The position numbers were made by a program, and so were the translations under genes. Positions 1-44,615 of a stretch of DNA of 44,615 nucleotides are shown piece after piece; positions within the stretch are counted from its first letter, which is position 1, and every line of letters begins with the position of its first letter. This DNA comes from a virus. The stretch is taken from positions 1-44,615 of IMG/VR virus record IMGVR_UViG_3300000956_000015, one strand, 5' to 3'. The notes below the pieces were generated by a model that was not told the DNA's origin, made no database searches, and worked only from the letters and a program-made list of their open reading frames with translations.

Positions 1-713
1 ACCGCCTGCGAAAGCACGGCAGCAGGCGCCCCCAGGTTCGCCACCTCCATCACTGCCTGCGACATTGAAATGGTGGTGCCGGTGTTCGAAACATAAGGCG
101 CGGTGTCACCGTTAGTGCCAATCGACAGGAAGTCGACATCCATCGTGCCGCCCGAGTCGCCGTTACCTACCCCGACCCAACCGGCGGCGCTGATCGCGCT
201 GTCGGTGGTGGTGAAAGTCCAAGCGCTCGGTTCCTCTTCGGTCTCTTTCCAGACCTTCGCGGAGAGGGTTGTGCCGTTGACGCGGAAGCGCACGTAGTAC
301 CAGGTGTTGACGCTGTAGGCATACGTCGCTGTGGTGAGGTTGGTGCTGACCCCTGCCACGAACTTGTGCAGGGTCAGCGTTGTACCTGATCCCATGATGA
401 AGCTGTAGGCGGATTCGCTCGCCGCCGCCCCGGACCCGCGCAGCTGTAGGCGAATCTGATCCGTGTTGCTGCTGGAGGTCCTGACCCGCGCCAGGATTTC
501 CGAGTTGGCGCGGTTGGCATCGCCATCCACCGCGTCCCACGACAGCAGACGCCGCGCTGTGGCGGTCGAGGTTTTGCGCAGGACTTTGCCGCCATCCGTG
601 TTGGCCACGGTGGTGGCCAACCAGGTGACGTTGCTGGTGACCCAGCGCGCCGTCCAGTCCGAGGGTTGCGCGGCAGCGGTGTAGCTGCCGAAGTTGGTGT
701 TGTATGTGGTCAT
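1..713 (-). CDS. Tail fibre/appendage protein, lectin-like, cut by window edge
   Basis: The frame starts at ATG 713 (AAGGGG about 8 nt upstream) and stays open to base 1, so 237 codons are visible and the C-terminus is missing. The visible part is rich in Ser, Thr, Gly and short beta-strand patterns. A segment near residue 145 (NTWYYVRFRVNG) closely matches NTWYYIEMRV in the upstream neighbour, a pattern typical of concanavalin/laminin-G-like jelly-roll domains. It is the last visible gene of the tail operon, 12 bp after the preceding stop. Role in host surface binding is inferred from position and fold pattern. If base 1 is joined to base 44615 the frame ends after nine more codons, giving about 245 residues. 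Confidence 0.7.
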   Translation of the reverse strand, partial: MTTYNTNFGSYTAAAQPSDWTARWVTSNVTWLATTVANTDGGKVLRKTSTATARRLLSWDAVDGDANRANSEILARVRTSSSNTDQIRLQLRGSGAAASESAYSFIMGSGTTLTLHKFVAGVSTNLTTATYAYSVNTWYYVRFRVNGTTLSAKVWKETEEEPSAWTFTTTDSAISAAGWVGVGNGDSGGTMDVDFLSIGTNGDTAPYVSNTGTTISMSQAVMEVANLGAPAAVLSQA

Positions 714-725
714 GGACGGCGCCCC

Positions 726-1823
726 TTACAGGTCGGCCGAAACGCGCACACCGAACTCGGCGGCGTTGAACCCGGCCTGCGACCAATCCGCCGACGTGTT
801 GGGGTCTACCAACCAGCCTTTAAGCAAGTACCGCCAGGACGTTGACAGGGCGTTGTACGAGGTAAAGTCCTCCGTCGAGCTGGACCGGCAGAACAGGTCC
901 ATACCTCGGAACCCCGAGTCGTTTTTGCTGGCGTAAGCGCTCAACTGCACGGCCTTGATCGCCCCGGAGCCCGACACGTCCTGGAAGCCGTAGGAATCCT
1001 TGGTCAACGCGGTGGCCGAGGACACGTAGTCCGAGGTGTTCGGTGTGGTTTCGTCGACCAAGGTGTTGTGCGTGCTGCCCGTGCTGCAGGTCATCGCGGT
1101 GTAAGTGCCATCCGCGTTTGGGTAGTAGGGCTTGACGGAAATGTCCCCCAGAAAGCCCCCTGATTCAGCGGAGCCGCTGCTGCCGGTGCGCAGATAGAGA
1201 TCATCAAAGTAGCGGCTGTACGAAGAGACCGTACCGAAGCTCAGCGGTTGCAGGGAACTGACCGTGTTCGCCGTTTGGGCTTGGGTGTTGATCCCGGTCA
1301 GGTTGATGTCGACAACCCCGTTGACCCGCACTTCAATCTGTCCGGCGCTACTGTCAATGAAGACGCGCATTTCGATGTAGTACCAAGTGTTCTGAGTGAA
1401 CACGGCTGTCCCATTGCCAAGGTCGGTGGCGCTGGAGGCCCCGCCGGCATACGCGCTCCCGCGCCCCACATGCAGTTTGCCGTCACTGAGAATGGACAAA
1501 AAAACTTGCCCCCCAGTACCGGAACCGTAGGCATTGATTGACGACAGGGCCAGGATCGAGTGCCCAGCGGTCCCGGATACCGTCGTGTCCGCTGGAATGC
1601 CGGTGCAATAGTAGCCAAAGCCCAAGCAGATGTTCCGGCTGGGCGTTACCCCTTTGAGGGCGTATGTCGCACTGGCGGGCGAAATTTTCAACGCCTTGCC
1701 AGAGTTGCGGTACACGGTGGAGTCAATGCTGACGTTGCTAGCAGAAACAGCGTCCCACTTCGCCCCAATGTCAGCGGTGGCGTAGTGGTCAAACCCGTCG
1801 AGAAACGGAACTCCCCAAGTCAT
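726..1823 (-). CDS. Tail appendage protein with concanavalin-like domain
   Basis: A 365-residue protein starting at ATG 1823 with AAGGAG about 9 nt upstream. The first about 220 residues look like a jelly-roll lectin-type domain: an N-terminal GFDHYA motif common in phage appendage proteins, then NTWYYIEMRV near residue 148 and a conserved YFDDLYLR near residue 205. The C-terminal third is a second, unassigned beta-rich part. It lies 1 bp after the long repeat-bearing fibre gene and 12 bp before a related appendage gene, so it belongs to the distal tail cluster. Adhesion to the host surface is inferred; no enzymatic motif was seen. Confidence 0.7.
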   Translation of the reverse strand: MTWGVPFLDGFDHYATADIGAKWDAVSASNVSIDSTVYRNSGKALKISPASATYALKGVTPSRNICLGFGYYCTGIPADTTVSGTAGHSILALSSINAYGSGTGGQVFLSILSDGKLHVGRGSAYAGGASSATDLGNGTAVFTQNTWYYIEMRVFIDSSAGQIEVRVNGVVDINLTGINTQAQTANTVSSLQPLSFGTVSSYSRYFDDLYLRTGSSGSAESGGFLGDISVKPYYPNADGTYTAMTCSTGSTHNTLVDETTPNTSDYVSSATALTKDSYGFQDVSGSGAIKAVQLSAYASKNDSGFRGMDLFCRSSSTEDFTSYNALSTSWRYLLKGWLVDPNTSADWSQAGFNAAEFGVRVSADL

Positions 1824-1824
1824 G

Positions 1825-4149
1825 TCAGCGTACTCCTTTCAAGGTGAGGCCGAGCGTTGCCAAAGTGGCGTCCGGCGTGGCAGGGCCGACCAGTTTGAGC
1901 ACGTCGCCGGCGGCGAAACTCACGGGCGAGGCGGCGATAAAGGTGGCCGAGGTGGCCCCGGCGGCGAAGCGCAGGGTGCCCACCGAGCTGCCGTTTTTCT
2001 GGATGTCGAAGTCGGTCTGCGCGGTGGCGGCAGTGGTGGCGACCCCATACGACCCGGCGAAAGCGGCGGCGAAGGTCACCGCCACCGGAATCGGCAGGTG
2101 GATCAGCACCAAGCTCGCGGTGGTCACGCCGTTCCAGGTGCAGTTGACGGCAAAGGGCTCGTCGACAAACTCCAGCGCCGTGGCACCGCTGTTGACCCGC
2201 ACTTTCTTGAGCGCCTGCCCCGAGTAGCTGGTGGGTACGTCACTCAGGCCAGTAAACGCCGTCGCGCCCGGGGTGACCGTGACGAATTCCAAGGCGGTGC
2301 CGGCCGAGTTGACCTTGACCGTCTTGCTCGCGGCGCCGGTGTAGTTCGCCGGCACGTCGCTCAACCCGGTAAAGGCGGTGGCCCCCGTGGTGTCAGTGAC
2401 GAATTCCAAGGCGGTGCCGCCGGCATTGACCCGCACCTTCTTCAGGGCCGCGCCGGTGTAGTTCGCCGGCACATCGCTCAGCCCGGTAAAGGCGGTGACT
2501 GGAGCTGCGACAGTGACGAACTCCAGGCCTGAGGCATCGGCCTTGACCTTGACGGTCTTGCTGCCTTGGCCGGTGTAACTGGTGGGCGCGTCCGTGAGCC
2601 CAATGAAACTGGTCGGCGTGGCCATCGTGGAAAACTCGACGCCGCTCTCGTCGCCCTTGACCGTCACCACCTTGTAGGCCGAGCCGGCGTAGCTGTCTGG
2701 CGTGTCGGTGAGGCCGAGCAGGGTGGTGGTGTCAAGGGCGGCGAACTCCAGCGCGGTCATCGCCGCGTTGACCCGGACGAACTTCAGCGCGCTGCTGGTG
2801 TAGGCAGACGGGGTGTCGGGCAGCTCCAGGAAGTTCTGCGGCCCGGTGCCGGCGGCGAACTCGACAGCGGTGCCGGCAGCGTTGACGCGCAGCACCATCA
2901 GGGCGCTGGCCGCGTAGCTGTCAGGCGTGTCGGTCAAGGCGAGTAGGGTTGATGGGGCCGCTGCTGCTGAAAACTCCAGCCCGCTCTCATCCCCCTTGAC
3001 CGACACAACGCGGTAGGCCTGACCGGCATAACTCGCCGGGGTGTCGGTCAGGGCCAGATAGGTAGACACCGGGTCGCCAAACACCAGTGCGGTTTCGCCG
3101 ACGTTGACGATCGGCACCTTGCCGGCCTGCCCGGTGTAGCTCGCCGGGGCGTCGGTCAGGCCCGTAAATACGGTGGGAGCGGCGGCGGCCGAGAACTCCA
3201 GACCGGTTTCGCCGGCATTGACCTTGACCACCTTGTTGGCCTGGCCGGAATAGCTGGCCGGCGCATCGCTCAAGCCAGTGAAGGCCGAGGCACCACCGCC
3301 TCCCCCTGTGCCCGACGCGATCGACACCACGTTAGTGCCGTCGCAGAACAGCGCGCCATTGGTGCCGCTGGCCAGCGCCACGCCGGTGCCGGCAGCGGTC
3401 TTCACCGTCACCGCGAAGGCGCCGGCGGTGTCGTTATCGATGAAGTACACCTTGGCCTTCGCCGGCACGATCAGGTTGCGCGCGGCGGTCGGGGTGCCAG
3501 TCAGGCGGATCACCCCTTGCTCCATGGCCTCGGCGGTGGTCAGCGTCACGTCGGCGGTGGTGATGGCCTTGCTCAGCAGGGCGCTGAAAGCCTTTTCTGT
3601 GGCCTCGATGCGCTTGTCCGGGCTGGCGTAGGTGATGCCAGAATAGCTGCTGCTGAGCAGGTCCAGCAGATCCTGGTAGCCCGGGGCGTAGGTGGCCAGC
3701 TTGGTCACGGTGGTGAAGGCGGTGCCGGACCAGACGATCGAGTACAGGGCAGCGGCGCTGCTGGTGTCGCGGTACGGAATGCCGTCGACGCCCATGCGCA
3801 CGTAGTAGGTGCCGGCCGCCGCGCCGCTGAAGGGAATCACCGTGGTGGTGCCCTTGTAGGCCATCTGCGCGGAGGACGCGTTCCAATAGAAGCCGGGTTG
3901 CAGGGTCAGGTTGGTGCCTGACGTGCTGCTGGCGAACGAGGTCTCGCCGATCAGGGCCACGGCGGTCGGGCCGAACATCGCCTTGCCGATGTTGAACAGG
4001 TTGGTCGGGCTGCCGGCCGAACTCTGCAGGGTGTCGACCGTGCCCTGCATGGTGTTGATCGAGGATTCCAGCGTCTCGATGTTGGCGTTGTGCTTGGCGA
4101 TATAGGCGACTTCGCCGGAGGTCGCAAGGCGCTGCAGGGTAATGGACAT
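1825..4149 (-). CDS. Tail fibre protein with ten tandem repeats
   Basis: A 774-residue fibre protein starting at ATG 4149 (GAGG upstream). Residues 1 to about 285 form a conserved tail-attachment part with an early predicted coiled stretch (NIETLESSINTMQGTVDTLQ). After a glycine run come ten tandem repeats of about 37-39 residues built on the pattern F/L-x-GL-S/T-D-x-P-x-x-Y-x-x-x-A-x-K-x-V-x-V-N and ending in ALEF, like the phage tail-repeat family found in trimeric fibres. The last about 105 residues form a different beta-rich tip, probably the receptor-binding head. It sits between the tail hub genes and two appendage genes. Fibre identity is well supported; the receptor is unknown. Confidence 0.85.
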   Translation of the reverse strand: MSITLQRLATSGEVAYIAKHNANIETLESSINTMQGTVDTLQSSAGSPTNLFNIGKAMFGPTAVALIGETSFASSTSGTNLTLQPGFYWNASSAQMAYKGTTTVIPFSGAAAGTYYVRMGVDGIPYRDTSSAAALYSIVWSGTAFTTVTKLATYAPGYQDLLDLLSSSYSGITYASPDKRIEATEKAFSALLSKAITTADVTLTTAEAMEQGVIRLTGTPTAARNLIVPAKAKVYFIDNDTAGAFAVTVKTAAGTGVALASGTNGALFCDGTNVVSIASGTGGGGGASAFTGLSDAPASYSGQANKVVKVNAGETGLEFSAAAAPTVFTGLTDAPASYTGQAGKVPIVNVGETALVFGDPVSTYLALTDTPASYAGQAYRVVSVKGDESGLEFSAAAAPSTLLALTDTPDSYAASALMVLRVNAAGTAVEFAAGTGPQNFLELPDTPSAYTSSALKFVRVNAAMTALEFAALDTTTLLGLTDTPDSYAGSAYKVVTVKGDESGVEFSTMATPTSFIGLTDAPTSYTGQGSKTVKVKADASGLEFVTVAAPVTAFTGLSDVPANYTGAALKKVRVNAGGTALEFVTDTTGATAFTGLSDVPANYTGAASKTVKVNSAGTALEFVTVTPGATAFTGLSDVPTSYSGQALKKVRVNSGATALEFVDEPFAVNCTWNGVTTASLVLIHLPIPVAVTFAAAFAGSYGVATTAATAQTDFDIQKNGSSVGTLRFAAGATSATFIAASPVSFAAGDVLKLVGPATPDATLATLGLTLKGVR
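2155..3290 (-). repeat. Ten tandem fibre repeats of about 111-117 bp
   Basis: Ten in-frame repeats inside the tail fibre gene. Neighbouring units differ by substitutions but keep the cores GL-S/T-D-x-P and ALEF. The last three units, closest to the gene 3' end, are most alike (each has the block FTGLSDVP), which suggests recent duplication or gene conversion. Such arrays usually extend a fibre shaft and can change copy number by recombination. Confidence 0.85.
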
Positions 4150-4151
4150 GC

Positions 4152-4664
4152 TTACCTCAACTCGATCAAAGTGCCGTCGCGGAAAATGCCGGTGGCGCCA
4201 TACGGCACCACGCCATAGCCACCAAAGATGGCCAGCTCGTCATAGGTCAGGGCTCGCGCCACCAGACCGACCTCGACCGCCGGGCCGAGGTCGTAGGGGA
4301 TCGGGCCGAAGCTCGGGTCGGGGATATGCACCGGCACGCGGGTGTAGGTGCCGGGACGGCGCTTGGACAGGCCGGTGACTTCCCACCTGCCAGACTCCGA
4401 ACGACGCAGGCGCACGGCGGTGCCGGCGTCGGAATAGATCAGGTCGCGGCTGTTGGCGGCGATCGGCACGTTGCGCAGCGGCGCGACCACTTCATCGCCG
4501 GTGTTGCTGTCGATGTTCTTCACCCCGACGTCGACGTCACAGCCGTAGGTCAGGGCCAGGCCGTCTGTGACCAGCAGGGTCGGGCGGGTCAGGATGGTGC
4601 CGTCGATCTCGCGCTTGGCTTGGTCGAGTTCGGCCCGGATCAGGTACGTCAGTACGCCAGTCAT
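4152..4664 (-). CDS. Tail-tip protein, unassigned
   Basis: A 170-residue protein with ATG overlapping the stop of the upstream hub gene (ATGA at 4664-4661), so translation is coupled. The central part carries a charged segment and PFGPIPYDLGP-like beta pattern; the C-terminus reads YDELAIFGGYGVVPYGATG, a glycine/tyrosine-rich stretch. I do not recognise the family. Its place directly after the hub-like gene and before the fibre gene suggests a small tail-tip or fibre-attachment protein, but this is inference from position only. Confidence 0.55.
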   Translation of the reverse strand: MTGVLTYLIRAELDQAKREIDGTILTRPTLLVTDGLALTYGCDVDVGVKNIDSNTGDEVVAPLRNVPIAANSRDLIYSDAGTAVRLRRSESGRWEVTGLSKRRPGTYTRVPVHIPDPSFGPIPYDLGPAVEVGLVARALTYDELAIFGGYGVVPYGATGIFRDGTLIELR

Positions 4665-6127
4665 ACCCGGAACCCCTTGATCGAGAGCGTGGCCGGGGCG
4701 CCCCGGGTCAGGTCACGGGAAAAGCCGGTGATGTACAGACGGGAGTTGTCGGGCAGTTGCAGGATGTCGCCGGGTTCCAGGGCCGGGATGTCGACGATGT
4801 CGACGTTCCAGCTGATCGCCGACAGCGAGCGGTAGAGCAGTTCACGCACCGCGATCTGCTGGGCGTGGCCTTCGTTCATCACCAGGTCGGAATCCAGCGA
4901 CTCTTCGAGGCGCATCCACTCCGGGGTGCTGTCGTTGTAGGCCTCGGTGGTGTTGGTTTCGTGGACGTAGTCGTAGGGCTCGCCCCAAATCTCGTAGACC
5001 CCGGTGCCCAGGCTCATGATGATCAGGAAGAACGCCGTCTGCCCGATCATCTCGATCAGCCGGCCTTCCGGGATGGTGGCGACGATGGCCACGCCGTCAG
5101 GGATGGTGGCGGCGTACAGCATCGCCGCCAGCGAGGCGGTGGCCAGCGTCGGCACCCACACCATGGTGGTCACGGTGATCTGGCCGCTGAATTCACTCTT
5201 CTGCTCGTAGTCCTCGTCGCCGACCGGCAGCAAACCGTCATTGACCGAGGCGGTGATCTTCATCCAGGTGTTGTCGGCACGCTGGCGGCGATCTTCCGAC
5301 CAGTACAGCTCACGTTCCTGCTTGAGCTTAAAGAAGCCGGCGGTGATCGATTCGCGGGCCAGCACCTGCGGCTGCTGCAGGCTCTTACTCAGGTTAGGGT
5401 CGAGCCACTTGAGGATCACGCTGGTGACCGGCAGGTTGTTGCGCGAGCCGGTGACTTTCATGGTCTGCTCGGGGGTCATGACCAGGTCCGGGGCGCGCAC
5501 GATGTCGCGTGAGATCGGCTTGAACTTGCCCAGCGCATCGACCCGTGGATCGAGGCCGGCGACCATCAGCAGTTCACTGAGCATGTCCCACGCCGGCAGG
5601 TCGGCCAGTTGGGTATCGCCGTGCACGGTGCTGATGCCGAAGGTCAGGCTGCCCCGGATTTCCGAGGTGGTCAGGCCGATGGCCAGCAGCACGTCGCGGG
5701 CAATGATGCCCAGCTCGCTGCCGGTGGGGTAGATGTTGCCCACCCACTTGGTCGAGCGCCACAGCGGGTTGGAGTCGCGGCTGCGCACGGTCAGGCCCAG
5801 CGCGCGTTCGCCGCGTTCTTCGCGGTAGTCCGACAGGTCCTCGATCTGCCCGTTGAACAAGGGCATGCCATCCAGCTTGACCTGGATCAGGTCGCCGATC
5901 ACCGGCTGCCCCGGGGCATAGAGTTCGTTGTAGAACGCCAGGCCCACGGTCAGGCTGTTCTCGGTCTGGTTGATGTTGTCAGCGTAGGGGCTCAGGTCCT
6001 GGTACGCGGTCGCGGTGCCGGCGATCAGTTGTGCCCACGAGGTCGTGGCCGCCTTGAAATGCAGCAGCTGGACGTTGCGCGCAACGTCCGCACTCGGGTA
6101 GCGGGTAAATGCGAAGTCCGTCTGCAT
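4661..6127 (-). CDS. Tail hub/baseplate-like protein
   Basis: A 488-residue protein starting at ATG 6127, overlapping the upstream stop by one base. The first about 250 residues resemble the hub family that forms the ring at the tail tip (T4 gp27-like): a segment with PGQPVIGDLIQVKLDG and FNGQIEDLSDYREE near residues 70-95, followed by beta-strand and helix alternation. The C-terminal part ends in LEPGDILQLPDNSRLYI and FSRDLTRGAPATLSIKG, also typical of hub proteins. It lies downstream of the tape measure, where hub genes sit in long-tailed phages. The assignment is from pattern and gene order; no catalytic motif was seen. Confidence 0.6.
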   Translation of the reverse strand: MQTDFAFTRYPSADVARNVQLLHFKAATTSWAQLIAGTATAYQDLSPYADNINQTENSLTVGLAFYNELYAPGQPVIGDLIQVKLDGMPLFNGQIEDLSDYREERGERALGLTVRSRDSNPLWRSTKWVGNIYPTGSELGIIARDVLLAIGLTTSEIRGSLTFGISTVHGDTQLADLPAWDMLSELLMVAGLDPRVDALGKFKPISRDIVRAPDLVMTPEQTMKVTGSRNNLPVTSVILKWLDPNLSKSLQQPQVLARESITAGFFKLKQERELYWSEDRRQRADNTWMKITASVNDGLLPVGDEDYEQKSEFSGQITVTTMVWVPTLATASLAAMLYAATIPDGVAIVATIPEGRLIEMIGQTAFFLIIMSLGTGVYEIWGEPYDYVHETNTTEAYNDSTPEWMRLEESLDSDLVMNEGHAQQIAVRELLYRSLSAISWNVDIVDIPALEPGDILQLPDNSRLYITGFSRDLTRGAPATLSIKGFRV

Positions 6128-7269
6128 TAAGGCACCGAGGTTTCACTGGAGATTGAATTTGCGCCAGCAAGCGTGCCGACAAGTTGGACGTACACGGCTC
6201 CGTTGTTTTCGCTAGCTTTCCTGCTAGGGCTCACGGTTGCCGCTGAATCATCTCCTACAGTGTAGGTCAGCTCCTGACCGACGATCCCTTCGGCCACGCC
6301 GCCATACACCCGATTGAACACCGGCACGGTCTTGCCTTTCTGCGGGTAGCGCAGGGGAATCGGCGGGGTCATGCCGACCGGCAGGGGAATTGGGTAGAAG
6401 CCCTTGACCAGGGTGGTGCAGTCGCCATCGGGCAGGGTGTCGGGGGTGTTGTAGCAGAACAGCACCCGGCGCATGAACGGGTCCCAGCTGAACGCGGTGT
6501 CGGCCCAGGTGAAGCCGCCACTGACCAGCCCGGTGTGCAGCACGCCCACCACTTCGCCGGTCTCATAGTTGAAGGCGGTGAGGTTGCCGGTGGTTTCCAC
6601 GGCATACGCCATCGGCGGCTCGGCAATAAAGATGAACTCGATGTTGCCCGCCATGTTGATGGTGCGCAGCCAGTCACCAGTCGAGAGCCGGCAGATCGAG
6701 AGCTGCGAGGCGTAGTTAATGGTGCGCAGGCGGGTGATCACCACGTCTGCGCCTTGGTCGACGGCAATGGCGCCGGTCCCGGGAAAGGCCCCGGCGCTGC
6801 CCGCGTTGGCGCCAAAGGTCGAGAGCGGCACCGGGTGATTGCTCATCGACCAGTCAACCGGGTTGAACTTGATCAGGTAGTCGGCGTACAGGCTGGTGCC
6901 CCAAATCGACCCGTCCGGTGCGGAAAACATGAAGCTGATGGTGTAGGCCGTGATGTTCTGGCGCATGCCCTTGAACGCTCCGGTGCGCCCATTCCACACG
7001 AAGGTCTGGATGCTCCAGCTCGGCCATTCGTCCTGGCGCATCGCGCACACCAGGTGGATCTCGAACTCGCCGGCGTAGACGGGGTCCTTGACCGTGAACA
7101 GCCCCCGGAAGAAGTCGATGTACATCGTATAGATGCGGTAGGTGTCGACCGGGCTGAAGTAGAAGTAAGCGATGCCCCCACCCGGTGGGTAGACCGCCAC
7201 GCGGGGCACGTCCCGGGGGGTCAGTGGGTACACCGCAACGTCAGACTCGAAAACCTGTTTGATCGGCAT
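6127..7269 (-). CDS. Tail-tip protein with possible propeller-type repeats
   Basis: A 380-residue protein. The start is taken at ATG 7269, which overlaps the upstream stop as TGATG; the open frame extends further upstream but that part is basic, shadow-like sequence. The body has repeated strand motifs such as DGSIWGTSLYADYLIKFNP, GNLTAFNYETGEVVGV and TAFSWDPFMRRVLFCYN, which read like blades of a beta-propeller. The last about 60 residues (VGQELTYTVGDDSAATV onward) look like an immunoglobulin-like end domain. It is translationally coupled to its neighbours. I cannot name the family; it is probably part of the tail tip. Confidence 0.55.
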   Translation of the reverse strand: MPIKQVFESDVAVYPLTPRDVPRVAVYPPGGGIAYFYFSPVDTYRIYTMYIDFFRGLFTVKDPVYAGEFEIHLVCAMRQDEWPSWSIQTFVWNGRTGAFKGMRQNITAYTISFMFSAPDGSIWGTSLYADYLIKFNPVDWSMSNHPVPLSTFGANAGSAGAFPGTGAIAVDQGADVVITRLRTINYASQLSICRLSTGDWLRTINMAGNIEFIFIAEPPMAYAVETTGNLTAFNYETGEVVGVLHTGLVSGGFTWADTAFSWDPFMRRVLFCYNTPDTLPDGDCTTLVKGFYPIPLPVGMTPPIPLRYPQKGKTVPVFNRVYGGVAEGIVGQELTYTVGDDSAATVSPSRKASENNGAVYVQLVGTLAGANSISSETSVP

Positions 7270-8228
7270 CAGAGCAGCACCCCTGCGGTCAAGTTGAAGT
7301 TCAGGCCAACACTGCCGATCGGCAGCGCCACCCGGGTGATTGCGTAGCCGTTCGCGTCGGTGGTCGACTGGGCGATCTGCACCATGCCCGGCGTGGTGCT
7401 GGACCAATCCACCAGCACCCCGGCACAGGGTTCGCTGCTGGCACCGAGCAAGCGGGTGCGGTACTCGACCGAACCGCCTTGGCCGACGACACCCAGCGCC
7501 ACCGGCGCCGACAGGGTCGCGGGCACGGGCTCGTCGGAGTAGATGCTGATGGTGTCGTGGACCTGCGGGCTGACCTCGTGGCGCACCACTAACCAGACCC
7601 CGAGCGCCGGCGAGTAGACCGGTGGAAACGCGGCGTCGAAGCCGAATTTGCGCTGCCAGCCGATGATTTCCCGGTTGATGTGGTCGTACAGCACCGCCGA
7701 ATCCATCGCCGAGACGAACACGGTGCCAGCCCCCGGGCCGGGGCTGTAGCTGGTGCCGATGCCCCCGTAATTCATGGTCGGCAGCGTGGCTTCAATGGCG
7801 CCGGTGCCGGTCTCGCTGTGCAGGCGGCTGCGCAACGCGCCGAACAGCACCCGATCCGCCAAGAAATAAGCACCGTTGGTCAAGGGGCCGGGGTCGGCGA
7901 TTTCGGCCCCTTCCGGGTACAGGGTCACCGGGTGCACCGAACGCACCACTGAGGACACAAGGCCGCCTGACCCTCGGGCAATCCCGGTGTTCTGCGTGTC
8001 GTGGCAGTAGACGTCGTAGGCCGACAACGACGGGTTGCGCACCCCGGTAAAACCATCGAGCTGCACCAGCGTGCCGCTGTTCAGCGTGTCGCCGCTGGGC
8101 TTCTTGATAAGGGTCACGGCCGCCATGGCCATCAGCGAGTCAAACCACATCGGCTTGTGAAAGCAGCGCGCGTAGTTGCCGTCGATGTCCTTCATCGGGT
8201 ACGGCCCGGCCAGCAGACGCAGGGCCAT
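7269..8228 (-). CDS. Tail-tip protein with C-terminal Ig-like domain
   Basis: A 319-residue protein starting at ATG 8228 and overlapping the next gene by one base. The first about 235 residues are beta-rich and unassigned (MNYGGIGTSYSPGPGAG near residue 150). The last about 85 residues have the pattern of a bacterial Ig-like domain: LGVVGQGGSVEYRTRLLG, VDWSSTTPGMVQI, then TTDANGYAITRVALP. The same 'later-part-of-strand then TDANGYA' pattern occurs in the 73-residue gene at 8780-9001 (TDAQGVALARYNPG). Ig-like domains are common on phage tails and often bind cell-surface sugars weakly. A structural role is inferred from the fold pattern and operon position. Confidence 0.55.
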   Translation of the reverse strand: MALRLLAGPYPMKDIDGNYARCFHKPMWFDSLMAMAAVTLIKKPSGDTLNSGTLVQLDGFTGVRNPSLSAYDVYCHDTQNTGIARGSGGLVSSVVRSVHPVTLYPEGAEIADPGPLTNGAYFLADRVLFGALRSRLHSETGTGAIEATLPTMNYGGIGTSYSPGPGAGTVFVSAMDSAVLYDHINREIIGWQRKFGFDAAFPPVYSPALGVWLVVRHEVSPQVHDTISIYSDEPVPATLSAPVALGVVGQGGSVEYRTRLLGASSEPCAGVLVDWSSTTPGMVQIAQSTTDANGYAITRVALPIGSVGLNFNLTAGVLL

Positions 8229-8229
8229 C

Positions 8230-8772
8230 TCAGGCCACCCTGCCGACGATGCGCAGCTTGAGCGTCACCGGGTATTCCACCAGGTCGGTGCCAACCGACT
8301 GCGGCGACATGGTCATCGGTGCGCCGCCGACCTCGATGCCGGTGATGATCACGCTGAACTTCAGGCTGGTGACGTAGGAGGGGTGCCATTCGATGAAGCC
8401 CACCGCCGGGTCGGGCGGGTTCTGCCAGAACGCCTGCAGCGCCTTGAGCATGTCCAGCGGCATCGACAGGCCGGCACTGGGAATCCAGCGTTCCTCCGGC
8501 GCGACGTCGCGCAGGTTGCCGGGCCACAGGGTGTTGGCCGTCGACGACAGGGTCTGCTGCGAGGTCCAGATCGGCGCGATCACCGCGTCCTCGGCCATGT
8601 TGGTCCACTCGTGCGGCGCTAGGGTGTACTCCAGCGAGCCCAGCGTCGGGTGGATCATCCGCCCCTTTCCGGTGCCGGGCGCTGCCGCCGCGATCACGGA
8701 GAGGGTCACGCTTTCCACCACGGGGCTGGCGTCGAGGATGGTGAAGTTGGTCGTTGCAGTCAGTAGAGTCAT
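8230..8772 (-). CDS. Tail protein, unassigned (distal-tail position)
   Basis: A 180-residue protein. ATG 8772 is chosen over the upstream ATG 8823 because the preceding gene still codes there and the 17 extra residues look random. The sequence is a mix of beta strands with a central helix (MPLDMLKALQAFWQNPP). It contains SLEYTLAPHEWTNMAEDAVI and ends in strands VEYPVTLKLRIVGR. It follows the tape measure and a small Ig-like gene, the usual place of distal-tail or tail-tip proteins. I do not recognise a family, so the role rests on position only. Confidence 0.55.
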   Translation of the reverse strand: MTLLTATTNFTILDASPVVESVTLSVIAAAAPGTGKGRMIHPTLGSLEYTLAPHEWTNMAEDAVIAPIWTSQQTLSSTANTLWPGNLRDVAPEERWIPSAGLSMPLDMLKALQAFWQNPPDPAVGFIEWHPSYVTSLKFSVIITGIEVGGAPMTMSPQSVGTDLVEYPVTLKLRIVGRVA

Positions 8773-8779
8773 GGTCGCC

Positions 8780-9001
8780 TCACGGAACGTAATGGACGGA
8801 GACGGTCGGCGTGTCGCCGGCACTGCCAGGGTTGTAGCGGGCCAGTGCCACGCCTTGGGCGTCAGTGACCTCGCTGATCAAGGTCAGGGTGCCGGGGCCG
8901 GACAGGGTCCACTGCACCGCCCGGTAGGGCGGGCCGGTGAACACCAGCAGGCAGTGGCCGTCCACGGGCACCTGGGTGCCGGTCAGGGCGCGCAGAGTCA
9001 T
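8780..9001 (-). CDS. Small single-domain Ig-like tail protein
   Basis: A 73-residue protein whose ATG overlaps the tape-measure stop (ATGA, 9001-8998). It is one small beta-sandwich-like domain: LLVFTGPPYRAVQWTLSGPG, then TLISEVTDAQGVALARYNPG and a final strand VSVHYVP. This resembles the Ig-like (Big-type) pattern at the end of the 319-residue protein two genes downstream. A stand-alone Ig domain straight after the tape measure is unusual; it may decorate the tail tip or act as a small adaptor. Coding is supported by coupling on the 5' side and a 7-bp spacing to the next gene. Confidence 0.6.
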   Translation of the reverse strand: MTLRALTGTQVPVDGHCLLVFTGPPYRAVQWTLSGPGTLTLISEVTDAQGVALARYNPGSAGDTPTVSVHYVP

Positions 9002-12000
9002 CGGGTCGCCCTCTCATTGAGGATCTGCTGATCCAGCCAGTCGCCCATGCGCATACGCATCTGCGCCGGGGTGACGTGGACGTTGTAGGTGCTGGAGCCC
9101 CCGCCACGACCGCCGCTGCTCTGGCTGGACATGGCGGCGGTCGAGGTCGACAGGTTGGCCTGGTCGTTGATGACTGCCCCAGTACTGGCGCGCAACATCC
9201 GGCCGCTGTTGACCGCGTGGACGAAGCCCTCGCCCAGCGTGGCCGTGGCCTTGGCGGTCAGGATGCTTTCGCCGTTGGACAGGGCCAGCGGCTTGATCCG
9301 TCCGCCGGCGCCGGTCACGTAGGCCGGGATCGAGTCGGAGGTGCCCGAGCCGGGGCCGTGGATGATGCCGCCGCTGGCAAAGCCATACGCGCCCTTGTAA
9401 GTCGCGGCGCCAGCGCCGCCGGCAAGGCCGGCGTACAGCCCGGCGAGGTTGGTGGCCAGGCTGAACACACCGGTGGCCTGCGACGATCCTTTGGAACTGG
9501 CCAGCCCGAGCAGCCCGCCGAGGTTGCCGAACACCTGGCCGAAGCCGTTGGTGACGTTGTCCAGCAGACCGACGAAGCCGCTGCTCAGCGAATCGAAGAA
9601 GCCCTTGCCCTCGGTGCTGACCAGGTCGGTCAGCCCAGGACCTTCGGCGACTTTCTTCATCGCGTCTTTGGTTTCTTTCGGCAGGCAGCAGGCGTCGGCC
9701 GTGGCGGCGTCGTTGGTCTCGGTGCCGCCAAACAGCGTGGCGCCGACCTGTTCCATGAAGCTGCCGGGCTGCGCCGGTTCGCTGGCGGTGCTGGTCGGTG
9801 CGGCCTGGACCGTTTTGCCGCCGATACCGAATTTCGCCAGCACCGCCGGCACCAAGCCCTGACCTTGTTCCCCGGCCTTGCCAAACAGCGTGCCGGTCAG
9901 GCTGCTGATGGTTTCATTGCTCCAGGTCTTGATCAGGGTGCGCAGCGTTTCCTTGCCGAGCTGGGAGAAAATCTCGTCGATCGAGTCCGACAGGCTCTTG
10001 CCTTCGATCACCGCGTCGGCGAACGCATCGCCCATGTCCTCAATGGCGCCGACCACCTTCTCGTTGATCACCTCGCCGAAATGTTCGAACGAGGATTCCG
10101 ACTGCTCCAGGCTGCGCATGATCACGTCAGGATCGAGCGCACGCTTCATCCCGCTTTGCCAGGTGCCGGTCACCCGCTCCAGGTTCAGGTCGGTGATGCC
10201 CAGTTCATGGTTCAGCTCTGCGGTGTCGCGGATCAGCTCGCGTTCGCGCTCGTGCGCCAGGCGCAGGCGTTCGGCGACTTCGTTGTCACCGGGGTTTTGT
10301 TTGGCCAGCGGCTCCAGGCGGGCGATCTCGGCGCGCACCTGCGGGAGCGAGGTTTCGTTGGCATCGATCTGCTGGCTGTAAATGTTGCGACGGCGCACCA
10401 AGTCCCGGGCACGATACTGGCGGTCGCCCGGGATCAACCCGGCCTCTTCCAGGCGGGCATCGCGCAGAGGGCTACCAGTGGTGAGGGTGACATCGAGCTG
10501 GCTCAGCAGCTTCTCGCGCGCATCGCGCTCGCGGTTGTAGGTGTGCTGCAGGGCTTCGGCCGTTTCCAGGTAAGGGCGCAGGAGCTTCTTGCGTTCCTCG
10601 ATCTCGGATTCCGCCTGGTCGTTGAACGCCCCTTCGAGGCGCTTGCGTTCCTCGAAGGCCTTGCCCAGTTCGGCATTGGTCTGGTCGAGCTGGGCGACGG
10701 CGTCATCGAGCACCGCCTGCGGCGTGTCGCTGGTGGCGTTGGACAGGACCGACTTGAGGCGGGTCTGCTTCAGGCGCAGCTCGCCCTCGGTGCGCTTGAG
10801 GCTGACCTTGGCCTCTTCGCGGTTGAGCTGTTCCAGTTCCTTGGCGCGCTCGATTTCCAGCTTGTTGATGCGCGCCTTGGCGTCCAACTCGTTCTTGAGA
10901 ATGGTTTTGTCTTTATCGACGTCGCCGTTCGACAGGTTGGCCACGCGCTGGCGTTTCGCCTCGGCGAGGTTATCCTGCTCGACCGCGATCTGCGCATTGA
11001 TCTTGTCGTTCAGCGCACTGCGCGCCTCGGGGAACTGCTTGTTGACCTTGGCGTCGTTGAACCGGGTGGTGCTGGTTTCCACCGCATCGCTGAGCTTCTG
11101 GCCTCTCTCCAGTTCCTTCTGGTAGGCCTTGCGAGTTTCGATCTGTTTCAGTTCGATGTCGTTGAACGACTTGGCCAGTGCGAGGAAGTCCTTGAAGGCC
11201 TGCGTGCCGTTCAGCACATCCTCCATCGGAATGCCTTCACTGCCGGGCTCGGTGTAGGACAGCGCGGCGGCCACGCCGGTGGTTTCTGAAGGCATTTGCT
11301 CCAGGGTCTTGCGGAAGTCCGGGTTGGTGCGGACCTTCTCGAACAGCTCGTTGTTGATGTTGACCCGCGCGTCAATCTCGGCCAGCGACTTGGCGCCGGT
11401 GATCTCCTGGCCCTTGGTGATCTCCTTGACCCCGGTTTCCAGCAGGGTTTTGTTGGCCCCGGGGCTCAGCTGGTCGGCAGCCGCTGACAGGAAGCCCTTG
11501 ATCTGCTCCATGCGGTCGACGGCGGCCTTGCCCAGCTTCTCGTTTTCCTTTTCCAGCGACTGGATCGCCACCCGAATGTCGACTTCGGCGGTGGCCTTGT
11601 TGCGGGTCAGGGAGAGGGCCTTGATCTGCTTGATCAGCACCTCGGCCTGTTGCTTGCCCTCGTTCTGAAGGAAGCCTGGGTCGCCCTTGGCGCGCATCAG
11701 GTCCGCGAACTTCTGCGAGGCCATCTGCAGGACGGTGATCTGCTGTTCGGCGGCGAGCTTGCTGTTGCCGCGCATGATGTCCAGCAGTTCCGGGTAGCGG
11801 CGGGCGATTTCTTCGTTGACCACCGCCTCGATTTCCGCCGGGGTGGTGGCCTTGCGATGCTGGGCCTTCAGCTTGTCTAGGGTTTCATGGCTTTTCGCAA
11901 GGTTGTCCTGCAGGCTGTCGGCGAAGCCTTTGAGGAAACCGTCGACGCTGGTGCCCATGCCGGCAAGCGATGCCAGCATGCGGTCGAGCTGAACTTTGTC

Positions 12001-15000
12001 AAATTTCTCCAGCTGCGGGAATTGCTCGATCAGCTTGTCGATGCGGACGTCGCGTTCGCTGGGGGTCAGGTTGCTGTAACTCTGTGCCAGCTTTACCAGC
12101 TTCTCGCGCTGATCCTCCATCCCTGGGCCGAATACCCGGGCAATGGTCAGGTCGAGGTCGTGAGACACCTGCTCGATCTTGACCAGGCTGTCGCCAGTGC
12201 TGCCCACGGTCTCGCCGAGCTTGGCCAGGCGAATATCAGCGTTGCGTGCCGACAGCTCGAACTTCTCGAACTTCGCGCGGCGATCAGCCAGCCCCTTGGC
12301 GCTGCTGTTAGCCTGATCCACCGCTTCTTCGGGGGTGGGTTCACTAGGGAAAAGCCCGCCGATCTTGCTCTTGATGTAGTTGCGCGGCGCGGCGAACGGG
12401 TTGACGAACGAGTCCCACGACCCAAACAGGCTGTTGGGTCCCGACAGCGACACCTCGCCCATCGAGCGGCGCTTGAGGTCCCATTCGTCCAGCTTCTGGA
12501 TCGCATCGTCCAGGCTCTGCACCACGTTGGTGAAGAACCCCAAGACCCCCTCGCTACGGCTGTAGGTGAAGCTGGTGATGGTCGACAGCAGCCGGGTGAA
12601 GCTGGCATTCAACCCTTCAATGGTGGTCGCAGCGCCCTCGGCGGCGGCGCGGCCGAAAGTGATCTTGCCTTCGTTGGCGGACAGTTCCTCAAGGTTGGAG
12701 ATCATCGCCTTGATGGCGTTCGCCGAGCGGATGTCGAAGGCGCGCGACAATTCCAGCGAACCTTCATCGTTGAAGCCCAGGCGTTTCAGTTCGGTCAGGG
12801 CCGCGATCAACGGGGCCTTGCCACGGCTGAAGGCGAAGAAACGCGCCCGCACCGCCTCGGCGCCGAGGTCTTCACCGAGGTCGCGGTATCGCGACTGCAG
12901 GGCCTTGATCAGCTTGGCGTCGGGGCTGAAGATTTCCAGCATGCCTTGGCGCAAGCCCGTGGCAGCAGTGGAGGCCTTCAGGCCGGCGTTGCGCAGCGTG
13001 GCGACGGCAGCGAGGAACTGTTCGCTGGTCAGGCCGAACGACTTGGCGGTCTGCGCGCCCAGCGAGAGGATGGTCTTCAGGTCCTCGGCGGTCAGCTTGG
13101 AAACGTTGATCGCCTTGGCCAGCTGGTTGCTGATGGTTTCGTCCGACAGTTCCTTGAACACCGAACGGGTGGTCGACAGCAGGTCCGCCGCGACCTCAAG
13201 GTTGGCCCCAGTGGCCGCTGCAAAGTTGGCCGTGGCCTGCAGCGAGGTGTTCAGTTCCTCGACCGAGATACCCGCCTGCGCCAACACCTTGGCCGCCTTG
13301 GTCAGGTCCAGCAGGGAGAACTTGCTGGTCCGTGCCACGCCGGTGATGGTGTCGGTCAGCTTGTCCATCTGCGCGTCGGTCGACCCGGTGACCGCCTGGA
13401 TCTCCAGCAGCTCGGTCTGCAGGTCGACCAGCGAGCGCCCGAGGGCGGTGATTGCAGAGGCCAACCCGTAGAGGGCCGCGTAGCCCACGGCGTACTTGAG
13501 GAACGAACGCAGGGTGCTTTGCAGCAAGCCCATGCCTTGGCTGGCCGGGGTGGCGGCCTTGGCCAGCACCGCCAGTTCAGCGGACAGGCTGCGAGTGGCG
13601 GCGGCCGACGCTTCAATCTCGGCTTTGCTGGCCCCTCGTTTGGACAGACTTTCGCCGAAGGTCGCTTGCTCGTTGCGCAGCGTGCGCACGTAATCCCGGG
13701 CTTGCTTGGCCCGTTCCGGCTCCAGCTCAGCCAACCCGTTGGGGCTTTGTCGGGCCGCTTCGTAGATCCGCTTGCCTTCGGCATGCTTGTTCTCGCTGTC
13801 GAAGGTGCTCAGCTTCGGCATGCTGCGAACGGTGTTCGCCAGGTGGTCGAGGCGCTGGTCGATCAGGGCGATGGTCTTGGCGAACTCGTCGCCTTCCTTG
13901 CGCGCCGTGGTGTACTGGTTGGAGTTGACCCCTACGGTGCGCGCGGCCGATTCCTGCTGCGCGCGCAGCTGGGTCAACTCGGCGTTGGCGAAGTTCTTGG
14001 CCCGGCGCAGGGCTTGCTTGTCGGTGATGCTACTGAAATCGCCTTGCGCGTCCTCCAGCAGGCGCTTGCCGTTGGCCAGCTTGAGGGCGTTGCTGCGGCG
14101 GCGTTCTTCCGAAGTGCGCACCGCTTCTGCATGCTTGTCGATCTGTTTCTGCGTGTCGGCCGTGGCCCCCAGCGACTGGATGCGGCCTTCCAGCTTGCGC
14201 AGGTATTCGCCATAGCGATCAACCTCGATCGCCGCCGCCTTGGCCTGGTCACTGGTGACGCCGAAGGTGCGCGAGTAGGCGTTCTGCAACTTGATCAGGT
14301 CGCCCAACTCGCCCTTGACGAAGGCTTGCGCCTTCTTCGCCGCGTCGACGTTGCCAAACGCGTCGACCCCGGCACCGATGCCGCCGGCTTGTTCCAGCGC
14401 GGTGCGCCCGGGGCGCTGCAGCTGACCCCGGGTTTTGCGGCGCAGCGCTACGCCGGCTTCGGTCTGCGCCAGCTGTTCGGCCTTGCGGTTGTTGGCCTTG
14501 CGCAGCGCCTCCACTTCGGCCAGGGTCTTGACCCGCTGGGTCAGCTCGGCGTAGGCCTGCGACAGCGCGGCCAGTTGGCGGGCGCTGCGCGCGGCCTCTT
14601 TGGATTCCTCGCCGAACACCTGTTCGGTCAGGTGCTGGATCTGCTTGCGGGCGTTCAGCTCCTTGAGCGCAAACGCCGCGCCCTTGCTCGCGTCCGCCGA
14701 GGTGGTGATCGCAGTCAGGTCGCCACGCAGGGCCGAGTACGCGGCCTTCTTGGCCGCCGGGTCTTTCAGGCCCTCGACCCGGCTGTTGCGGTCCAGCTGG
14801 CTCTGTTTCTTGTTCAGCGCCTCGATCGAGGTCAGCTGCGCAGCGCGCTGATCGAGGGCGTTGAAGGCCTGCGCCGACAGGGCCAGCTTGCGCTCGGCAC
14901 GGTCGATGGCCCGCAGGTCCGGGGTAGGGCGGTCGCGCTCCAGCTGCACCGCGCGCTCACTGGCGCGCACCGCCGAGGCGGCGAAGGCACGACCCTGCTT

Positions 15001-15636
15001 GGCGGCAGCGGCCGTGCTGACTTCCTCGGTGTTGCCCCGGGCGGCGGTCAGGAATGCCTTGCGGCCTTCCGGGGTCTGAATCGCCCGCGTGCGGCGTGCG
15101 CGATCCAGGATGTCAGCGGTGCGGGCCTGCGTCTCGCGGGTGCGCTGCACCTTGGTCGCTTCGGTCTGCGCCTTCTTCGCCGCCTCGGTGTTGGCCTTGA
15201 AGGCTTTGGTGACGCCGTCGATCTGCGGCGAAATTTTGCTCAGCGTGGCGCCGAGGTTGGCCGACACCGTTTCGAGTTTGGCAAACTCACGGAGCAGCGG
15301 CTGCTGCTCGTTGAAACCGAAGTTCTTCAGGGTGGAAGTGAGTTTGTTGAACCCTTGCTGAAAAGTCTTGAGGCGGTTGAACGCGTCGGGCAGGGCGAGC
15401 TGATCTTCCTTGGACAGCCCGGCCGGGCCTTGGGTGGCAGCACGCTCCAGCAGGGCGCGATCGCGCTTGACGCCGGTAATGAGCTTGTTCAGCTCCTTGG
15501 CCTGTGCCATCGCCGGTTTCAGGTCGACCGCATCGCCGAGCTTCTTCAGCTTGGCTTCCAGTTTCTTGAGGTCTTCGCCCTTGACGTCAATGCCAACCCG
15601 CATCAGCGTCTGCAGGATAATGTCTCGTTCGGCCAT
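8998..15636 (-). CDS. Tape measure protein, 2212 residues
   Basis: The longest gene in the window, starting at ATG 15636, 3 bp after the chaperone candidate. Residues 1 to about 690 are almost entirely charged, alanine-rich coiled coil (many R/K/E/Q with A/L). Around residues 700-900 lies the tape-measure core with hydrophobic YAVGYAALYGLASAITALGR and the pattern FSLLDLTKAAKVLAQAGIS, as in the TP901-type minor tail family. Long coiled coils follow to about residue 1850. The C-terminus is glycine-rich and hydrophobic near residues 2060-2100, ending with PAYVTGAGG and ESILTAKATATLGEGFV, a common tape-measure tail. It sets tail length and is ejected with DNA. Lambda's equivalent has 853 residues, so this tail should be much longer. 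Confidence 0.93.
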   Translation of the reverse strand: MAERDIILQTLMRVGIDVKGEDLKKLEAKLKKLGDAVDLKPAMAQAKELNKLITGVKRDRALLERAATQGPAGLSKEDQLALPDAFNRLKTFQQGFNKLTSTLKNFGFNEQQPLLREFAKLETVSANLGATLSKISPQIDGVTKAFKANTEAAKKAQTEATKVQRTRETQARTADILDRARRTRAIQTPEGRKAFLTAARGNTEEVSTAAAAKQGRAFAASAVRASERAVQLERDRPTPDLRAIDRAERKLALSAQAFNALDQRAAQLTSIEALNKKQSQLDRNSRVEGLKDPAAKKAAYSALRGDLTAITTSADASKGAAFALKELNARKQIQHLTEQVFGEESKEAARSARQLAALSQAYAELTQRVKTLAEVEALRKANNRKAEQLAQTEAGVALRRKTRGQLQRPGRTALEQAGGIGAGVDAFGNVDAAKKAQAFVKGELGDLIKLQNAYSRTFGVTSDQAKAAAIEVDRYGEYLRKLEGRIQSLGATADTQKQIDKHAEAVRTSEERRRSNALKLANGKRLLEDAQGDFSSITDKQALRRAKNFANAELTQLRAQQESAARTVGVNSNQYTTARKEGDEFAKTIALIDQRLDHLANTVRSMPKLSTFDSENKHAEGKRIYEAARQSPNGLAELEPERAKQARDYVRTLRNEQATFGESLSKRGASKAEIEASAAATRSLSAELAVLAKAATPASQGMGLLQSTLRSFLKYAVGYAALYGLASAITALGRSLVDLQTELLEIQAVTGSTDAQMDKLTDTITGVARTSKFSLLDLTKAAKVLAQAGISVEELNTSLQATANFAAATGANLEVAADLLSTTRSVFKELSDETISNQLAKAINVSKLTAEDLKTILSLGAQTAKSFGLTSEQFLAAVATLRNAGLKASTAATGLRQGMLEIFSPDAKLIKALQSRYRDLGEDLGAEAVRARFFAFSRGKAPLIAALTELKRLGFNDEGSLELSRAFDIRSANAIKAMISNLEELSANEGKITFGRAAAEGAATTIEGLNASFTRLLSTITSFTYSRSEGVLGFFTNVVQSLDDAIQKLDEWDLKRRSMGEVSLSGPNSLFGSWDSFVNPFAAPRNYIKSKIGGLFPSEPTPEEAVDQANSSAKGLADRRAKFEKFELSARNADIRLAKLGETVGSTGDSLVKIEQVSHDLDLTIARVFGPGMEDQREKLVKLAQSYSNLTPSERDVRIDKLIEQFPQLEKFDKVQLDRMLASLAGMGTSVDGFLKGFADSLQDNLAKSHETLDKLKAQHRKATTPAEIEAVVNEEIARRYPELLDIMRGNSKLAAEQQITVLQMASQKFADLMRAKGDPGFLQNEGKQQAEVLIKQIKALSLTRNKATAEVDIRVAIQSLEKENEKLGKAAVDRMEQIKGFLSAAADQLSPGANKTLLETGVKEITKGQEITGAKSLAEIDARVNINNELFEKVRTNPDFRKTLEQMPSETTGVAAALSYTEPGSEGIPMEDVLNGTQAFKDFLALAKSFNDIELKQIETRKAYQKELERGQKLSDAVETSTTRFNDAKVNKQFPEARSALNDKINAQIAVEQDNLAEAKRQRVANLSNGDVDKDKTILKNELDAKARINKLEIERAKELEQLNREEAKVSLKRTEGELRLKQTRLKSVLSNATSDTPQAVLDDAVAQLDQTNAELGKAFEERKRLEGAFNDQAESEIEERKKLLRPYLETAEALQHTYNRERDAREKLLSQLDVTLTTGSPLRDARLEEAGLIPGDRQYRARDLVRRRNIYSQQIDANETSLPQVRAEIARLEPLAKQNPGDNEVAERLRLAHERERELIRDTAELNHELGITDLNLERVTGTWQSGMKRALDPDVIMRSLEQSESSFEHFGEVINEKVVGAIEDMGDAFADAVIEGKSLSDSIDEIFSQLGKETLRTLIKTWSNETISSLTGTLFGKAGEQGQGLVPAVLAKFGIGGKTVQAAPTSTASEPAQPGSFMEQVGATLFGGTETNDAATADACCLPKETKDAMKKVAEGPGLTDLVSTEGKGFFDSLSSGFVGLLDNVTNGFGQVFGNLGGLLGLASSKGSSQATGVFSLATNLAGLYAGLAGGAGAATYKGAYGFASGGIIHGPGSGTSDSIPAYVTGAGGRIKPLALSNGESILTAKATATLGEGFVHAVNSGRMLRASTGAVINDQANLSTSTAAMSSQSSGGRGGGSSTYNVHVTPAQMRMRMGDWLDQQILNERATR

Positions 15637-15639
15637 GGC

Positions 15640-16170
15640 TTAGAACCCCAACTTCTTCATGATGTCGAGCATCGATTCCACCGACTGCGGGTCGGTCATG
15701 TCGACATCGTGGACGTGTTCGTTCTGGTTGCTGAGCTTGCCGCCGAAGCCGAGCAAACAGGCTTCAAAGCGGGTGCGCAGGTCTTGCCAGCTGTGGGTGG
15801 TCTTGAGTTCGATCATGGCCTTGACCAGGTCCATCTCGACCTCGCAATACAGGTGCTGCGCTTGTTGCACGTCGTAGTTCGCCAGCCACAGGCAGAGCTG
15901 GTCGGTCTTCAAGCCGTTGAGCCAGCTGGTCCAGTGCGCGGCGTAGCCGTTGCCCTTGGGGCCGGGCGGTTTGGGGGCAGGCGCGTCCTGGATGTCTTCG
16001 ATCAGACGTTTGGCCAGCGCCTCGATGTCGGTGACGACCAGCTTCGATTGTTCGGCGGCCAGTTCGATGGCCACGCCAAGGGCCAGCTCGGGCTGGCTCT
16101 CGATGATTTCGCCAAGGACTTCTTTGAACAGCAGCGTGACCTTCGGCTTGCTGACGCGGAACAGCGACAT
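15640..16170 (-). CDS. Tail assembly chaperone candidate
   Basis: A 176-residue, mostly helical acidic protein starting at ATG 16170 with a strong GGAGGTGA ribosome site. It lies between the tail tube gene and the tape measure, the position of tail assembly chaperones (lambda G/GT). Many such loci use a programmed frameshift to make an extended form. Here the stop is 3 bp before the tape-measure start, and no second overlapping frame or slippery heptamer was seen, so a single product is likely. The residues near 20-60 are helical, and a proline-rich APAPKPPGPKG linker at about residue 65 splits the protein in two. Role is inferred from position and composition. Confidence 0.6.
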   Translation of the reverse strand: MSLFRVSKPKVTLLFKEVLGEIIESQPELALGVAIELAAEQSKLVVTDIEALAKRLIEDIQDAPAPKPPGPKGNGYAAHWTSWLNGLKTDQLCLWLANYDVQQAQHLYCEVEMDLVKAMIELKTTHSWQDLRTRFEACLLGFGGKLSNQNEHVHDVDMTDPQSVESMLDIMKKLGF

Positions 16171-16190
16171 GGCTCACCTCCGTCACATGG

Positions 16191-16214
16191 AAAAAGGCCG
16201 GGCAGCGCCCGGCC
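16191..16214 (-). terminator. Strong terminator/attenuator after the tail tube gene
   Basis: An 8-bp perfect G+C stem (GGCCGGGC/GCCCGGCC, 3-nt loop) followed on the minus strand by five T. It lies 18 bp after the tail tube stop and 20 bp before the chaperone candidate's start. As the chaperone and tape-measure genes have no clear promoter of their own, partial read-through would give much tube protein and little tape measure. Confidence 0.85.
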
Positions 16215-16232
16215 CCTGTTACGCTTCCTGAA

Positions 16233-17036
16233 TCAGCTACCGCCGAGGGCGACGAAGCCGGTTGGGTGCGACGGGATGATGTTGGCCAAGTGCGCCAGGT
16301 TGGCCCCGACGCCATACTCAGCCGCCGAGGGCTGCAGGCATTTCAGGGTCATGGTGGTGCTGGCGAAGTCGCTGGCGTTGGTCGCGTACTCCAAGTTGCC
16401 GGAGATCGACGCCTTCCAGAAATTCCACACGATCGGACGACCGCTGGAGTTCTCTTTCTGGATGACGCTGGCCGCCATGTAATTGGTCTGCGACACCGCA
16501 CCGATCGCGACTTCTTTGGCCACGAACACCACCGCACCCACGGCCAGGTCGAACAGCAACGGAGTGCCGGCGTCCAGGGTCAAGGTGTTGGTGGCGATCG
16601 AGGCCACGCGCAGGATCTGCACGGTTTCCGGGGTGCCGACTGGGTAGGCCACGACCAGATCACTGGCCGAAATGCCGGTGGCGCTGGTGACGATCAGGGA
16701 GGTGGCCGCAGCCGACGCTGCCGTACCCACGGTGGTCGCCACGTCGGCAACGGCAGTGGTGATGCCGTCACCGATGGCCATCTTCAGGTTACGACGCGAG
16801 TATTCGCGCAGCACGGTGGCCACCTCGGCGGTCTGACGCACCACCGCAGAGTCCATCAGCTGTTTCGGGAAGCCGCCTTCAAGGTCGACGGATTCCTGGC
16901 CGATGGTCACCGAGCAGCTGTCGACCAGCCCCACGGAGTTGGCTTGCACGAGTTTCATGGCCGAGGTCATCGGGCCGACGCGCAGTTCGGCGGTGCCGAT
17001 CTGGAATTTTTGGGTTACTGGACTGCCCAGGGACAT
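16233..17036 (-). CDS. Major tail tube protein candidate
   Basis: A 267-residue protein starting at ATG 17036 with TAGGAGA upstream. It opens with FQIGTAELRVGPMTSAMKL and GLVDSCSVTIGQESVDLEGG, a pattern of tail tube proteins (two early strands, then a loop with a G-E/D-x-x-x-x-E segment). A middle insertion (about residues 95-170: TSLIVTSATGISASDLVVAY) looks like an extra beta domain. The end reads LEYATNASDFASTTMTLKCL. It is followed by a strong terminator, as expected for a high-copy structural gene. The tube role is supported by position before the chaperone and tape measure and by beta-rich composition. Confidence 0.7.
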   Translation of the reverse strand: MSLGSPVTQKFQIGTAELRVGPMTSAMKLVQANSVGLVDSCSVTIGQESVDLEGGFPKQLMDSAVVRQTAEVATVLREYSRRNLKMAIGDGITTAVADVATTVGTAASAAATSLIVTSATGISASDLVVAYPVGTPETVQILRVASIATNTLTLDAGTPLLFDLAVGAVVFVAKEVAIGAVSQTNYMAASVIQKENSSGRPIVWNFWKASISGNLEYATNASDFASTTMTLKCLQPSAAEYGVGANLAHLANIIPSHPTGFVALGGS

Positions 17037-17040
17037 GGCG

Positions 17041-17766
17041 CTATCTCCTACGAAGAATTTTGATGAACTGATCCTGCATTTCCCTACCCAGCCGGATGGC
17101 CAGTGGTCGCATCGTCGGCCGGCGAACCTCGGTCAAGAACGCGCGGTACACACCCTCCCGCCTGCTCGTTCTACTCAAGGGCTCCGGCATAGCTCCGCGC
17201 CTACCCGCAGCGGCCCCCTCGATCAGCGCCCTACGAAGCGCCTGGTCGAGGAACACCGGTGACAGCTTTCTAAAGGCAAGGGGGTGAGTGATCTCGAAAT
17301 CCCCATTGCTCAGTTGACGAATCTTGGGCTTGGACTTGTGCATCCCGGCCTTGCCTGGCAGCCAGCCGGCGAAGGCGCTGCGCAACTCCCCGGTGTCGAG
17401 CCAGAACACCCGGGGGCCGAGGCTGCGCAACTTGCCGCCGTAAGCGGACTGCGCACGCTCTTGTTTGTTGATGCGCCACGCCGGGCTGAGTGGGCGCCAC
17501 GCCACCGCCACCGTGACCTTGCGGCCGCCCGGGACGCGCACGCGCACCTGCTTGCGGGGCTGCGCCGCGCCTTGCACCCCTTCGTTCAAAATGTTTTGGG
17601 TGGCGGCGAGCGCGGCGCTGTAGAAGTTGGTCCCGACCACTTCCAAGTCGGCCTGCTTGCCCAGGGCCTGTGCGGTCACGGCCGCCAGCGTGCCCCGGTG
17701 CTTCAGCACCACGGCGCGCAGCGCGCCCATGTCCAGCTCCATGGTGACGGTGGTGTTGTTAGCCAT
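17041..17766 (-). CDS. Neck/head-tail joining protein candidate
   Basis: A 241-residue, very basic protein (many R and K) starting at ATG 17766, overlapping the upstream gene by 8 bp. It has an N-terminal helix with MELDMGALRAVVLKHRG, a middle part with VRVRVPGGRKVTVAVAWRPL and FWLDTGELRSAFAGWLP, and a basic C-terminus. The DTGELRSAF segment resembles minor-tail or neck proteins (gp10/Z-like) that often carry a TG-x-L-x-x-S/A motif near the middle. It precedes the tube gene, the usual place of the tail-completion protein. The family assignment is tentative. Confidence 0.55.
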   Translation of the reverse strand: MANNTTVTMELDMGALRAVVLKHRGTLAAVTAQALGKQADLEVVGTNFYSAALAATQNILNEGVQGAAQPRKQVRVRVPGGRKVTVAVAWRPLSPAWRINKQERAQSAYGGKLRSLGPRVFWLDTGELRSAFAGWLPGKAGMHKSKPKIRQLSNGDFEITHPLAFRKLSPVFLDQALRRALIEGAAAGRRGAMPEPLSRTSRREGVYRAFLTEVRRPTMRPLAIRLGREMQDQFIKILRRR

Positions 17767-18232
17767 ACTTCACCGCCTTCGCCCGGACCACCGCGTAGCG
17801 GATGCCCGACTGGCGATCAAACAGCTGCGGCGAAATCTCGTTCGAGACCACCCGCACGAAGCCTTTGCTGACCGCGTCCACCGGCGAGGTGGTGGCCAGG
17901 ATGTAGTTGAACAGCTGGAATTCCTGGTCAGCCAGGAACACGTCGCGGATCTGCGACACCAGGTCGATCAGCGCGTAGTTGCCCGGATCGGCCACGGTGC
18001 GCGCCCCGACCGAGAATTCGATCTCGTACAGCGGCGCACGCGGGTCCGGGGAGAACGAGCCGAACTGCCAGAGCAGGGCCGGAACCTCGCCCTTGAACAC
18101 GGCGTCGGTCTGCAGCATGTCATCGACCTCGGCCCACAGCAGGCCGGGGTACGTCGCCTGCAGGGCGGCGCACTTGTCGGAGATCATCTTGTCGATCGTG
18201 CCCTTGACGATCAGCGGGAAGTCATCAGCCAC
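17759..18232 (-). CDS. Tail terminator-like protein
   Basis: A 157-residue protein beginning with GTG at 18232; this start overlaps the upstream stop by 8 bp and has GAGGTG about 9 nt before it. The open frame continues upstream for 95 codons, but that part is an arginine/serine-rich shadow of the previous gene. The protein mixes helices and strands: a first helix (IVKGTIDKMISDKCAALQ), strand PLYEIEFSVGARTV, helix YALIDLVSQIRDVFL. This size and layout fit the small proteins that cap the tail tube at the neck. It lies between connector genes and the tube gene. Assignment is by position and size. Confidence 0.55.
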   Translation of the reverse strand: MADDFPLIVKGTIDKMISDKCAALQATYPGLLWAEVDDMLQTDAVFKGEVPALLWQFGSFSPDPRAPLYEIEFSVGARTVADPGNYALIDLVSQIRDVFLADQEFQLFNYILATTSPVDAVSKGFVRVVSNEISPQLFDRQSGIRYAVVRAKAVKYG

Positions 18233-18830
18233 GGCGTTGGCACCTCGCGGCTGGGATTTCCAGGGATTGGAAAACCTCGGTGATGTCCAGCAATTCGTTG
18301 TTGTCCAGACGGCGCACGTACATATCGGTGGTCGGGATGACGTTGCGCGGGAAATACACGGTGTAGATGGTGAAGTCGCTGAGCGGGAATTCCCGCGAGT
18401 CGACCGCCGAGTAGCGCGACAGGTTGACCCAGGTGTCGAACAGCACCGTTTCCGCGCCGGTCTTCTTCTTGACCCCGGACTGCAGGACGGTGGTGGTTTC
18501 CTTGCACACCCGGACATGGAACGGCGCCTGGTGCAGGGCGAAGGTCGTGCCGTACACGTCGGACGCTTCGATGTCCATGTTCAGGCTTTCCAGCAAGTAG
18601 CTGGTCGCGCTGTTGCCCAGGCGGATCACCGCGTAGGTGGACGGTAGGGTCTGCTCGCCGGCCAGCGTGAGGATGCGCTTGCGCTGGCCGAAGTCGCGTT
18701 CGGTGATGAAGCGGTCGTAGACCTGCAGGCGCCCGCGCAGGCCGGTGTCGTCCCAAACGCTGGTCGCGGCATTCCACCCGAGGACCGGGGTCTGCGCGAA
18801 GCGACCGAGAGCGCGGGCGAGGTCGGCCAT
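18225..18830 (-). CDS. Head-tail connector protein, unassigned
   Basis: A 201-residue protein. ATG 18830 overlaps the upstream stop (TAATG) and is chosen over the longer open frame, whose extra 82 codons look like an antisense artefact of the previous gene. It starts MADLARALGRF and has beta-rich stretches STYAVIRLGNSATSYLLES and FPLSDFTIYTVYFPRN, with a late VRRLDNNELLDITEVF. These strands suggest a compact beta domain like the head-closure (stopper) proteins that follow connector genes. I do not recognise a named family; the neck role is inferred from gene order. Confidence 0.55.
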   Translation of the reverse strand: MADLARALGRFAQTPVLGWNAATSVWDDTGLRGRLQVYDRFITERDFGQRKRILTLAGEQTLPSTYAVIRLGNSATSYLLESLNMDIEASDVYGTTFALHQAPFHVRVCKETTTVLQSGVKKKTGAETVLFDTWVNLSRYSAVDSREFPLSDFTIYTVYFPRNVIPTTDMYVRRLDNNELLDITEVFQSLEIPAARCQRRG

Positions 18831-19306
18831 TACTGGATCACCTCGGTCACAGGGTCGGTGCCAGGCACGGCCACGCTGACGTAGTTGGCATACGGCGCAA
18901 TCGCCGCGCCGCCGTCCGCTTCGCTCAGCTCGCCCTTGTACTTGGCCACCTTGGACGCTGCCAGCGCCGCGACGTCCTTCAGGTCGATCTTGAACCGGTC
19001 GATCTGCGCCTTGCCGTCCGTGGTGATGTACGGCACGGCAAACGGCCGGTTGGCGAACTCCAGTGCCACGAACCACTGCGCATAGAGTTTGATCCGGTCG
19101 GCAATGGCCTTGGCCGCTGCAGACGGGGTGCCGGTGGTGCCGGCCGTGAACAGGGTGGCGTGCGTCGGCAGCCAGCCGTCGAGGTCGAGCGACAGTTCGA
19201 GGTCGACCTGAGAATCCAGCATGTAGCGGTCAGGCACGTCATTGGCGTCGACGCCCAGGCAGCCGCGTACCGCATCGGTCGTGGTGTAGTTCCCAAGGGC
19301 TGTCAT
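18830..19306 (-). CDS. Head completion/connector adaptor candidate
   Basis: A 158-residue protein. The start is set at ATG 19306 because AAGGAGG lies 8 nt upstream; an ATG at 19333 would place that site inside the gene. It is largely helical with a central SAAAKAIADRIKLYAQWFVALE and FKIDLKDVAALAASKVAKY. Early residues read TTTDAVRGCLGVDANDVPD, a pattern seen in gp6-like adaptor proteins (helix, acidic turn, helix). It follows a small acidic protein gene and precedes the neck genes. The adaptor role is inferred from helix content and position after the major capsid gene. Confidence 0.6.
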   Translation of the reverse strand: MTALGNYTTTDAVRGCLGVDANDVPDRYMLDSQVDLELSLDLDGWLPTHATLFTAGTTGTPSAAAKAIADRIKLYAQWFVALEFANRPFAVPYITTDGKAQIDRFKIDLKDVAALAASKVAKYKGELSEADGGAAIAPYANYVSVAVPGTDPVTEVIQ

Positions 19307-19319
19307 CGCTCGCGCCTCC

Positions 19320-19616
19320 TTATGCTTCGCCAATCAACTTGGCGGCCATCTGCGCATGCAGCCAGCTGCCTTCCGTTGGTGCCGCGTCGATCCGTACCGC
19401 CGCGACCGGGCTGTAGTGGATGTGCGTGACCGGGTCGGTGTACCCAAACGGGGTCATCGACTTGAGGAACTTGGGCCAGTCGCTTTTCGCCGCTGGTGCG
19501 GGGTGTTCGACATGTTCCAACTGTTCTACCTGTTCGGACTGTTCGGACTGTTCGCCATGTCCCAACTGTTCGGACTGTTCGAGGTGTGTATCTACTTTGC
19601 TTTTGGCGCGCGTCAT
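19320..19616 (-). CDS. Small acidic head-region protein with EQx repeats
   Basis: A 98-residue protein starting at ATG 19616, with GGAG 7 nt upstream; the frame extends upstream but the extra part crosses a stable hairpin. After a basic start (MTRAKSKVDT) residues 13-38 form nine near-tandem tripeptides of the type EQS/EQL/EHV. The C-terminal part reads WPKFLKSMTPFGYTD, VTHIHYSPVAAVRID and ends with a helix LHAQMAAKLIGEA. A short Gly/Pro/Tyr-rich core like this is common in small head proteins next to the major capsid gene. I do not recognise a family. The repeat block is the odd feature, because copy number could vary. Confidence 0.65.
   Translation of the reverse strand: MTRAKSKVDTHLEQSEQLGHGEQSEQSEQVEQLEHVEHPAPAAKSDWPKFLKSMTPFGYTDPVTHIHYSPVAAVRIDAAPTEGSWLHAQMAAKLIGEA
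19503..19580 (-). repeat. Nine-base repeats coding EQx tripeptides
   Basis: About nine imperfect copies of a 9-bp unit (on the minus strand GAACAGTCC-like) coding Glu-Gln-X, one being degenerate (GHG). Units are spaced exactly 9 bp, so slippage would keep the frame. Such a block points to expansion by replication slippage or local duplication. Confidence 0.8.
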
Positions 19617-19645
19617 GGCTCTACTCCAAGTGTTTGAGGGCGGTA

Positions 19646-19665
19646 GAGGGGCCTTTCGGCCCCTC
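19646..19665 (-). terminator. GAAA-loop hairpin after the major capsid gene
   Basis: An 8-bp perfect stem (GAGGGGCC/GGCCCCTC) with GAAA loop on the minus-strand RNA, 15 bp after the capsid stop. No T run follows, so it may stabilise the 3' end or slow read-through rather than terminate fully. Confidence 0.5.
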
Positions 19666-19680
19666 GCGCTTATAACCAAA

Positions 19681-20886
19681 TCACAGCGTTAGAGTCATCA
19701 CTTTGAACGCATCACTATAAAGGCTGTGGGTAATTTCCCCGTAATCGACCCGGAACGCGGTGGCGCGACGCAGGACGAACTGCTCGATCGCGCTGTACTG
19801 CGCCGAGATGTTGATCACGCGACGGAGCGCAAAGCGGGTGTCGATGCCCACGAACGTGTTGGTGGCGATCACGCCATCGTCCACGATCAGAATGCGAGGA
19901 TCAGGCCCGGTCAGGCTGTCGACGGTGATGCCCTGGTTGAACCCTTCGGCTTCCTTGACGAACACGGTGTCGCGAGTCGGCTTGCCGCTGCGCGCCTCGA
20001 TGGCCATCGCGGTGTCCAGGTCGCAAATACCGCCCAAGGTCATCATCTGACGACGATTTTTGTGCATGTATTTGACCCAGGCTTTGTGGGTCATCTGCCC
20101 TGCGGCAGTGATCCCGGTCGGGTCCAGCGAGTCAGCGGTGAAGCTGGCCTTGGCCGTTTCGCCACGGTCCACGTCACCGGCGACGATTGCCGCGATGTCG
20201 CCTTCGACCATCCGCACGCGCTCCTGACGGGCTTGCGCGGTCATCGCCAGGTTGACCAGATCCAACGTCGACGCCTGCGCTGCCTGGTCAGAAATGATCA
20301 GGCCAATCGATTTGGTTGGAATGCTGTTCGAACGCGAGCTGGTGGTGATCGACAGCATCACGTCCGGCTCAGCAAGCTGCGCGATCGGCGACGACGCAGT
20401 GCCTTGCGGGCGGGTGATGTCGATAATCGGCTGGTCAAATTTCGGACCGGTCACCGTTTGGGTTTGCGCGATGAAGCTCGACCAGGTGCCGAGCAAGTCG
20501 CCGTAGTCGTCACGCAGTTTCGACTCGATGGCGCGCATCAGGATTTCCGGGTACAGCATGCGCCCGGCCACGGTGTGGCGGTCGGAACCGTCGCCCCGGG
20601 TAATCGAGTTCATCTGGATGCCGGTTTCAAACATTTCCTTCATGCTCGGCGGGCGAGCGCCGGTGCGGCTGTCGGAACTGGTGTACATGCCGGAGTGCAG
20701 CATGACTTGCTGCAGCACGTCGCCGTACTTCACCAGGTCAGTGGCATCCGCGTACATCTGGTTCAGGTGCTGGGACAGGGACAAGCCCTTGGCAGCCGCG
20801 TCCGCGTACATCTGTACGTGGAACGGCACCTCGGTGAGGTTGCCATCGGCCTTGCGGATCTTCAGCGTGGTAGCGAGGTCGCTCAT
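19681..20886 (-). CDS. Major capsid protein
   Basis: A 401-residue protein starting at ATG 20886 (the upstream ATG at 20901 is not preferred because GGGGGA sits 9 nt before 20886). It follows the portal, protease/scaffold and decoration-type genes, the expected order. The sequence has the feel of an HK97-fold capsid of the lambda E or related group: N-terminal acidic/helical part, then MKEMFETGIQMNSITRG, a long helix with LGTWSSFIAQTQTVTGPKF, QTEQ-like loops, VNLAMTAQARQERVRMVEGD (long spine-type helix near residue 220) and a C-terminal beta region FALRRVINISAQYSAIEQF. It is followed by a stable hairpin, which suits a highly expressed gene. No crosslink residue assignment is possible. Confidence 0.85.
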   Translation of the reverse strand: MSDLATTLKIRKADGNLTEVPFHVQMYADAAAKGLSLSQHLNQMYADATDLVKYGDVLQQVMLHSGMYTSSDSRTGARPPSMKEMFETGIQMNSITRGDGSDRHTVAGRMLYPEILMRAIESKLRDDYGDLLGTWSSFIAQTQTVTGPKFDQPIIDITRPQGTASSPIAQLAEPDVMLSITTSSRSNSIPTKSIGLIISDQAAQASTLDLVNLAMTAQARQERVRMVEGDIAAIVAGDVDRGETAKASFTADSLDPTGITAAGQMTHKAWVKYMHKNRRQMMTLGGICDLDTAMAIEARSGKPTRDTVFVKEAEGFNQGITVDSLTGPDPRILIVDDGVIATNTFVGIDTRFALRRVINISAQYSAIEQFVLRRATAFRVDYGEITHSLYSDAFKVMTLTL

Positions 20887-20924
20887 TTCAATTTCCCCCA
20901 AAAGCTGTATGGAATGAGCGGCGC

Positions 20925-21422
20925 TTAAACGCGCTCAAGCAAGACGAGATCGCCCGCCACCCCGGTGCCCGAAATGATGCGGATCACCTGCCAGTTGTAT
21001 GGGCTTGGCATTGGGATCGTGGCTTCATCAGGCGCTGGCGTTGCATCGACCTGCACCACTACCGCTGGTTTTGGCGCCACCTGCGGGTAGCCCGCAGTGC
21101 CCAGCGCGGTTTGGGTGTACGCGACGACGTAGCCATTCAGCGTCACGGTTTCGCCGGTGCCGACCTGCGCGATCTTGCGACCACGACGCTGCACCGAACC
21201 GAAGCTGAAGCCGGCGTTGACCGTCGACGGCTCGATCGCGGCGACAAAGCCCTCGATCGCGTCGTTGTCGGCGCACAGCACGTAGTTCTGCGCCGTGCCG
21301 CGCTTGACCGCCTTGCCGATGTCGTTGTTACCGAAGGGAGCGGACGAGCTGGCACCGAGGGCAGTCGAAATCGTGTCCTTGATGGCGTCGGTAACGCTTT
21401 CCCCGTAGACGAAAGTAGTCAT
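20925..21422 (-). CDS. Head decoration-type protein
   Basis: A 165-residue protein, start ATG 21422 with GGGGGAAAG 7 nt upstream. It lies between the protease/scaffold gene and the major capsid gene, where lambda-like phages place the decoration protein D. N-terminus TTFVYGESVTDAIKDTIST is helical; then beta strands VLCADNDAIEGFVAAIE, GFSFGSVQRRGRKIAQVG and ETVTLNGYVVAYTQTALG. This barrel-like strand pattern fits decoration proteins that sit at capsid three-folds. Family certainty is moderate; position and size (lambda D is 110 residues) support the role. Confidence 0.65.
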   Translation of the reverse strand: MTTFVYGESVTDAIKDTISTALGASSSAPFGNNDIGKAVKRGTAQNYVLCADNDAIEGFVAAIEPSTVNAGFSFGSVQRRGRKIAQVGTGETVTLNGYVVAYTQTALGTAGYPQVAPKPAVVVQVDATPAPDEATIPMPSPYNWQVIRIISGTGVAGDLVLLERV

Positions 21423-21446
21423 GGATCTTTCCCCCAAAATGTTGTG

Positions 21447-22034
21447 TTAAAGCTTCACGCAGTCCGCATTCGGCACGTAGGTCTGCGCCTTCGTTGCCCC
21501 AAGATCGTTCTCCCCTGGAACCTCGGCTTGCGCGCCGATTTTCATCCGCGAGTTGAAGTCGGAGAGGGTCCGGTGGTAGGTGTTGATCAGGGTTTCCGCG
21601 CTCATGCCGCCAAAACTGGTGGCGCTACGGTTCAGCGGCAGTTCCATGCGGTTGATGGCGTCACCACAGATTTTCATCAGGGTCGTCATGTGTGCCGCGT
21701 GTTCTGTCTCGCTGGCCTGCAGGCGCTTGAGTTCAGATTTGGTTTCAGCAAGCTCGCCGGACAGCGCGATGATCTTGTCGAGGGTCTGATCCGACATTGG
21801 CTCGGCCTTGGCTGCCGGGGCAGTGGCTGGGTCCTTGTCGGCTTTCGGCTCCTTGTCGACCTTCGGTTCTTCCTTCGCCTTGAGGGCGGCGGCGGCCGCA
21901 GCTTCATCGGCTGCGATCTCTTCCGGGGTCTTGTCCTTCACTTCTTCCGACAGGTCAGGGTTTGCCAAGGCCAGTTTCTCAGCCATCCCCGATGCGACGG
22001 CGGCCTGTCCCGCGTCAGTCAGTTTCCGCTTCAT
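21447..22034 (-). CDS. Nested scaffold protein (in-frame start in protease gene)
   Basis: In-frame ATG at 22034 (codon 308 of the protease gene) is preceded by TAGGTGACGAT, a good ribosome site, and would give 195 residues starting MKRKLTDAGQ. The product is acidic/alanine-rich with a helical coiled segment (LSGELAETKSELKRLQ), as expected for head scaffolds. Lambda makes Nu3 the same way from C. The nested start is inferred, not proven. Confidence 0.55.
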   Translation of the reverse strand: MKRKLTDAGQAAVASGMAEKLALANPDLSEEVKDKTPEEIAADEAAAAAALKAKEEPKVDKEPKADKDPATAPAAKAEPMSDQTLDKIIALSGELAETKSELKRLQASETEHAAHMTTLMKICGDAINRMELPLNRSATSFGGMSAETLINTYHRTLSDFNSRMKIGAQAEVPGENDLGATKAQTYVPNADCVKL

Positions 22035-22955
22035 ATCGTCACCTAGTGATGTTGATGGGGTGAGTACAGAGACCTGTGGCTGTCGATTCCCCACCGCGCT
22101 CATCACGGCGGCAACCGCCTTGTCGAACGTGGTGATGGTGTCTACTAGCCCCGCAGCGACGGCGTCGGAGCCCATGAAGACTCGTCCTTCGGCTGAAGTT
22201 TTGATCAGTGCAGGTACGGCGATGCCCCGGTGGAGGGAGACGTGATTGAGGAAAAGGTCGTAGAACTTCCCCATCCGTCCCTCGATATCCGCCTTGGCTT
22301 TGTCGTCCAGCTGTTCGTAGGGCGAGCCCAAAGCCTTGAATTCGCCCTGCCGAAACATGGTCACGTCGATGCCCTGTTCTTTGAGCATTCGCGCGTAGGA
22401 GAAGTGAGCGCTCACGACGCCGATGGACCCGTTCAGGGCCATCGCGGAGCTGTAAACCTTGCGGGCCACGGAGCCGAGCCAATACCCGGCCGACAGCATC
22501 TTGGTGCCGGTGTAGGCGTAGACGGGCATGACGTTGCGGTCGAACTCGGTGAGGAAATCACTCAGTTCGCCGATGCCCTCGGCGCTCCCGCCATTGGTGT
22601 CGATGTCGAGCAGCAGGCCGACGCATCCGGCTTCAGCGGCGACGATCGCGGCATTGCGTACTTCCTGGTACGACACCATGCCGTAGTAGCGGTTGTAGAA
22701 AGATTCCTTGCTGACCATGCTCCCGCTCACGTTGAGCACGGCCACGTCCGAGTGGCGAGTCAGCATATAACCGTAGTCGGAGAAGTCCTCGGGTCCGTCC
22801 GAGTCATCGCCGCTGTAAAGCTTGGGATCGGCGCCGGCCAGCAGCGTCATCGCATTGCGTGTGGCGATCATGCTTTCGTGATCGCCGTACCAGATGTCGC
22901 CCAGCTGAAGTTGCTGGCCGCGCGGCATTTGGCTGAGTTTGCGTTGTGCACTCAT
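21447..22955 (-). CDS. Prohead protease (S49/SppA-like) fused to scaffold
   Basis: A 502-residue protein whose ATG overlaps the portal stop by 4 bp (22955-22952). Residues about 65-285 match the S49 protease family (lambda C, SppA): LLLDIDTNGGSAEG at 114-127, the serine motif NGSIG with Ser177, and the candidate general-base Lys207 in FRQGEFKALG. The C-terminal 195 residues are charged and helical (KAKEEPKVDKEPKADKDPAT), typical of scaffold. An internal in-frame ATG (22034) with AGGTGA upstream would make the scaffold alone, as lambda C makes Nu3. It matures the prohead by cleaving the portal/scaffold set; the fold assignment is firm. Confidence 0.9.
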   Translation of the reverse strand: MSAQRKLSQMPRGQQLQLGDIWYGDHESMIATRNAMTLLAGADPKLYSGDDSDGPEDFSDYGYMLTRHSDVAVLNVSGSMVSKESFYNRYYGMVSYQEVRNAAIVAAEAGCVGLLLDIDTNGGSAEGIGELSDFLTEFDRNVMPVYAYTGTKMLSAGYWLGSVARKVYSSAMALNGSIGVVSAHFSYARMLKEQGIDVTMFRQGEFKALGSPYEQLDDKAKADIEGRMGKFYDLFLNHVSLHRGIAVPALIKTSAEGRVFMGSDAVAAGLVDTITTFDKAVAAVMSAVGNRQPQVSVLTPSTSLGDDMKRKLTDAGQAAVASGMAEKLALANPDLSEEVKDKTPEEIAADEAAAAAALKAKEEPKVDKEPKADKDPATAPAAKAEPMSDQTLDKIIALSGELAETKSELKRLQASETEHAAHMTTLMKICGDAINRMELPLNRSATSFGGMSAETLINTYHRTLSDFNSRMKIGAQAEVPGENDLGATKAQTYVPNADCVKL

Positions 22956-24403
22956 TGGCTGGCGCCTCCGGCTTTCTTCGGTTCGTCGGATTGCAGGGCG
23001 CGGCCTTGCGGGTCGTTGTTGGGGCTGGCGTCGGTGGCTGTGATGCCGGCGCTGCCCCGGCGAAAGCCAGTGCCCGCCAGCGGCGGCGCCCCGGGTGCGC
23101 GCGGGCCAGTGCCCAAGTCCCAGGCGGCTTCGTCGTCCGTGACGAAGCCTTCTGACAGCAGTTCGAGCACGCGCGCCTGGCGCATGGTCTTGAAGGCTTC
23201 AAGCTCCAGTTCCGGGCGCAGGTTGATCGGGTCGAACTTGAATTTGATGTACACGTCGGCGCCGTACAGGCGGGCCGCGAGGGTGAGGATTCGCGACAGG
23301 TTGGTTTCGACCGGGCGGCGGGCGGCGTTGGCGATCTTGAGGAACACCAGCGATTCGGTGTTGCTCAACGACTGCGAGCCCTGCAGGCGCAGGCCGAGCA
23401 TCGACGGGTTGGACTTGAGAGAGGTGGCCAACATGCCCGACAAGGTCTCGATCAGCGGCACGTAGTCGCTTTTCTCTCCTTGACCCTTGAGCATGTCGGC
23501 CGCAACCGTGTCGTACATGACGATCGCATCTTCGGGATTGATGTCCTTCAACGCCTCTTCGATCTTGGTCTTCACCGCGTCCAGTGCGGTCTGCAGCTTG
23601 TCCTTGTCCGCCTTCACATCGGCGGGCAGGGCGGCCATCACCTGCTCGATGCTGATCTTCAACACCAGCCGGCCGTGGCCCTGGTGGCGCACCGCGCGGC
23701 GCATTTCCTGGATGAATTCGGCGTAGCTGAAGGTGTTGTTGACCCCGGCGGCGAGCATCGAATCGGAATAGGCGCGGTTGGCCTGGCGATGCAGCTCGCT
23801 GATGAAGACGGTCGGGTAGTCGAGCGGCACCGGGTCGCCCTGGCTGCGGTTCTGCTGCGGGATCTTCTTCGCCTTGGGGCCGCTGCCGACGTTCTTCCAA
23901 TCGATCGTTTCGAATGGGATGGTGTTGATTTTGCTGGGGAAACGCGCCTTGTCGAGCACCAGTTCCTGGGCCAGGGCGCTGGTCAGCACCACCTCCAGCA
24001 GGGACTGTTCCAGCAACCCTTCGAAGCTGGTCTTGTCGCCGTAGCCGACGCTGTAGTCGAACAGGGTGTCGAAGCTGGCGATGATCTGCCGGGCCATCAG
24101 GCTGCCGGCCAGGTCGAACTGCCCGGTCTGCGTGTTGTACGCCTTGGCGCTGTAGCCGGCGATCGCCACTTCGACGAAGGAAAAAGCGGCCGACGAAAAA
24201 GTGCCCTCGCGCGAATACAGATCACGGATCGAGCCAATCAGGTCGTTACGCGCCCGACTGGCTGTGATCGATTCATTGATCGTCGTGCGATTGTCGCGTG
24301 GCACGACCTGATCCGCCCCGGCGCGCTCAAAAACCGTCTCGGTGACGGCTTTGTTCACGAGCGAACGCGGCAAGATGATCGGCTGCGAAATGGCTCCTGG
24401 CAC
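22952..24403 (-). CDS. Portal protein
   Basis: A 483-residue protein that starts with GTG at 24403 (GGGGG about 10 nt upstream). Gene order after the large terminase and before the protease supports the portal. Sequence signs: an early arginine/asparagine-rich helix region, FSFVEVAIAGYSAKAYN, the wing-like segment LVLDKARFPSKINTIPF, a long helical stem with charged residues (ADKDKLQTALDAVKTKIEEA), and a C-terminal helix/clip pattern with ESLVFLKIANAARRPVETN and MRQARVLELLSEGFVTDDEA, similar to portal crown helices. It forms the dodecameric ring through which DNA passes. The last about 45 residues are Gly/Pro/Ala-rich and disordered. Length fits portals of 450-550 residues. Confidence 0.85.
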   Translation of the reverse strand: MPGAISQPIILPRSLVNKAVTETVFERAGADQVVPRDNRTTINESITASRARNDLIGSIRDLYSREGTFSSAAFSFVEVAIAGYSAKAYNTQTGQFDLAGSLMARQIIASFDTLFDYSVGYGDKTSFEGLLEQSLLEVVLTSALAQELVLDKARFPSKINTIPFETIDWKNVGSGPKAKKIPQQNRSQGDPVPLDYPTVFISELHRQANRAYSDSMLAAGVNNTFSYAEFIQEMRRAVRHQGHGRLVLKISIEQVMAALPADVKADKDKLQTALDAVKTKIEEALKDINPEDAIVMYDTVAADMLKGQGEKSDYVPLIETLSGMLATSLKSNPSMLGLRLQGSQSLSNTESLVFLKIANAARRPVETNLSRILTLAARLYGADVYIKFKFDPINLRPELELEAFKTMRQARVLELLSEGFVTDDEAAWDLGTGPRAPGAPPLAGTGFRRGSAGITATDASPNNDPQGRALQSDEPKKAGGASQ

Positions 24404-24522
24404 TTTATTCGGCCCCCCAAAGGCCCGGCGGTTTAGTTGTGACCCGCTCTTAGAACTAAAGCGTAGACGTGCTTTTCAAAACGGTGGTTGCGAAGTCGAA
24501 AATTCCCGCAATACTCAGGGGT
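24404..24522 (-). other. Terminase-portal gap with a 7-bp inverted repeat
   Basis: A 119-bp gap inside an otherwise tightly packed operon. It holds TTTAGTT (24432-24438) and AACTAAA (24454-24460) with a 15-nt loop, a weak A+T hairpin, and ends with the GGGGGG-type ribosome site of the portal gene. It may slow transcription between packaging and head genes. No small gene was seen in it. Confidence 0.4.
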
Positions 24523-26331
24523 TTACCGTCGAAAACCGGGGGGCAACCAGATGCCGTGAGGCTTGTCCGGGTCGGTGCCGTCCTTGAGCGTGACCTTGCC
24601 GAGGGTCGGGATGTAGGGCACCACCTGGTCTTTCGGCGGCACGGCGATGATCCGCTTGGCCACGTCGGCATACCCCAGCGAGTGCAGGTAGTGGTCATCG
24701 GCGGTGGCCACCCACTGCACGATGGTTTCCCCACTTTCGATGTCGCGCGTCTCGATCCGCTTGAAGGAACGGAAGTGCGCCTTGGCCAGGTCGAACTCGG
24801 TGCTGTTGCGGGTCAGGCGGGTGTTGCCCTTGTTCACCCGGCGCACCAGGTTGTCGAACAGCGCGGTGCGGTTGACCGTCACCAGGCCCTCGATCTCGTC
24901 GCGGGCGATCAGCACATCGAGGGTCTTGAGGTTCTTGGTCGGGCCGGTGTAGTAGCGGCAGGCGTAGATCAGCCCGGCCCCCTGCTTGACCAGGTACTGG
25001 GCCAGCGTGGTGTCGGGGCCGGAGTCGACCACCCCGCACACGCAGCCAAACAGCTGGAACAGCATCATGGTGCGCTTGCCGACGTAGTTGTCGCCGTCCT
25101 GGCGGATACGCTCCTGGTACAACACGTCTTCGCCGCCGCGATCGTTCGGGACGGTGATGGTCAGCCAGCAGGTCTTGCCCACGTCGAGCCCGAGGTAGGT
25201 GCCGGAGGTCACGCGGATGCCGGAGAATTCGGCGTCCTCCGGGCGCGGCACGTGCAGGGTGGTGGCGTGCTGGACGATTTCCTCTTCCAGGAACGAACTC
25301 TGCGCATCCTCGAACGGCAGCCCCAGCTTGAAGTTGACCCAGTCCTTCTTGTTCTCGTACTCGTTGATCAGCAGCAGGGTGCGGGCCAGCGGGTTGATCG
25401 CCGGCACATCGATCGGGATCACCTGGTAGGAGTGTTTGTCGACCCGACTGGGGTAGGTGTGAATCCACTGCCGGCGTTCCGGGTTGGTGAAGTCGGTGTG
25501 CTTGAGGGTGTGGCGGCACAGCGGGCAAAGGAAGAACGCATCGAGCACGCGGATCGCCGGGTTGATCAGGTCGGATTTCTCGAAATCGCGCAGGCTGCCC
25601 TCGAACCCGGGGATCACCACGTCGCGGAAGTAGTCGAGGATCATCCAGCCGCCGCAGTGTGGGCACAGCGTGGCGTAGTGCGCCTGGCTGCCTTCCTCGA
25701 ACATCAGGTTGATCCCGTAGCGGAACACGGTCGGGGTCGAGAAGCTGCGCTTGAGCCCTTCGCCCTGCTTGCTGTGGCCGAGGCGGGAGTCGAAGGTGGT
25801 CAGCACGCGCTGGTTGCAGAAGTCCACTTCGTCACGGAACAGCGCCTGGGCCGGCACCGAGATCGCGGAAATCTTGCCGAAGGTGCCGCTGATGTACAGC
25901 AGCGATCGGCCAAGGCGTTTCTGCTCGTTGTTGTTGAGGTCCTTGTCGATCATCGCCGTGAGGGTTTTCGAGTCGGTCAACACCGGGTTGATCCGCCCCT
26001 GGGCGAAGCGCTTGGCCAGGGCCGAGGTGGGCATGATGTAGATGATCGTGATCTTCTTGGCGATCGCCATCATCGCCAGCATCATCCGAATCCAGATTTC
26101 CGAGGCGCCGACCTGGCTGCACTTCTGCATCGACACGTCTTCGGTGGTGTCGGCCAGAATCTCCGGCTGGTATTCGTGCTCGTGAAACGACCAGGCGCGG
26201 CTGGGGTCCATCGGGTCGGTGGTGTGGGTCGTCAGCCACTTGGGAATGCCGCTGAAATCCCGGGCGTCATAGGCCTGCATACGCAGACGCTCCAGGTAAA
26301 CTTCCAGCTCCGGGCGCAGGCCCGTACTCAT
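24523..26331 (-). CDS. Terminase large subunit, GpA type
   Basis: A 602-residue packaging motor starting at ATG 26331, overlapping the small-subunit gene by 4 bp. The ATPase part has a Walker A-like SMQKCSQVGASE at about 67-78 (lysine on the N-terminal side, as in lambda GpA) and Walker B LFRDEVDF at 164-171. Two CxxC pairs (CPHC 223-226, CPLC 269-272) suggest a zinc knuckle, a hallmark of the GpA group. The nuclease part starts near residue 405 with YLGLDVGKTCW and later CGVVDSGPDTT. It cuts concatemers and drives DNA into the prohead. Length fits GpA (about 640). Confidence 0.92.
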   Translation of the reverse strand: MSTGLRPELEVYLERLRMQAYDARDFSGIPKWLTTHTTDPMDPSRAWSFHEHEYQPEILADTTEDVSMQKCSQVGASEIWIRMMLAMMAIAKKITIIYIMPTSALAKRFAQGRINPVLTDSKTLTAMIDKDLNNNEQKRLGRSLLYISGTFGKISAISVPAQALFRDEVDFCNQRVLTTFDSRLGHSKQGEGLKRSFSTPTVFRYGINLMFEEGSQAHYATLCPHCGGWMILDYFRDVVIPGFEGSLRDFEKSDLINPAIRVLDAFFLCPLCRHTLKHTDFTNPERRQWIHTYPSRVDKHSYQVIPIDVPAINPLARTLLLINEYENKKDWVNFKLGLPFEDAQSSFLEEEIVQHATTLHVPRPEDAEFSGIRVTSGTYLGLDVGKTCWLTITVPNDRGGEDVLYQERIRQDGDNYVGKRTMMLFQLFGCVCGVVDSGPDTTLAQYLVKQGAGLIYACRYYTGPTKNLKTLDVLIARDEIEGLVTVNRTALFDNLVRRVNKGNTRLTRNSTEFDLAKAHFRSFKRIETRDIESGETIVQWVATADDHYLHSLGYADVAKRIIAVPPKDQVVPYIPTLGKVTLKDGTDPDKPHGIWLPPGFRR

Positions 26332-26915
26332 GACAACGTCTCTAGGCGCACGCGCAGCCGCTCAAGGAACCGCTCTTTCAAGCCGTCGTCGATCTCGACC
26401 AGGATGTCGACGGTCGCCGACTCCACCGCGCGCATGCGCTCCATCGACATGATGCGTTCGTGGTTGTCCATCAGGGTTTTGCACATGACGTTGCAGGTGG
26501 TCAGCACTTCCTTGGCCTCGCGGATGTTGCAGCCTTCACGCAGGTGGCCGTTGGGGAACACGTGCTGCCGCAGGTTCTGCACCGCGACGATCTGCAGGCC
26601 GATCTCGTCGGCCAGCGAGAAGTCGGCGCCGTAGCCTTGGCCGGTGACTTCTAAAGTTCCCGCCGGCAGGGCCGATACCAGCTTGTGCAGTTGCTCCTTG
26701 CTCAGGCGCGGCAGGAAGTCGTGGATGAACACGTGCAGGCCGGTGGCGGTGCGGCCCATGTCCGTCTCACCGAAGTTGGCCGAGCGCGGGCTGATGCCCA
26801 CGATCGGACCTTCCAGCACGTCCGGCATCGGCTGCAAGCCTTCGCTCTTGGGCGGCTCGGGCGGGGGTTTGAGCACGGCCGGCGCGTCGAAATCCGACAG
26901 ATCAGAAGCCGCCAT
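26328..26915 (-). CDS. Terminase small subunit candidate
   Basis: A 195-residue protein, ATG 26915, overlapping both neighbours (14 bp upstream, 4 bp downstream). It precedes the large terminase gene, where the DNA-recognition subunit is found. The N-terminus is Pro-rich and disordered (KPPPEPPKSEG). Then comes a helical core: FIHDFLPRLSKEQLHKLVSA and later NIREAKEVLTTCNVMCKTLM, with a C-terminal long basic helix (LKERFLERLRVRLE) suited to oligomerisation. No clear Nu1-type winged helix was recognised, so assignment is by position. Confidence 0.55.
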   Translation of the reverse strand: MAASDLSDFDAPAVLKPPPEPPKSEGLQPMPDVLEGPIVGISPRSANFGETDMGRTATGLHVFIHDFLPRLSKEQLHKLVSALPAGTLEVTGQGYGADFSLADEIGLQIVAVQNLRQHVFPNGHLREGCNIREAKEVLTTCNVMCKTLMDNHERIMSMERMRAVESATVDILVEIDDGLKERFLERLRVRLETLS

Positions 26916-27276
26916 GGAAGCGCCCCGCTGTTTTTCGGAGGACGTCGCCGTTGCAGATCCGCACGTCGTCCGGGTCCAGGTAGTTGGTCAGCATCAGGAG
27001 CACGGGTTGCGGCTCGACGGTGTAGGCGATCTTCGAGCGCACCATGATGGTTTCGCGCTGCAGCTCGAACTGCACCCAGCCGCAGGCGTTGGCCTGCGCC
27101 ATGAATTCGTGGCGTCCGCGGCCGTCCGCTGAGATCGCGTCGGTGAGCAGGGTCAGGCCGGACAGGATCTCCAGCCATTGGGCGTAGGCCCGCCAGCCGC
27201 ACAGCACGGCCGGGTTGAAGGGGAGTTTGATAAGGCTGGCCGCAAGCTTCTGGAACGCCTCTTCTTCAGCAGACAT
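26902..27276 (-). CDS. First gene of the packaging/head operon, unknown
   Basis: A 124-residue protein. ATG 27276 is preferred because the longer frame (to 27429) runs through the control region and has a random look. The start site has AAGGCTCGGGA before it, a weak ribosome site. It is mixed helical: AFQKLAASLIKLPFNPAV, GWRAYAQWLEILSGLTLL, then FELQRETIMVRSKIAYTV and LLMLTNYLDPDDVRIC. I do not recognise a family. Overlap with the terminase small gene suggests a packaging-related role, for instance a second DNA-binding or cos-region factor. Confidence 0.5.
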   Translation of the reverse strand: MSAEEEAFQKLAASLIKLPFNPAVLCGWRAYAQWLEILSGLTLLTDAISADGRGRHEFMAQANACGWVQFELQRETIMVRSKIAYTVEPQPVLLMLTNYLDPDDVRICNGDVLRKTAGRFHGGF

Positions 27277-27492
27277 TCCCGAGCCTTGGCCGGTGCGAGA
27301 AATCACACTGGACTGTGACAAGAGAGACCCCCAAGGTTTTGCAAGGGCCGGTGCTACAGTGTCATCACTGACGGCGGGCCTGTTCTTGGGCCTCTGACTG
27401 CAAGCTGCACTCGGCTTGACTTGCCTCAAAAGTGGGGCAAGGTAAATTCCAGTATAGGTCTGGTTCTGTTTTTCCTTGCCCAGGAGGGCAAA
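27277..27492. promoter_or_regulatory. Divergent control region with paired half-sites
   Basis: A 216-bp gap between the structural operon (minus) and the 27493 gene (plus). It holds CTTGCC (27420-27425) and GGCAAG (27436-27441), a perfect 6-bp inverted repeat with 10-bp centre; a second pair TTGCCC (27476-27481) and GGGCAA (27486-27491) lies 40-55 bp away. A minus-strand TATACT (27456-27451) is a good -10 but has no matching -35, as in activated late promoters. A cos-type packaging site would be expected near here, but I cannot see one. Confidence 0.45.
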
Positions 27493-27759
27493 ATGGGAGA
27501 GTCACGCAAGGCGGACAATGTGGTGCGGATACAACGCCGAGACGGCTTTGTGAAGAGGATCGAACTGTTCGTGAGCCTACAATTCCCAACCGAAGAATTC
27601 ATCAACACCCGAGGCGAAGCGATCCTGTTCAACCAGCGTTATCGCTATTTCCGGGTGCGCGTTGACGGGTTCTGGCATCCGCGCGGGGCACGGCTGCTGT
27701 ACAGCAAAGCCCAGTGTCGGGCGCTGATCCAACGGGAGATTTTCAATGAAGCTGACTGA
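27493..27759 (+). CDS. Small basic protein, first gene of the plus pair
   Basis: An 88-residue protein; ATG 27493 has AGGAGG 5 nt upstream, so a more distant TTG start is rejected. It is basic: ADNVVRIQRRDGFVKRIE, then EILFNQ-like AILFNQRYRYFRVRVDGFW and YSKAQCRALIQREIF. The alternating strands (RYRYFRVRVDG) suggest a small barrel. Its ribosome site lies inside a hairpin (TTGCCC-AGGA-GGGCAA) that has the shape of a CsrA site; the phage encodes a CsrA homologue. It overlaps the next gene by 14 bp. Function is unknown. Confidence 0.6.
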   Translation: MGESRKADNVVRIQRRDGFVKRIELFVSLQFPTEEFINTRGEAILFNQRYRYFRVRVDGFWHPRGARLLYSKAQCRALIQREIFNEAD

Positions 27760-28135
27760 CTACGTGGGCGCGCAAATGCTCGGCCCGCGCCGGGGCCTGT
27801 TCAATGGCTGGCGGATGTTGGTGTGGGGGTTGTGGGCACTGCTGGTCAAACCGGAACGCTTTCAGGTCGACGATGAGGATATTGAAATGGGCACGGGCGG
27901 GGGGCAGTTGCGCAAACTGGTCGGCGGCGTGCTGATGATCGTGGCCGGGGTCGGGCGGGTGTTTTTCAGTCTGTTCGGCATCACGTTGCTGCTGGCGTTC
28001 TTCGTGCTGTCACCCTTCGGCGTGCTGATCCTGCGCCTGGTCGCCAACCTGCGCGCCCGCCGCAACCTGCAGCGCCACGCCCGAAAGGTGGCCGCCGCGC
28101 GCGCCGATCTGGCCAACCGGACCCCGCCTCACTGA
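27746..28135 (+). CDS. Membrane protein, possible lysis or superinfection factor
   Basis: A 129-residue protein with ATG 27746 overlapping the preceding gene by 14 bp. The N-terminus is basic with a weak hydrophobic stretch (RMLVWGLWALLV). Residues about 58-97 form two closely packed hydrophobic segments (GGVLMIVAGVGRVFFSLFG and ITLLLAFFVLSPFGVLILRL), followed by an arginine-rich tail (ANLRARRNLQRHARK). This is a typical small inner-membrane protein. It converges with the lysis cassette, so it could be a holin-like or membrane regulator, but it is not on the lysis strand; a role in superinfection exclusion is equally possible. Confidence 0.55.
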   Translation: MKLTDYVGAQMLGPRRGLFNGWRMLVWGLWALLVKPERFQVDDEDIEMGTGGGQLRKLVGGVLMIVAGVGRVFFSLFGITLLLAFFVLSPFGVLILRLVANLRARRNLQRHARKVAAARADLANRTPPH

Positions 28136-28149
28136 GGCGGGACGGGGTC
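28120..28149. terminator. Bidirectional hairpin between convergent genes
   Basis: CCGCCTC/GAGGCGG with a 3-nt loop, extended by outer GACC/GGTC pairs, spans the convergent gene ends (28135 plus, 28129 minus). No T run follows on either side. It probably separates the two opposing transcripts. Confidence 0.55.
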
Positions 28150-28458
28150 GATGTAGCCGATGTGTTCCTTGCTCTTGTCGCCGCCGGGGCGCATGCGCTG
28201 GGTGTTCGGGTCCTTGAACCAACCCTGCGGTTCGTCATCCTTTTCCGGGTCGAACGCCTGCATGGCGGCGACTGCCTCGGTCACGCTGGTGTAGCAGTAG
28301 CAGGCCTCGAACCCGCAGTAGTCGAGGTTGTAGTACAGCCGCCCCTTGCCATAGGTCATGCTGGACACCGCCATCCAGGTGCCGTCCTCCAGCTTACGGG
28401 CGTGCACGTAACCCATGGCCAGCACCTGCGCTTCGGTAAGTTCTGCTCGCATCCGCAT
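28129..28458 (-). CDS. Small protein at the end of the lysis cassette
   Basis: A 109-residue protein. ATG 28458 overlaps the upstream stop (TGATG) and is chosen over the ATG in the longer frame. It has a short helix (AELTEAQVLAMGYVHARK) then strands WMAVSSMTYGKGRLYYNLDY and a Cys pair in YCGFEACYCYTSV, then a helix AVAAMQAFDPEKDD. The composition suggests a compact alpha/beta domain. I do not recognise a family. Lysis-cassette membership is from position and coupling; it could also be a late regulator. Confidence 0.55.
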   Translation of the reverse strand: MRMRAELTEAQVLAMGYVHARKLEDGTWMAVSSMTYGKGRLYYNLDYCGFEACYCYTSVTEAVAAMQAFDPEKDDEPQGWFKDPNTQRMRPGGDKSKEHIGYIDPVPPQ

Positions 28459-28787
28459 CAGACACCCGAAAAGCGGCGGGTAGCGTAGTCCGAGCATTCC
28501 TGCAGCACCGCCGTCGCCCACAGTTGCGCTGCGTCACCTCCCTCTGCGGCTTTGCGCAAGAACATCTGCATCACCATATGGCTCGCGGCGTACATCGCTT
28601 GTTCCGTTTCCTGGATCTGACGCAGGCTGGCCGAAGGTGGGATGCACCCCACTTGATAGGCCTGGACCATGTCGGCAATGGTCTGTGCGCGATCCAGCAG
28701 GGCGCGCATTTCCCGGTTCCGGCGGGACAGCTCGGGGTCGTTGTTCAAGGTGTCAGCGGCCCGGCGGGCAATGTCTTCGGGGGTCAT
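28458..28787 (-). CDS. Small helical protein downstream of endolysin
   Basis: A 109-residue protein, ATG 28787 with AAGGGA upstream, 24 bp after the endolysin stop. Entirely helical in appearance: MTPEDIARRAADTLNNDPE, LSRRNREMRALLDRAQTIAD and TEQAMYAASHMVMQMFLRK, ending ECSDYATRRFSGV. No membrane segment or signal peptide is visible, so it is neither an obvious holin nor a spanin. Possible roles include a lysis regulator; this is inference only. Confidence 0.5.
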   Translation of the reverse strand: MTPEDIARRAADTLNNDPELSRRNREMRALLDRAQTIADMVQAYQVGCIPPSASLRQIQETEQAMYAASHMVMQMFLRKAAEGGDAAQLWATAVLQECSDYATRRFSGV

Positions 28788-28811
28788 GGGTACGTCCCTT
28801 GTCGGGTGGGC

Positions 28812-29399
28812 TTAGGCGGCGATCTTCACGCGGTTCATGGTCCAGCCAAACATGTACTTCTTGTTCTTCGGCCGGGCCTCGGTGCGCCCGAGATAGTACA
28901 CGGCTTGCTGACTGTTGAGCAGGGCCAGCAGGCACCGTTCACCCGCCGACTTGCGCAGTTTGAGGAACGCATCCAGGGCGATAAAACTCTGCGGGCCCAG
29001 GTCGCCGTCCGGCTTCAGCTGCGGGTAATTGACCTGGCCATCACCGTCAGGATCGTTCAGCGCGTTCAGGGCGCGCTGCAGGAAGGTCGCGGCCTGGCCC
29101 GGCGGCAGGTTGACCTCGATCTCGAACAGCTCGGCCGCCAACTCGCGGCTGCGCAGCAGCACGTTGTTGAAGTGCGGGCGGACGAAATACTCTTCCAGGT
29201 AGATCAGCTCGGCGGTGTCGCGCGGCAGGTCTTTCATCGCGCCCAGGTAGCCGTATTCGCGGGCCACGGCCTCGGTCACGCCCCAGCGCGTGGCGCCGCC
29301 GGCGTCATTCGGATCGATCTTGCCTTGGCCGTCGCCCTCGATGCCGATCAGCTCGTCGATGATCTTGTCGATTTCCGGGGTGCGCGTGATCAGGCCCAT
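28812..29399 (-). CDS. Endolysin (GH108-type muramidase with PG-binding tail)
   Basis: A 195-residue lysozyme-like protein, ATG 29399 overlapping the upstream stop by one base. The glycosidase part shows the family signature: IIDELIGIEGDGQGKIDPND with candidate catalytic Glu21 in the IEG motif, and DAGGATRWGVTEAVA. The C-terminal half (NLPPGQAATFLQRALNALND through DGDLGPQSFIALDAFLKL) matches the peptidoglycan-binding repeat found with GH108 lysins. It cuts the glycan strands of the host wall at the end of infection. No signal peptide was seen, so it needs a holin; none was identified with confidence. Confidence 0.85.
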   Translation of the reverse strand: MGLITRTPEIDKIIDELIGIEGDGQGKIDPNDAGGATRWGVTEAVAREYGYLGAMKDLPRDTAELIYLEEYFVRPHFNNVLLRSRELAAELFEIEVNLPPGQAATFLQRALNALNDPDGDGQVNYPQLKPDGDLGPQSFIALDAFLKLRKSAGERCLLALLNSQQAVYYLGRTEARPKNKKYMFGWTMNRVKIAA

Positions 29400-29689
29400 T
29401 ACGCCACCTTCTTCGCGGCAACCACCGCCGTCAGCTGACCCACCCGCTCGGCCAGGCGCTCCAGGCGCTGCTCGAAAATGTGTTCGAAAGCGCTCTGGCC
29501 TTCGCCACGGAGCACCGCCAGCGCGGCTTCCATGGACATCGAAATGATCAAGGGGTTGCTGCCTTTGGGCAGTTGCGCACGGTGCGCTTCGGCTTCGTCT
29601 CGGTGGGTGTAGACCCCGACAACTTCAAAGTCTAGGTGCAGTGCGTCCAGCCGGTATACCACCAGTGCTTCGGGTGTTTGCGCGCTCAT
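29399..29689 (-). CDS. Small protein upstream of endolysin
   Basis: A 96-residue protein; ATG 29689 is chosen over a TTG at 29713 because AGGGCA precedes it and the extra residues look random. It reads VYRLDALHLDFEVVGVYTHR, then ISMSMEAALAVLRGEGQSAF and a C-terminal helix LERLAERVGQLTAVVAAKK. The start may be a small strand-rich part, the end is a coiled-coil-like helix. It lies first in the lysis cassette, next to the endolysin. No membrane segment is visible, so a holin role is not supported. Confidence 0.5.
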   Translation of the reverse strand: MSAQTPEALVVYRLDALHLDFEVVGVYTHRDEAEAHRAQLPKGSNPLIISMSMEAALAVLRGEGQSAFEHIFEQRLERLAERVGQLTAVVAAKKVA

Positions 29690-30025
29690 GGGGTGCCCTA
29701 TCCATAGAATCAATCTCGGCCGTCTTGGTGGGTGTCGCGAGTCGCGGCCTTATGAAAAAGCGTAGCGCTGGATCGGAAAAATATTTTGCGTTGCTCGGAA
29801 ATCGAGGCAATACCCCCCCTAAAACAGGCCTTTTCGAGCCCTCAAAAAACTTTTTTCAAACTATTTTTCAAAAAGTTTTCACCCACAAAACACGCGGGCT
29901 TTATCGAAAAAGCTGTCCGATCACCCGGCGTTTTTGATGGCAGTTTTGTGAATGTCAAGGGGGGTAAAGACAGCGGCTCGGTTGTCTTTGACCCCAAAAG
30001 CTCCGTATCCTATTGACCAGAAACG
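29690..30025. other. A+T-rich non-coding region with strong hairpins
   Basis: A 336-bp region without a gene. It has a 10-bp perfect inverted repeat (AAAACTTTTT at 29846-29855, AAAAAGTTTT at 29870-29879) and a 12-bp stem with one bulge (GGGGT-AAAGACA at 29961-29972, TGTCTTT at 29983-29989, ACCCC at 29991-29995). No good sigma-70 promoter was found for the lysis cassette. The A+T content and hairpins point to a control or replication-associated site. Confidence 0.45.
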
Positions 30026-30055
30026 AAAAAGCCCCTGCTGTTAGGCGGGGGCTTT
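30026..30055 (-). terminator. Rho-independent terminator, minus strand
   Basis: GCCCC...GGGGC stem with AAA/TTT extension and five T following on the minus strand (at 30030-30026). It would stop leftward transcripts coming from the structured region before they enter the lysis cassette's leader. Confidence 0.7.
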
Positions 30056-30600
30056 ACGGGCTGCGGGGTGTTACAAGCACCTGCAGCCAAGGTCTCGGGG
30101 GATCTTCTGCTTTAGCGGGCGGGAGGGCGAGACGGTTTAGTCATTCTACGTGAACCTGCGTCACGTATTCAACTCTGCCTACCTCTCCCCATGAGCCTTC
30201 CGTCGTGATGTTTGGATCAAGATGGGGCGTTCATTCGCCTATTGGACCACGACGCGTAGCAACCACCCACAAGGGGATCTTCTCAGGGTGGTCGGTATAG
30301 CCGGGAGGTACGAACCTGGAAACAGGTCGAGAAGGCAACGGCAGGGCGGCGTATTACCCAGACACAGGCGCCGTCGACTGTCTCAAAACCTACCCCCGCC
30401 GCACGCCGAGAAGGGCCGAGGGCGCTTGTAACGCATAACCTCGAAGGTGCGGAACGCCAGCTGGGAGTGGGAGCCGGGAACGGAAATTCCCCACTGCGTG
30501 GAGCTGTAGGAAAGGCCTTTTTTCAAGGGCTGGACCTAGGGGCTCGCACGCCAGTGGGAGCAAAAAAGGTGCCACCGCGAGGGCGGTGCCGCCCTAGTGT
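30056..30600. ncRNA. Densely structured region, candidate large ncRNA
   Basis: About 545 bp with no convincing gene but many perfect short stems: GGCTGC/GCAGCC with inner GGTG/CACC (30059-30088), GTCTCG/CGAGAC (30092-30133), TACGTGA/TCACGTA (30147-30167), GGCG/CGCC (30226-30239), ACCACCC/GGGTGGT (30262-30292), ACCTG-GAAA-CAGGT (30314-30327), AGTGGG/CCCACT around CCG-GGAA-CGG (30466-30495), CACCGC/GCGGTG (30573-30588). GAAA and GGAA tetraloops are both on the plus-strand RNA, while T runs favour minus-strand ends, so the strand is undecided. It matches no RNA family I recognise. Confidence 0.5.
30562..30588 (-). terminator. Terminator-like hairpin, minus strand
   Basis: CACCGC-GAGG-GCGGTG stem followed on the minus strand by GCACCTTTTTTG (T run at 30567-30562). 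It would end a leftward transcript started in the csrA leader region, and may also form part of the structured RNA. Confidence 0.5.
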
Positions 30601-30643
30601 TTTGGCGAGGTCGGGCTACGCTGCAAAGACGACTTCCGAATTA

Positions 30644-30674
30644 TTCAGATTTCGTACAGGGCCTGTTCAGATTT
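30644..30674. promoter_or_regulatory. Candidate operator upstream of csrA
   Basis: Two copies of TTCAGATTT (30644-30652 and 30666-30674) lie exactly 22 bp apart, two helical turns, with a near-perfect palindrome ACAGG-G-CCTGT (30656-30666) between them. This arrangement fits a dimeric regulator binding site 80-110 bp upstream of the csrA start. No clear -35/-10 pair was seen. Confidence 0.45.
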
Positions 30675-30752
30675 GTATCGAATATGTAACGTGCCCCCGG
30701 AACCTGTATCGGCTGGTGTCCAGCCCCTACTCGAAAACAAGGAAAATGGATT

Positions 30753-30938
30753 GTGTTGATACTCACCCGCCGTCCCAGCGAAGTCATCATGCTCAACGAT
30801 GACATCCGCATCACCGTGATTGCCGTCTCTGGCATGCAAGTCAAAATCGGCATCGACGCGCCGAAAGACGTGGCCGTGCACCGCGAAGAAATCTATCAGC
30901 GCATCCAGCTGCAAAAAGCCGAAGCCGAAACCGCGTAA
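30753..30938 (+). CDS. csrA: CsrA/RsmA-family translational regulator
   Basis: A 61-residue protein starting with GTG at 30753, so the N-terminus reads MLILTRR exactly as in CsrA/RsmA. The pattern continues with [39 protein letters not shown] and QRIQ, keeping all hallmarks: Leu4, Arg6 and the C-terminal V-x-V-H-R-E-E-I RNA-binding strand with Arg44. Length matches the family (about 60). It is expected to form the swapped dimer that binds GGA in mRNA leaders. Its own leader holds ACAAGGA about 12 nt before the start, as in autoregulated csrA genes. It leads a 10-gene plus-strand operon. Carriage of a CsrA homologue on a phage is unusual and suggests control of host or phage translation. Confidence 0.93.
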
Positions 30939-30957
30939 CTGACAGGGAGGTCTGCGC

Positions 30958-31233
30958 ATGCAGCCATTTGCCAAGTTGTACTGGGCCGAAGACGTGGGCC
31001 AGGTGTTGGCCACGATCGACGACAATGACGTGATGATCCGTTTCGTTCCGCCGGGCTTGGGCGTGTCCGCCATACGCGCCTGCCTGCCCGATACCGAGGG
31101 CGGACACGCGAGGGCGGAACTCTTGTTCAGCCGCATCGACGCAGGGTTCGCGCTGGACCTGGTGCGCAAGGTGCTCGCGGACCCGGATTTCAAGCACCTG
31201 CTGGCCACGCCGAAAGGAATGTTCGATGCCTAA
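30958..31233 (+). CDS. Conserved-looking small protein after csrA
   Basis: A 91-residue protein with ATG 30958 and the ribosome site CAGGGAGG 7-15 nt upstream; that site equals the CsrA consensus CANGGANG. It starts MQPFAKLYWAEDVGQVLATI and later reads DDNDVMIRFVPPGLGVSAI and LFSRIDAGFALDLVRKVLA, a short alpha/beta domain. It overlaps the next gene by 8 bp. No family recognised; the position suggests a csrA-linked early gene. Confidence 0.65.
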   Translation: MQPFAKLYWAEDVGQVLATIDDNDVMIRFVPPGLGVSAIRACLPDTEGGHARAELLFSRIDAGFALDLVRKVLADPDFKHLLATPKGMFDA

Positions 31234-31636
31234 CGCGCCGAAGAAGCTGTACCAGGCCAAGGGCAAGGACGGCACCTACGAGTTCCTTGGCCGCAGCACC
31301 GGCGCCGGGACTGACCGGGGGCATGACGTCGAATCCTACCGGGACATCCACACCGGCCGGCTGTTTCACCGACTGCCCGATGATTTCGCCATCCGCATGG
31401 AGTGCATCGGCGAGCGGGTCGAATACCCTTACAGCGACGAGGCCGAATTGCAGCAGTGGCGCGAACTGGCCACAGTCGCGATGGCCACCAGCGATCCGTT
31501 CAACGCCAGTGAAACCGGCCTGTTTCCGAACACGTGGGAGGGCGACGTGGCCATCGTCGCGTACCTGATCAAGACCCTGCGCGAAACCATCGACGGTCTA
31601 CGCGGCGTCGACCAGGTCGAGGTGGCCGAGCAATGA
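31226..31636 (+). CDS. Small protein, possible DUF1653-like part
   Basis: A 136-residue protein, ATG 31226. An N-terminal segment YRDIHTGRLFHRLPDDFAIR resembles the short strands of small phage proteins related to DUF1653 (a two-strand unit with Y-R-x-x-x-x-G-x-x-F). A middle acidic helix (YSDEAELQQWRELATVAMA) and a C-terminal helix TLRETIDGLRGVDQVE follow. It is coupled to both neighbours. Function unknown; the DUF link is tentative. Confidence 0.6.
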   Translation: MPNAPKKLYQAKGKDGTYEFLGRSTGAGTDRGHDVESYRDIHTGRLFHRLPDDFAIRMECIGERVEYPYSDEAELQQWRELATVAMATSDPFNASETGLFPNTWEGDVAIVAYLIKTLRETIDGLRGVDQVEVAEQ

Positions 31637-32034
31637 GGTTCCTGCGCTACATGCTCACGTCGCACGTGTTGCTGGCCATCGTCGCCATCCAGGTATTCCA
31701 GCAGGTATGGAACCTCGCCGTGGACGAGCCGCTGTCCGGGTTCCTGATCACCCTCTGTCTTGCCTGGAAGCTGGGGTGTTTGGCCAGTGTTGCCGATTGG
31801 TACTCCCGCTGGGATCACCATGCAAAGGAAATACAGGCCGACATGGACGAGTTGGTGGAGTGGTTCGAGGGTTTGCCAGCGGAGGATCGCGAGGCCTTGC
31901 AGCCCCAATTCGCCGCGTCGATGGCCCATGTCACGACGACGCTCCAGAAGGTTCTGGAAACCCGCGACGTCGGCAAAGAGCCGATGACGTTGCGTGAAGG
32001 CCTCCCTTGGTTGTTTCGGTGGTCCTCCAAATGA
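31633..32034 (+). CDS. Two-segment membrane protein
   Basis: A 133-residue protein whose ATG overlaps the upstream stop (ATGA at 31633). The first about 50 residues contain two hydrophobic segments, TSHVLLAIVAIQVFQQVW and LSGFLITLCLAWKLGCLASV, then an acidic helix (AKEIQADMDELVEWFEGLPA) and a longer helical tail. This topology could fit a holin or a membrane-anchored regulator, but the gene lies in the csrA operon and not near the endolysin. It also overlaps the next gene by 4 bp. Confidence 0.6.
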   Translation: MRFLRYMLTSHVLLAIVAIQVFQQVWNLAVDEPLSGFLITLCLAWKLGCLASVADWYSRWDHHAKEIQADMDELVEWFEGLPAEDREALQPQFAASMAHVTTTLQKVLETRDVGKEPMTLREGLPWLFRWSSK

Positions 32035-32243
32035 TCGCGATCATCAACACCGGCGAGCGGGTCGGGGAGGGTCGCTACCGCTACCGCCTGCAGATCAACG
32101 ACAAGCTGATCACCGAGTTCACTCACAAACAATCGGACGGCCTCGGCGAATGCCTGCGGCTGGCCGGGCAGGCGGCGGACGATGCGCATCGGGCCGAGAT
32201 TGAACAGTTTCTCAAGGCCGCCGCCGAAGTGTGGCGCCAGTAA
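32031..32243 (+). CDS. Small protein of a type common in Pseudomonas phages
   Basis: A 70-residue protein, ATG 32031 coupled to the previous stop (ATGA). It reads MIAIINTGERVGEGRYRYRL, QINDKLITEFTHKQSDGLGE and ends with an acidic/alanine helix (DDAHRAEIEQFLKAAAEVW). The pattern 'Y-x-x-Q-I-N-x-x-x-I-x-x-F-x-H-x-x-x-D-G-L' is one I associate with small early proteins in pseudomonad phages. No function is known. Confidence 0.6.
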   Translation: MIAIINTGERVGEGRYRYRLQINDKLITEFTHKQSDGLGECLRLAGQAADDAHRAEIEQFLKAAAEVWRQ

Positions 32244-32262
32244 TTCACGAAGGAAAACAACC

Positions 32263-32670
32263 ATGGCGTTCAAGGTTCCTGAGCGTTTTCGCGTAACGAA
32301 TGGCCCGATGGCCACCAGCCTTGCGAAGCACGGCAACAACGGGGCGTTCCTCATTCCCCTGCGCGACCCCAACTCCAACAACGTGAAGATTGTGCGCGCC
32401 CTCGCTTCCGACACGGACAGCTGGGAGCATGTCAGCGTCAGTTTCCAGACCAAAACCCCGTCCTGGGACGTGATGTGCACAATCAAGGATCTGTTTTGGG
32501 GGCCGGAGGACAGCGTGGTGCAGTACCACCCCCCGCATAAGGAATACGTGAACTTCCACCCGTACTGCCTGCACTTGTGGAGGCCCATCGGGGTCGAGGT
32601 GCCGCGTCCGCCACACCATCTGATCGGCCCGTTGGCCACCCGTACCCCTGACCCTGATTTGGAGGCTTGA
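32263..32670 (+). CDS. Conserved phage protein of unknown function
   Basis: A 135-residue protein, start ATG 32263 with GAAGGA upstream; a longer frame is rejected. It carries the widespread uncharacterised phage signature: SWEHVSVSFQTKTPSWDVM, TIKDLFWGPEDSVVQYHPP and KEYVNFHPYCLHLWRP, a type I associate with a DUF7694-like family. It is compact and Trp/His/Pro-rich. The function is unknown but the family is common in early regions of many tailed phages. Confidence 0.75.
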   Translation: MAFKVPERFRVTNGPMATSLAKHGNNGAFLIPLRDPNSNNVKIVRALASDTDSWEHVSVSFQTKTPSWDVMCTIKDLFWGPEDSVVQYHPPHKEYVNFHPYCLHLWRPIGVEVPRPPHHLIGPLATRTPDPDLEA

Positions 32671-32672
32671 CC

Positions 32673-33122
32673 ATGGGCAACTGCTCAACGTTTTTTGATG
32701 AACTGCGCTTCGATGTACGCGACCCGGAAGCCACCCACGTGTACGCCTTCGTTCGTGGTGAGGGCGACTGCCCGTTCTTTGTCCACGGCTGGCACCACAA
32801 GGCGTTTCCGAAGGACATGACGACTCAGGCGATCATGACGCTGATCGCCGAAGGCAGCGAAGACATGATGCAGTGGCATCGCGAAGTGCCCCGTGCACAG
32901 CCGGAGATCACCCTGTTCAACCCGCACGAGTTCGTGCCGGTCCGTGCCGAGGATCTGATGGCTTGGCGGGCCAGCCTGCTGGGTTCCGTTGCCATGAGTC
33001 AGGTCGACATTGCCGACGCCATTACCGCCTGGTTGGCCATGTCGCCCGAATGGCGCAAGGCGTGCCCGTACTGCCGCGCCGAAGAGTTTGTGTTGAAGTC
33101 CATGCGGGAGCAGCAAGGGTGA
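32673..33122 (+). CDS. Small protein with a late CPYC motif, unknown
   Basis: A 149-residue protein, ATG 32673 with GGAGG 7 nt upstream. The N-terminal part is strand-rich: MGNCSTFFDELRFDVRDPEA, THVYAFVRGEGDCPFFVHGW. It then has helices, including MTTQAIMTLIAEGSEDMMQW and AITAWLAMSPEWRKACPYCR, so the C-x-x-C is near the end. It is coupled to the next gene, which starts with GTG at 33119. The early Cys and CPYC may bind a metal, but the family is not recognised. Confidence 0.6.
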   Translation: MGNCSTFFDELRFDVRDPEATHVYAFVRGEGDCPFFVHGWHHKAFPKDMTTQAIMTLIAEGSEDMMQWHREVPRAQPEITLFNPHEFVPVRAEDLMAWRASLLGSVAMSQVDIADAITAWLAMSPEWRKACPYCRAEEFVLKSMREQQG

Positions 33123-33370
33123 ACGGCTGGACGGATTACCCGATCCTGGAACTGGGCGACCTGCCCGGCGTCGAGGCGCCGATCCGCAAGTGCGAGGTGC
33201 TGAGTTTCGACCAGAACAAATACTGCCGCGTATGGGTCGAGGGCATCGAAACCGAGATCAAGGGCGGCTACCTGTACCCGCAGAAGGGCCGCTGCGGCGA
33301 GGTGCCGTGCTTCACCCTCGACCAGCTGCTGGCCTTGCCGATCGACCACAGCCAAAGGGTGACGCCATGA
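33119..33370 (+). CDS. Small protein with GTG start, unknown
   Basis: An 83-residue protein beginning with GTG at 33119, overlapping the previous stop by 4 bp. It reads VNGWTDYPILELGDLPGVEA, then IRKCEVLSFDQNKYCRVWVE and IKGGYLYPQKGRCGEVPCFT, with an acidic/hydrophobic finish. Four Cys are spread over the strand-rich middle, so a metal-binding fold is possible. It overlaps the next gene by 4 bp. No family recognised. Confidence 0.6.
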   Translation: MNGWTDYPILELGDLPGVEAPIRKCEVLSFDQNKYCRVWVEGIETEIKGGYLYPQKGRCGEVPCFTLDQLLALPIDHSQRVTP

Positions 33371-33813
33371 CCGAGGCCGACGAGATCCAGCAGCTGCGGG
33401 ACCAGATCGAGCTGTTGGAGCTGGATCTGGAGTGCGCGAGGCGCAACGAGAACAACGTGAACTACTGGTACGGTCAGGACGACGGGGTGCGTGGGGCCTG
33501 CCTGCGCTGGCAGGAAGCGCTGACCAACCCCATGCCCAAACTTGGCGTCATGCAACAGCCGCTGGAAGCCCTGTACCGCCTGACCGAGGCGCTGCGCCGG
33601 GACTTGGCCACCGTGCAAAGCAATCTCGCTTTGGTGACTGGTCAGCGCGACGGTTACGCTTGGTTGTTGAGCGGCGTGATGGACACGATCGAGGCCTACT
33701 GGCAACCCCACGATGAGGCCTCGCGCGCCGCCTATGAAACCCTTCTCAAGCGCCTCGGTAACCGCAATGACGCCGCTTGGGTGGCCATGCGATCTCAAGG
33801 AATGAAGCCATGA
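33367..33813 (+). CDS. Coiled-coil protein, unknown
   Basis: A 148-residue protein, ATG 33367. The first about 25 residues form an acidic coiled coil (EADEIQQLRDQIELLELDLE), followed by VNYWYGQDDGVRGACLRWQE and a helical C-terminus with TEALRRDLATVQSNLALVTG and a late helix. Such short coiled-coil proteins are common adaptors in phage early operons. It overlaps the next gene by 4 bp. Function unknown. Confidence 0.6.
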   Translation: MTEADEIQQLRDQIELLELDLECARRNENNVNYWYGQDDGVRGACLRWQEALTNPMPKLGVMQQPLEALYRLTEALRRDLATVQSNLALVTGQRDGYAWLLSGVMDTIEAYWQPHDEASRAAYETLLKRLGNRNDAAWVAMRSQGMKP

Positions 33814-34082
33814 ACGCTGCCAACCAAGTAAGGGGACTGACCCCGTGTGGTCGGGAGCGCCTGACCTACGCGATGGAGCAACGCATGCGCTTCATCGACT
33901 TCCTGTTGTTCCACTACGGCAACGTCACGCGCAAACACATCATCGACTTTTTCGGCGTGACCTCGGCCACCGCGACCCGCGATTTCGCCCTGTTTGACGA
34001 GCTGTACCCGGGACAGGCGCGGCTGTGCGGGATTACCAAACACTACGTGCCGACCGCGCAGTACCAACGGATTTTCCCATGA
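33810..34082 (+). CDS. Small HTH protein, possible transcription factor
   Basis: A 90-residue protein, ATG 33810, coupled to the previous gene. It contains a clear DeoR-like helix-turn-helix: HYGNVTRKHIIDFFGVTSAT and ATRDFALFDELYPG, preceded by basic residues (GRERLTYAMEQRMRF). No second domain is present, so it would bind DNA as a small dimer. It is the last gene of the csrA operon; it could repress this operon or the structural genes. Confidence in the HTH is fair, the target is unknown. Confidence 0.65.
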   Translation: MNAANQVRGLTPCGRERLTYAMEQRMRFIDFLLFHYGNVTRKHIIDFFGVTSATATRDFALFDELYPGQARLCGITKHYVPTAQYQRIFP

Positions 34083-34339
34083 ATTTTTGACGTACACCCC
34101 GGCGAGGGGGTTGGCATGTGCAGCAGCGTGGAAAGTCGCAGACACGCTAATCAGGGGCTGGAGAGATCACCCGGTGTAGCGATACGGTGCGGGTGTAGGG
34201 GGAGAGATGAGTATGGTTATCCCCCCGGTGATTTATAAAACGAGGCGACACCACCAGCGCGCCTATCCACCCCATAGCCGGTTTAGCGCCCGGCCTGCAC
34301 ATGCGAACCCCTTCACCGGCACTGCCCCGGAGATTCACC
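34083..34339 (+). promoter_or_regulatory. Intergenic region before the VWA operon
   Basis: A 257-bp gap between two plus-strand operons. It contains TATAAA in the sequence GTGATTTATAAAACG, a possible -10 without a good -35, and GGAGATTCACC before the next start. CCCC/GGGG pairs near its start could form a weak hairpin. No small gene was supported in it. Confidence 0.3.
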
Positions 34340-34564
34340 ATGGCCTTCATCGTCACTGGTTGGAACCCCTTCTACGAGGGCTGGCTCGCCCGCATCCTGC
34401 AACAGCCCAGCGATCCCGAGCAGAGCGAGGCGTGGCAAGTGGGCTGGAAGACGGCGGACGAAACCGACCTCGTGGGCCAGATGTGGGCCTTGCAACAAGA
34501 AATCACCGGCGGCACCAAGCACCAGCCGCACATCACCGTGACACCCCACCATGCCAAGGAATGA
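34340..34564 (+). CDS. Small acidic protein, unknown
   Basis: A 74-residue protein, ATG 34340 with GGAG 7-10 nt upstream, preferred over the upstream ATG. It reads MAFIVTGWNPFYEGWLARIL, then EAWQVGWKTADETDLVGQMW. Five Trp in 74 residues is striking; together with aromatic strands it hints at a small ligand or protein binding domain. It starts the short operon that leads to the VWA gene. No family recognised. Confidence 0.55.
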   Translation: MAFIVTGWNPFYEGWLARILQQPSDPEQSEAWQVGWKTADETDLVGQMWALQQEITGGTKHQPHITVTPHHAKE

Positions 34565-34567
34565 ACC

Positions 34568-34870
34568 ATGGAACGACGCATCTGGAAATGGCCGCTGAAC
34601 ATGACCTCCCCACAGGATCTGCCCATCCCGCTCGGCGGGCAGTTTCTGACCGTGCAGCTGCAGGACGGCAACCCGCAGGTGTGGTTCCTCTGTGACCCCT
34701 ACGCCCCCGTTGCCCCCCGCCGCCTGGTCATCTACGGCACCGGCCATCCCGTGCCGGAATTCGCAGGCAGCTACCTGGGCACGTTCCAGACCGGGCGGCT
34801 GGTCTGGCACCTCTTCGAAGTCTGGCACCCGAGTTCAAAACCCCTGGAAAACCAAAGGATTGACCTATGA
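34568..34870 (+). CDS. Phage protein of the DUF7352-like kind
   Basis: A 100-residue protein, ATG 34568. It opens WKWPLNMTSPQDLPIPLGGQ and continues FLTVQLQDGNPQVWFLCDP and YGTGHPVPEFAGSYLGTFQT, ending GRLVWHLFEVWH. This 'W-K-F-P-L ... I-P-x-G-x-x-x-L-x-V-Q ... I-Y-G-T-G-H-P' pattern is a common uncharacterised phage family I associate with DUF7352. It overlaps the VWA gene by 4 bp, which suggests co-expression. Function unknown. Confidence 0.7.
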   Translation: MERRIWKWPLNMTSPQDLPIPLGGQFLTVQLQDGNPQVWFLCDPYAPVAPRRLVIYGTGHPVPEFAGSYLGTFQTGRLVWHLFEVWHPSSKPLENQRIDL

Positions 34871-35538
34871 ACACTGAAATTCTCGCGATCATTGATGTCA
34901 GCGGCTCGATGGAGTCGATCAAAACAGACGCCATCGGCGGCTTCAACGCCTTCCTGGCCGACCAGAAAACGGTCGACGGCGAAGCGCGCATGACCCTCGC
35001 ACTGTTCGACAACCAGTACGACCTGCTGTACCAGGGCCGGGCGCTGGCCGAGGCCGAGCCGCTGACCACACAGACCTACGTGCCACGGGGCTCGACCGCG
35101 TTGCTCGATGCGATCGGGCGCACGCTGAATGTACAGGGCGCGCGGATCGAGGCCGAGGGCTGGGCCGAGAAGGTCATCGTCACCGTCCTCACCGATGGCC
35201 AGGAGAACCAGAGCAAGGAATTCACCGCGCCGGTGATCCGCGAAATGGTGGCGGCGGCCGAGGCCAAGGGCTGGGCGTTCGTGTTCCTCGCCGCCAACCA
35301 GGATGCGTTTGCCACGGCGCAGTTCTACGGCAGCAGCGGCGCGCACGCGCAAAGCTTCGCGGCCAACTCGGTGGGCACGGCCCAGGCCTACTCCACCATG
35401 AGCAACACCACCCGCGTGCTACGCGGCGCCGAGTCGGTGCTGCCGACCAGCGACGTAGAGGCCTTAGCCAAGTTCCGGGCCGAGCAGATCGCCAAGGTCA
35501 CCCCGAAACCCCGGGCCAAGGCCCGCAAAGGTGCGTAG
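34867..35538 (+). CDS. VWA-domain protein
   Basis: A 223-residue protein, ATG 34867 coupled to the gene before it. It is a single von Willebrand A domain with a complete MIDAS: DVSGSM at 10-15 (Asp10, Ser12, Ser14), Thr77 in RGSTALLDAI, and Asp110 in VLTDGQEN. A basic tail (VTPKPRAKARKGA) ends it. Such proteins bind Mg2+ and act as protein-interaction modules, often with an ATPase partner, but no MoxR-type ATPase is in the window. It shares its stop base with the start of a HicA-like gene, so the set VWA, HicA-like, XRE is likely one unit. Confidence 0.85.
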   Translation: MNTEILAIIDVSGSMESIKTDAIGGFNAFLADQKTVDGEARMTLALFDNQYDLLYQGRALAEAEPLTTQTYVPRGSTALLDAIGRTLNVQGARIEAEGWAEKVIVTVLTDGQENQSKEFTAPVIREMVAAAEAKGWAFVFLAANQDAFATAQFYGSSGAHAQSFAANSVGTAQAYSTMSNTTRVLRGAESVLPTSDVEALAKFRAEQIAKVTPKPRAKARKGA

Positions 35539-35780
35539 TGCGTGCCCCGGCGCGGAAGGGATCGGAGCTGCGCGACTTGATTGAATACGCCAAGTCGCTC
35601 GGTTTCACCTGCGAAACCACCGGCGGGGGCCACCTGTGCTTCCGCCGGCCACACACCATGCCGGTGTACGCCTCGCAGTCGCCAAGCTGCTGCTATGCCC
35701 GCAGGAAGACCCGGGGTGATCTCAAGCACGCATTGATCGAGGCGGCGCAACGGACGGCCCAGGCGCAAACGAAGGAATGA
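35538..35780 (+). CDS. HicA-like RNA-binding protein
   Basis: An 80-residue protein starting with GTG at 35538, one base overlapping the VWA stop. It has the layout of HicA mRNA interferases: an N-terminal helix (GSELRDLIEYAKSLGFTCE), strands with the key GGGH segment (His32 after Gly30-Gly31) and LCFRRP, then strand VYASQSPSC and a helix RGDLKHALIEAAQR. It could act as a dsRNA-binding toxin or as a regulator. The gene after it is an XRE protein, not a HicB, so the pair would be an unusual toxin-antitoxin. The frame and GGxH support the family. Confidence 0.7.
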   Translation: MRAPARKGSELRDLIEYAKSLGFTCETTGGGHLCFRRPHTMPVYASQSPSCCYARRKTRGDLKHALIEAAQRTAQAQTKE

Positions 35781-36079
35781 ATCTATTGAGCGGGACCAAA
35801 GCAACACCGGAAATCGAGTACCTGGGGCAGTTCCTGTTCGTCCAACGCAAGGCCCTGCGCCTGTCGTTGGACGAGGTGGCCAAGCAGGCCGGCACCTCGA
35901 AATCCTACCTGTGGGAGATCGAGCACGGGCAGGCCTCGCCCTCGTTCATGCTGGTCACCCGCCTGTGCCAGGTCTTGTGCCTGAACATCGGCGGGCTGGC
36001 CGCCGGGGCGCTGAAGGTGGCTGAGCTGTGCGGGGAGGTCGAGCAAGATCCGGGGCAGCTTCATCGCCCCGGGGCTTGA
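35777..36079 (+). CDS. XRE-family transcriptional regulator
   Basis: A 100-residue protein, ATG 35777 overlapping the HicA-like stop by 4 bp. Residues about 20-75 form a Cro/CI helix-turn-helix: FVQRKALRLSLDEVAKQAG, then TSKSYLWEIEHGQASPSFML and VTRLCQVLCLNI. The remaining part is short and acidic. It could be the antitoxin-like partner of the HicA-like protein, a repressor of the replication gene downstream, or the prophage repressor. It is followed by a terminator candidate. Confidence 0.8.
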   Translation: MNLLSGTKATPEIEYLGQFLFVQRKALRLSLDEVAKQAGTSKSYLWEIEHGQASPSFMLVTRLCQVLCLNIGGLAAGALKVAELCGEVEQDPGQLHRPGA

Positions 36080-36082
36080 TTG

Positions 36083-36117
36083 GCCCGACAACGAGCGAAG
36101 CGAGGCGTCAGGCTTTT
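36083..36117 (+). terminator. Terminator candidate after the XRE gene
   Basis: GCCCGAC and GTCAGGC (one mismatch) form a stem with a 17-nt loop, followed by TTTT. It starts 4 bp after the XRE stop and would end the VWA operon. Confidence 0.5.
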
Positions 36118-36160
36118 AGGGGCCTCTGAAAACACCCCTATATATAAGACTAAGAAGGGG

Positions 36161-36453
36161 GATGGCTGGAGGCCTTTGTTTTCAAGGGGGGTAGTCTTGA
36201 ATTTCTGGACTAGGTGTTTAGAAACTCAGGACTTTTTACTTGATTAAGTGGCTATTTCCAAGACCTGTGTATAGAATTAGCGGCTATATTCAACGGGATA
36301 GTTTGGAAGTTCAAAGGCTTTATCTTGAAAAGACCATGCTATTTCAACGGTATGGTTCAGAAGTTCTAACGAAACGGTGTGAAAACACCCACTGTTTTCA
36401 ACAGTCGGGGCCGGAATCACGCCATGAATCCAAGAAATAGCTGGAATTCAACG
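36161..36453 (+). repeat. Iteron-like array with 54-bp period before repL
   Basis: An A+T-rich stretch in a G+C-rich genome with no convincing gene. The core TTCAA(C/G) occurs at 36181, 36289, 36343, 36397 and 36447, i.e. at distances of 108, 54, 54 and 50 bp. In the two central copies it extends to GCTAT-ATTCAACGG and GCTATTTCAACGG. A second core GAAGTTC recurs at 36306 and 36360 (54 bp). The phasing (about five helical turns) and location directly upstream of the initiator gene suggest a replication origin. Confidence 0.6.
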
Positions 36454-37073
36454 TGACCGAGAAGAAAAAGTCCTATTACACCTCCCGTGCCGACGTGGTG
36501 CCCACCCGCCATAACCCGTGGGCTGGGGAGCTGGCCCACACGATCAAGAAAGGTCACAAGGTTACGGGTTTCGCTACCTCCAAGCACTCACTGGTCAACC
36601 AGGCCACCGGCGAGGTGTCGGACGACATCGCTCTGGTAGGGGTGCGCAAGGTGGTGGACAAGGAAGAGTTCATCAAATTCTTCGGTGCTGGGATCATGGA
36701 GGTGTTCGAGCTGACCACCCCGGCCAAGGACGTGTTCAAGGCGATCCTGAACGTGTACCTGGACCAGAAAAACCAAGCGGAACAGCTGTACCTGAACTAC
36801 GACGAAATCAAAGAGATTTATGGCTACAGCAAGTCGCCGTCGACCTACTACAACGGCCTGAACGAACTGATCGTGAAGGGTTTCCTTGCCCCCGTGCAGT
36901 TCCGCGAAAGTCACTACTGGGTCAATCCGAACCTGTTCTACAAGGGCGACCGTATTCGCATCGTGCGCGAGTACGTGCGCGCTGGGACCAAGGCGGCCAA
37001 GCAGGTGGAAAAGGAGAACGCTGCGATGAACCAAATGGGTTTGCCGCTCGACACCCCTGCTAACTACGACTAG
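36453..37073 (+). CDS. RepL-like plasmid replication initiator
   Basis: A 206-residue protein starting with GTG at 36453. From about residue 75 it follows the RepL layout: FFGAGIMEVFELTTPAKDVF, a winged-helix core (YLNYDEIKEIYGYSKSPSTY then YNGLNELIVKGFLAPV), and the signature ESHYWVNPNLFYKGDRIRI at 152-170, close to the WVNPNLFxKGD seen in RepL proteins. The N-terminus is basic. RepL initiates replication of small plasmids. The gene lies after phased repeats and is the only replication gene found. This supports a phage-plasmid lifestyle. RepL-group membership is fairly firm; the mode of action is inferred. Confidence 0.8.
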   Translation: MTEKKKSYYTSRADVVPTRHNPWAGELAHTIKKGHKVTGFATSKHSLVNQATGEVSDDIALVGVRKVVDKEEFIKFFGAGIMEVFELTTPAKDVFKAILNVYLDQKNQAEQLYLNYDEIKEIYGYSKSPSTYYNGLNELIVKGFLAPVQFRESHYWVNPNLFYKGDRIRIVREYVRAGTKAAKQVEKENAAMNQMGLPLDTPANYD

Positions 37074-37362
37074 CGGCAAACCCGTTGACCCCGTGGTTCC
37101 CGAACAGCTCAATGTTGTGCGGCCAGCGGGTCAAAAAGATGTCGCACAGCTCTTGACGCAGTACGCCCGCTTCCTCTTCGCTGATGGTCAACCAAACCAA
37201 ATGCCGTCCCAGTGTGCCGAGGCCCATCCCGAGGTACATCAACCCCTCTTCCTCGCTGGTGCTGCTGCCGGCTATCTTGAGCTTGCACAGTCCTAGATCA
37301 GCGAGCAGGGTCTGCTTGTCTTCCATCAGGTCGTTCATTGGGTGGGGGTCAGGCTGGTACAT
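37060..37362 (-). CDS. Small protein convergent with repL, unknown
   Basis: A 100-residue protein with the start placed at ATG 37362 (TGGAAC upstream); the frame could extend to GTG 37425 but lacks a ribosome site there. It reads DKQTLLADLGLCKLKIAGSS, then GLMYLGMGLGTLGRHLVWLT and VLRQELCDIFLTRWPHNI. The gene overlaps the repL 3' end by 14 bp on the opposite strand, so its mRNA would be antisense to repL. It may be a copy-control or accessory protein; no family recognised. Confidence 0.5.
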   Translation of the reverse strand: MYQPDPHPMNDLMEDKQTLLADLGLCKLKIAGSSTSEEEGLMYLGMGLGTLGRHLVWLTISEEEAGVLRQELCDIFLTRWPHNIELFGNHGVNGFAASRS

Positions 37363-37437
37363 GAGGTGTTCCACGGTGAGGGCAGGCCAGTTTAGGGTAG
37401 GAGGCAACGTCACGCCAACCAACACCCGGCGGACGGC

Positions 37438-37465
37438 TGGACGACTGTAAACCCTGCGCTACACT
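37438..37465 (+). promoter_or_regulatory. Sigma-70-like promoter with overlapping operator
   Basis: TGGACG (37438-37443), 16-bp spacer, TACACT (37460-37465). A perfect 6-bp inverted repeat GCTACA/TGTAGC (37458-37463 and 37471-37476) overlaps the -10 and start point. It would drive a short RNA ending at the terminator that finishes at 37543. Confidence 0.5.
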
Positions 37466-37471
37466 CCCCCT

Positions 37472-37543
37472 GTAGCCCCTCCTTGGCTGCTCGCAGCTGT
37501 ACTGAAGCCCCGGCGCCTAATCCCTCGCCGGGGCTTCTTTTAT
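37472..37543 (+). ncRNA. Candidate small RNA of about 72 nt
   Basis: Between a promoter-like site and a strong terminator there is no open frame. The RNA would hold a small GCTG-CTCG-CAGC hairpin and the terminator stem. It lies between the repL region and the plus-strand tail module. Both strand and ends are inferred. Confidence 0.4.
37504..37543 (+). terminator. Strong Rho-independent terminator
   Basis: A perfect 12-bp stem (GAAGCCCCGGCG/CGCCGGGGCTTC) with a 10-nt loop and TTTTAT. It is the best terminator in the window and insulates the tail module from the repL region. Confidence 0.9.
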
Positions 37544-37581
37544 GCGAAACCCCCGGTGTCATTGCCCCGCAGGCCTTGAGT

Positions 37582-37640
37582 TTGACGGTCTGAGCTTCCC
37601 CTGCGATGATGGTTTTCCTCTGGCCGCCGTCCGCCAGAGG
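37582..37640 (+). promoter_or_regulatory. Promoter and leader hairpin of the plus-strand tail module
   Basis: TTGACG (37582-37587), 17-bp spacer, GATGAT (37605-37610). The RNA would begin near 37617, at the foot of a perfect 8-bp hairpin (CCTCTGGC/GCCAGAGG, 37617-37640). This may protect the 5' end of the mRNA. Confidence 0.5.
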
Positions 37641-37680
37641 CGTCCCTTAGCCGTAATGGACCATGTCTAAGAGGTGCGCC

Positions 37681-38454
37681 ATGCTTGGCAATATTGATCC
37701 CCTCCGGGTGCGCGTGTACGCCTGGTCTTCTGTGGTCTACAGCGGCCACGACAATCTCACTCGGACCCGTTTCAGCCAGGTCGTCGATCGCGACAACCGC
37801 GAGGCCGCGCTGGATTTCAGCACCCTGACCCGAGTCATCCTGACCTTCCCCGACACCAGCCCCGTCATGACCTTCGACAGCGGCGAGCTGCTCGACGTCA
37901 TCGACTGGACGCAGGGCGACGGCGTGCTCGGCTTCGACCTGTCGGTTTTCGACATTCCCGAGGGCGAGTACCGCGCCGAACTGGTGGTCTACGACGCCGA
38001 GCACGAGCGCGGCCAGGTGCTGGTCAGCCTCGACTCGCCGGAGGGCGGCCTGCGCCTGCGCGTCGACCAGGTCAACACCAGCGGCAGCACGCCGCCACCA
38101 CTGCCCGATGATTCGTGGCTGGCACTGCGTGACGCCGGCCAGTCGATCTCGTCGCTGCGCGTGGTCTACGAACTCGACGGCGTGGTGTTCAAGCTCGACC
38201 CCACCACCGAACACGTCCATGCGCTGCTCGGCCTGACGGTGACGGCGGCCGACAGCGGGGCGCCGATCAAGGTGCAGCGCGCCGGCACCGTGGACAACGA
38301 CACCTGGGACTGGGCCGAGGGCCTGGTGTTTCTCACCGGCGACGGGGTGCTGACCCAGGTGCCGCCCACCAGCGGCTGGGAAGTGGTGGTGGGCAACGCC
38401 CCCTCGGCCCGCCGCCTCAACCTGACCTTCGATGAACCGGTTTTCTTGGGATAA
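37681..38454 (+). CDS. Beta-rich tail/appendage protein, plus-strand module
   Basis: A 257-residue protein; ATG 37681 is chosen over ATG 37663 because AAGAGGTG lies 6-13 nt before it. The N-terminal half has the strand pattern of upper-baseplate/BppU-like domains: LRVRVYAWSSVVYSG, DNREAALDFSTLTRVILTF, VFDIPEGEYRAELVVYDAEH. The C-terminal half has YELDGVVFKLDPTT and LTVTAADSGAPIKVQRAG, another beta part. It heads a three-gene module that ends in a tail-collar protein, so it is probably an adsorption-related structural protein. Confidence 0.6.
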   Translation: MLGNIDPLRVRVYAWSSVVYSGHDNLTRTRFSQVVDRDNREAALDFSTLTRVILTFPDTSPVMTFDSGELLDVIDWTQGDGVLGFDLSVFDIPEGEYRAELVVYDAEHERGQVLVSLDSPEGGLRLRVDQVNTSGSTPPPLPDDSWLALRDAGQSISSLRVVYELDGVVFKLDPTTEHVHALLGLTVTAADSGAPIKVQRAGTVDNDTWDWAEGLVFLTGDGVLTQVPPTSGWEVVVGNAPSARRLNLTFDEPVFLG

Positions 38455-38466
38455 GGAGCACACAGC

Positions 38467-38982
38467 ATGGCCGTACAAGGATTTCTCACCCGGGTCGCCG
38501 GGAAAACCCTGCAGCTGTTTGGCCTGCAGGCGTCCACCGGCACGGCCGACGCCGGCAAGCTGGTGGCCACCGGCAGCGACGGGCGCCTGGACCTGACCTT
38601 CCTGCCGACCGGGGTCGGGCGCAACCAGGTGGTGTGCCCGGCGACCGAGGCGTTGTCGGCCGGGCGCTACGTCAACCTGTTCAATGACGGTGGCGTGCTC
38701 AGCGCGCGACTGGCCGACAACAGCAACAACCGCGAGGCCTGGGGCTACGTCAAGGACGCGGTGGCGAGCAGCGCGCAGGCTACGGTGTACCGACTGAACA
38801 CGGTCAATGCCGGGCACTCCGGGCTGACCCCCGGGGCCAACTACTGGCTGGGCACGGTGGGTGGGGTGACCGACACGCCACTCGATCCGAGCACCGACAC
38901 CGGCAAGACCGACCAGTTTCTCGGCGTGGCGTTGAGCACCACCGAGCTGGTCACCGCCGAATATGAACCGGTGCGCCTGTAA
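38467..38982 (+). CDS. Fibre-linked or decoration protein
   Basis: A 171-residue protein, ATG 38467 with GGAGC upstream. It starts QGFLTRVAGKTLQLFGLQAS, then GRLDLTFLPTGVG, and carries NQVVCPATEALSAGRYVNLF and YRLNTVNAGHSGLTPGANYW. The LTPGANYWLG and GVALSTTELV segments resemble small beta domains found next to phage fibres (capsid-cement/fibre-connector type). It ends at the ATG of the collar gene. Assignment rests on composition and position. Confidence 0.6.
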   Translation: MAVQGFLTRVAGKTLQLFGLQASTGTADAGKLVATGSDGRLDLTFLPTGVGRNQVVCPATEALSAGRYVNLFNDGGVLSARLADNSNNREAWGYVKDAVASSAQATVYRLNTVNAGHSGLTPGANYWLGTVGGVTDTPLDPSTDTGKTDQFLGVALSTTELVTAEYEPVRL

Positions 38983-39617
38983 TGGCCGCCCGGGCAGCCC
39001 TGGTGCGGGTCGACGGCACCACACAAACCCTGCAGGAGGGAGACACTTTGATCGGCGTGGCCTTGCTCTGTGAAATCAAACTCTGGTCGTTGCCCGTGGC
39101 CCCCGGCGGCTGGGCGTTGTGTGACGGCACCACCTACCTGATCGCCGATTACCCGCAGGCGGGAGCGCTGCTCGGCACCCTCTACGGTGGCGACGGGGTG
39201 ATCACCTTTGGCGTGCCGGATCTGCGCGACCGCGCGCCGCGCGGGGCCGGTGGTGCGCTGGAGCTGGGCGACACCGGCGGCACCGACACGGTGACCCTGG
39301 CCACCGCCAACCTGCCCGCACACAGCCACAGCCTGGGCGCCGGGGCCTCGGCGACGACCACCATCCAGCTGGCCAGCGACCAGACCTCCAACGCCGCCGA
39401 CCTGACGCCGACCAGCACCAACCACTTCATCGGCGGCCTGACCGGTGGCCCGGGCTCGGCGACCATCTGGAAACCTTCGGTGGGTAGCGCGCCGATCACC
39501 CAGGGTGGGGTCACCACCACGGTCAGTGGTAGCACCGAAAGCGCCGGCAGCGGCAGCGCGGTGACGGTGACCAACCCCTACCTGGGGCTGAACTTCATCA
39601 TCGCGCTGGGGGTGTAA
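38982..39617 (+). CDS. Tail-collar domain protein
   Basis: A 211-residue protein, ATG 38982 overlapping the previous stop by one base. It has the tail-collar signature: GGWALCDGTTYLIADYPQAG, LLGTLYGGDGVITFGVPDLR and DRAPRGAG, followed by NLPAHSHSLGAG with the HxH motif, seen in short tail fibre tips. The C-terminal part ends VTNPYLGLNFIIALGV, also typical. This family binds cell-surface glycans. It ends the plus-strand tail module and converges with the minus-strand operon. Family is well supported. Confidence 0.85.
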   Translation: MAARAALVRVDGTTQTLQEGDTLIGVALLCEIKLWSLPVAPGGWALCDGTTYLIADYPQAGALLGTLYGGDGVITFGVPDLRDRAPRGAGGALELGDTGGTDTVTLATANLPAHSHSLGAGASATTTIQLASDQTSNAADLTPTSTNHFIGGLTGGPGSATIWKPSVGSAPITQGGVTTTVSGSTESAGSGSAVTVTNPYLGLNFIIALGV

Positions 39618-39620
39618 GGC

Positions 39621-39863
39621 TCAGCGCGGCCCCTCGCGCTGCGGTCCGCCGGGCTTCGGCCCGGCCACGTCGGCGGCACGGATGCCCGGCCCGACGATCT
39701 CGATCCGCCCCTCGTCAAACCACTGCGCCGGCTCCAGTTTGCCGTCCTTGATCGGCGGCACCAGGTTGTACTGGTCGCAGCCGGTGATGAACTGCGAACG
39801 CCCGGTGATGATGCCTTGAAAACCGGTGACCTTGTCCTTGCCTTCCTTTCCTAACTCGATCAT
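39621..39863 (-). CDS. Small conserved phage protein
   Basis: An 80-residue protein, ATG 39863 with AAGGA 7 nt upstream. It reads LGKEGKDKVTGFQGIITGRS, then ITGCDQYNLVPPIKDGKL and AQWFDEGRIEIVGP. This strand-rich 'G-x-V-K/D-V-T-G-F-x-G-I-x-T ... C-x-Q-Y' pattern is widespread in small phage proteins. It is the last gene of the minus-strand operon and lacks the helical module of the others. Its end holds a hairpin (CAGCGCG/CGCGCTG) that may terminate the convergent plus transcript. Function unknown. Confidence 0.65.
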   Translation of the reverse strand: MIELGKEGKDKVTGFQGIITGRSQFITGCDQYNLVPPIKDGKLEPAQWFDEGRIEIVGPGIRAADVAGPKPGGPQREGPR

Positions 39864-39885
39864 GGGTGGTCCTTTTTGGTGGGGT

Positions 39886-40161
39886 TCAGGCGTTCATGGT
39901 ATTGGGCAGGCGCGGCCCGCCCAGCGTTCCCCACTTGCCCGGGTGAACGGCCTCGACGGCCCGGTACAGGGTGAGGATTTCCTGGGCGTGTTCTTCGCCG
40001 TCGATGTGGTGTTCCTGGCGCACGATGGTGAGGGCCGCCAAGTGCATGCTGATCACCAGCGCGGCGGCGTCCTCACTGCTGCCGGGGAGGAAATCCAGTC
40101 CGCCGCGCAGGCGGCGTAGGAGTTCGTCGCGGCCCTGTTCGTTGCGTTCGTCGCGGGTCAT
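39886..40161 (-). CDS. Array protein 11 (shared helical module)
   Basis: A 91-residue protein, ATG 40161 coupled to the previous stop (4-bp overlap). It is helical: RDELLRRLRGGLDFLPGSSE and AALVISMHLAALTIVRQE. The module LTIVRQEHHIDGEEHAQEIL lies near residues 45-65; its alanine is shifted by one compared with the other ten copies, so it is the most diverged. It ends GKWGTLGGPRLPNTMNA, unlike the rest. See the finding on the array. Confidence 0.7.
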   Translation of the reverse strand: MTRDERNEQGRDELLRRLRGGLDFLPGSSEDAAALVISMHLAALTIVRQEHHIDGEEHAQEILTLYRAVEAVHPGKWGTLGGPRLPNTMNA

Positions 40162-40529
40162 TGAATCGTCTCCAAACCGCGCAAGCGGAATTCGTTCATC
40201 GCCCCACGTGCCAACTGCACCAGCTCGTTGTCGGGGCGGGGGTTCTTCAGCACCTGCACAATCACGTCGTTGAGGATCGACAGGTCGACCTTGAGCGCGG
40301 CGTTGAGGCTCGGGTGGGTGACCTGGAAGGCGCGCACCGTGTTTGCGCGCATCTCTTCGGCCTCATCCTCGGTGATGTCGCCATCCCCCCGCATCACGCA
40401 GATGCCACGCATGGCCATGTCGAGCAGGGACACCGCGCCGACCTCTGTGGTGATGGGCATCAGGTTGATGATCGACTGCAGGCCGAGCAGCATCTTCTGT
40501 TTGTGGATGGCGTGGTCTTCAGTGTCCAC
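40158..40529 (-). CDS. Array protein 10 (shared helical module)
   Basis: A 123-residue protein starting with GTG at 40529 (AGAGGTGG upstream). Helical, with the module ICVMRGDGDITEDEAEEMRA near residues 43-62. The N-terminal helix IHKQKMLLGLQSIINLMP resembles those of the neighbouring copies, and a C-terminal extra part (PSLNAALKVDLSILNDVI) follows. It overlaps both neighbours, so it is translated as a unit with them. Confidence 0.7.
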   Translation of the reverse strand: MDTEDHAIHKQKMLLGLQSIINLMPITTEVGAVSLLDMAMRGICVMRGDGDITEDEAEEMRANTVRAFQVTHPSLNAALKVDLSILNDVIVQVLKNPRPDNELVQLARGAMNEFRLRGLETIQ

Positions 40530-40845
40530 GTTTGGCCACCTCTTCAGCGACCGACGCCTCGGCGTGGTCCATCAGCCCGGGGAAACGCTTGTCGTACAGC
40601 GCCTTGATCTCGTCGGCCAGCTTGTTGGCCTGGGCGCCGGTGAGCAGGCCCACCTCGGACATGCAGTTGAGCCGCCCGCGCACCACGCCGAGCAGGAAGG
40701 CCGCGCCGATCGGCGATTCGATCATCTTGATCAGCAGGGCGTTGTCGGTGACCGCCTTGATCTGTTGCTGCATCAGCTCGATCTGCTGCTGGACGGGGTC
40801 GTCGAGGTCGCTGTCATCGGGTACACGGGTCGGGTCGTCAGTCAT
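40519..40845 (-). CDS. Array protein 9 (shared helical module)
   Basis: A 108-residue protein, ATG 40845 with AAGGA 8 nt upstream. An acidic N-terminus is followed by QIELMQQQIKAVTDNALLIK and the most regular copy of the module, LNCMSEVGLLTGAQANKLAD, then EIKALYDKRFPG. This looks like a helical hairpin followed by a short amphipathic helix. It overlaps the next gene by 11 bp. Confidence 0.72.
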   Translation of the reverse strand: MTDDPTRVPDDSDLDDPVQQQIELMQQQIKAVTDNALLIKMIESPIGAAFLLGVVRGRLNCMSEVGLLTGAQANKLADEIKALYDKRFPGLMDHAEASVAEEVAKRGH

Positions 40846-40848
40846 GGT

Positions 40849-41058
40849 TCAAGTCCTTTCGGGTAATGGGGTGCGCGCTCGCGCGGTCAACGTGCCGGCC
40901 TCGCCGGGGCTCAGCGCCTCCTGCTGCCTCAGGCGGTGGATGGTCTTTAGGCACGAGGTCTGCATCGTCCGGTGCATGCTCGGCGGCATCTGCGGCAGCA
41001 GGTCAAGGGCACGGTAGAGGTAGGCCAGCAGGGCTTGGCGGTCGGGGTCATGGCTCAC
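40849..41058 (-). CDS. Array protein 8 (short copy)
   Basis: A 69-residue protein, ATG 41058 coupled to the upstream stop. It is mostly the module itself: LAYLYRALDLLPQMPPSM then IHRLRQQEALSPGEAGTLTA. It is the shortest member and seems to lack the final helix, ending in a Pro/Arg-rich tail (RARTPLPERT). It is 3 bp before the next gene. Confidence 0.68.
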   Translation of the reverse strand: MSHDPDRQALLAYLYRALDLLPQMPPSMHRTMQTSCLKTIHRLRQQEALSPGEAGTLTARARTPLPERT

Positions 41059-41930
41059 TCCGGGAGATTCACGGGGTGAGCGCGGTAGGCGGCGTGCACC
41101 CGGTCGGTCAGCGCTTCGGCCTCGACCGGGTCGATCAGCTGCAACTGCTGCAGGGTGACCACCACGGCGCGGCCGGCCATCAGCAGCCGGTACGCGCCGA
41201 GGCCGGTGGTCTGCGCCGGCAGCTGATCGAGCAGGTGTTCGAGGTGTTGTTGCAGCGCGGTGTGCACCGGGCTGGTGTCGATGGCGGTCAGGGGCGGCTC
41301 TTCCTTAGTAGCACTGCTATTAAATTGTTCGGGGTCGAACCGCACCGGGCCAACCAGGTAGTGGCGGGCCTGTTTCTCGGTAGTGCCCGGCGGCCAGGGC
41401 ACATACAGGTAATCGTGCAGGGTGCGCCCGTCCTCGGTGCGCCCTTCGTGCCAGTCGGCGACCTGCTCATCCAGGCCCGGGTCGGGGTGCGCCCGCAGCG
41501 CCGCAAGGTTGGTCTGCTCCAGCCCCGAGCCGGCGTAGCCGTCGACGTCGGTGTAGGCCTGGTGCCACGCGTGGTTCTCCAGCAGGGCCGCCTCCAGCGT
41601 GGCGATCCGCGCCAGGGCGTCGTGCAGCTGAATGTCGCGGATGACGGCGTCGTCGACCAGCTGTTCCAGCATGCGCTGCAGCGCCGTGTTGGCCTGCTGC
41701 AGGTTGGCAAGGTGGCTCTCGGCGTATTGGGCCTCGTCCAGCGTGCCCACGCCGGGGCCGAGGGGCTTCTGGTAGCGCGCCTTCATCACGGTCAGGCATT
41801 CCCCGTCGCCGCAGTAGGCGTAGTTGGTCAGGCCGAACCACCAGGTGGCCGGCTTGCCGCAGCCGGCATCGCAGGTGCCGGGGTTGGGGGCGTCGTCGGG
41901 GTACTCGAAACCGTCGACGGTCTTGATCAT
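41055..41930 (-). CDS. Array protein 7, fused to a phage Cys/coiled-coil domain
   Basis: A 291-residue protein, ATG 41930 coupled to its upstream neighbour. Residues 20-45 hold four Cys (C20, C24, C40, C45) in a zinc-ribbon-like set; about residues 65-115 are coiled coil; YTDVDGYAGSGLEQTNLAAL near 125-145 is the kind of segment found in Ea22-like phage early proteins. The last about 75 residues are the array module with VVTLQQLQLIDPVEAEALTD, followed by AAYRAHPVNLPE. This is a fusion of a common phage domain to the array module, which suggests the module is an interaction or oligomerisation unit. Confidence 0.75.
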   Translation of the reverse strand: MIKTVDGFEYPDDAPNPGTCDAGCGKPATWWFGLTNYAYCGDGECLTVMKARYQKPLGPGVGTLDEAQYAESHLANLQQANTALQRMLEQLVDDAVIRDIQLHDALARIATLEAALLENHAWHQAYTDVDGYAGSGLEQTNLAALRAHPDPGLDEQVADWHEGRTEDGRTLHDYLYVPWPPGTTEKQARHYLVGPVRFDPEQFNSSATKEEPPLTAIDTSPVHTALQQHLEHLLDQLPAQTTGLGAYRLLMAGRAVVVTLQQLQLIDPVEAEALTDRVHAAYRAHPVNLPE

Positions 41931-42349
41931 GTGTCACCCTCCAGCGGCAACGGCGGCAGTTCGCCGAAGCCCTCGGCCAGCTCCGGGCGGGCGGCCTTGA
42001 GGGCGTTGAGCAGGTTGGCGCTGTGCAGCACCGCCTCGCTGCGGGTCAGCACGTCGAGGGCGCGCAGCTCGTGGATCGACACCAGACACACCCAGCCTTC
42101 CTGCAGCACCTCGTCCTCATGCGCGCTGGCCAGACTCTCGGCCCAGGCGCGCAGCCGGTGTTCCAGGCGCTGCTTGAATTGCCGGGCGGTGGTGGCCGTG
42201 GGGCTGAGCGCCCCGGGGCCGAACAGGGCGGCGTGCAGCAGGCGGATGCGCATCTGCAGTTCCGCCTTGTCGATCCGCAGGTTGTCGACCCACTCTTCCA
42301 GCCCGGCGTTCTTCGCCAGCGCGTCGTACAGGGCGTCGTCGTCACTCAT
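41927..42349 (-). CDS. Array protein 6 (shared helical module)
   Basis: A 140-residue protein; ATG 42349 is coupled to the upstream gene by ATGA, so the longer frame is rejected. It is helical: DDALYDALAKNAGLEEWVDN, LQMRIRLLHAALFGPGAL, ARQFKQRLEHRLRAWAESLA. The module IHELRALDVLTRSEAVLHSA is followed by LLNALKAARPELAEGFGE. It overlaps the next gene by 4 bp. Confidence 0.7.
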   Translation of the reverse strand: MSDDDALYDALAKNAGLEEWVDNLRIDKAELQMRIRLLHAALFGPGALSPTATTARQFKQRLEHRLRAWAESLASAHEDEVLQEGWVCLVSIHELRALDVLTRSEAVLHSANLLNALKAARPELAEGFGELPPLPLEGDT

Positions 42350-42744
42350 GGCGCGTCGTCCATCGGCGCGTACAGCGCGTAATGCCCCAGCACCTGGCCG
42401 AGCAGGTCGGCGGCCTGCTCGGGGTCGAGCCACCGGGCCTGGGTCAGGCGTTCCACGCAGTGCCAGCAGATCACCAGGTTGCGCAGGGCGCTGGCCGGGC
42501 TCTCGGCGTGGCGAAACACCCCCGGCAGGGCCTCCAGCCGCGCCTGCATGCCGGCCACGTACTCGGCGCGTTCCTCGGCCGTGGCCAGTTCGCTGTTGGC
42601 CGGGAACACCCGGCTCACCAAGCGTGCGGCGTCCTTGAACAGCGCCTGCAACTCGGGGTCGAGCGGCCGGGCCTCGAAGCGTGCCTGCAAGGCGTCGAGG
42701 ATGGCGTCGGTGTCGCGGGTGACGATGTCTTCGATGGGGGTCAT
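42346..42744 (-). CDS. Array protein 5 (shared helical module)
   Basis: A 132-residue protein, ATG 42744 coupled by ATGA. N-terminal helices IEDIVTRDTDAILDALQARF and LDPELQALFKDAARLVSRVF precede ICWHCVERLTQARWLDPEQA, i.e. the module VERLTQARWLDPEQAADLLG. It ends in the tripeptide DAP at the stop, as do two neighbours. No catalytic residues stand out. Confidence 0.7.
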   Translation of the reverse strand: MTPIEDIVTRDTDAILDALQARFEARPLDPELQALFKDAARLVSRVFPANSELATAEERAEYVAGMQARLEALPGVFRHAESPASALRNLVICWHCVERLTQARWLDPEQAADLLGQVLGHYALYAPMDDAP

Positions 42745-43016
42745 GGCGCGTCCTCCGGCGGGGTCAGGAAGGCGTTGACGTAACGGCGCTGCAGGCGGAC
42801 CACCAGAATGTCGGCCTCGTACTGGCTGACCAACCGCTGGCCGATCATCTCGTTGACCAGCGTCTGCGCGGCCACCATCAGCGGCACCACCATGGTCTTC
42901 TCGTAGGTGGTCGGCATCAGGTCGAGGACCTTCAGGGTGTGTTCGAGGTGGTCGAGAAACAGGCTGCGCATGCGCACGCGGGTTTCTTCGGGGACGGCCA
43001 ATTCTTCGGCTTTCAT
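42741..43016 (-). CDS. Array protein 4 (shared helical module)
   Basis: A 91-residue protein, ATG 43016 coupled by ATGA. It reads EETRVRMRSLFLDHLEHTLK and TTYEKTMVVPLMVAAQTL, then the module VNEMIGQRLVSQYEADILVV, and ends with LQRRYVNAFLTPPEDAP. Fully helical apart from the ends. The junction bases GACGCGCCATGA are identical at this gene's start, its end and the next junction. Confidence 0.7.
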   Translation of the reverse strand: MKAEELAVPEETRVRMRSLFLDHLEHTLKVLDLMPTTYEKTMVVPLMVAAQTLVNEMIGQRLVSQYEADILVVRLQRRYVNAFLTPPEDAP

Positions 43017-43339
43017 GGCGCGTCCCCCGGTTTGCGACTGGCCGGGTCGTAGTCGACGTGGCCAGTGCAGTGCACGCCGTCCGGCGCCAGCGTCTCGCGC
43101 AGGGTCTGCTGGAACAGCTCGTCGATGTGCAGCGAGGTGGTCACCCGCAGCTCGCCCTGTAGCGACTCGGCAATCTCCGATGACCAGGCCCCGGCCTCGG
43201 TCAGCGCCAGCAGGTAGCCGAGGGCGAGGAAGCGCCGGTTGCTCGCCGCCTCCAGGGTCGGGGCGAGGCTGACAAAGCGGATCTGCTGCCGCGCCATGGC
43301 GTGCAGGCGCGTGCGTTCGTACTCGGTGTATTCAGGCAT
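43013..43339 (-). CDS. Array protein 3 (shared helical module)
   Basis: A 108-residue protein, ATG 43339, overlapping its upstream gene by 8 bp. N-terminal RTRLHAMARQQIRFVSLAPT is followed by RRFLALGYLLALTEAGAW and the module LLALTEAGAWSSEIAESLQG. The rest (ELRVTTSLHIDELFQQTLRE) is a helical extension. It ends DYDPASRKPGDAP. The conserved alanine is kept, but the module's centre differs from the other copies. Confidence 0.68.
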   Translation of the reverse strand: MPEYTEYERTRLHAMARQQIRFVSLAPTLEAASNRRFLALGYLLALTEAGAWSSEIAESLQGELRVTTSLHIDELFQQTLRETLAPDGVHCTGHVDYDPASRKPGDAP

Positions 43340-43682
43340 CGGGGGTGGACTCGGGTTGGGTCAGCACGCGGGGGATCAGCTCGGGACGGTAGCGGGCGTA
43401 CAGCGCCACCAGCTCGCCGATCATGTCCTTGGCCTGGTCCTCGCGCAGCAGTTGGTGGTCGAGCAGCTTGCGCAGCCGGCGGCTGACGCTGTGGTACAGC
43501 ACCACGGCGTAGTCCGCGTCGAGGTCGGGCAGGTCGATCAGGTCGAGCATGTCCGCCGAGTTCTGCGCCATCAGCAGCAGGCGGTAGTCGAGCCGACCTT
43601 GCTCGGTGCCCAGGTCAGGGCTGGCCAGCTGCGCGATCAGGTCGTTGAGGGCGGTGCGGGTCTTGGAGATGTCTTTAGGCAT
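43332..43682 (-). CDS. Array protein 2 (shared helical module)
   Basis: A 116-residue protein; ATG 43682 is used because the upstream gene stops 1 bp before it. It reads KTRTALNDLIAQLASPDLGT, LDYRLLLMAQNSADMLDLID, then the module LRKLLDHQLLREDQAKDMIG and ELVALYARYRPELIPR. The IxxLYxxxxP finish after the module is like that of the 40519 gene. Confidence 0.72.
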   Translation of the reverse strand: MPKDISKTRTALNDLIAQLASPDLGTEQGRLDYRLLLMAQNSADMLDLIDLPDLDADYAVVLYHSVSRRLRKLLDHQLLREDQAKDMIGELVALYARYRPELIPRVLTQPESTPDA

Positions 43683-43683
43683 G

Positions 43684-44004
43684 TCACTGTTCCTCCACAC
43701 GCATGTGCAGGGTCGCCACCATGCCGCGCACCTGGGCACTGTCAAAACGCTGGTCGAGGACCTTGTCGACGAAGGAGGTCAGCAGCAGGTTGAGCATCTG
43801 CCGGGCCTTGTGCGCGTCGTCGGGAACGATCACCCCGACCTGTTGCAGCACGTCGAGGCGGCCCTTGAGGTTCGCCACTTCGACGAGGGCTCGCAACGGG
43901 TCGGTCTGGTCGCACAGGGCGTTGAAGCGGGCGCCGAAGGTGGCGAGCGCGGCCAGCTTGGTGGCGTCGAGGGGCGGGGCGGACGGGTCGGGCGTGTGAT
44001 CCAT
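43684..44004 (-). CDS. Array protein 1, first gene of the operon
   Basis: A 106-residue protein with ATG 44004 and AAGGAAG upstream; the longer frame to 44148 is rejected for lack of a ribosome site. It is helical: LDATKLAALATFGARFNALC, LRALVEVANLKGR, the module LDVLQQVGVIVPDDAHKARQ, then MLNLLLTSFVDKVLDQRFDS. It heads the 12-gene operon, so the promoter should lie in the non-coding end region. Confidence 0.7.
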   Translation of the reverse strand: MDHTPDPSAPPLDATKLAALATFGARFNALCDQTDPLRALVEVANLKGRLDVLQQVGVIVPDDAHKARQMLNLLLTSFVDKVLDQRFDSAQVRGMVATLHMRVEEQ

Positions 44005-44155
44005 GGCACTTCCTTGCGGATGGTGGAGCGGGAATAGGCGGCGGCCCTGATCAAGCGTCGAGGGGGGCTCGACCGGGCTGCCGGGGCGCGGCACCAACGT
44101 GCAGCGTCGTTGCTGGTACGTGCCGCGCCGGAGGTAACGGTAGCACACGGGTGGA
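44005..44155 (-). promoter_or_regulatory. Leader of the array operon
   Basis: About 150 bp upstream of the first array gene, G+C-rich and without a convincing promoter. It separates the operon from the G-skewed region. No small gene was seen. Confidence 0.3.
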
Positions 44156-44500
44156 TGGGCGGGGAGTGGGGGGGTGGACGGGGGCTGTGGGGCGTTTCGG
44201 AGGGGTGATTCGGGGCGGATGGGGAGGGGGTTGAGGGGGGGAAGGGGCGGTTTGGAGGGGTTTGAGTGTATCGTTTTGGGTTAGGTTGATGATTAATGGG
44301 TGGCGTTAATTGGCATGGTTTTTTCCTTGGTTGCGGTCGTTTTCGGGGTGTTGTGCACTGTACAACTGGGATTTTGAGGGGGTCGAGGTTGGCGAGGGGG
44401 TCTAAGGTGAGCCTGGGATGCGCCGTTCGTCGGAAAAAGTGTGGTCGGGGTCCTTTTGGCTACTTTATTGGCATGATTATTGCCGAGAGCGTGCGTGTGT
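44156..44500 (+). other. G-skewed, C-poor region with quadruplex-type runs
   Basis: About 345 bp where the plus strand is dominated by G and T with few C. Runs GGGG (44161-44164), G7 (44168-44174), G5 (44180-44184) and GGGG (44189-44192) form a four-run quadruplex pattern; a second cluster lies at 44212-44260. An imperfect palindrome TTGTGCA-C-TGTACAA (44351-44365) resembles an XRE-type operator. The open frame at 44296-44502 has no ribosome site and is not called. Confidence 0.5.
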
Positions 44501-44519
44501 GAGGGTTGTTCACTTGGTT

Positions 44520-44582
44520 ATAAGCCTTATGCCTAACAATTCTAGTGTGCCAGTATGGGTATGCTATAGTTCTAGTGTACCA
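44520..44582. repeat. Direct repeats and palindrome near the window end
   Basis: A palindrome ATAAG-C-CTTAT (44520-44530) precedes two copies of TTCTAGTGT(G/A)CCA at 44540-44552 and 44570-44582, exactly 30 bp apart (three helical turns). This is a typical layout for a protein-binding array (repressor or partition-like). Confidence 0.5.
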
Positions 44583-44615
44583 CTCGCTCTTTAAAAAACC
44601 CTAGCTAGTCGAGTC

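Follow-up and report, generated by a model that had tools for sequence, protein, structure and literature searches.

A tandem array of diverged small helical proteins in a phage genome fragment and its close relatives

Organisation of the locus

The window analysed here comprises 44,615 bases and is identical with the whole IMG/VR virus record IMGVR_UViG_3300000956_000015, which is without terminal repeats. It encodes a terminase, a portal, a head protease, a major head protein, a tape measure and an endolysin. With the window terminase as query, 20 other contigs were obtained, eleven of which show 84-87% identity. Six genomes were compared, namely the window, G002, G003, G005, G007 and G011. 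G002 (approximately 81.6 kb) and G005 (approximately 84.3 kb) are probably full genomes, since they were assembled with redundant ends of 127 and 120 bases, respectively. The window is a piece of a phage whose relatives are 81.6 and 84.3 kb in size when complete. Based on terminase comparison, the closest isolated phages are the Pseudomonas phages Lana and PMBT3 (approximately 32% identity), and a terminase search of plasmids yielded at best one relative with 26% identity.

Eleven consecutive minus-strand genes are located at positions 39886-44004 (Table 1; genes are referred to by their lower coordinate). All had been predicted from the sequence, and all were found to be real, with unchanged coordinates. 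Neighbouring genes mostly overlap by 4, 8 or 11 bases, with gaps ranging from -11 to 22 nt. The proteins are 69-140 amino acids (aa) long, except for one fusion, and most of them are soluble and acidic. Hydropathy analysis of the members yielded neither a long, very hydrophobic stretch nor a long membrane segment.

Table 1 Features of the array locus in the window
Feature	Position	Strand	Characteristics
Promoter/operator-like element, GTGCTACCGT	44137..44146	-	array-specific; TGnTAnnnT, resembles extended -10
Conserved 5' leader with ribosome-binding site, CCACCATCCGCAAGGA...	44005..44036	-	86-89% identity, 36 nt
Array gene 1	43684..44004	-	106 aa, OG11; first behind the conserved leader in the window phage
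Array gene 2	43332..43682	-	116 aa, OG10; module with additional N-terminal helix
Array gene 3	43013..43339	-	108 aa, OG9; sole member common to the six genomes
Array gene 4	42741..43016	-	91 aa, OG8; window phage only; block in register
Array gene 5	42346..42744	-	132 aa, OG7; C-terminal module
Array gene 6	41927..42349	-	140 aa, OG6; chimera, module after N-terminal 36 aa
Array gene 7	41055..41930	-	291 aa; Zn-ribbon-like/coiled-coil (1-179) and module OG5 (216-291)
Array gene 8	40849..41058	-	69 aa, OG4; shortest copy; 64% identity in G007
Array gene 9	40519..40845	-	108 aa, OG3
Array gene 10	40158..40529	-	123 aa, OG2; 62% identity in G003
Array gene 11	39886..40161	-	91 aa, OG1; orthologs in five genomes, 47-54% identity
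Final operon gene in the window phage	39621..39863	-	80 aa, PHROG 16275 (unknown function); not a module protein
Probable twelfth member	37060..37338	-	92 aa; separated from the array by a plus-strand tail cassette

The pattern GTGCTA[AC]CGT was found at ten sites in the six genomes, each on the coding strand and upstream of the first gene after the leader, at a distance of 128-290 nt. It occurs nowhere else in these genomes, and shuffled sequences contain 0.05-0.4 sites per genome. The element is invariant in the leader alignment, and G002 harbours an additional copy in the variant form GTGCTATCGT. The element can be likened to an extended -10 element (TGnTAnnnT) by resemblance; a sigma-70 scan upstream of the array gave one weak site (9/12). 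The leader is present in five of the six genomes (window, G002, G003, G005 and G011), where it precedes ortholog group OG11 in the window and OG12 in the others. An exact-match scan of IMG/VR for leader plus motif gave no contig beyond those in which the array was already known. The array members are organised in one overlapping operon with its own promoter-like element and leader. A PHROG 16275 gene, which ends the operon in the window phage, is also its last gene in G007.

As originally predicted, one copy (41055) is fused to a zinc/coiled-coil domain, and the two parts are separate elsewhere: the N-terminal part alone is encoded in G007 (4270-5037) and the module alone in G005 (78537-78779). 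A free Zn/coiled-coil protein is present in G003 and G007, and a free OG5 module in G005, G002 and G011. A blastp match of 53% over 36 aa relates the N-terminus of 41927 to the coiled coil in the Zn protein of G007. Protein 42346 gave two domain matches with an iterated profile and may contain a second, N-terminal module besides the C-terminal one.

The eleven predicted members exist, but the array is probably larger. When the family profile was compared to 139 non-array proteins of the window and G005, the top match was a solitary G005 gene (50400-50606, 17.1%). The next in rank was 37060-37338 of the window, where 55 columns align in register at a probability of 10.6; the third protein reached 1.5. 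This result is suggestive of a twelfth array member, separated from the others by the plus-strand cassette at 37681-39617.

Common descent and predicted fold of the array proteins

The eleven proteins had been predicted to share a 20-residue block. An unbiased motif search with the unaligned proteins as input (for 41055 only the C-terminal part) recovered exactly this block in nine of the eleven, with a leave-one-out score of 81.9 bits, while 39886 and 43013 were placed outside it. Controls scored 13 ± 8 bits for 40 shuffled sets (maximum 31) and 14 ± 10 bits for 40 sets of eleven other small proteins from a related phage (maximum 43). Our recount agrees with the prediction on alanine at block position 15 (10 of 11 members). 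At position 14, E, Q or D was found in ten members instead of the nine given originally. Hydrophobic positions recur across the members.

Profile methods provide additional means to determine relatedness. Single-sequence leave-one-out HMMs ranked six of the eleven members first among 3301. When ortholog groups built from the relatives were compared with hhalign, a probability of at least 20 was reached in 12 of 91 array-array pairs compared to none of 770 array-control pairs. In a leave-one-group-out comparison against the combined profile, nine of ten groups were recovered with probabilities of 63-98, among them 39886 (84), 40158 (94), 40519 (63), 40849 (92), the C-terminus of 41055 (95), 42346 (71) and 43332 (97). 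The tenth, the single sequence 42741, reached only 1.5 with the combined profile, but 64 against the group of the 41055 C-terminus. Values for 41927 (47) and 43013 (26) were higher than for all control families; the best of these (21.5) is a solitary gene that is possibly itself a relative, and the next control reached 1.3. The exception is 43684, with a profile probability of 2.0, whose block aligns in register in the motif search. Profile comparison links eight members firmly and 41927 and 43013 more weakly, and 43684 is linked by the block alone. Based on these sequence comparisons, we conclude that the array members mostly descend from one ancestor. The earlier view of a family of small proteins that expanded and diversified locally within one operon is supported.

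Two members, 43332 and 43013, were modelled with AlphaFold2 to compare fold and register. For 43332 (27 aligned sequences) the model has a pLDDT of 88.7 and a pTM of 0.76, with helices at residues 3-18, 27-48, 56-75, 81-98 and 100-107. For 43013 (7 sequences) the values are 84.0 and 0.67, and helices span residues 6-23, 29-48 and 54-84. The block starts at residue 70 in 43332 and at residue 43 in 43013, and in both models it lies in the same register, with the end of helix 2 at block position 6 and the start of helix 3 at position 12. In the models, the block therefore corresponds to the turn that connects helix 2 to helix 3. The module is predicted to be a three-helix bundle of about 65 residues, in which helices 2 and 3 form a hairpin with the 20-residue block.

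No named family had been proposed for this layout, and the array proteins gave no significant match in Pfam, NCBIfam, PHROGs or PDB sequences; as judged from the libraries searched, the family matches no named one. A match to Cas11e (E 4.5e-4), obtained with one of 27 aligned fragments, disappeared when twenty mostly full-length proteins were scanned singly and is regarded as chance, and PDB sequence matches to a fatty-acid binding protein and the Ctk3 CID were not significant. The SHOCT short C-terminal domain (PF09851) has a short helical hairpin motif ('L..G.lT.eEf') of similar appearance. However, it was not matched at E ≤ 1 by any of 27 members, and the array module is a larger bundle.

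Structure searches of the PDB and a viral fold library with both models yielded no match with E < 0.001. Weak Foldseek matches are generic three- and four-helix bundles and include MIT domains, ribosomal protein bS20, ribosome recycling factor and S23/Avd-like proteins (Xcc0516, 2gsc), all with E > 0.1; 2gsc and bS20 appear for both models. These proteins have up-and-down helical bundles in common with the array module, but no sequence kinship, and give no ground for a transfer of function.

Variation of the array among related phages

In the relatives with 84-87% terminase identity, the array is found at the corresponding site with about five to nine members in mostly colinear order. From first to last gene, the order is OG11-10-9-8-7-6-Zn/5-4-3-2-1 in the window, 10-12-13-11-9-Zn-2-1-14 in G003, 12-13-10-11-9-15-7-5-1-14 in G005, 12-13-11-9-9-Zn-4-3 in G007 and 12-13-9-5-1-14 in both G002 and G011, where the listings include OG14, OG15 and the free Zn protein, which are without a demonstrated module. 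The order is largely kept except for OG10, whereas the content is variable: the number of module genes ranges from 5 to 11 per genome, and OG9 alone is universal in the six genomes. OG9 is present as a tandem duplicate in G007. Orthologs of 43684 (OG11) occur in G003, G005 and G007 with 51-70% identity.

The array was not found in isolated phages by DNA and protein searches. In PMBT3, the region around the homolog of 39621 contains replication genes and no array. In distant phage relatives (43-62% terminase identity), which are mostly fragments and were searched without a positive control, no array member was detected. IMG/VR scans with three family alignments, which reach close relatives only, returned the known contigs and one fragment of 4,993 bases, whose shared part matches the window; a query with 40519 returned no relatives. 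A pattern-based search of GTDB, covering close relatives only, with one genome per species for 84,980 species, gave no array protein. Literature searches gave no description of such an array.

Comparison of reciprocal best pairs among five genomes resulted in a median dN/dS of 0.67 for array orthologs (46 pairs; dN 0.29, dS 0.41) and of 0.28 for size-matched other genes (347 pairs; dN 0.16, dS 0.53). The formal p value of 3e-19 for this contrast is not to be taken literally, as ortholog pairs are non-independent; the phylogenetic sample consists of about six distinct genomes. Since dS is not higher in the array, the excess is one of dN and not an artefact of aligning unrelated genes. These estimates demonstrate that the array proteins change much faster than other phage genes. 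Some array pairs have a dN/dS near 1, although whole-gene values are mostly below 1. For OG1, dN is 0.27 and dS 0.51 between G002 and G011; for the four neighbouring array genes, the values do not exceed 0.05 and 0.15. As OG1 is far more diverged than these neighbours, its sequence likely reflects a single-gene exchange, i.e. an allele replacement. Members of the array are gained, duplicated, lost, fused and probably replaced by other alleles among close relatives, and they have a strongly raised dN/dS.

The surroundings of the array provide information on the lifestyle of the group. A convergent gene, replication initiator-like by position, lies beside the array end in the relatives; its place is taken in G003 by a Rep_3 initiator (E 1e-31). 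ParA is encoded in four of the six records (G002, G003, G005 and G007). A tyrosine integrase was found in none of the six, and a serine recombinase of the invertase/resolvase type is present among the genes. Phage-plasmids combine morphogenesis genes with plasmid replication or partition genes; here, terminase, portal, capsid and tape measure genes occur together with ParA and, in G003, with Rep_3. Because of the initiator-like gene or Rep_3 at the array end, ParA and the lack of a tyrosine integrase, gene content suggests that a phage-plasmid lifestyle is likely for the group of relatives. The window fragment, which contains neither ParA nor Rep_3 and whose gene 36453 is initiator-like by position only, is a candidate.

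Possible role of the array

For the function of the array, an interaction-based system had been suggested, which is consistent with the predicted small, soluble helical bundles without a catalytic signature. Three options had been named. A structural assembly is unlikely given the variable membership and the separation from the morphogenesis module, and a set of regulators is unsupported, as neither the modelled fold nor the library searches revealed an HTH in array members. The anti-defence option would fit best of the three.

We tentatively favour, at somewhat less than even confidence, the explanation that tandem duplication has produced a co-expressed bank of small proteins that bind varying host targets, probably for anti-defence, on a probable phage-plasmid. 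A single small helical domain would have been duplicated in tandem in one accessory locus, and the operon would be switched on as a unit at phage entry or establishment. Each protein would bind a different host protein via its variable helix faces, the most likely targets being components of antiviral defences or factors that are taken over. As the targets in the host change, members would be retained, exchanged or dropped. Anti-defence or host takeover appears likeliest because the content varies among close relatives, as if targets differed between hosts, and because runs of small, soluble, unannotated genes correspond to the anti-CRISPR pattern (PMC7391736).

Anti-CRISPR directons consist of small, unannotated, co-directional and closely spaced viral genes, with a mean of about 104 aa, and for about 40% of known Acrs an HTH (Aca) gene, often downstream, belongs to the same directon (PMC7391736). 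The array is similar in its small, unannotated, co-directional, close-set genes and in its fast turnover, but differs in consisting mostly of paralogs of one domain, 11-12 of them. An Aca-type HTH gene was not found in the array operon of the six genomes; the HTH gene at 35786 of the window is outside the operon on the opposite strand. The anti-defence genes of the plasmid leading region (PMC11541004) resemble the array as an accessory cluster on a probable plasmid-state element. They are, however, unrelated to it by library searches, and neither conjugation nor a leading region was recognised in the present case. Both the lack of homology to any known Acr or anti-defence protein in these searches and the lack of an HTH gene in the operon count against an anti-defence bank. 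Anti-defence clusters usually combine unrelated families, not paralogs. As a kind of system, the array comes closest to anti-defence clusters of small genes, but it consists of paralogs of one domain.

Other explanations were weighed against the favoured one. The array may comprise accessory genes of the lysogenic or plasmid state, which would provide superinfection exclusion, defence of the host or some other trait during plasmid maintenance. The convergent initiator-like gene adjoining the array end, the Rep_3 gene found there in G003, and the distribution of ParA and tyrosine integrase argue for this role. Nevertheless, the plasmid state is itself inferred, and the proteins show neither a match to defence families nor a long membrane segment, and we rate this role as unlikely, if the strongest of the alternatives. 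It is compatible with the main explanation and does not exclude it.

Next in order, and likewise improbable, is a hetero-oligomer, in which the proteins would form a takeover, regulatory or plasmid-maintenance complex with the paralogs as co-evolving subunits. Paralogous helical bundles often pair with one another, and the single overlapping operon, the largely kept gene order and the possible presence of two modules in 42346 would be in line with such a complex. Only one member is universal, which makes a fixed complex less likely; with 5 to 11 members per genome none is conserved, and most members change fast.

The raised dN/dS is also consistent with relaxed constraint, and it approaches 1 in several pairs. 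The proteins could be weakly constrained paralogs of little function at a duplication-prone locus. Relaxed constraint alone is insufficient, though, because open frames, promoter element, leader and order are conserved across genomes with a dS of about 0.4. In addition, whole-gene dN/dS mostly remains below 1 and hydrophobic positions recur, and we consider this explanation quite improbable. A function as virion or tail-assembly proteins is the least probable: the three-gene tail cassette with its Collar domain adjoins the array in the window phage, but it is absent from the corresponding site in array-bearing relatives, the complete genome G005 has its array far away from the morphogenesis module, and array membership is variable.

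It is possible, although on the unlikely side, that the array constitutes a new type of phage counter-defence locus, in which one helical scaffold was duplicated in place to yield, under promoter control, a bank of inhibitors for specific targets that is renewed through duplication, fusion and exchange of alleles. If the favoured explanation is true, the array would illustrate how a phage can derive new inhibitors from one scaffold, and the whole family could be screened together. The element and leader serve as markers of the array for locating further members, and the array offers a small system in which to study how genes duplicate, diverge and recombine under conflict.

Genes adjoining the array

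The features of the window and of the related phage contigs (G002, G003, G005 and G011) are listed in the table. The gene adjoining the array encodes a winged-helix/initiator-like product in most relatives, whereas in G003 it encodes a Rep_3 plasmid initiator. Replication genes have thus apparently been swapped at one site beside the array.

A PHROG 6158 protein is conserved after the array in four relatives; no gene was called for it in the window. The PHROG 16275 protein of the window has a counterpart in Pseudomonas phage PMBT3 with 50% identity, which is encoded amid that phage's genes for replication and nucleotide metabolism. The VWA-like gene is present throughout the close relatives.

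Features of the window and related contigs
Feature	Location	Strand	Match
Winged-helix/initiator-like protein, adjoins array	window 36453-37073	+	
Rep_3 plasmid initiator, adjoins array	G003 68275-68985	-	
Protein after array	G005 79143-79508; G003 69159-69497; G002 28509-28922; G011 16407-16820		PHROG 6158, E 5e-7
PHROG 16275 protein	window 39621-39863	-	
VWA-like protein	window 34867-35538	+	PHROG 7371, E 7e-58
Three-gene cassette, tail-type proteins	window 37681-39617	+	PHROG 4368, Collar domain
CsrA-like regulator, phage-encoded	window about 30757-30938	+	PF02599, E 2e-23
CsrA-like regulator, phage-encoded	G005 1255-1449	-	PF02599, E 6e-25
Solitary short gene	G005 50400-50606	+	C-terminal hairpin, weak match to array module
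ParA-like partition ATPase	G005 57246-57887	-	
Serine recombinase (invertase/resolvase type)	G005 73041-73676	-	

Tail-type cassette

In the window, the tail-type cassette separates the array from its probable twelfth member (gene 37060). Two of its proteins match PHROG 4368 and one features a Collar domain. Such a cassette is absent from the same site in the relatives, and it is possibly a movable receptor-binding cassette.

Regulator, possible module relative and probable lifestyle

The first codon of the CsrA-like gene in the window is TTG. The solitary short gene of G005 may be a stand-alone relative of the array module. G005 carries the partition ATPase and the recombinase alongside a full morphogenesis gene set; its group probably represents phage-plasmids without an isolated member.
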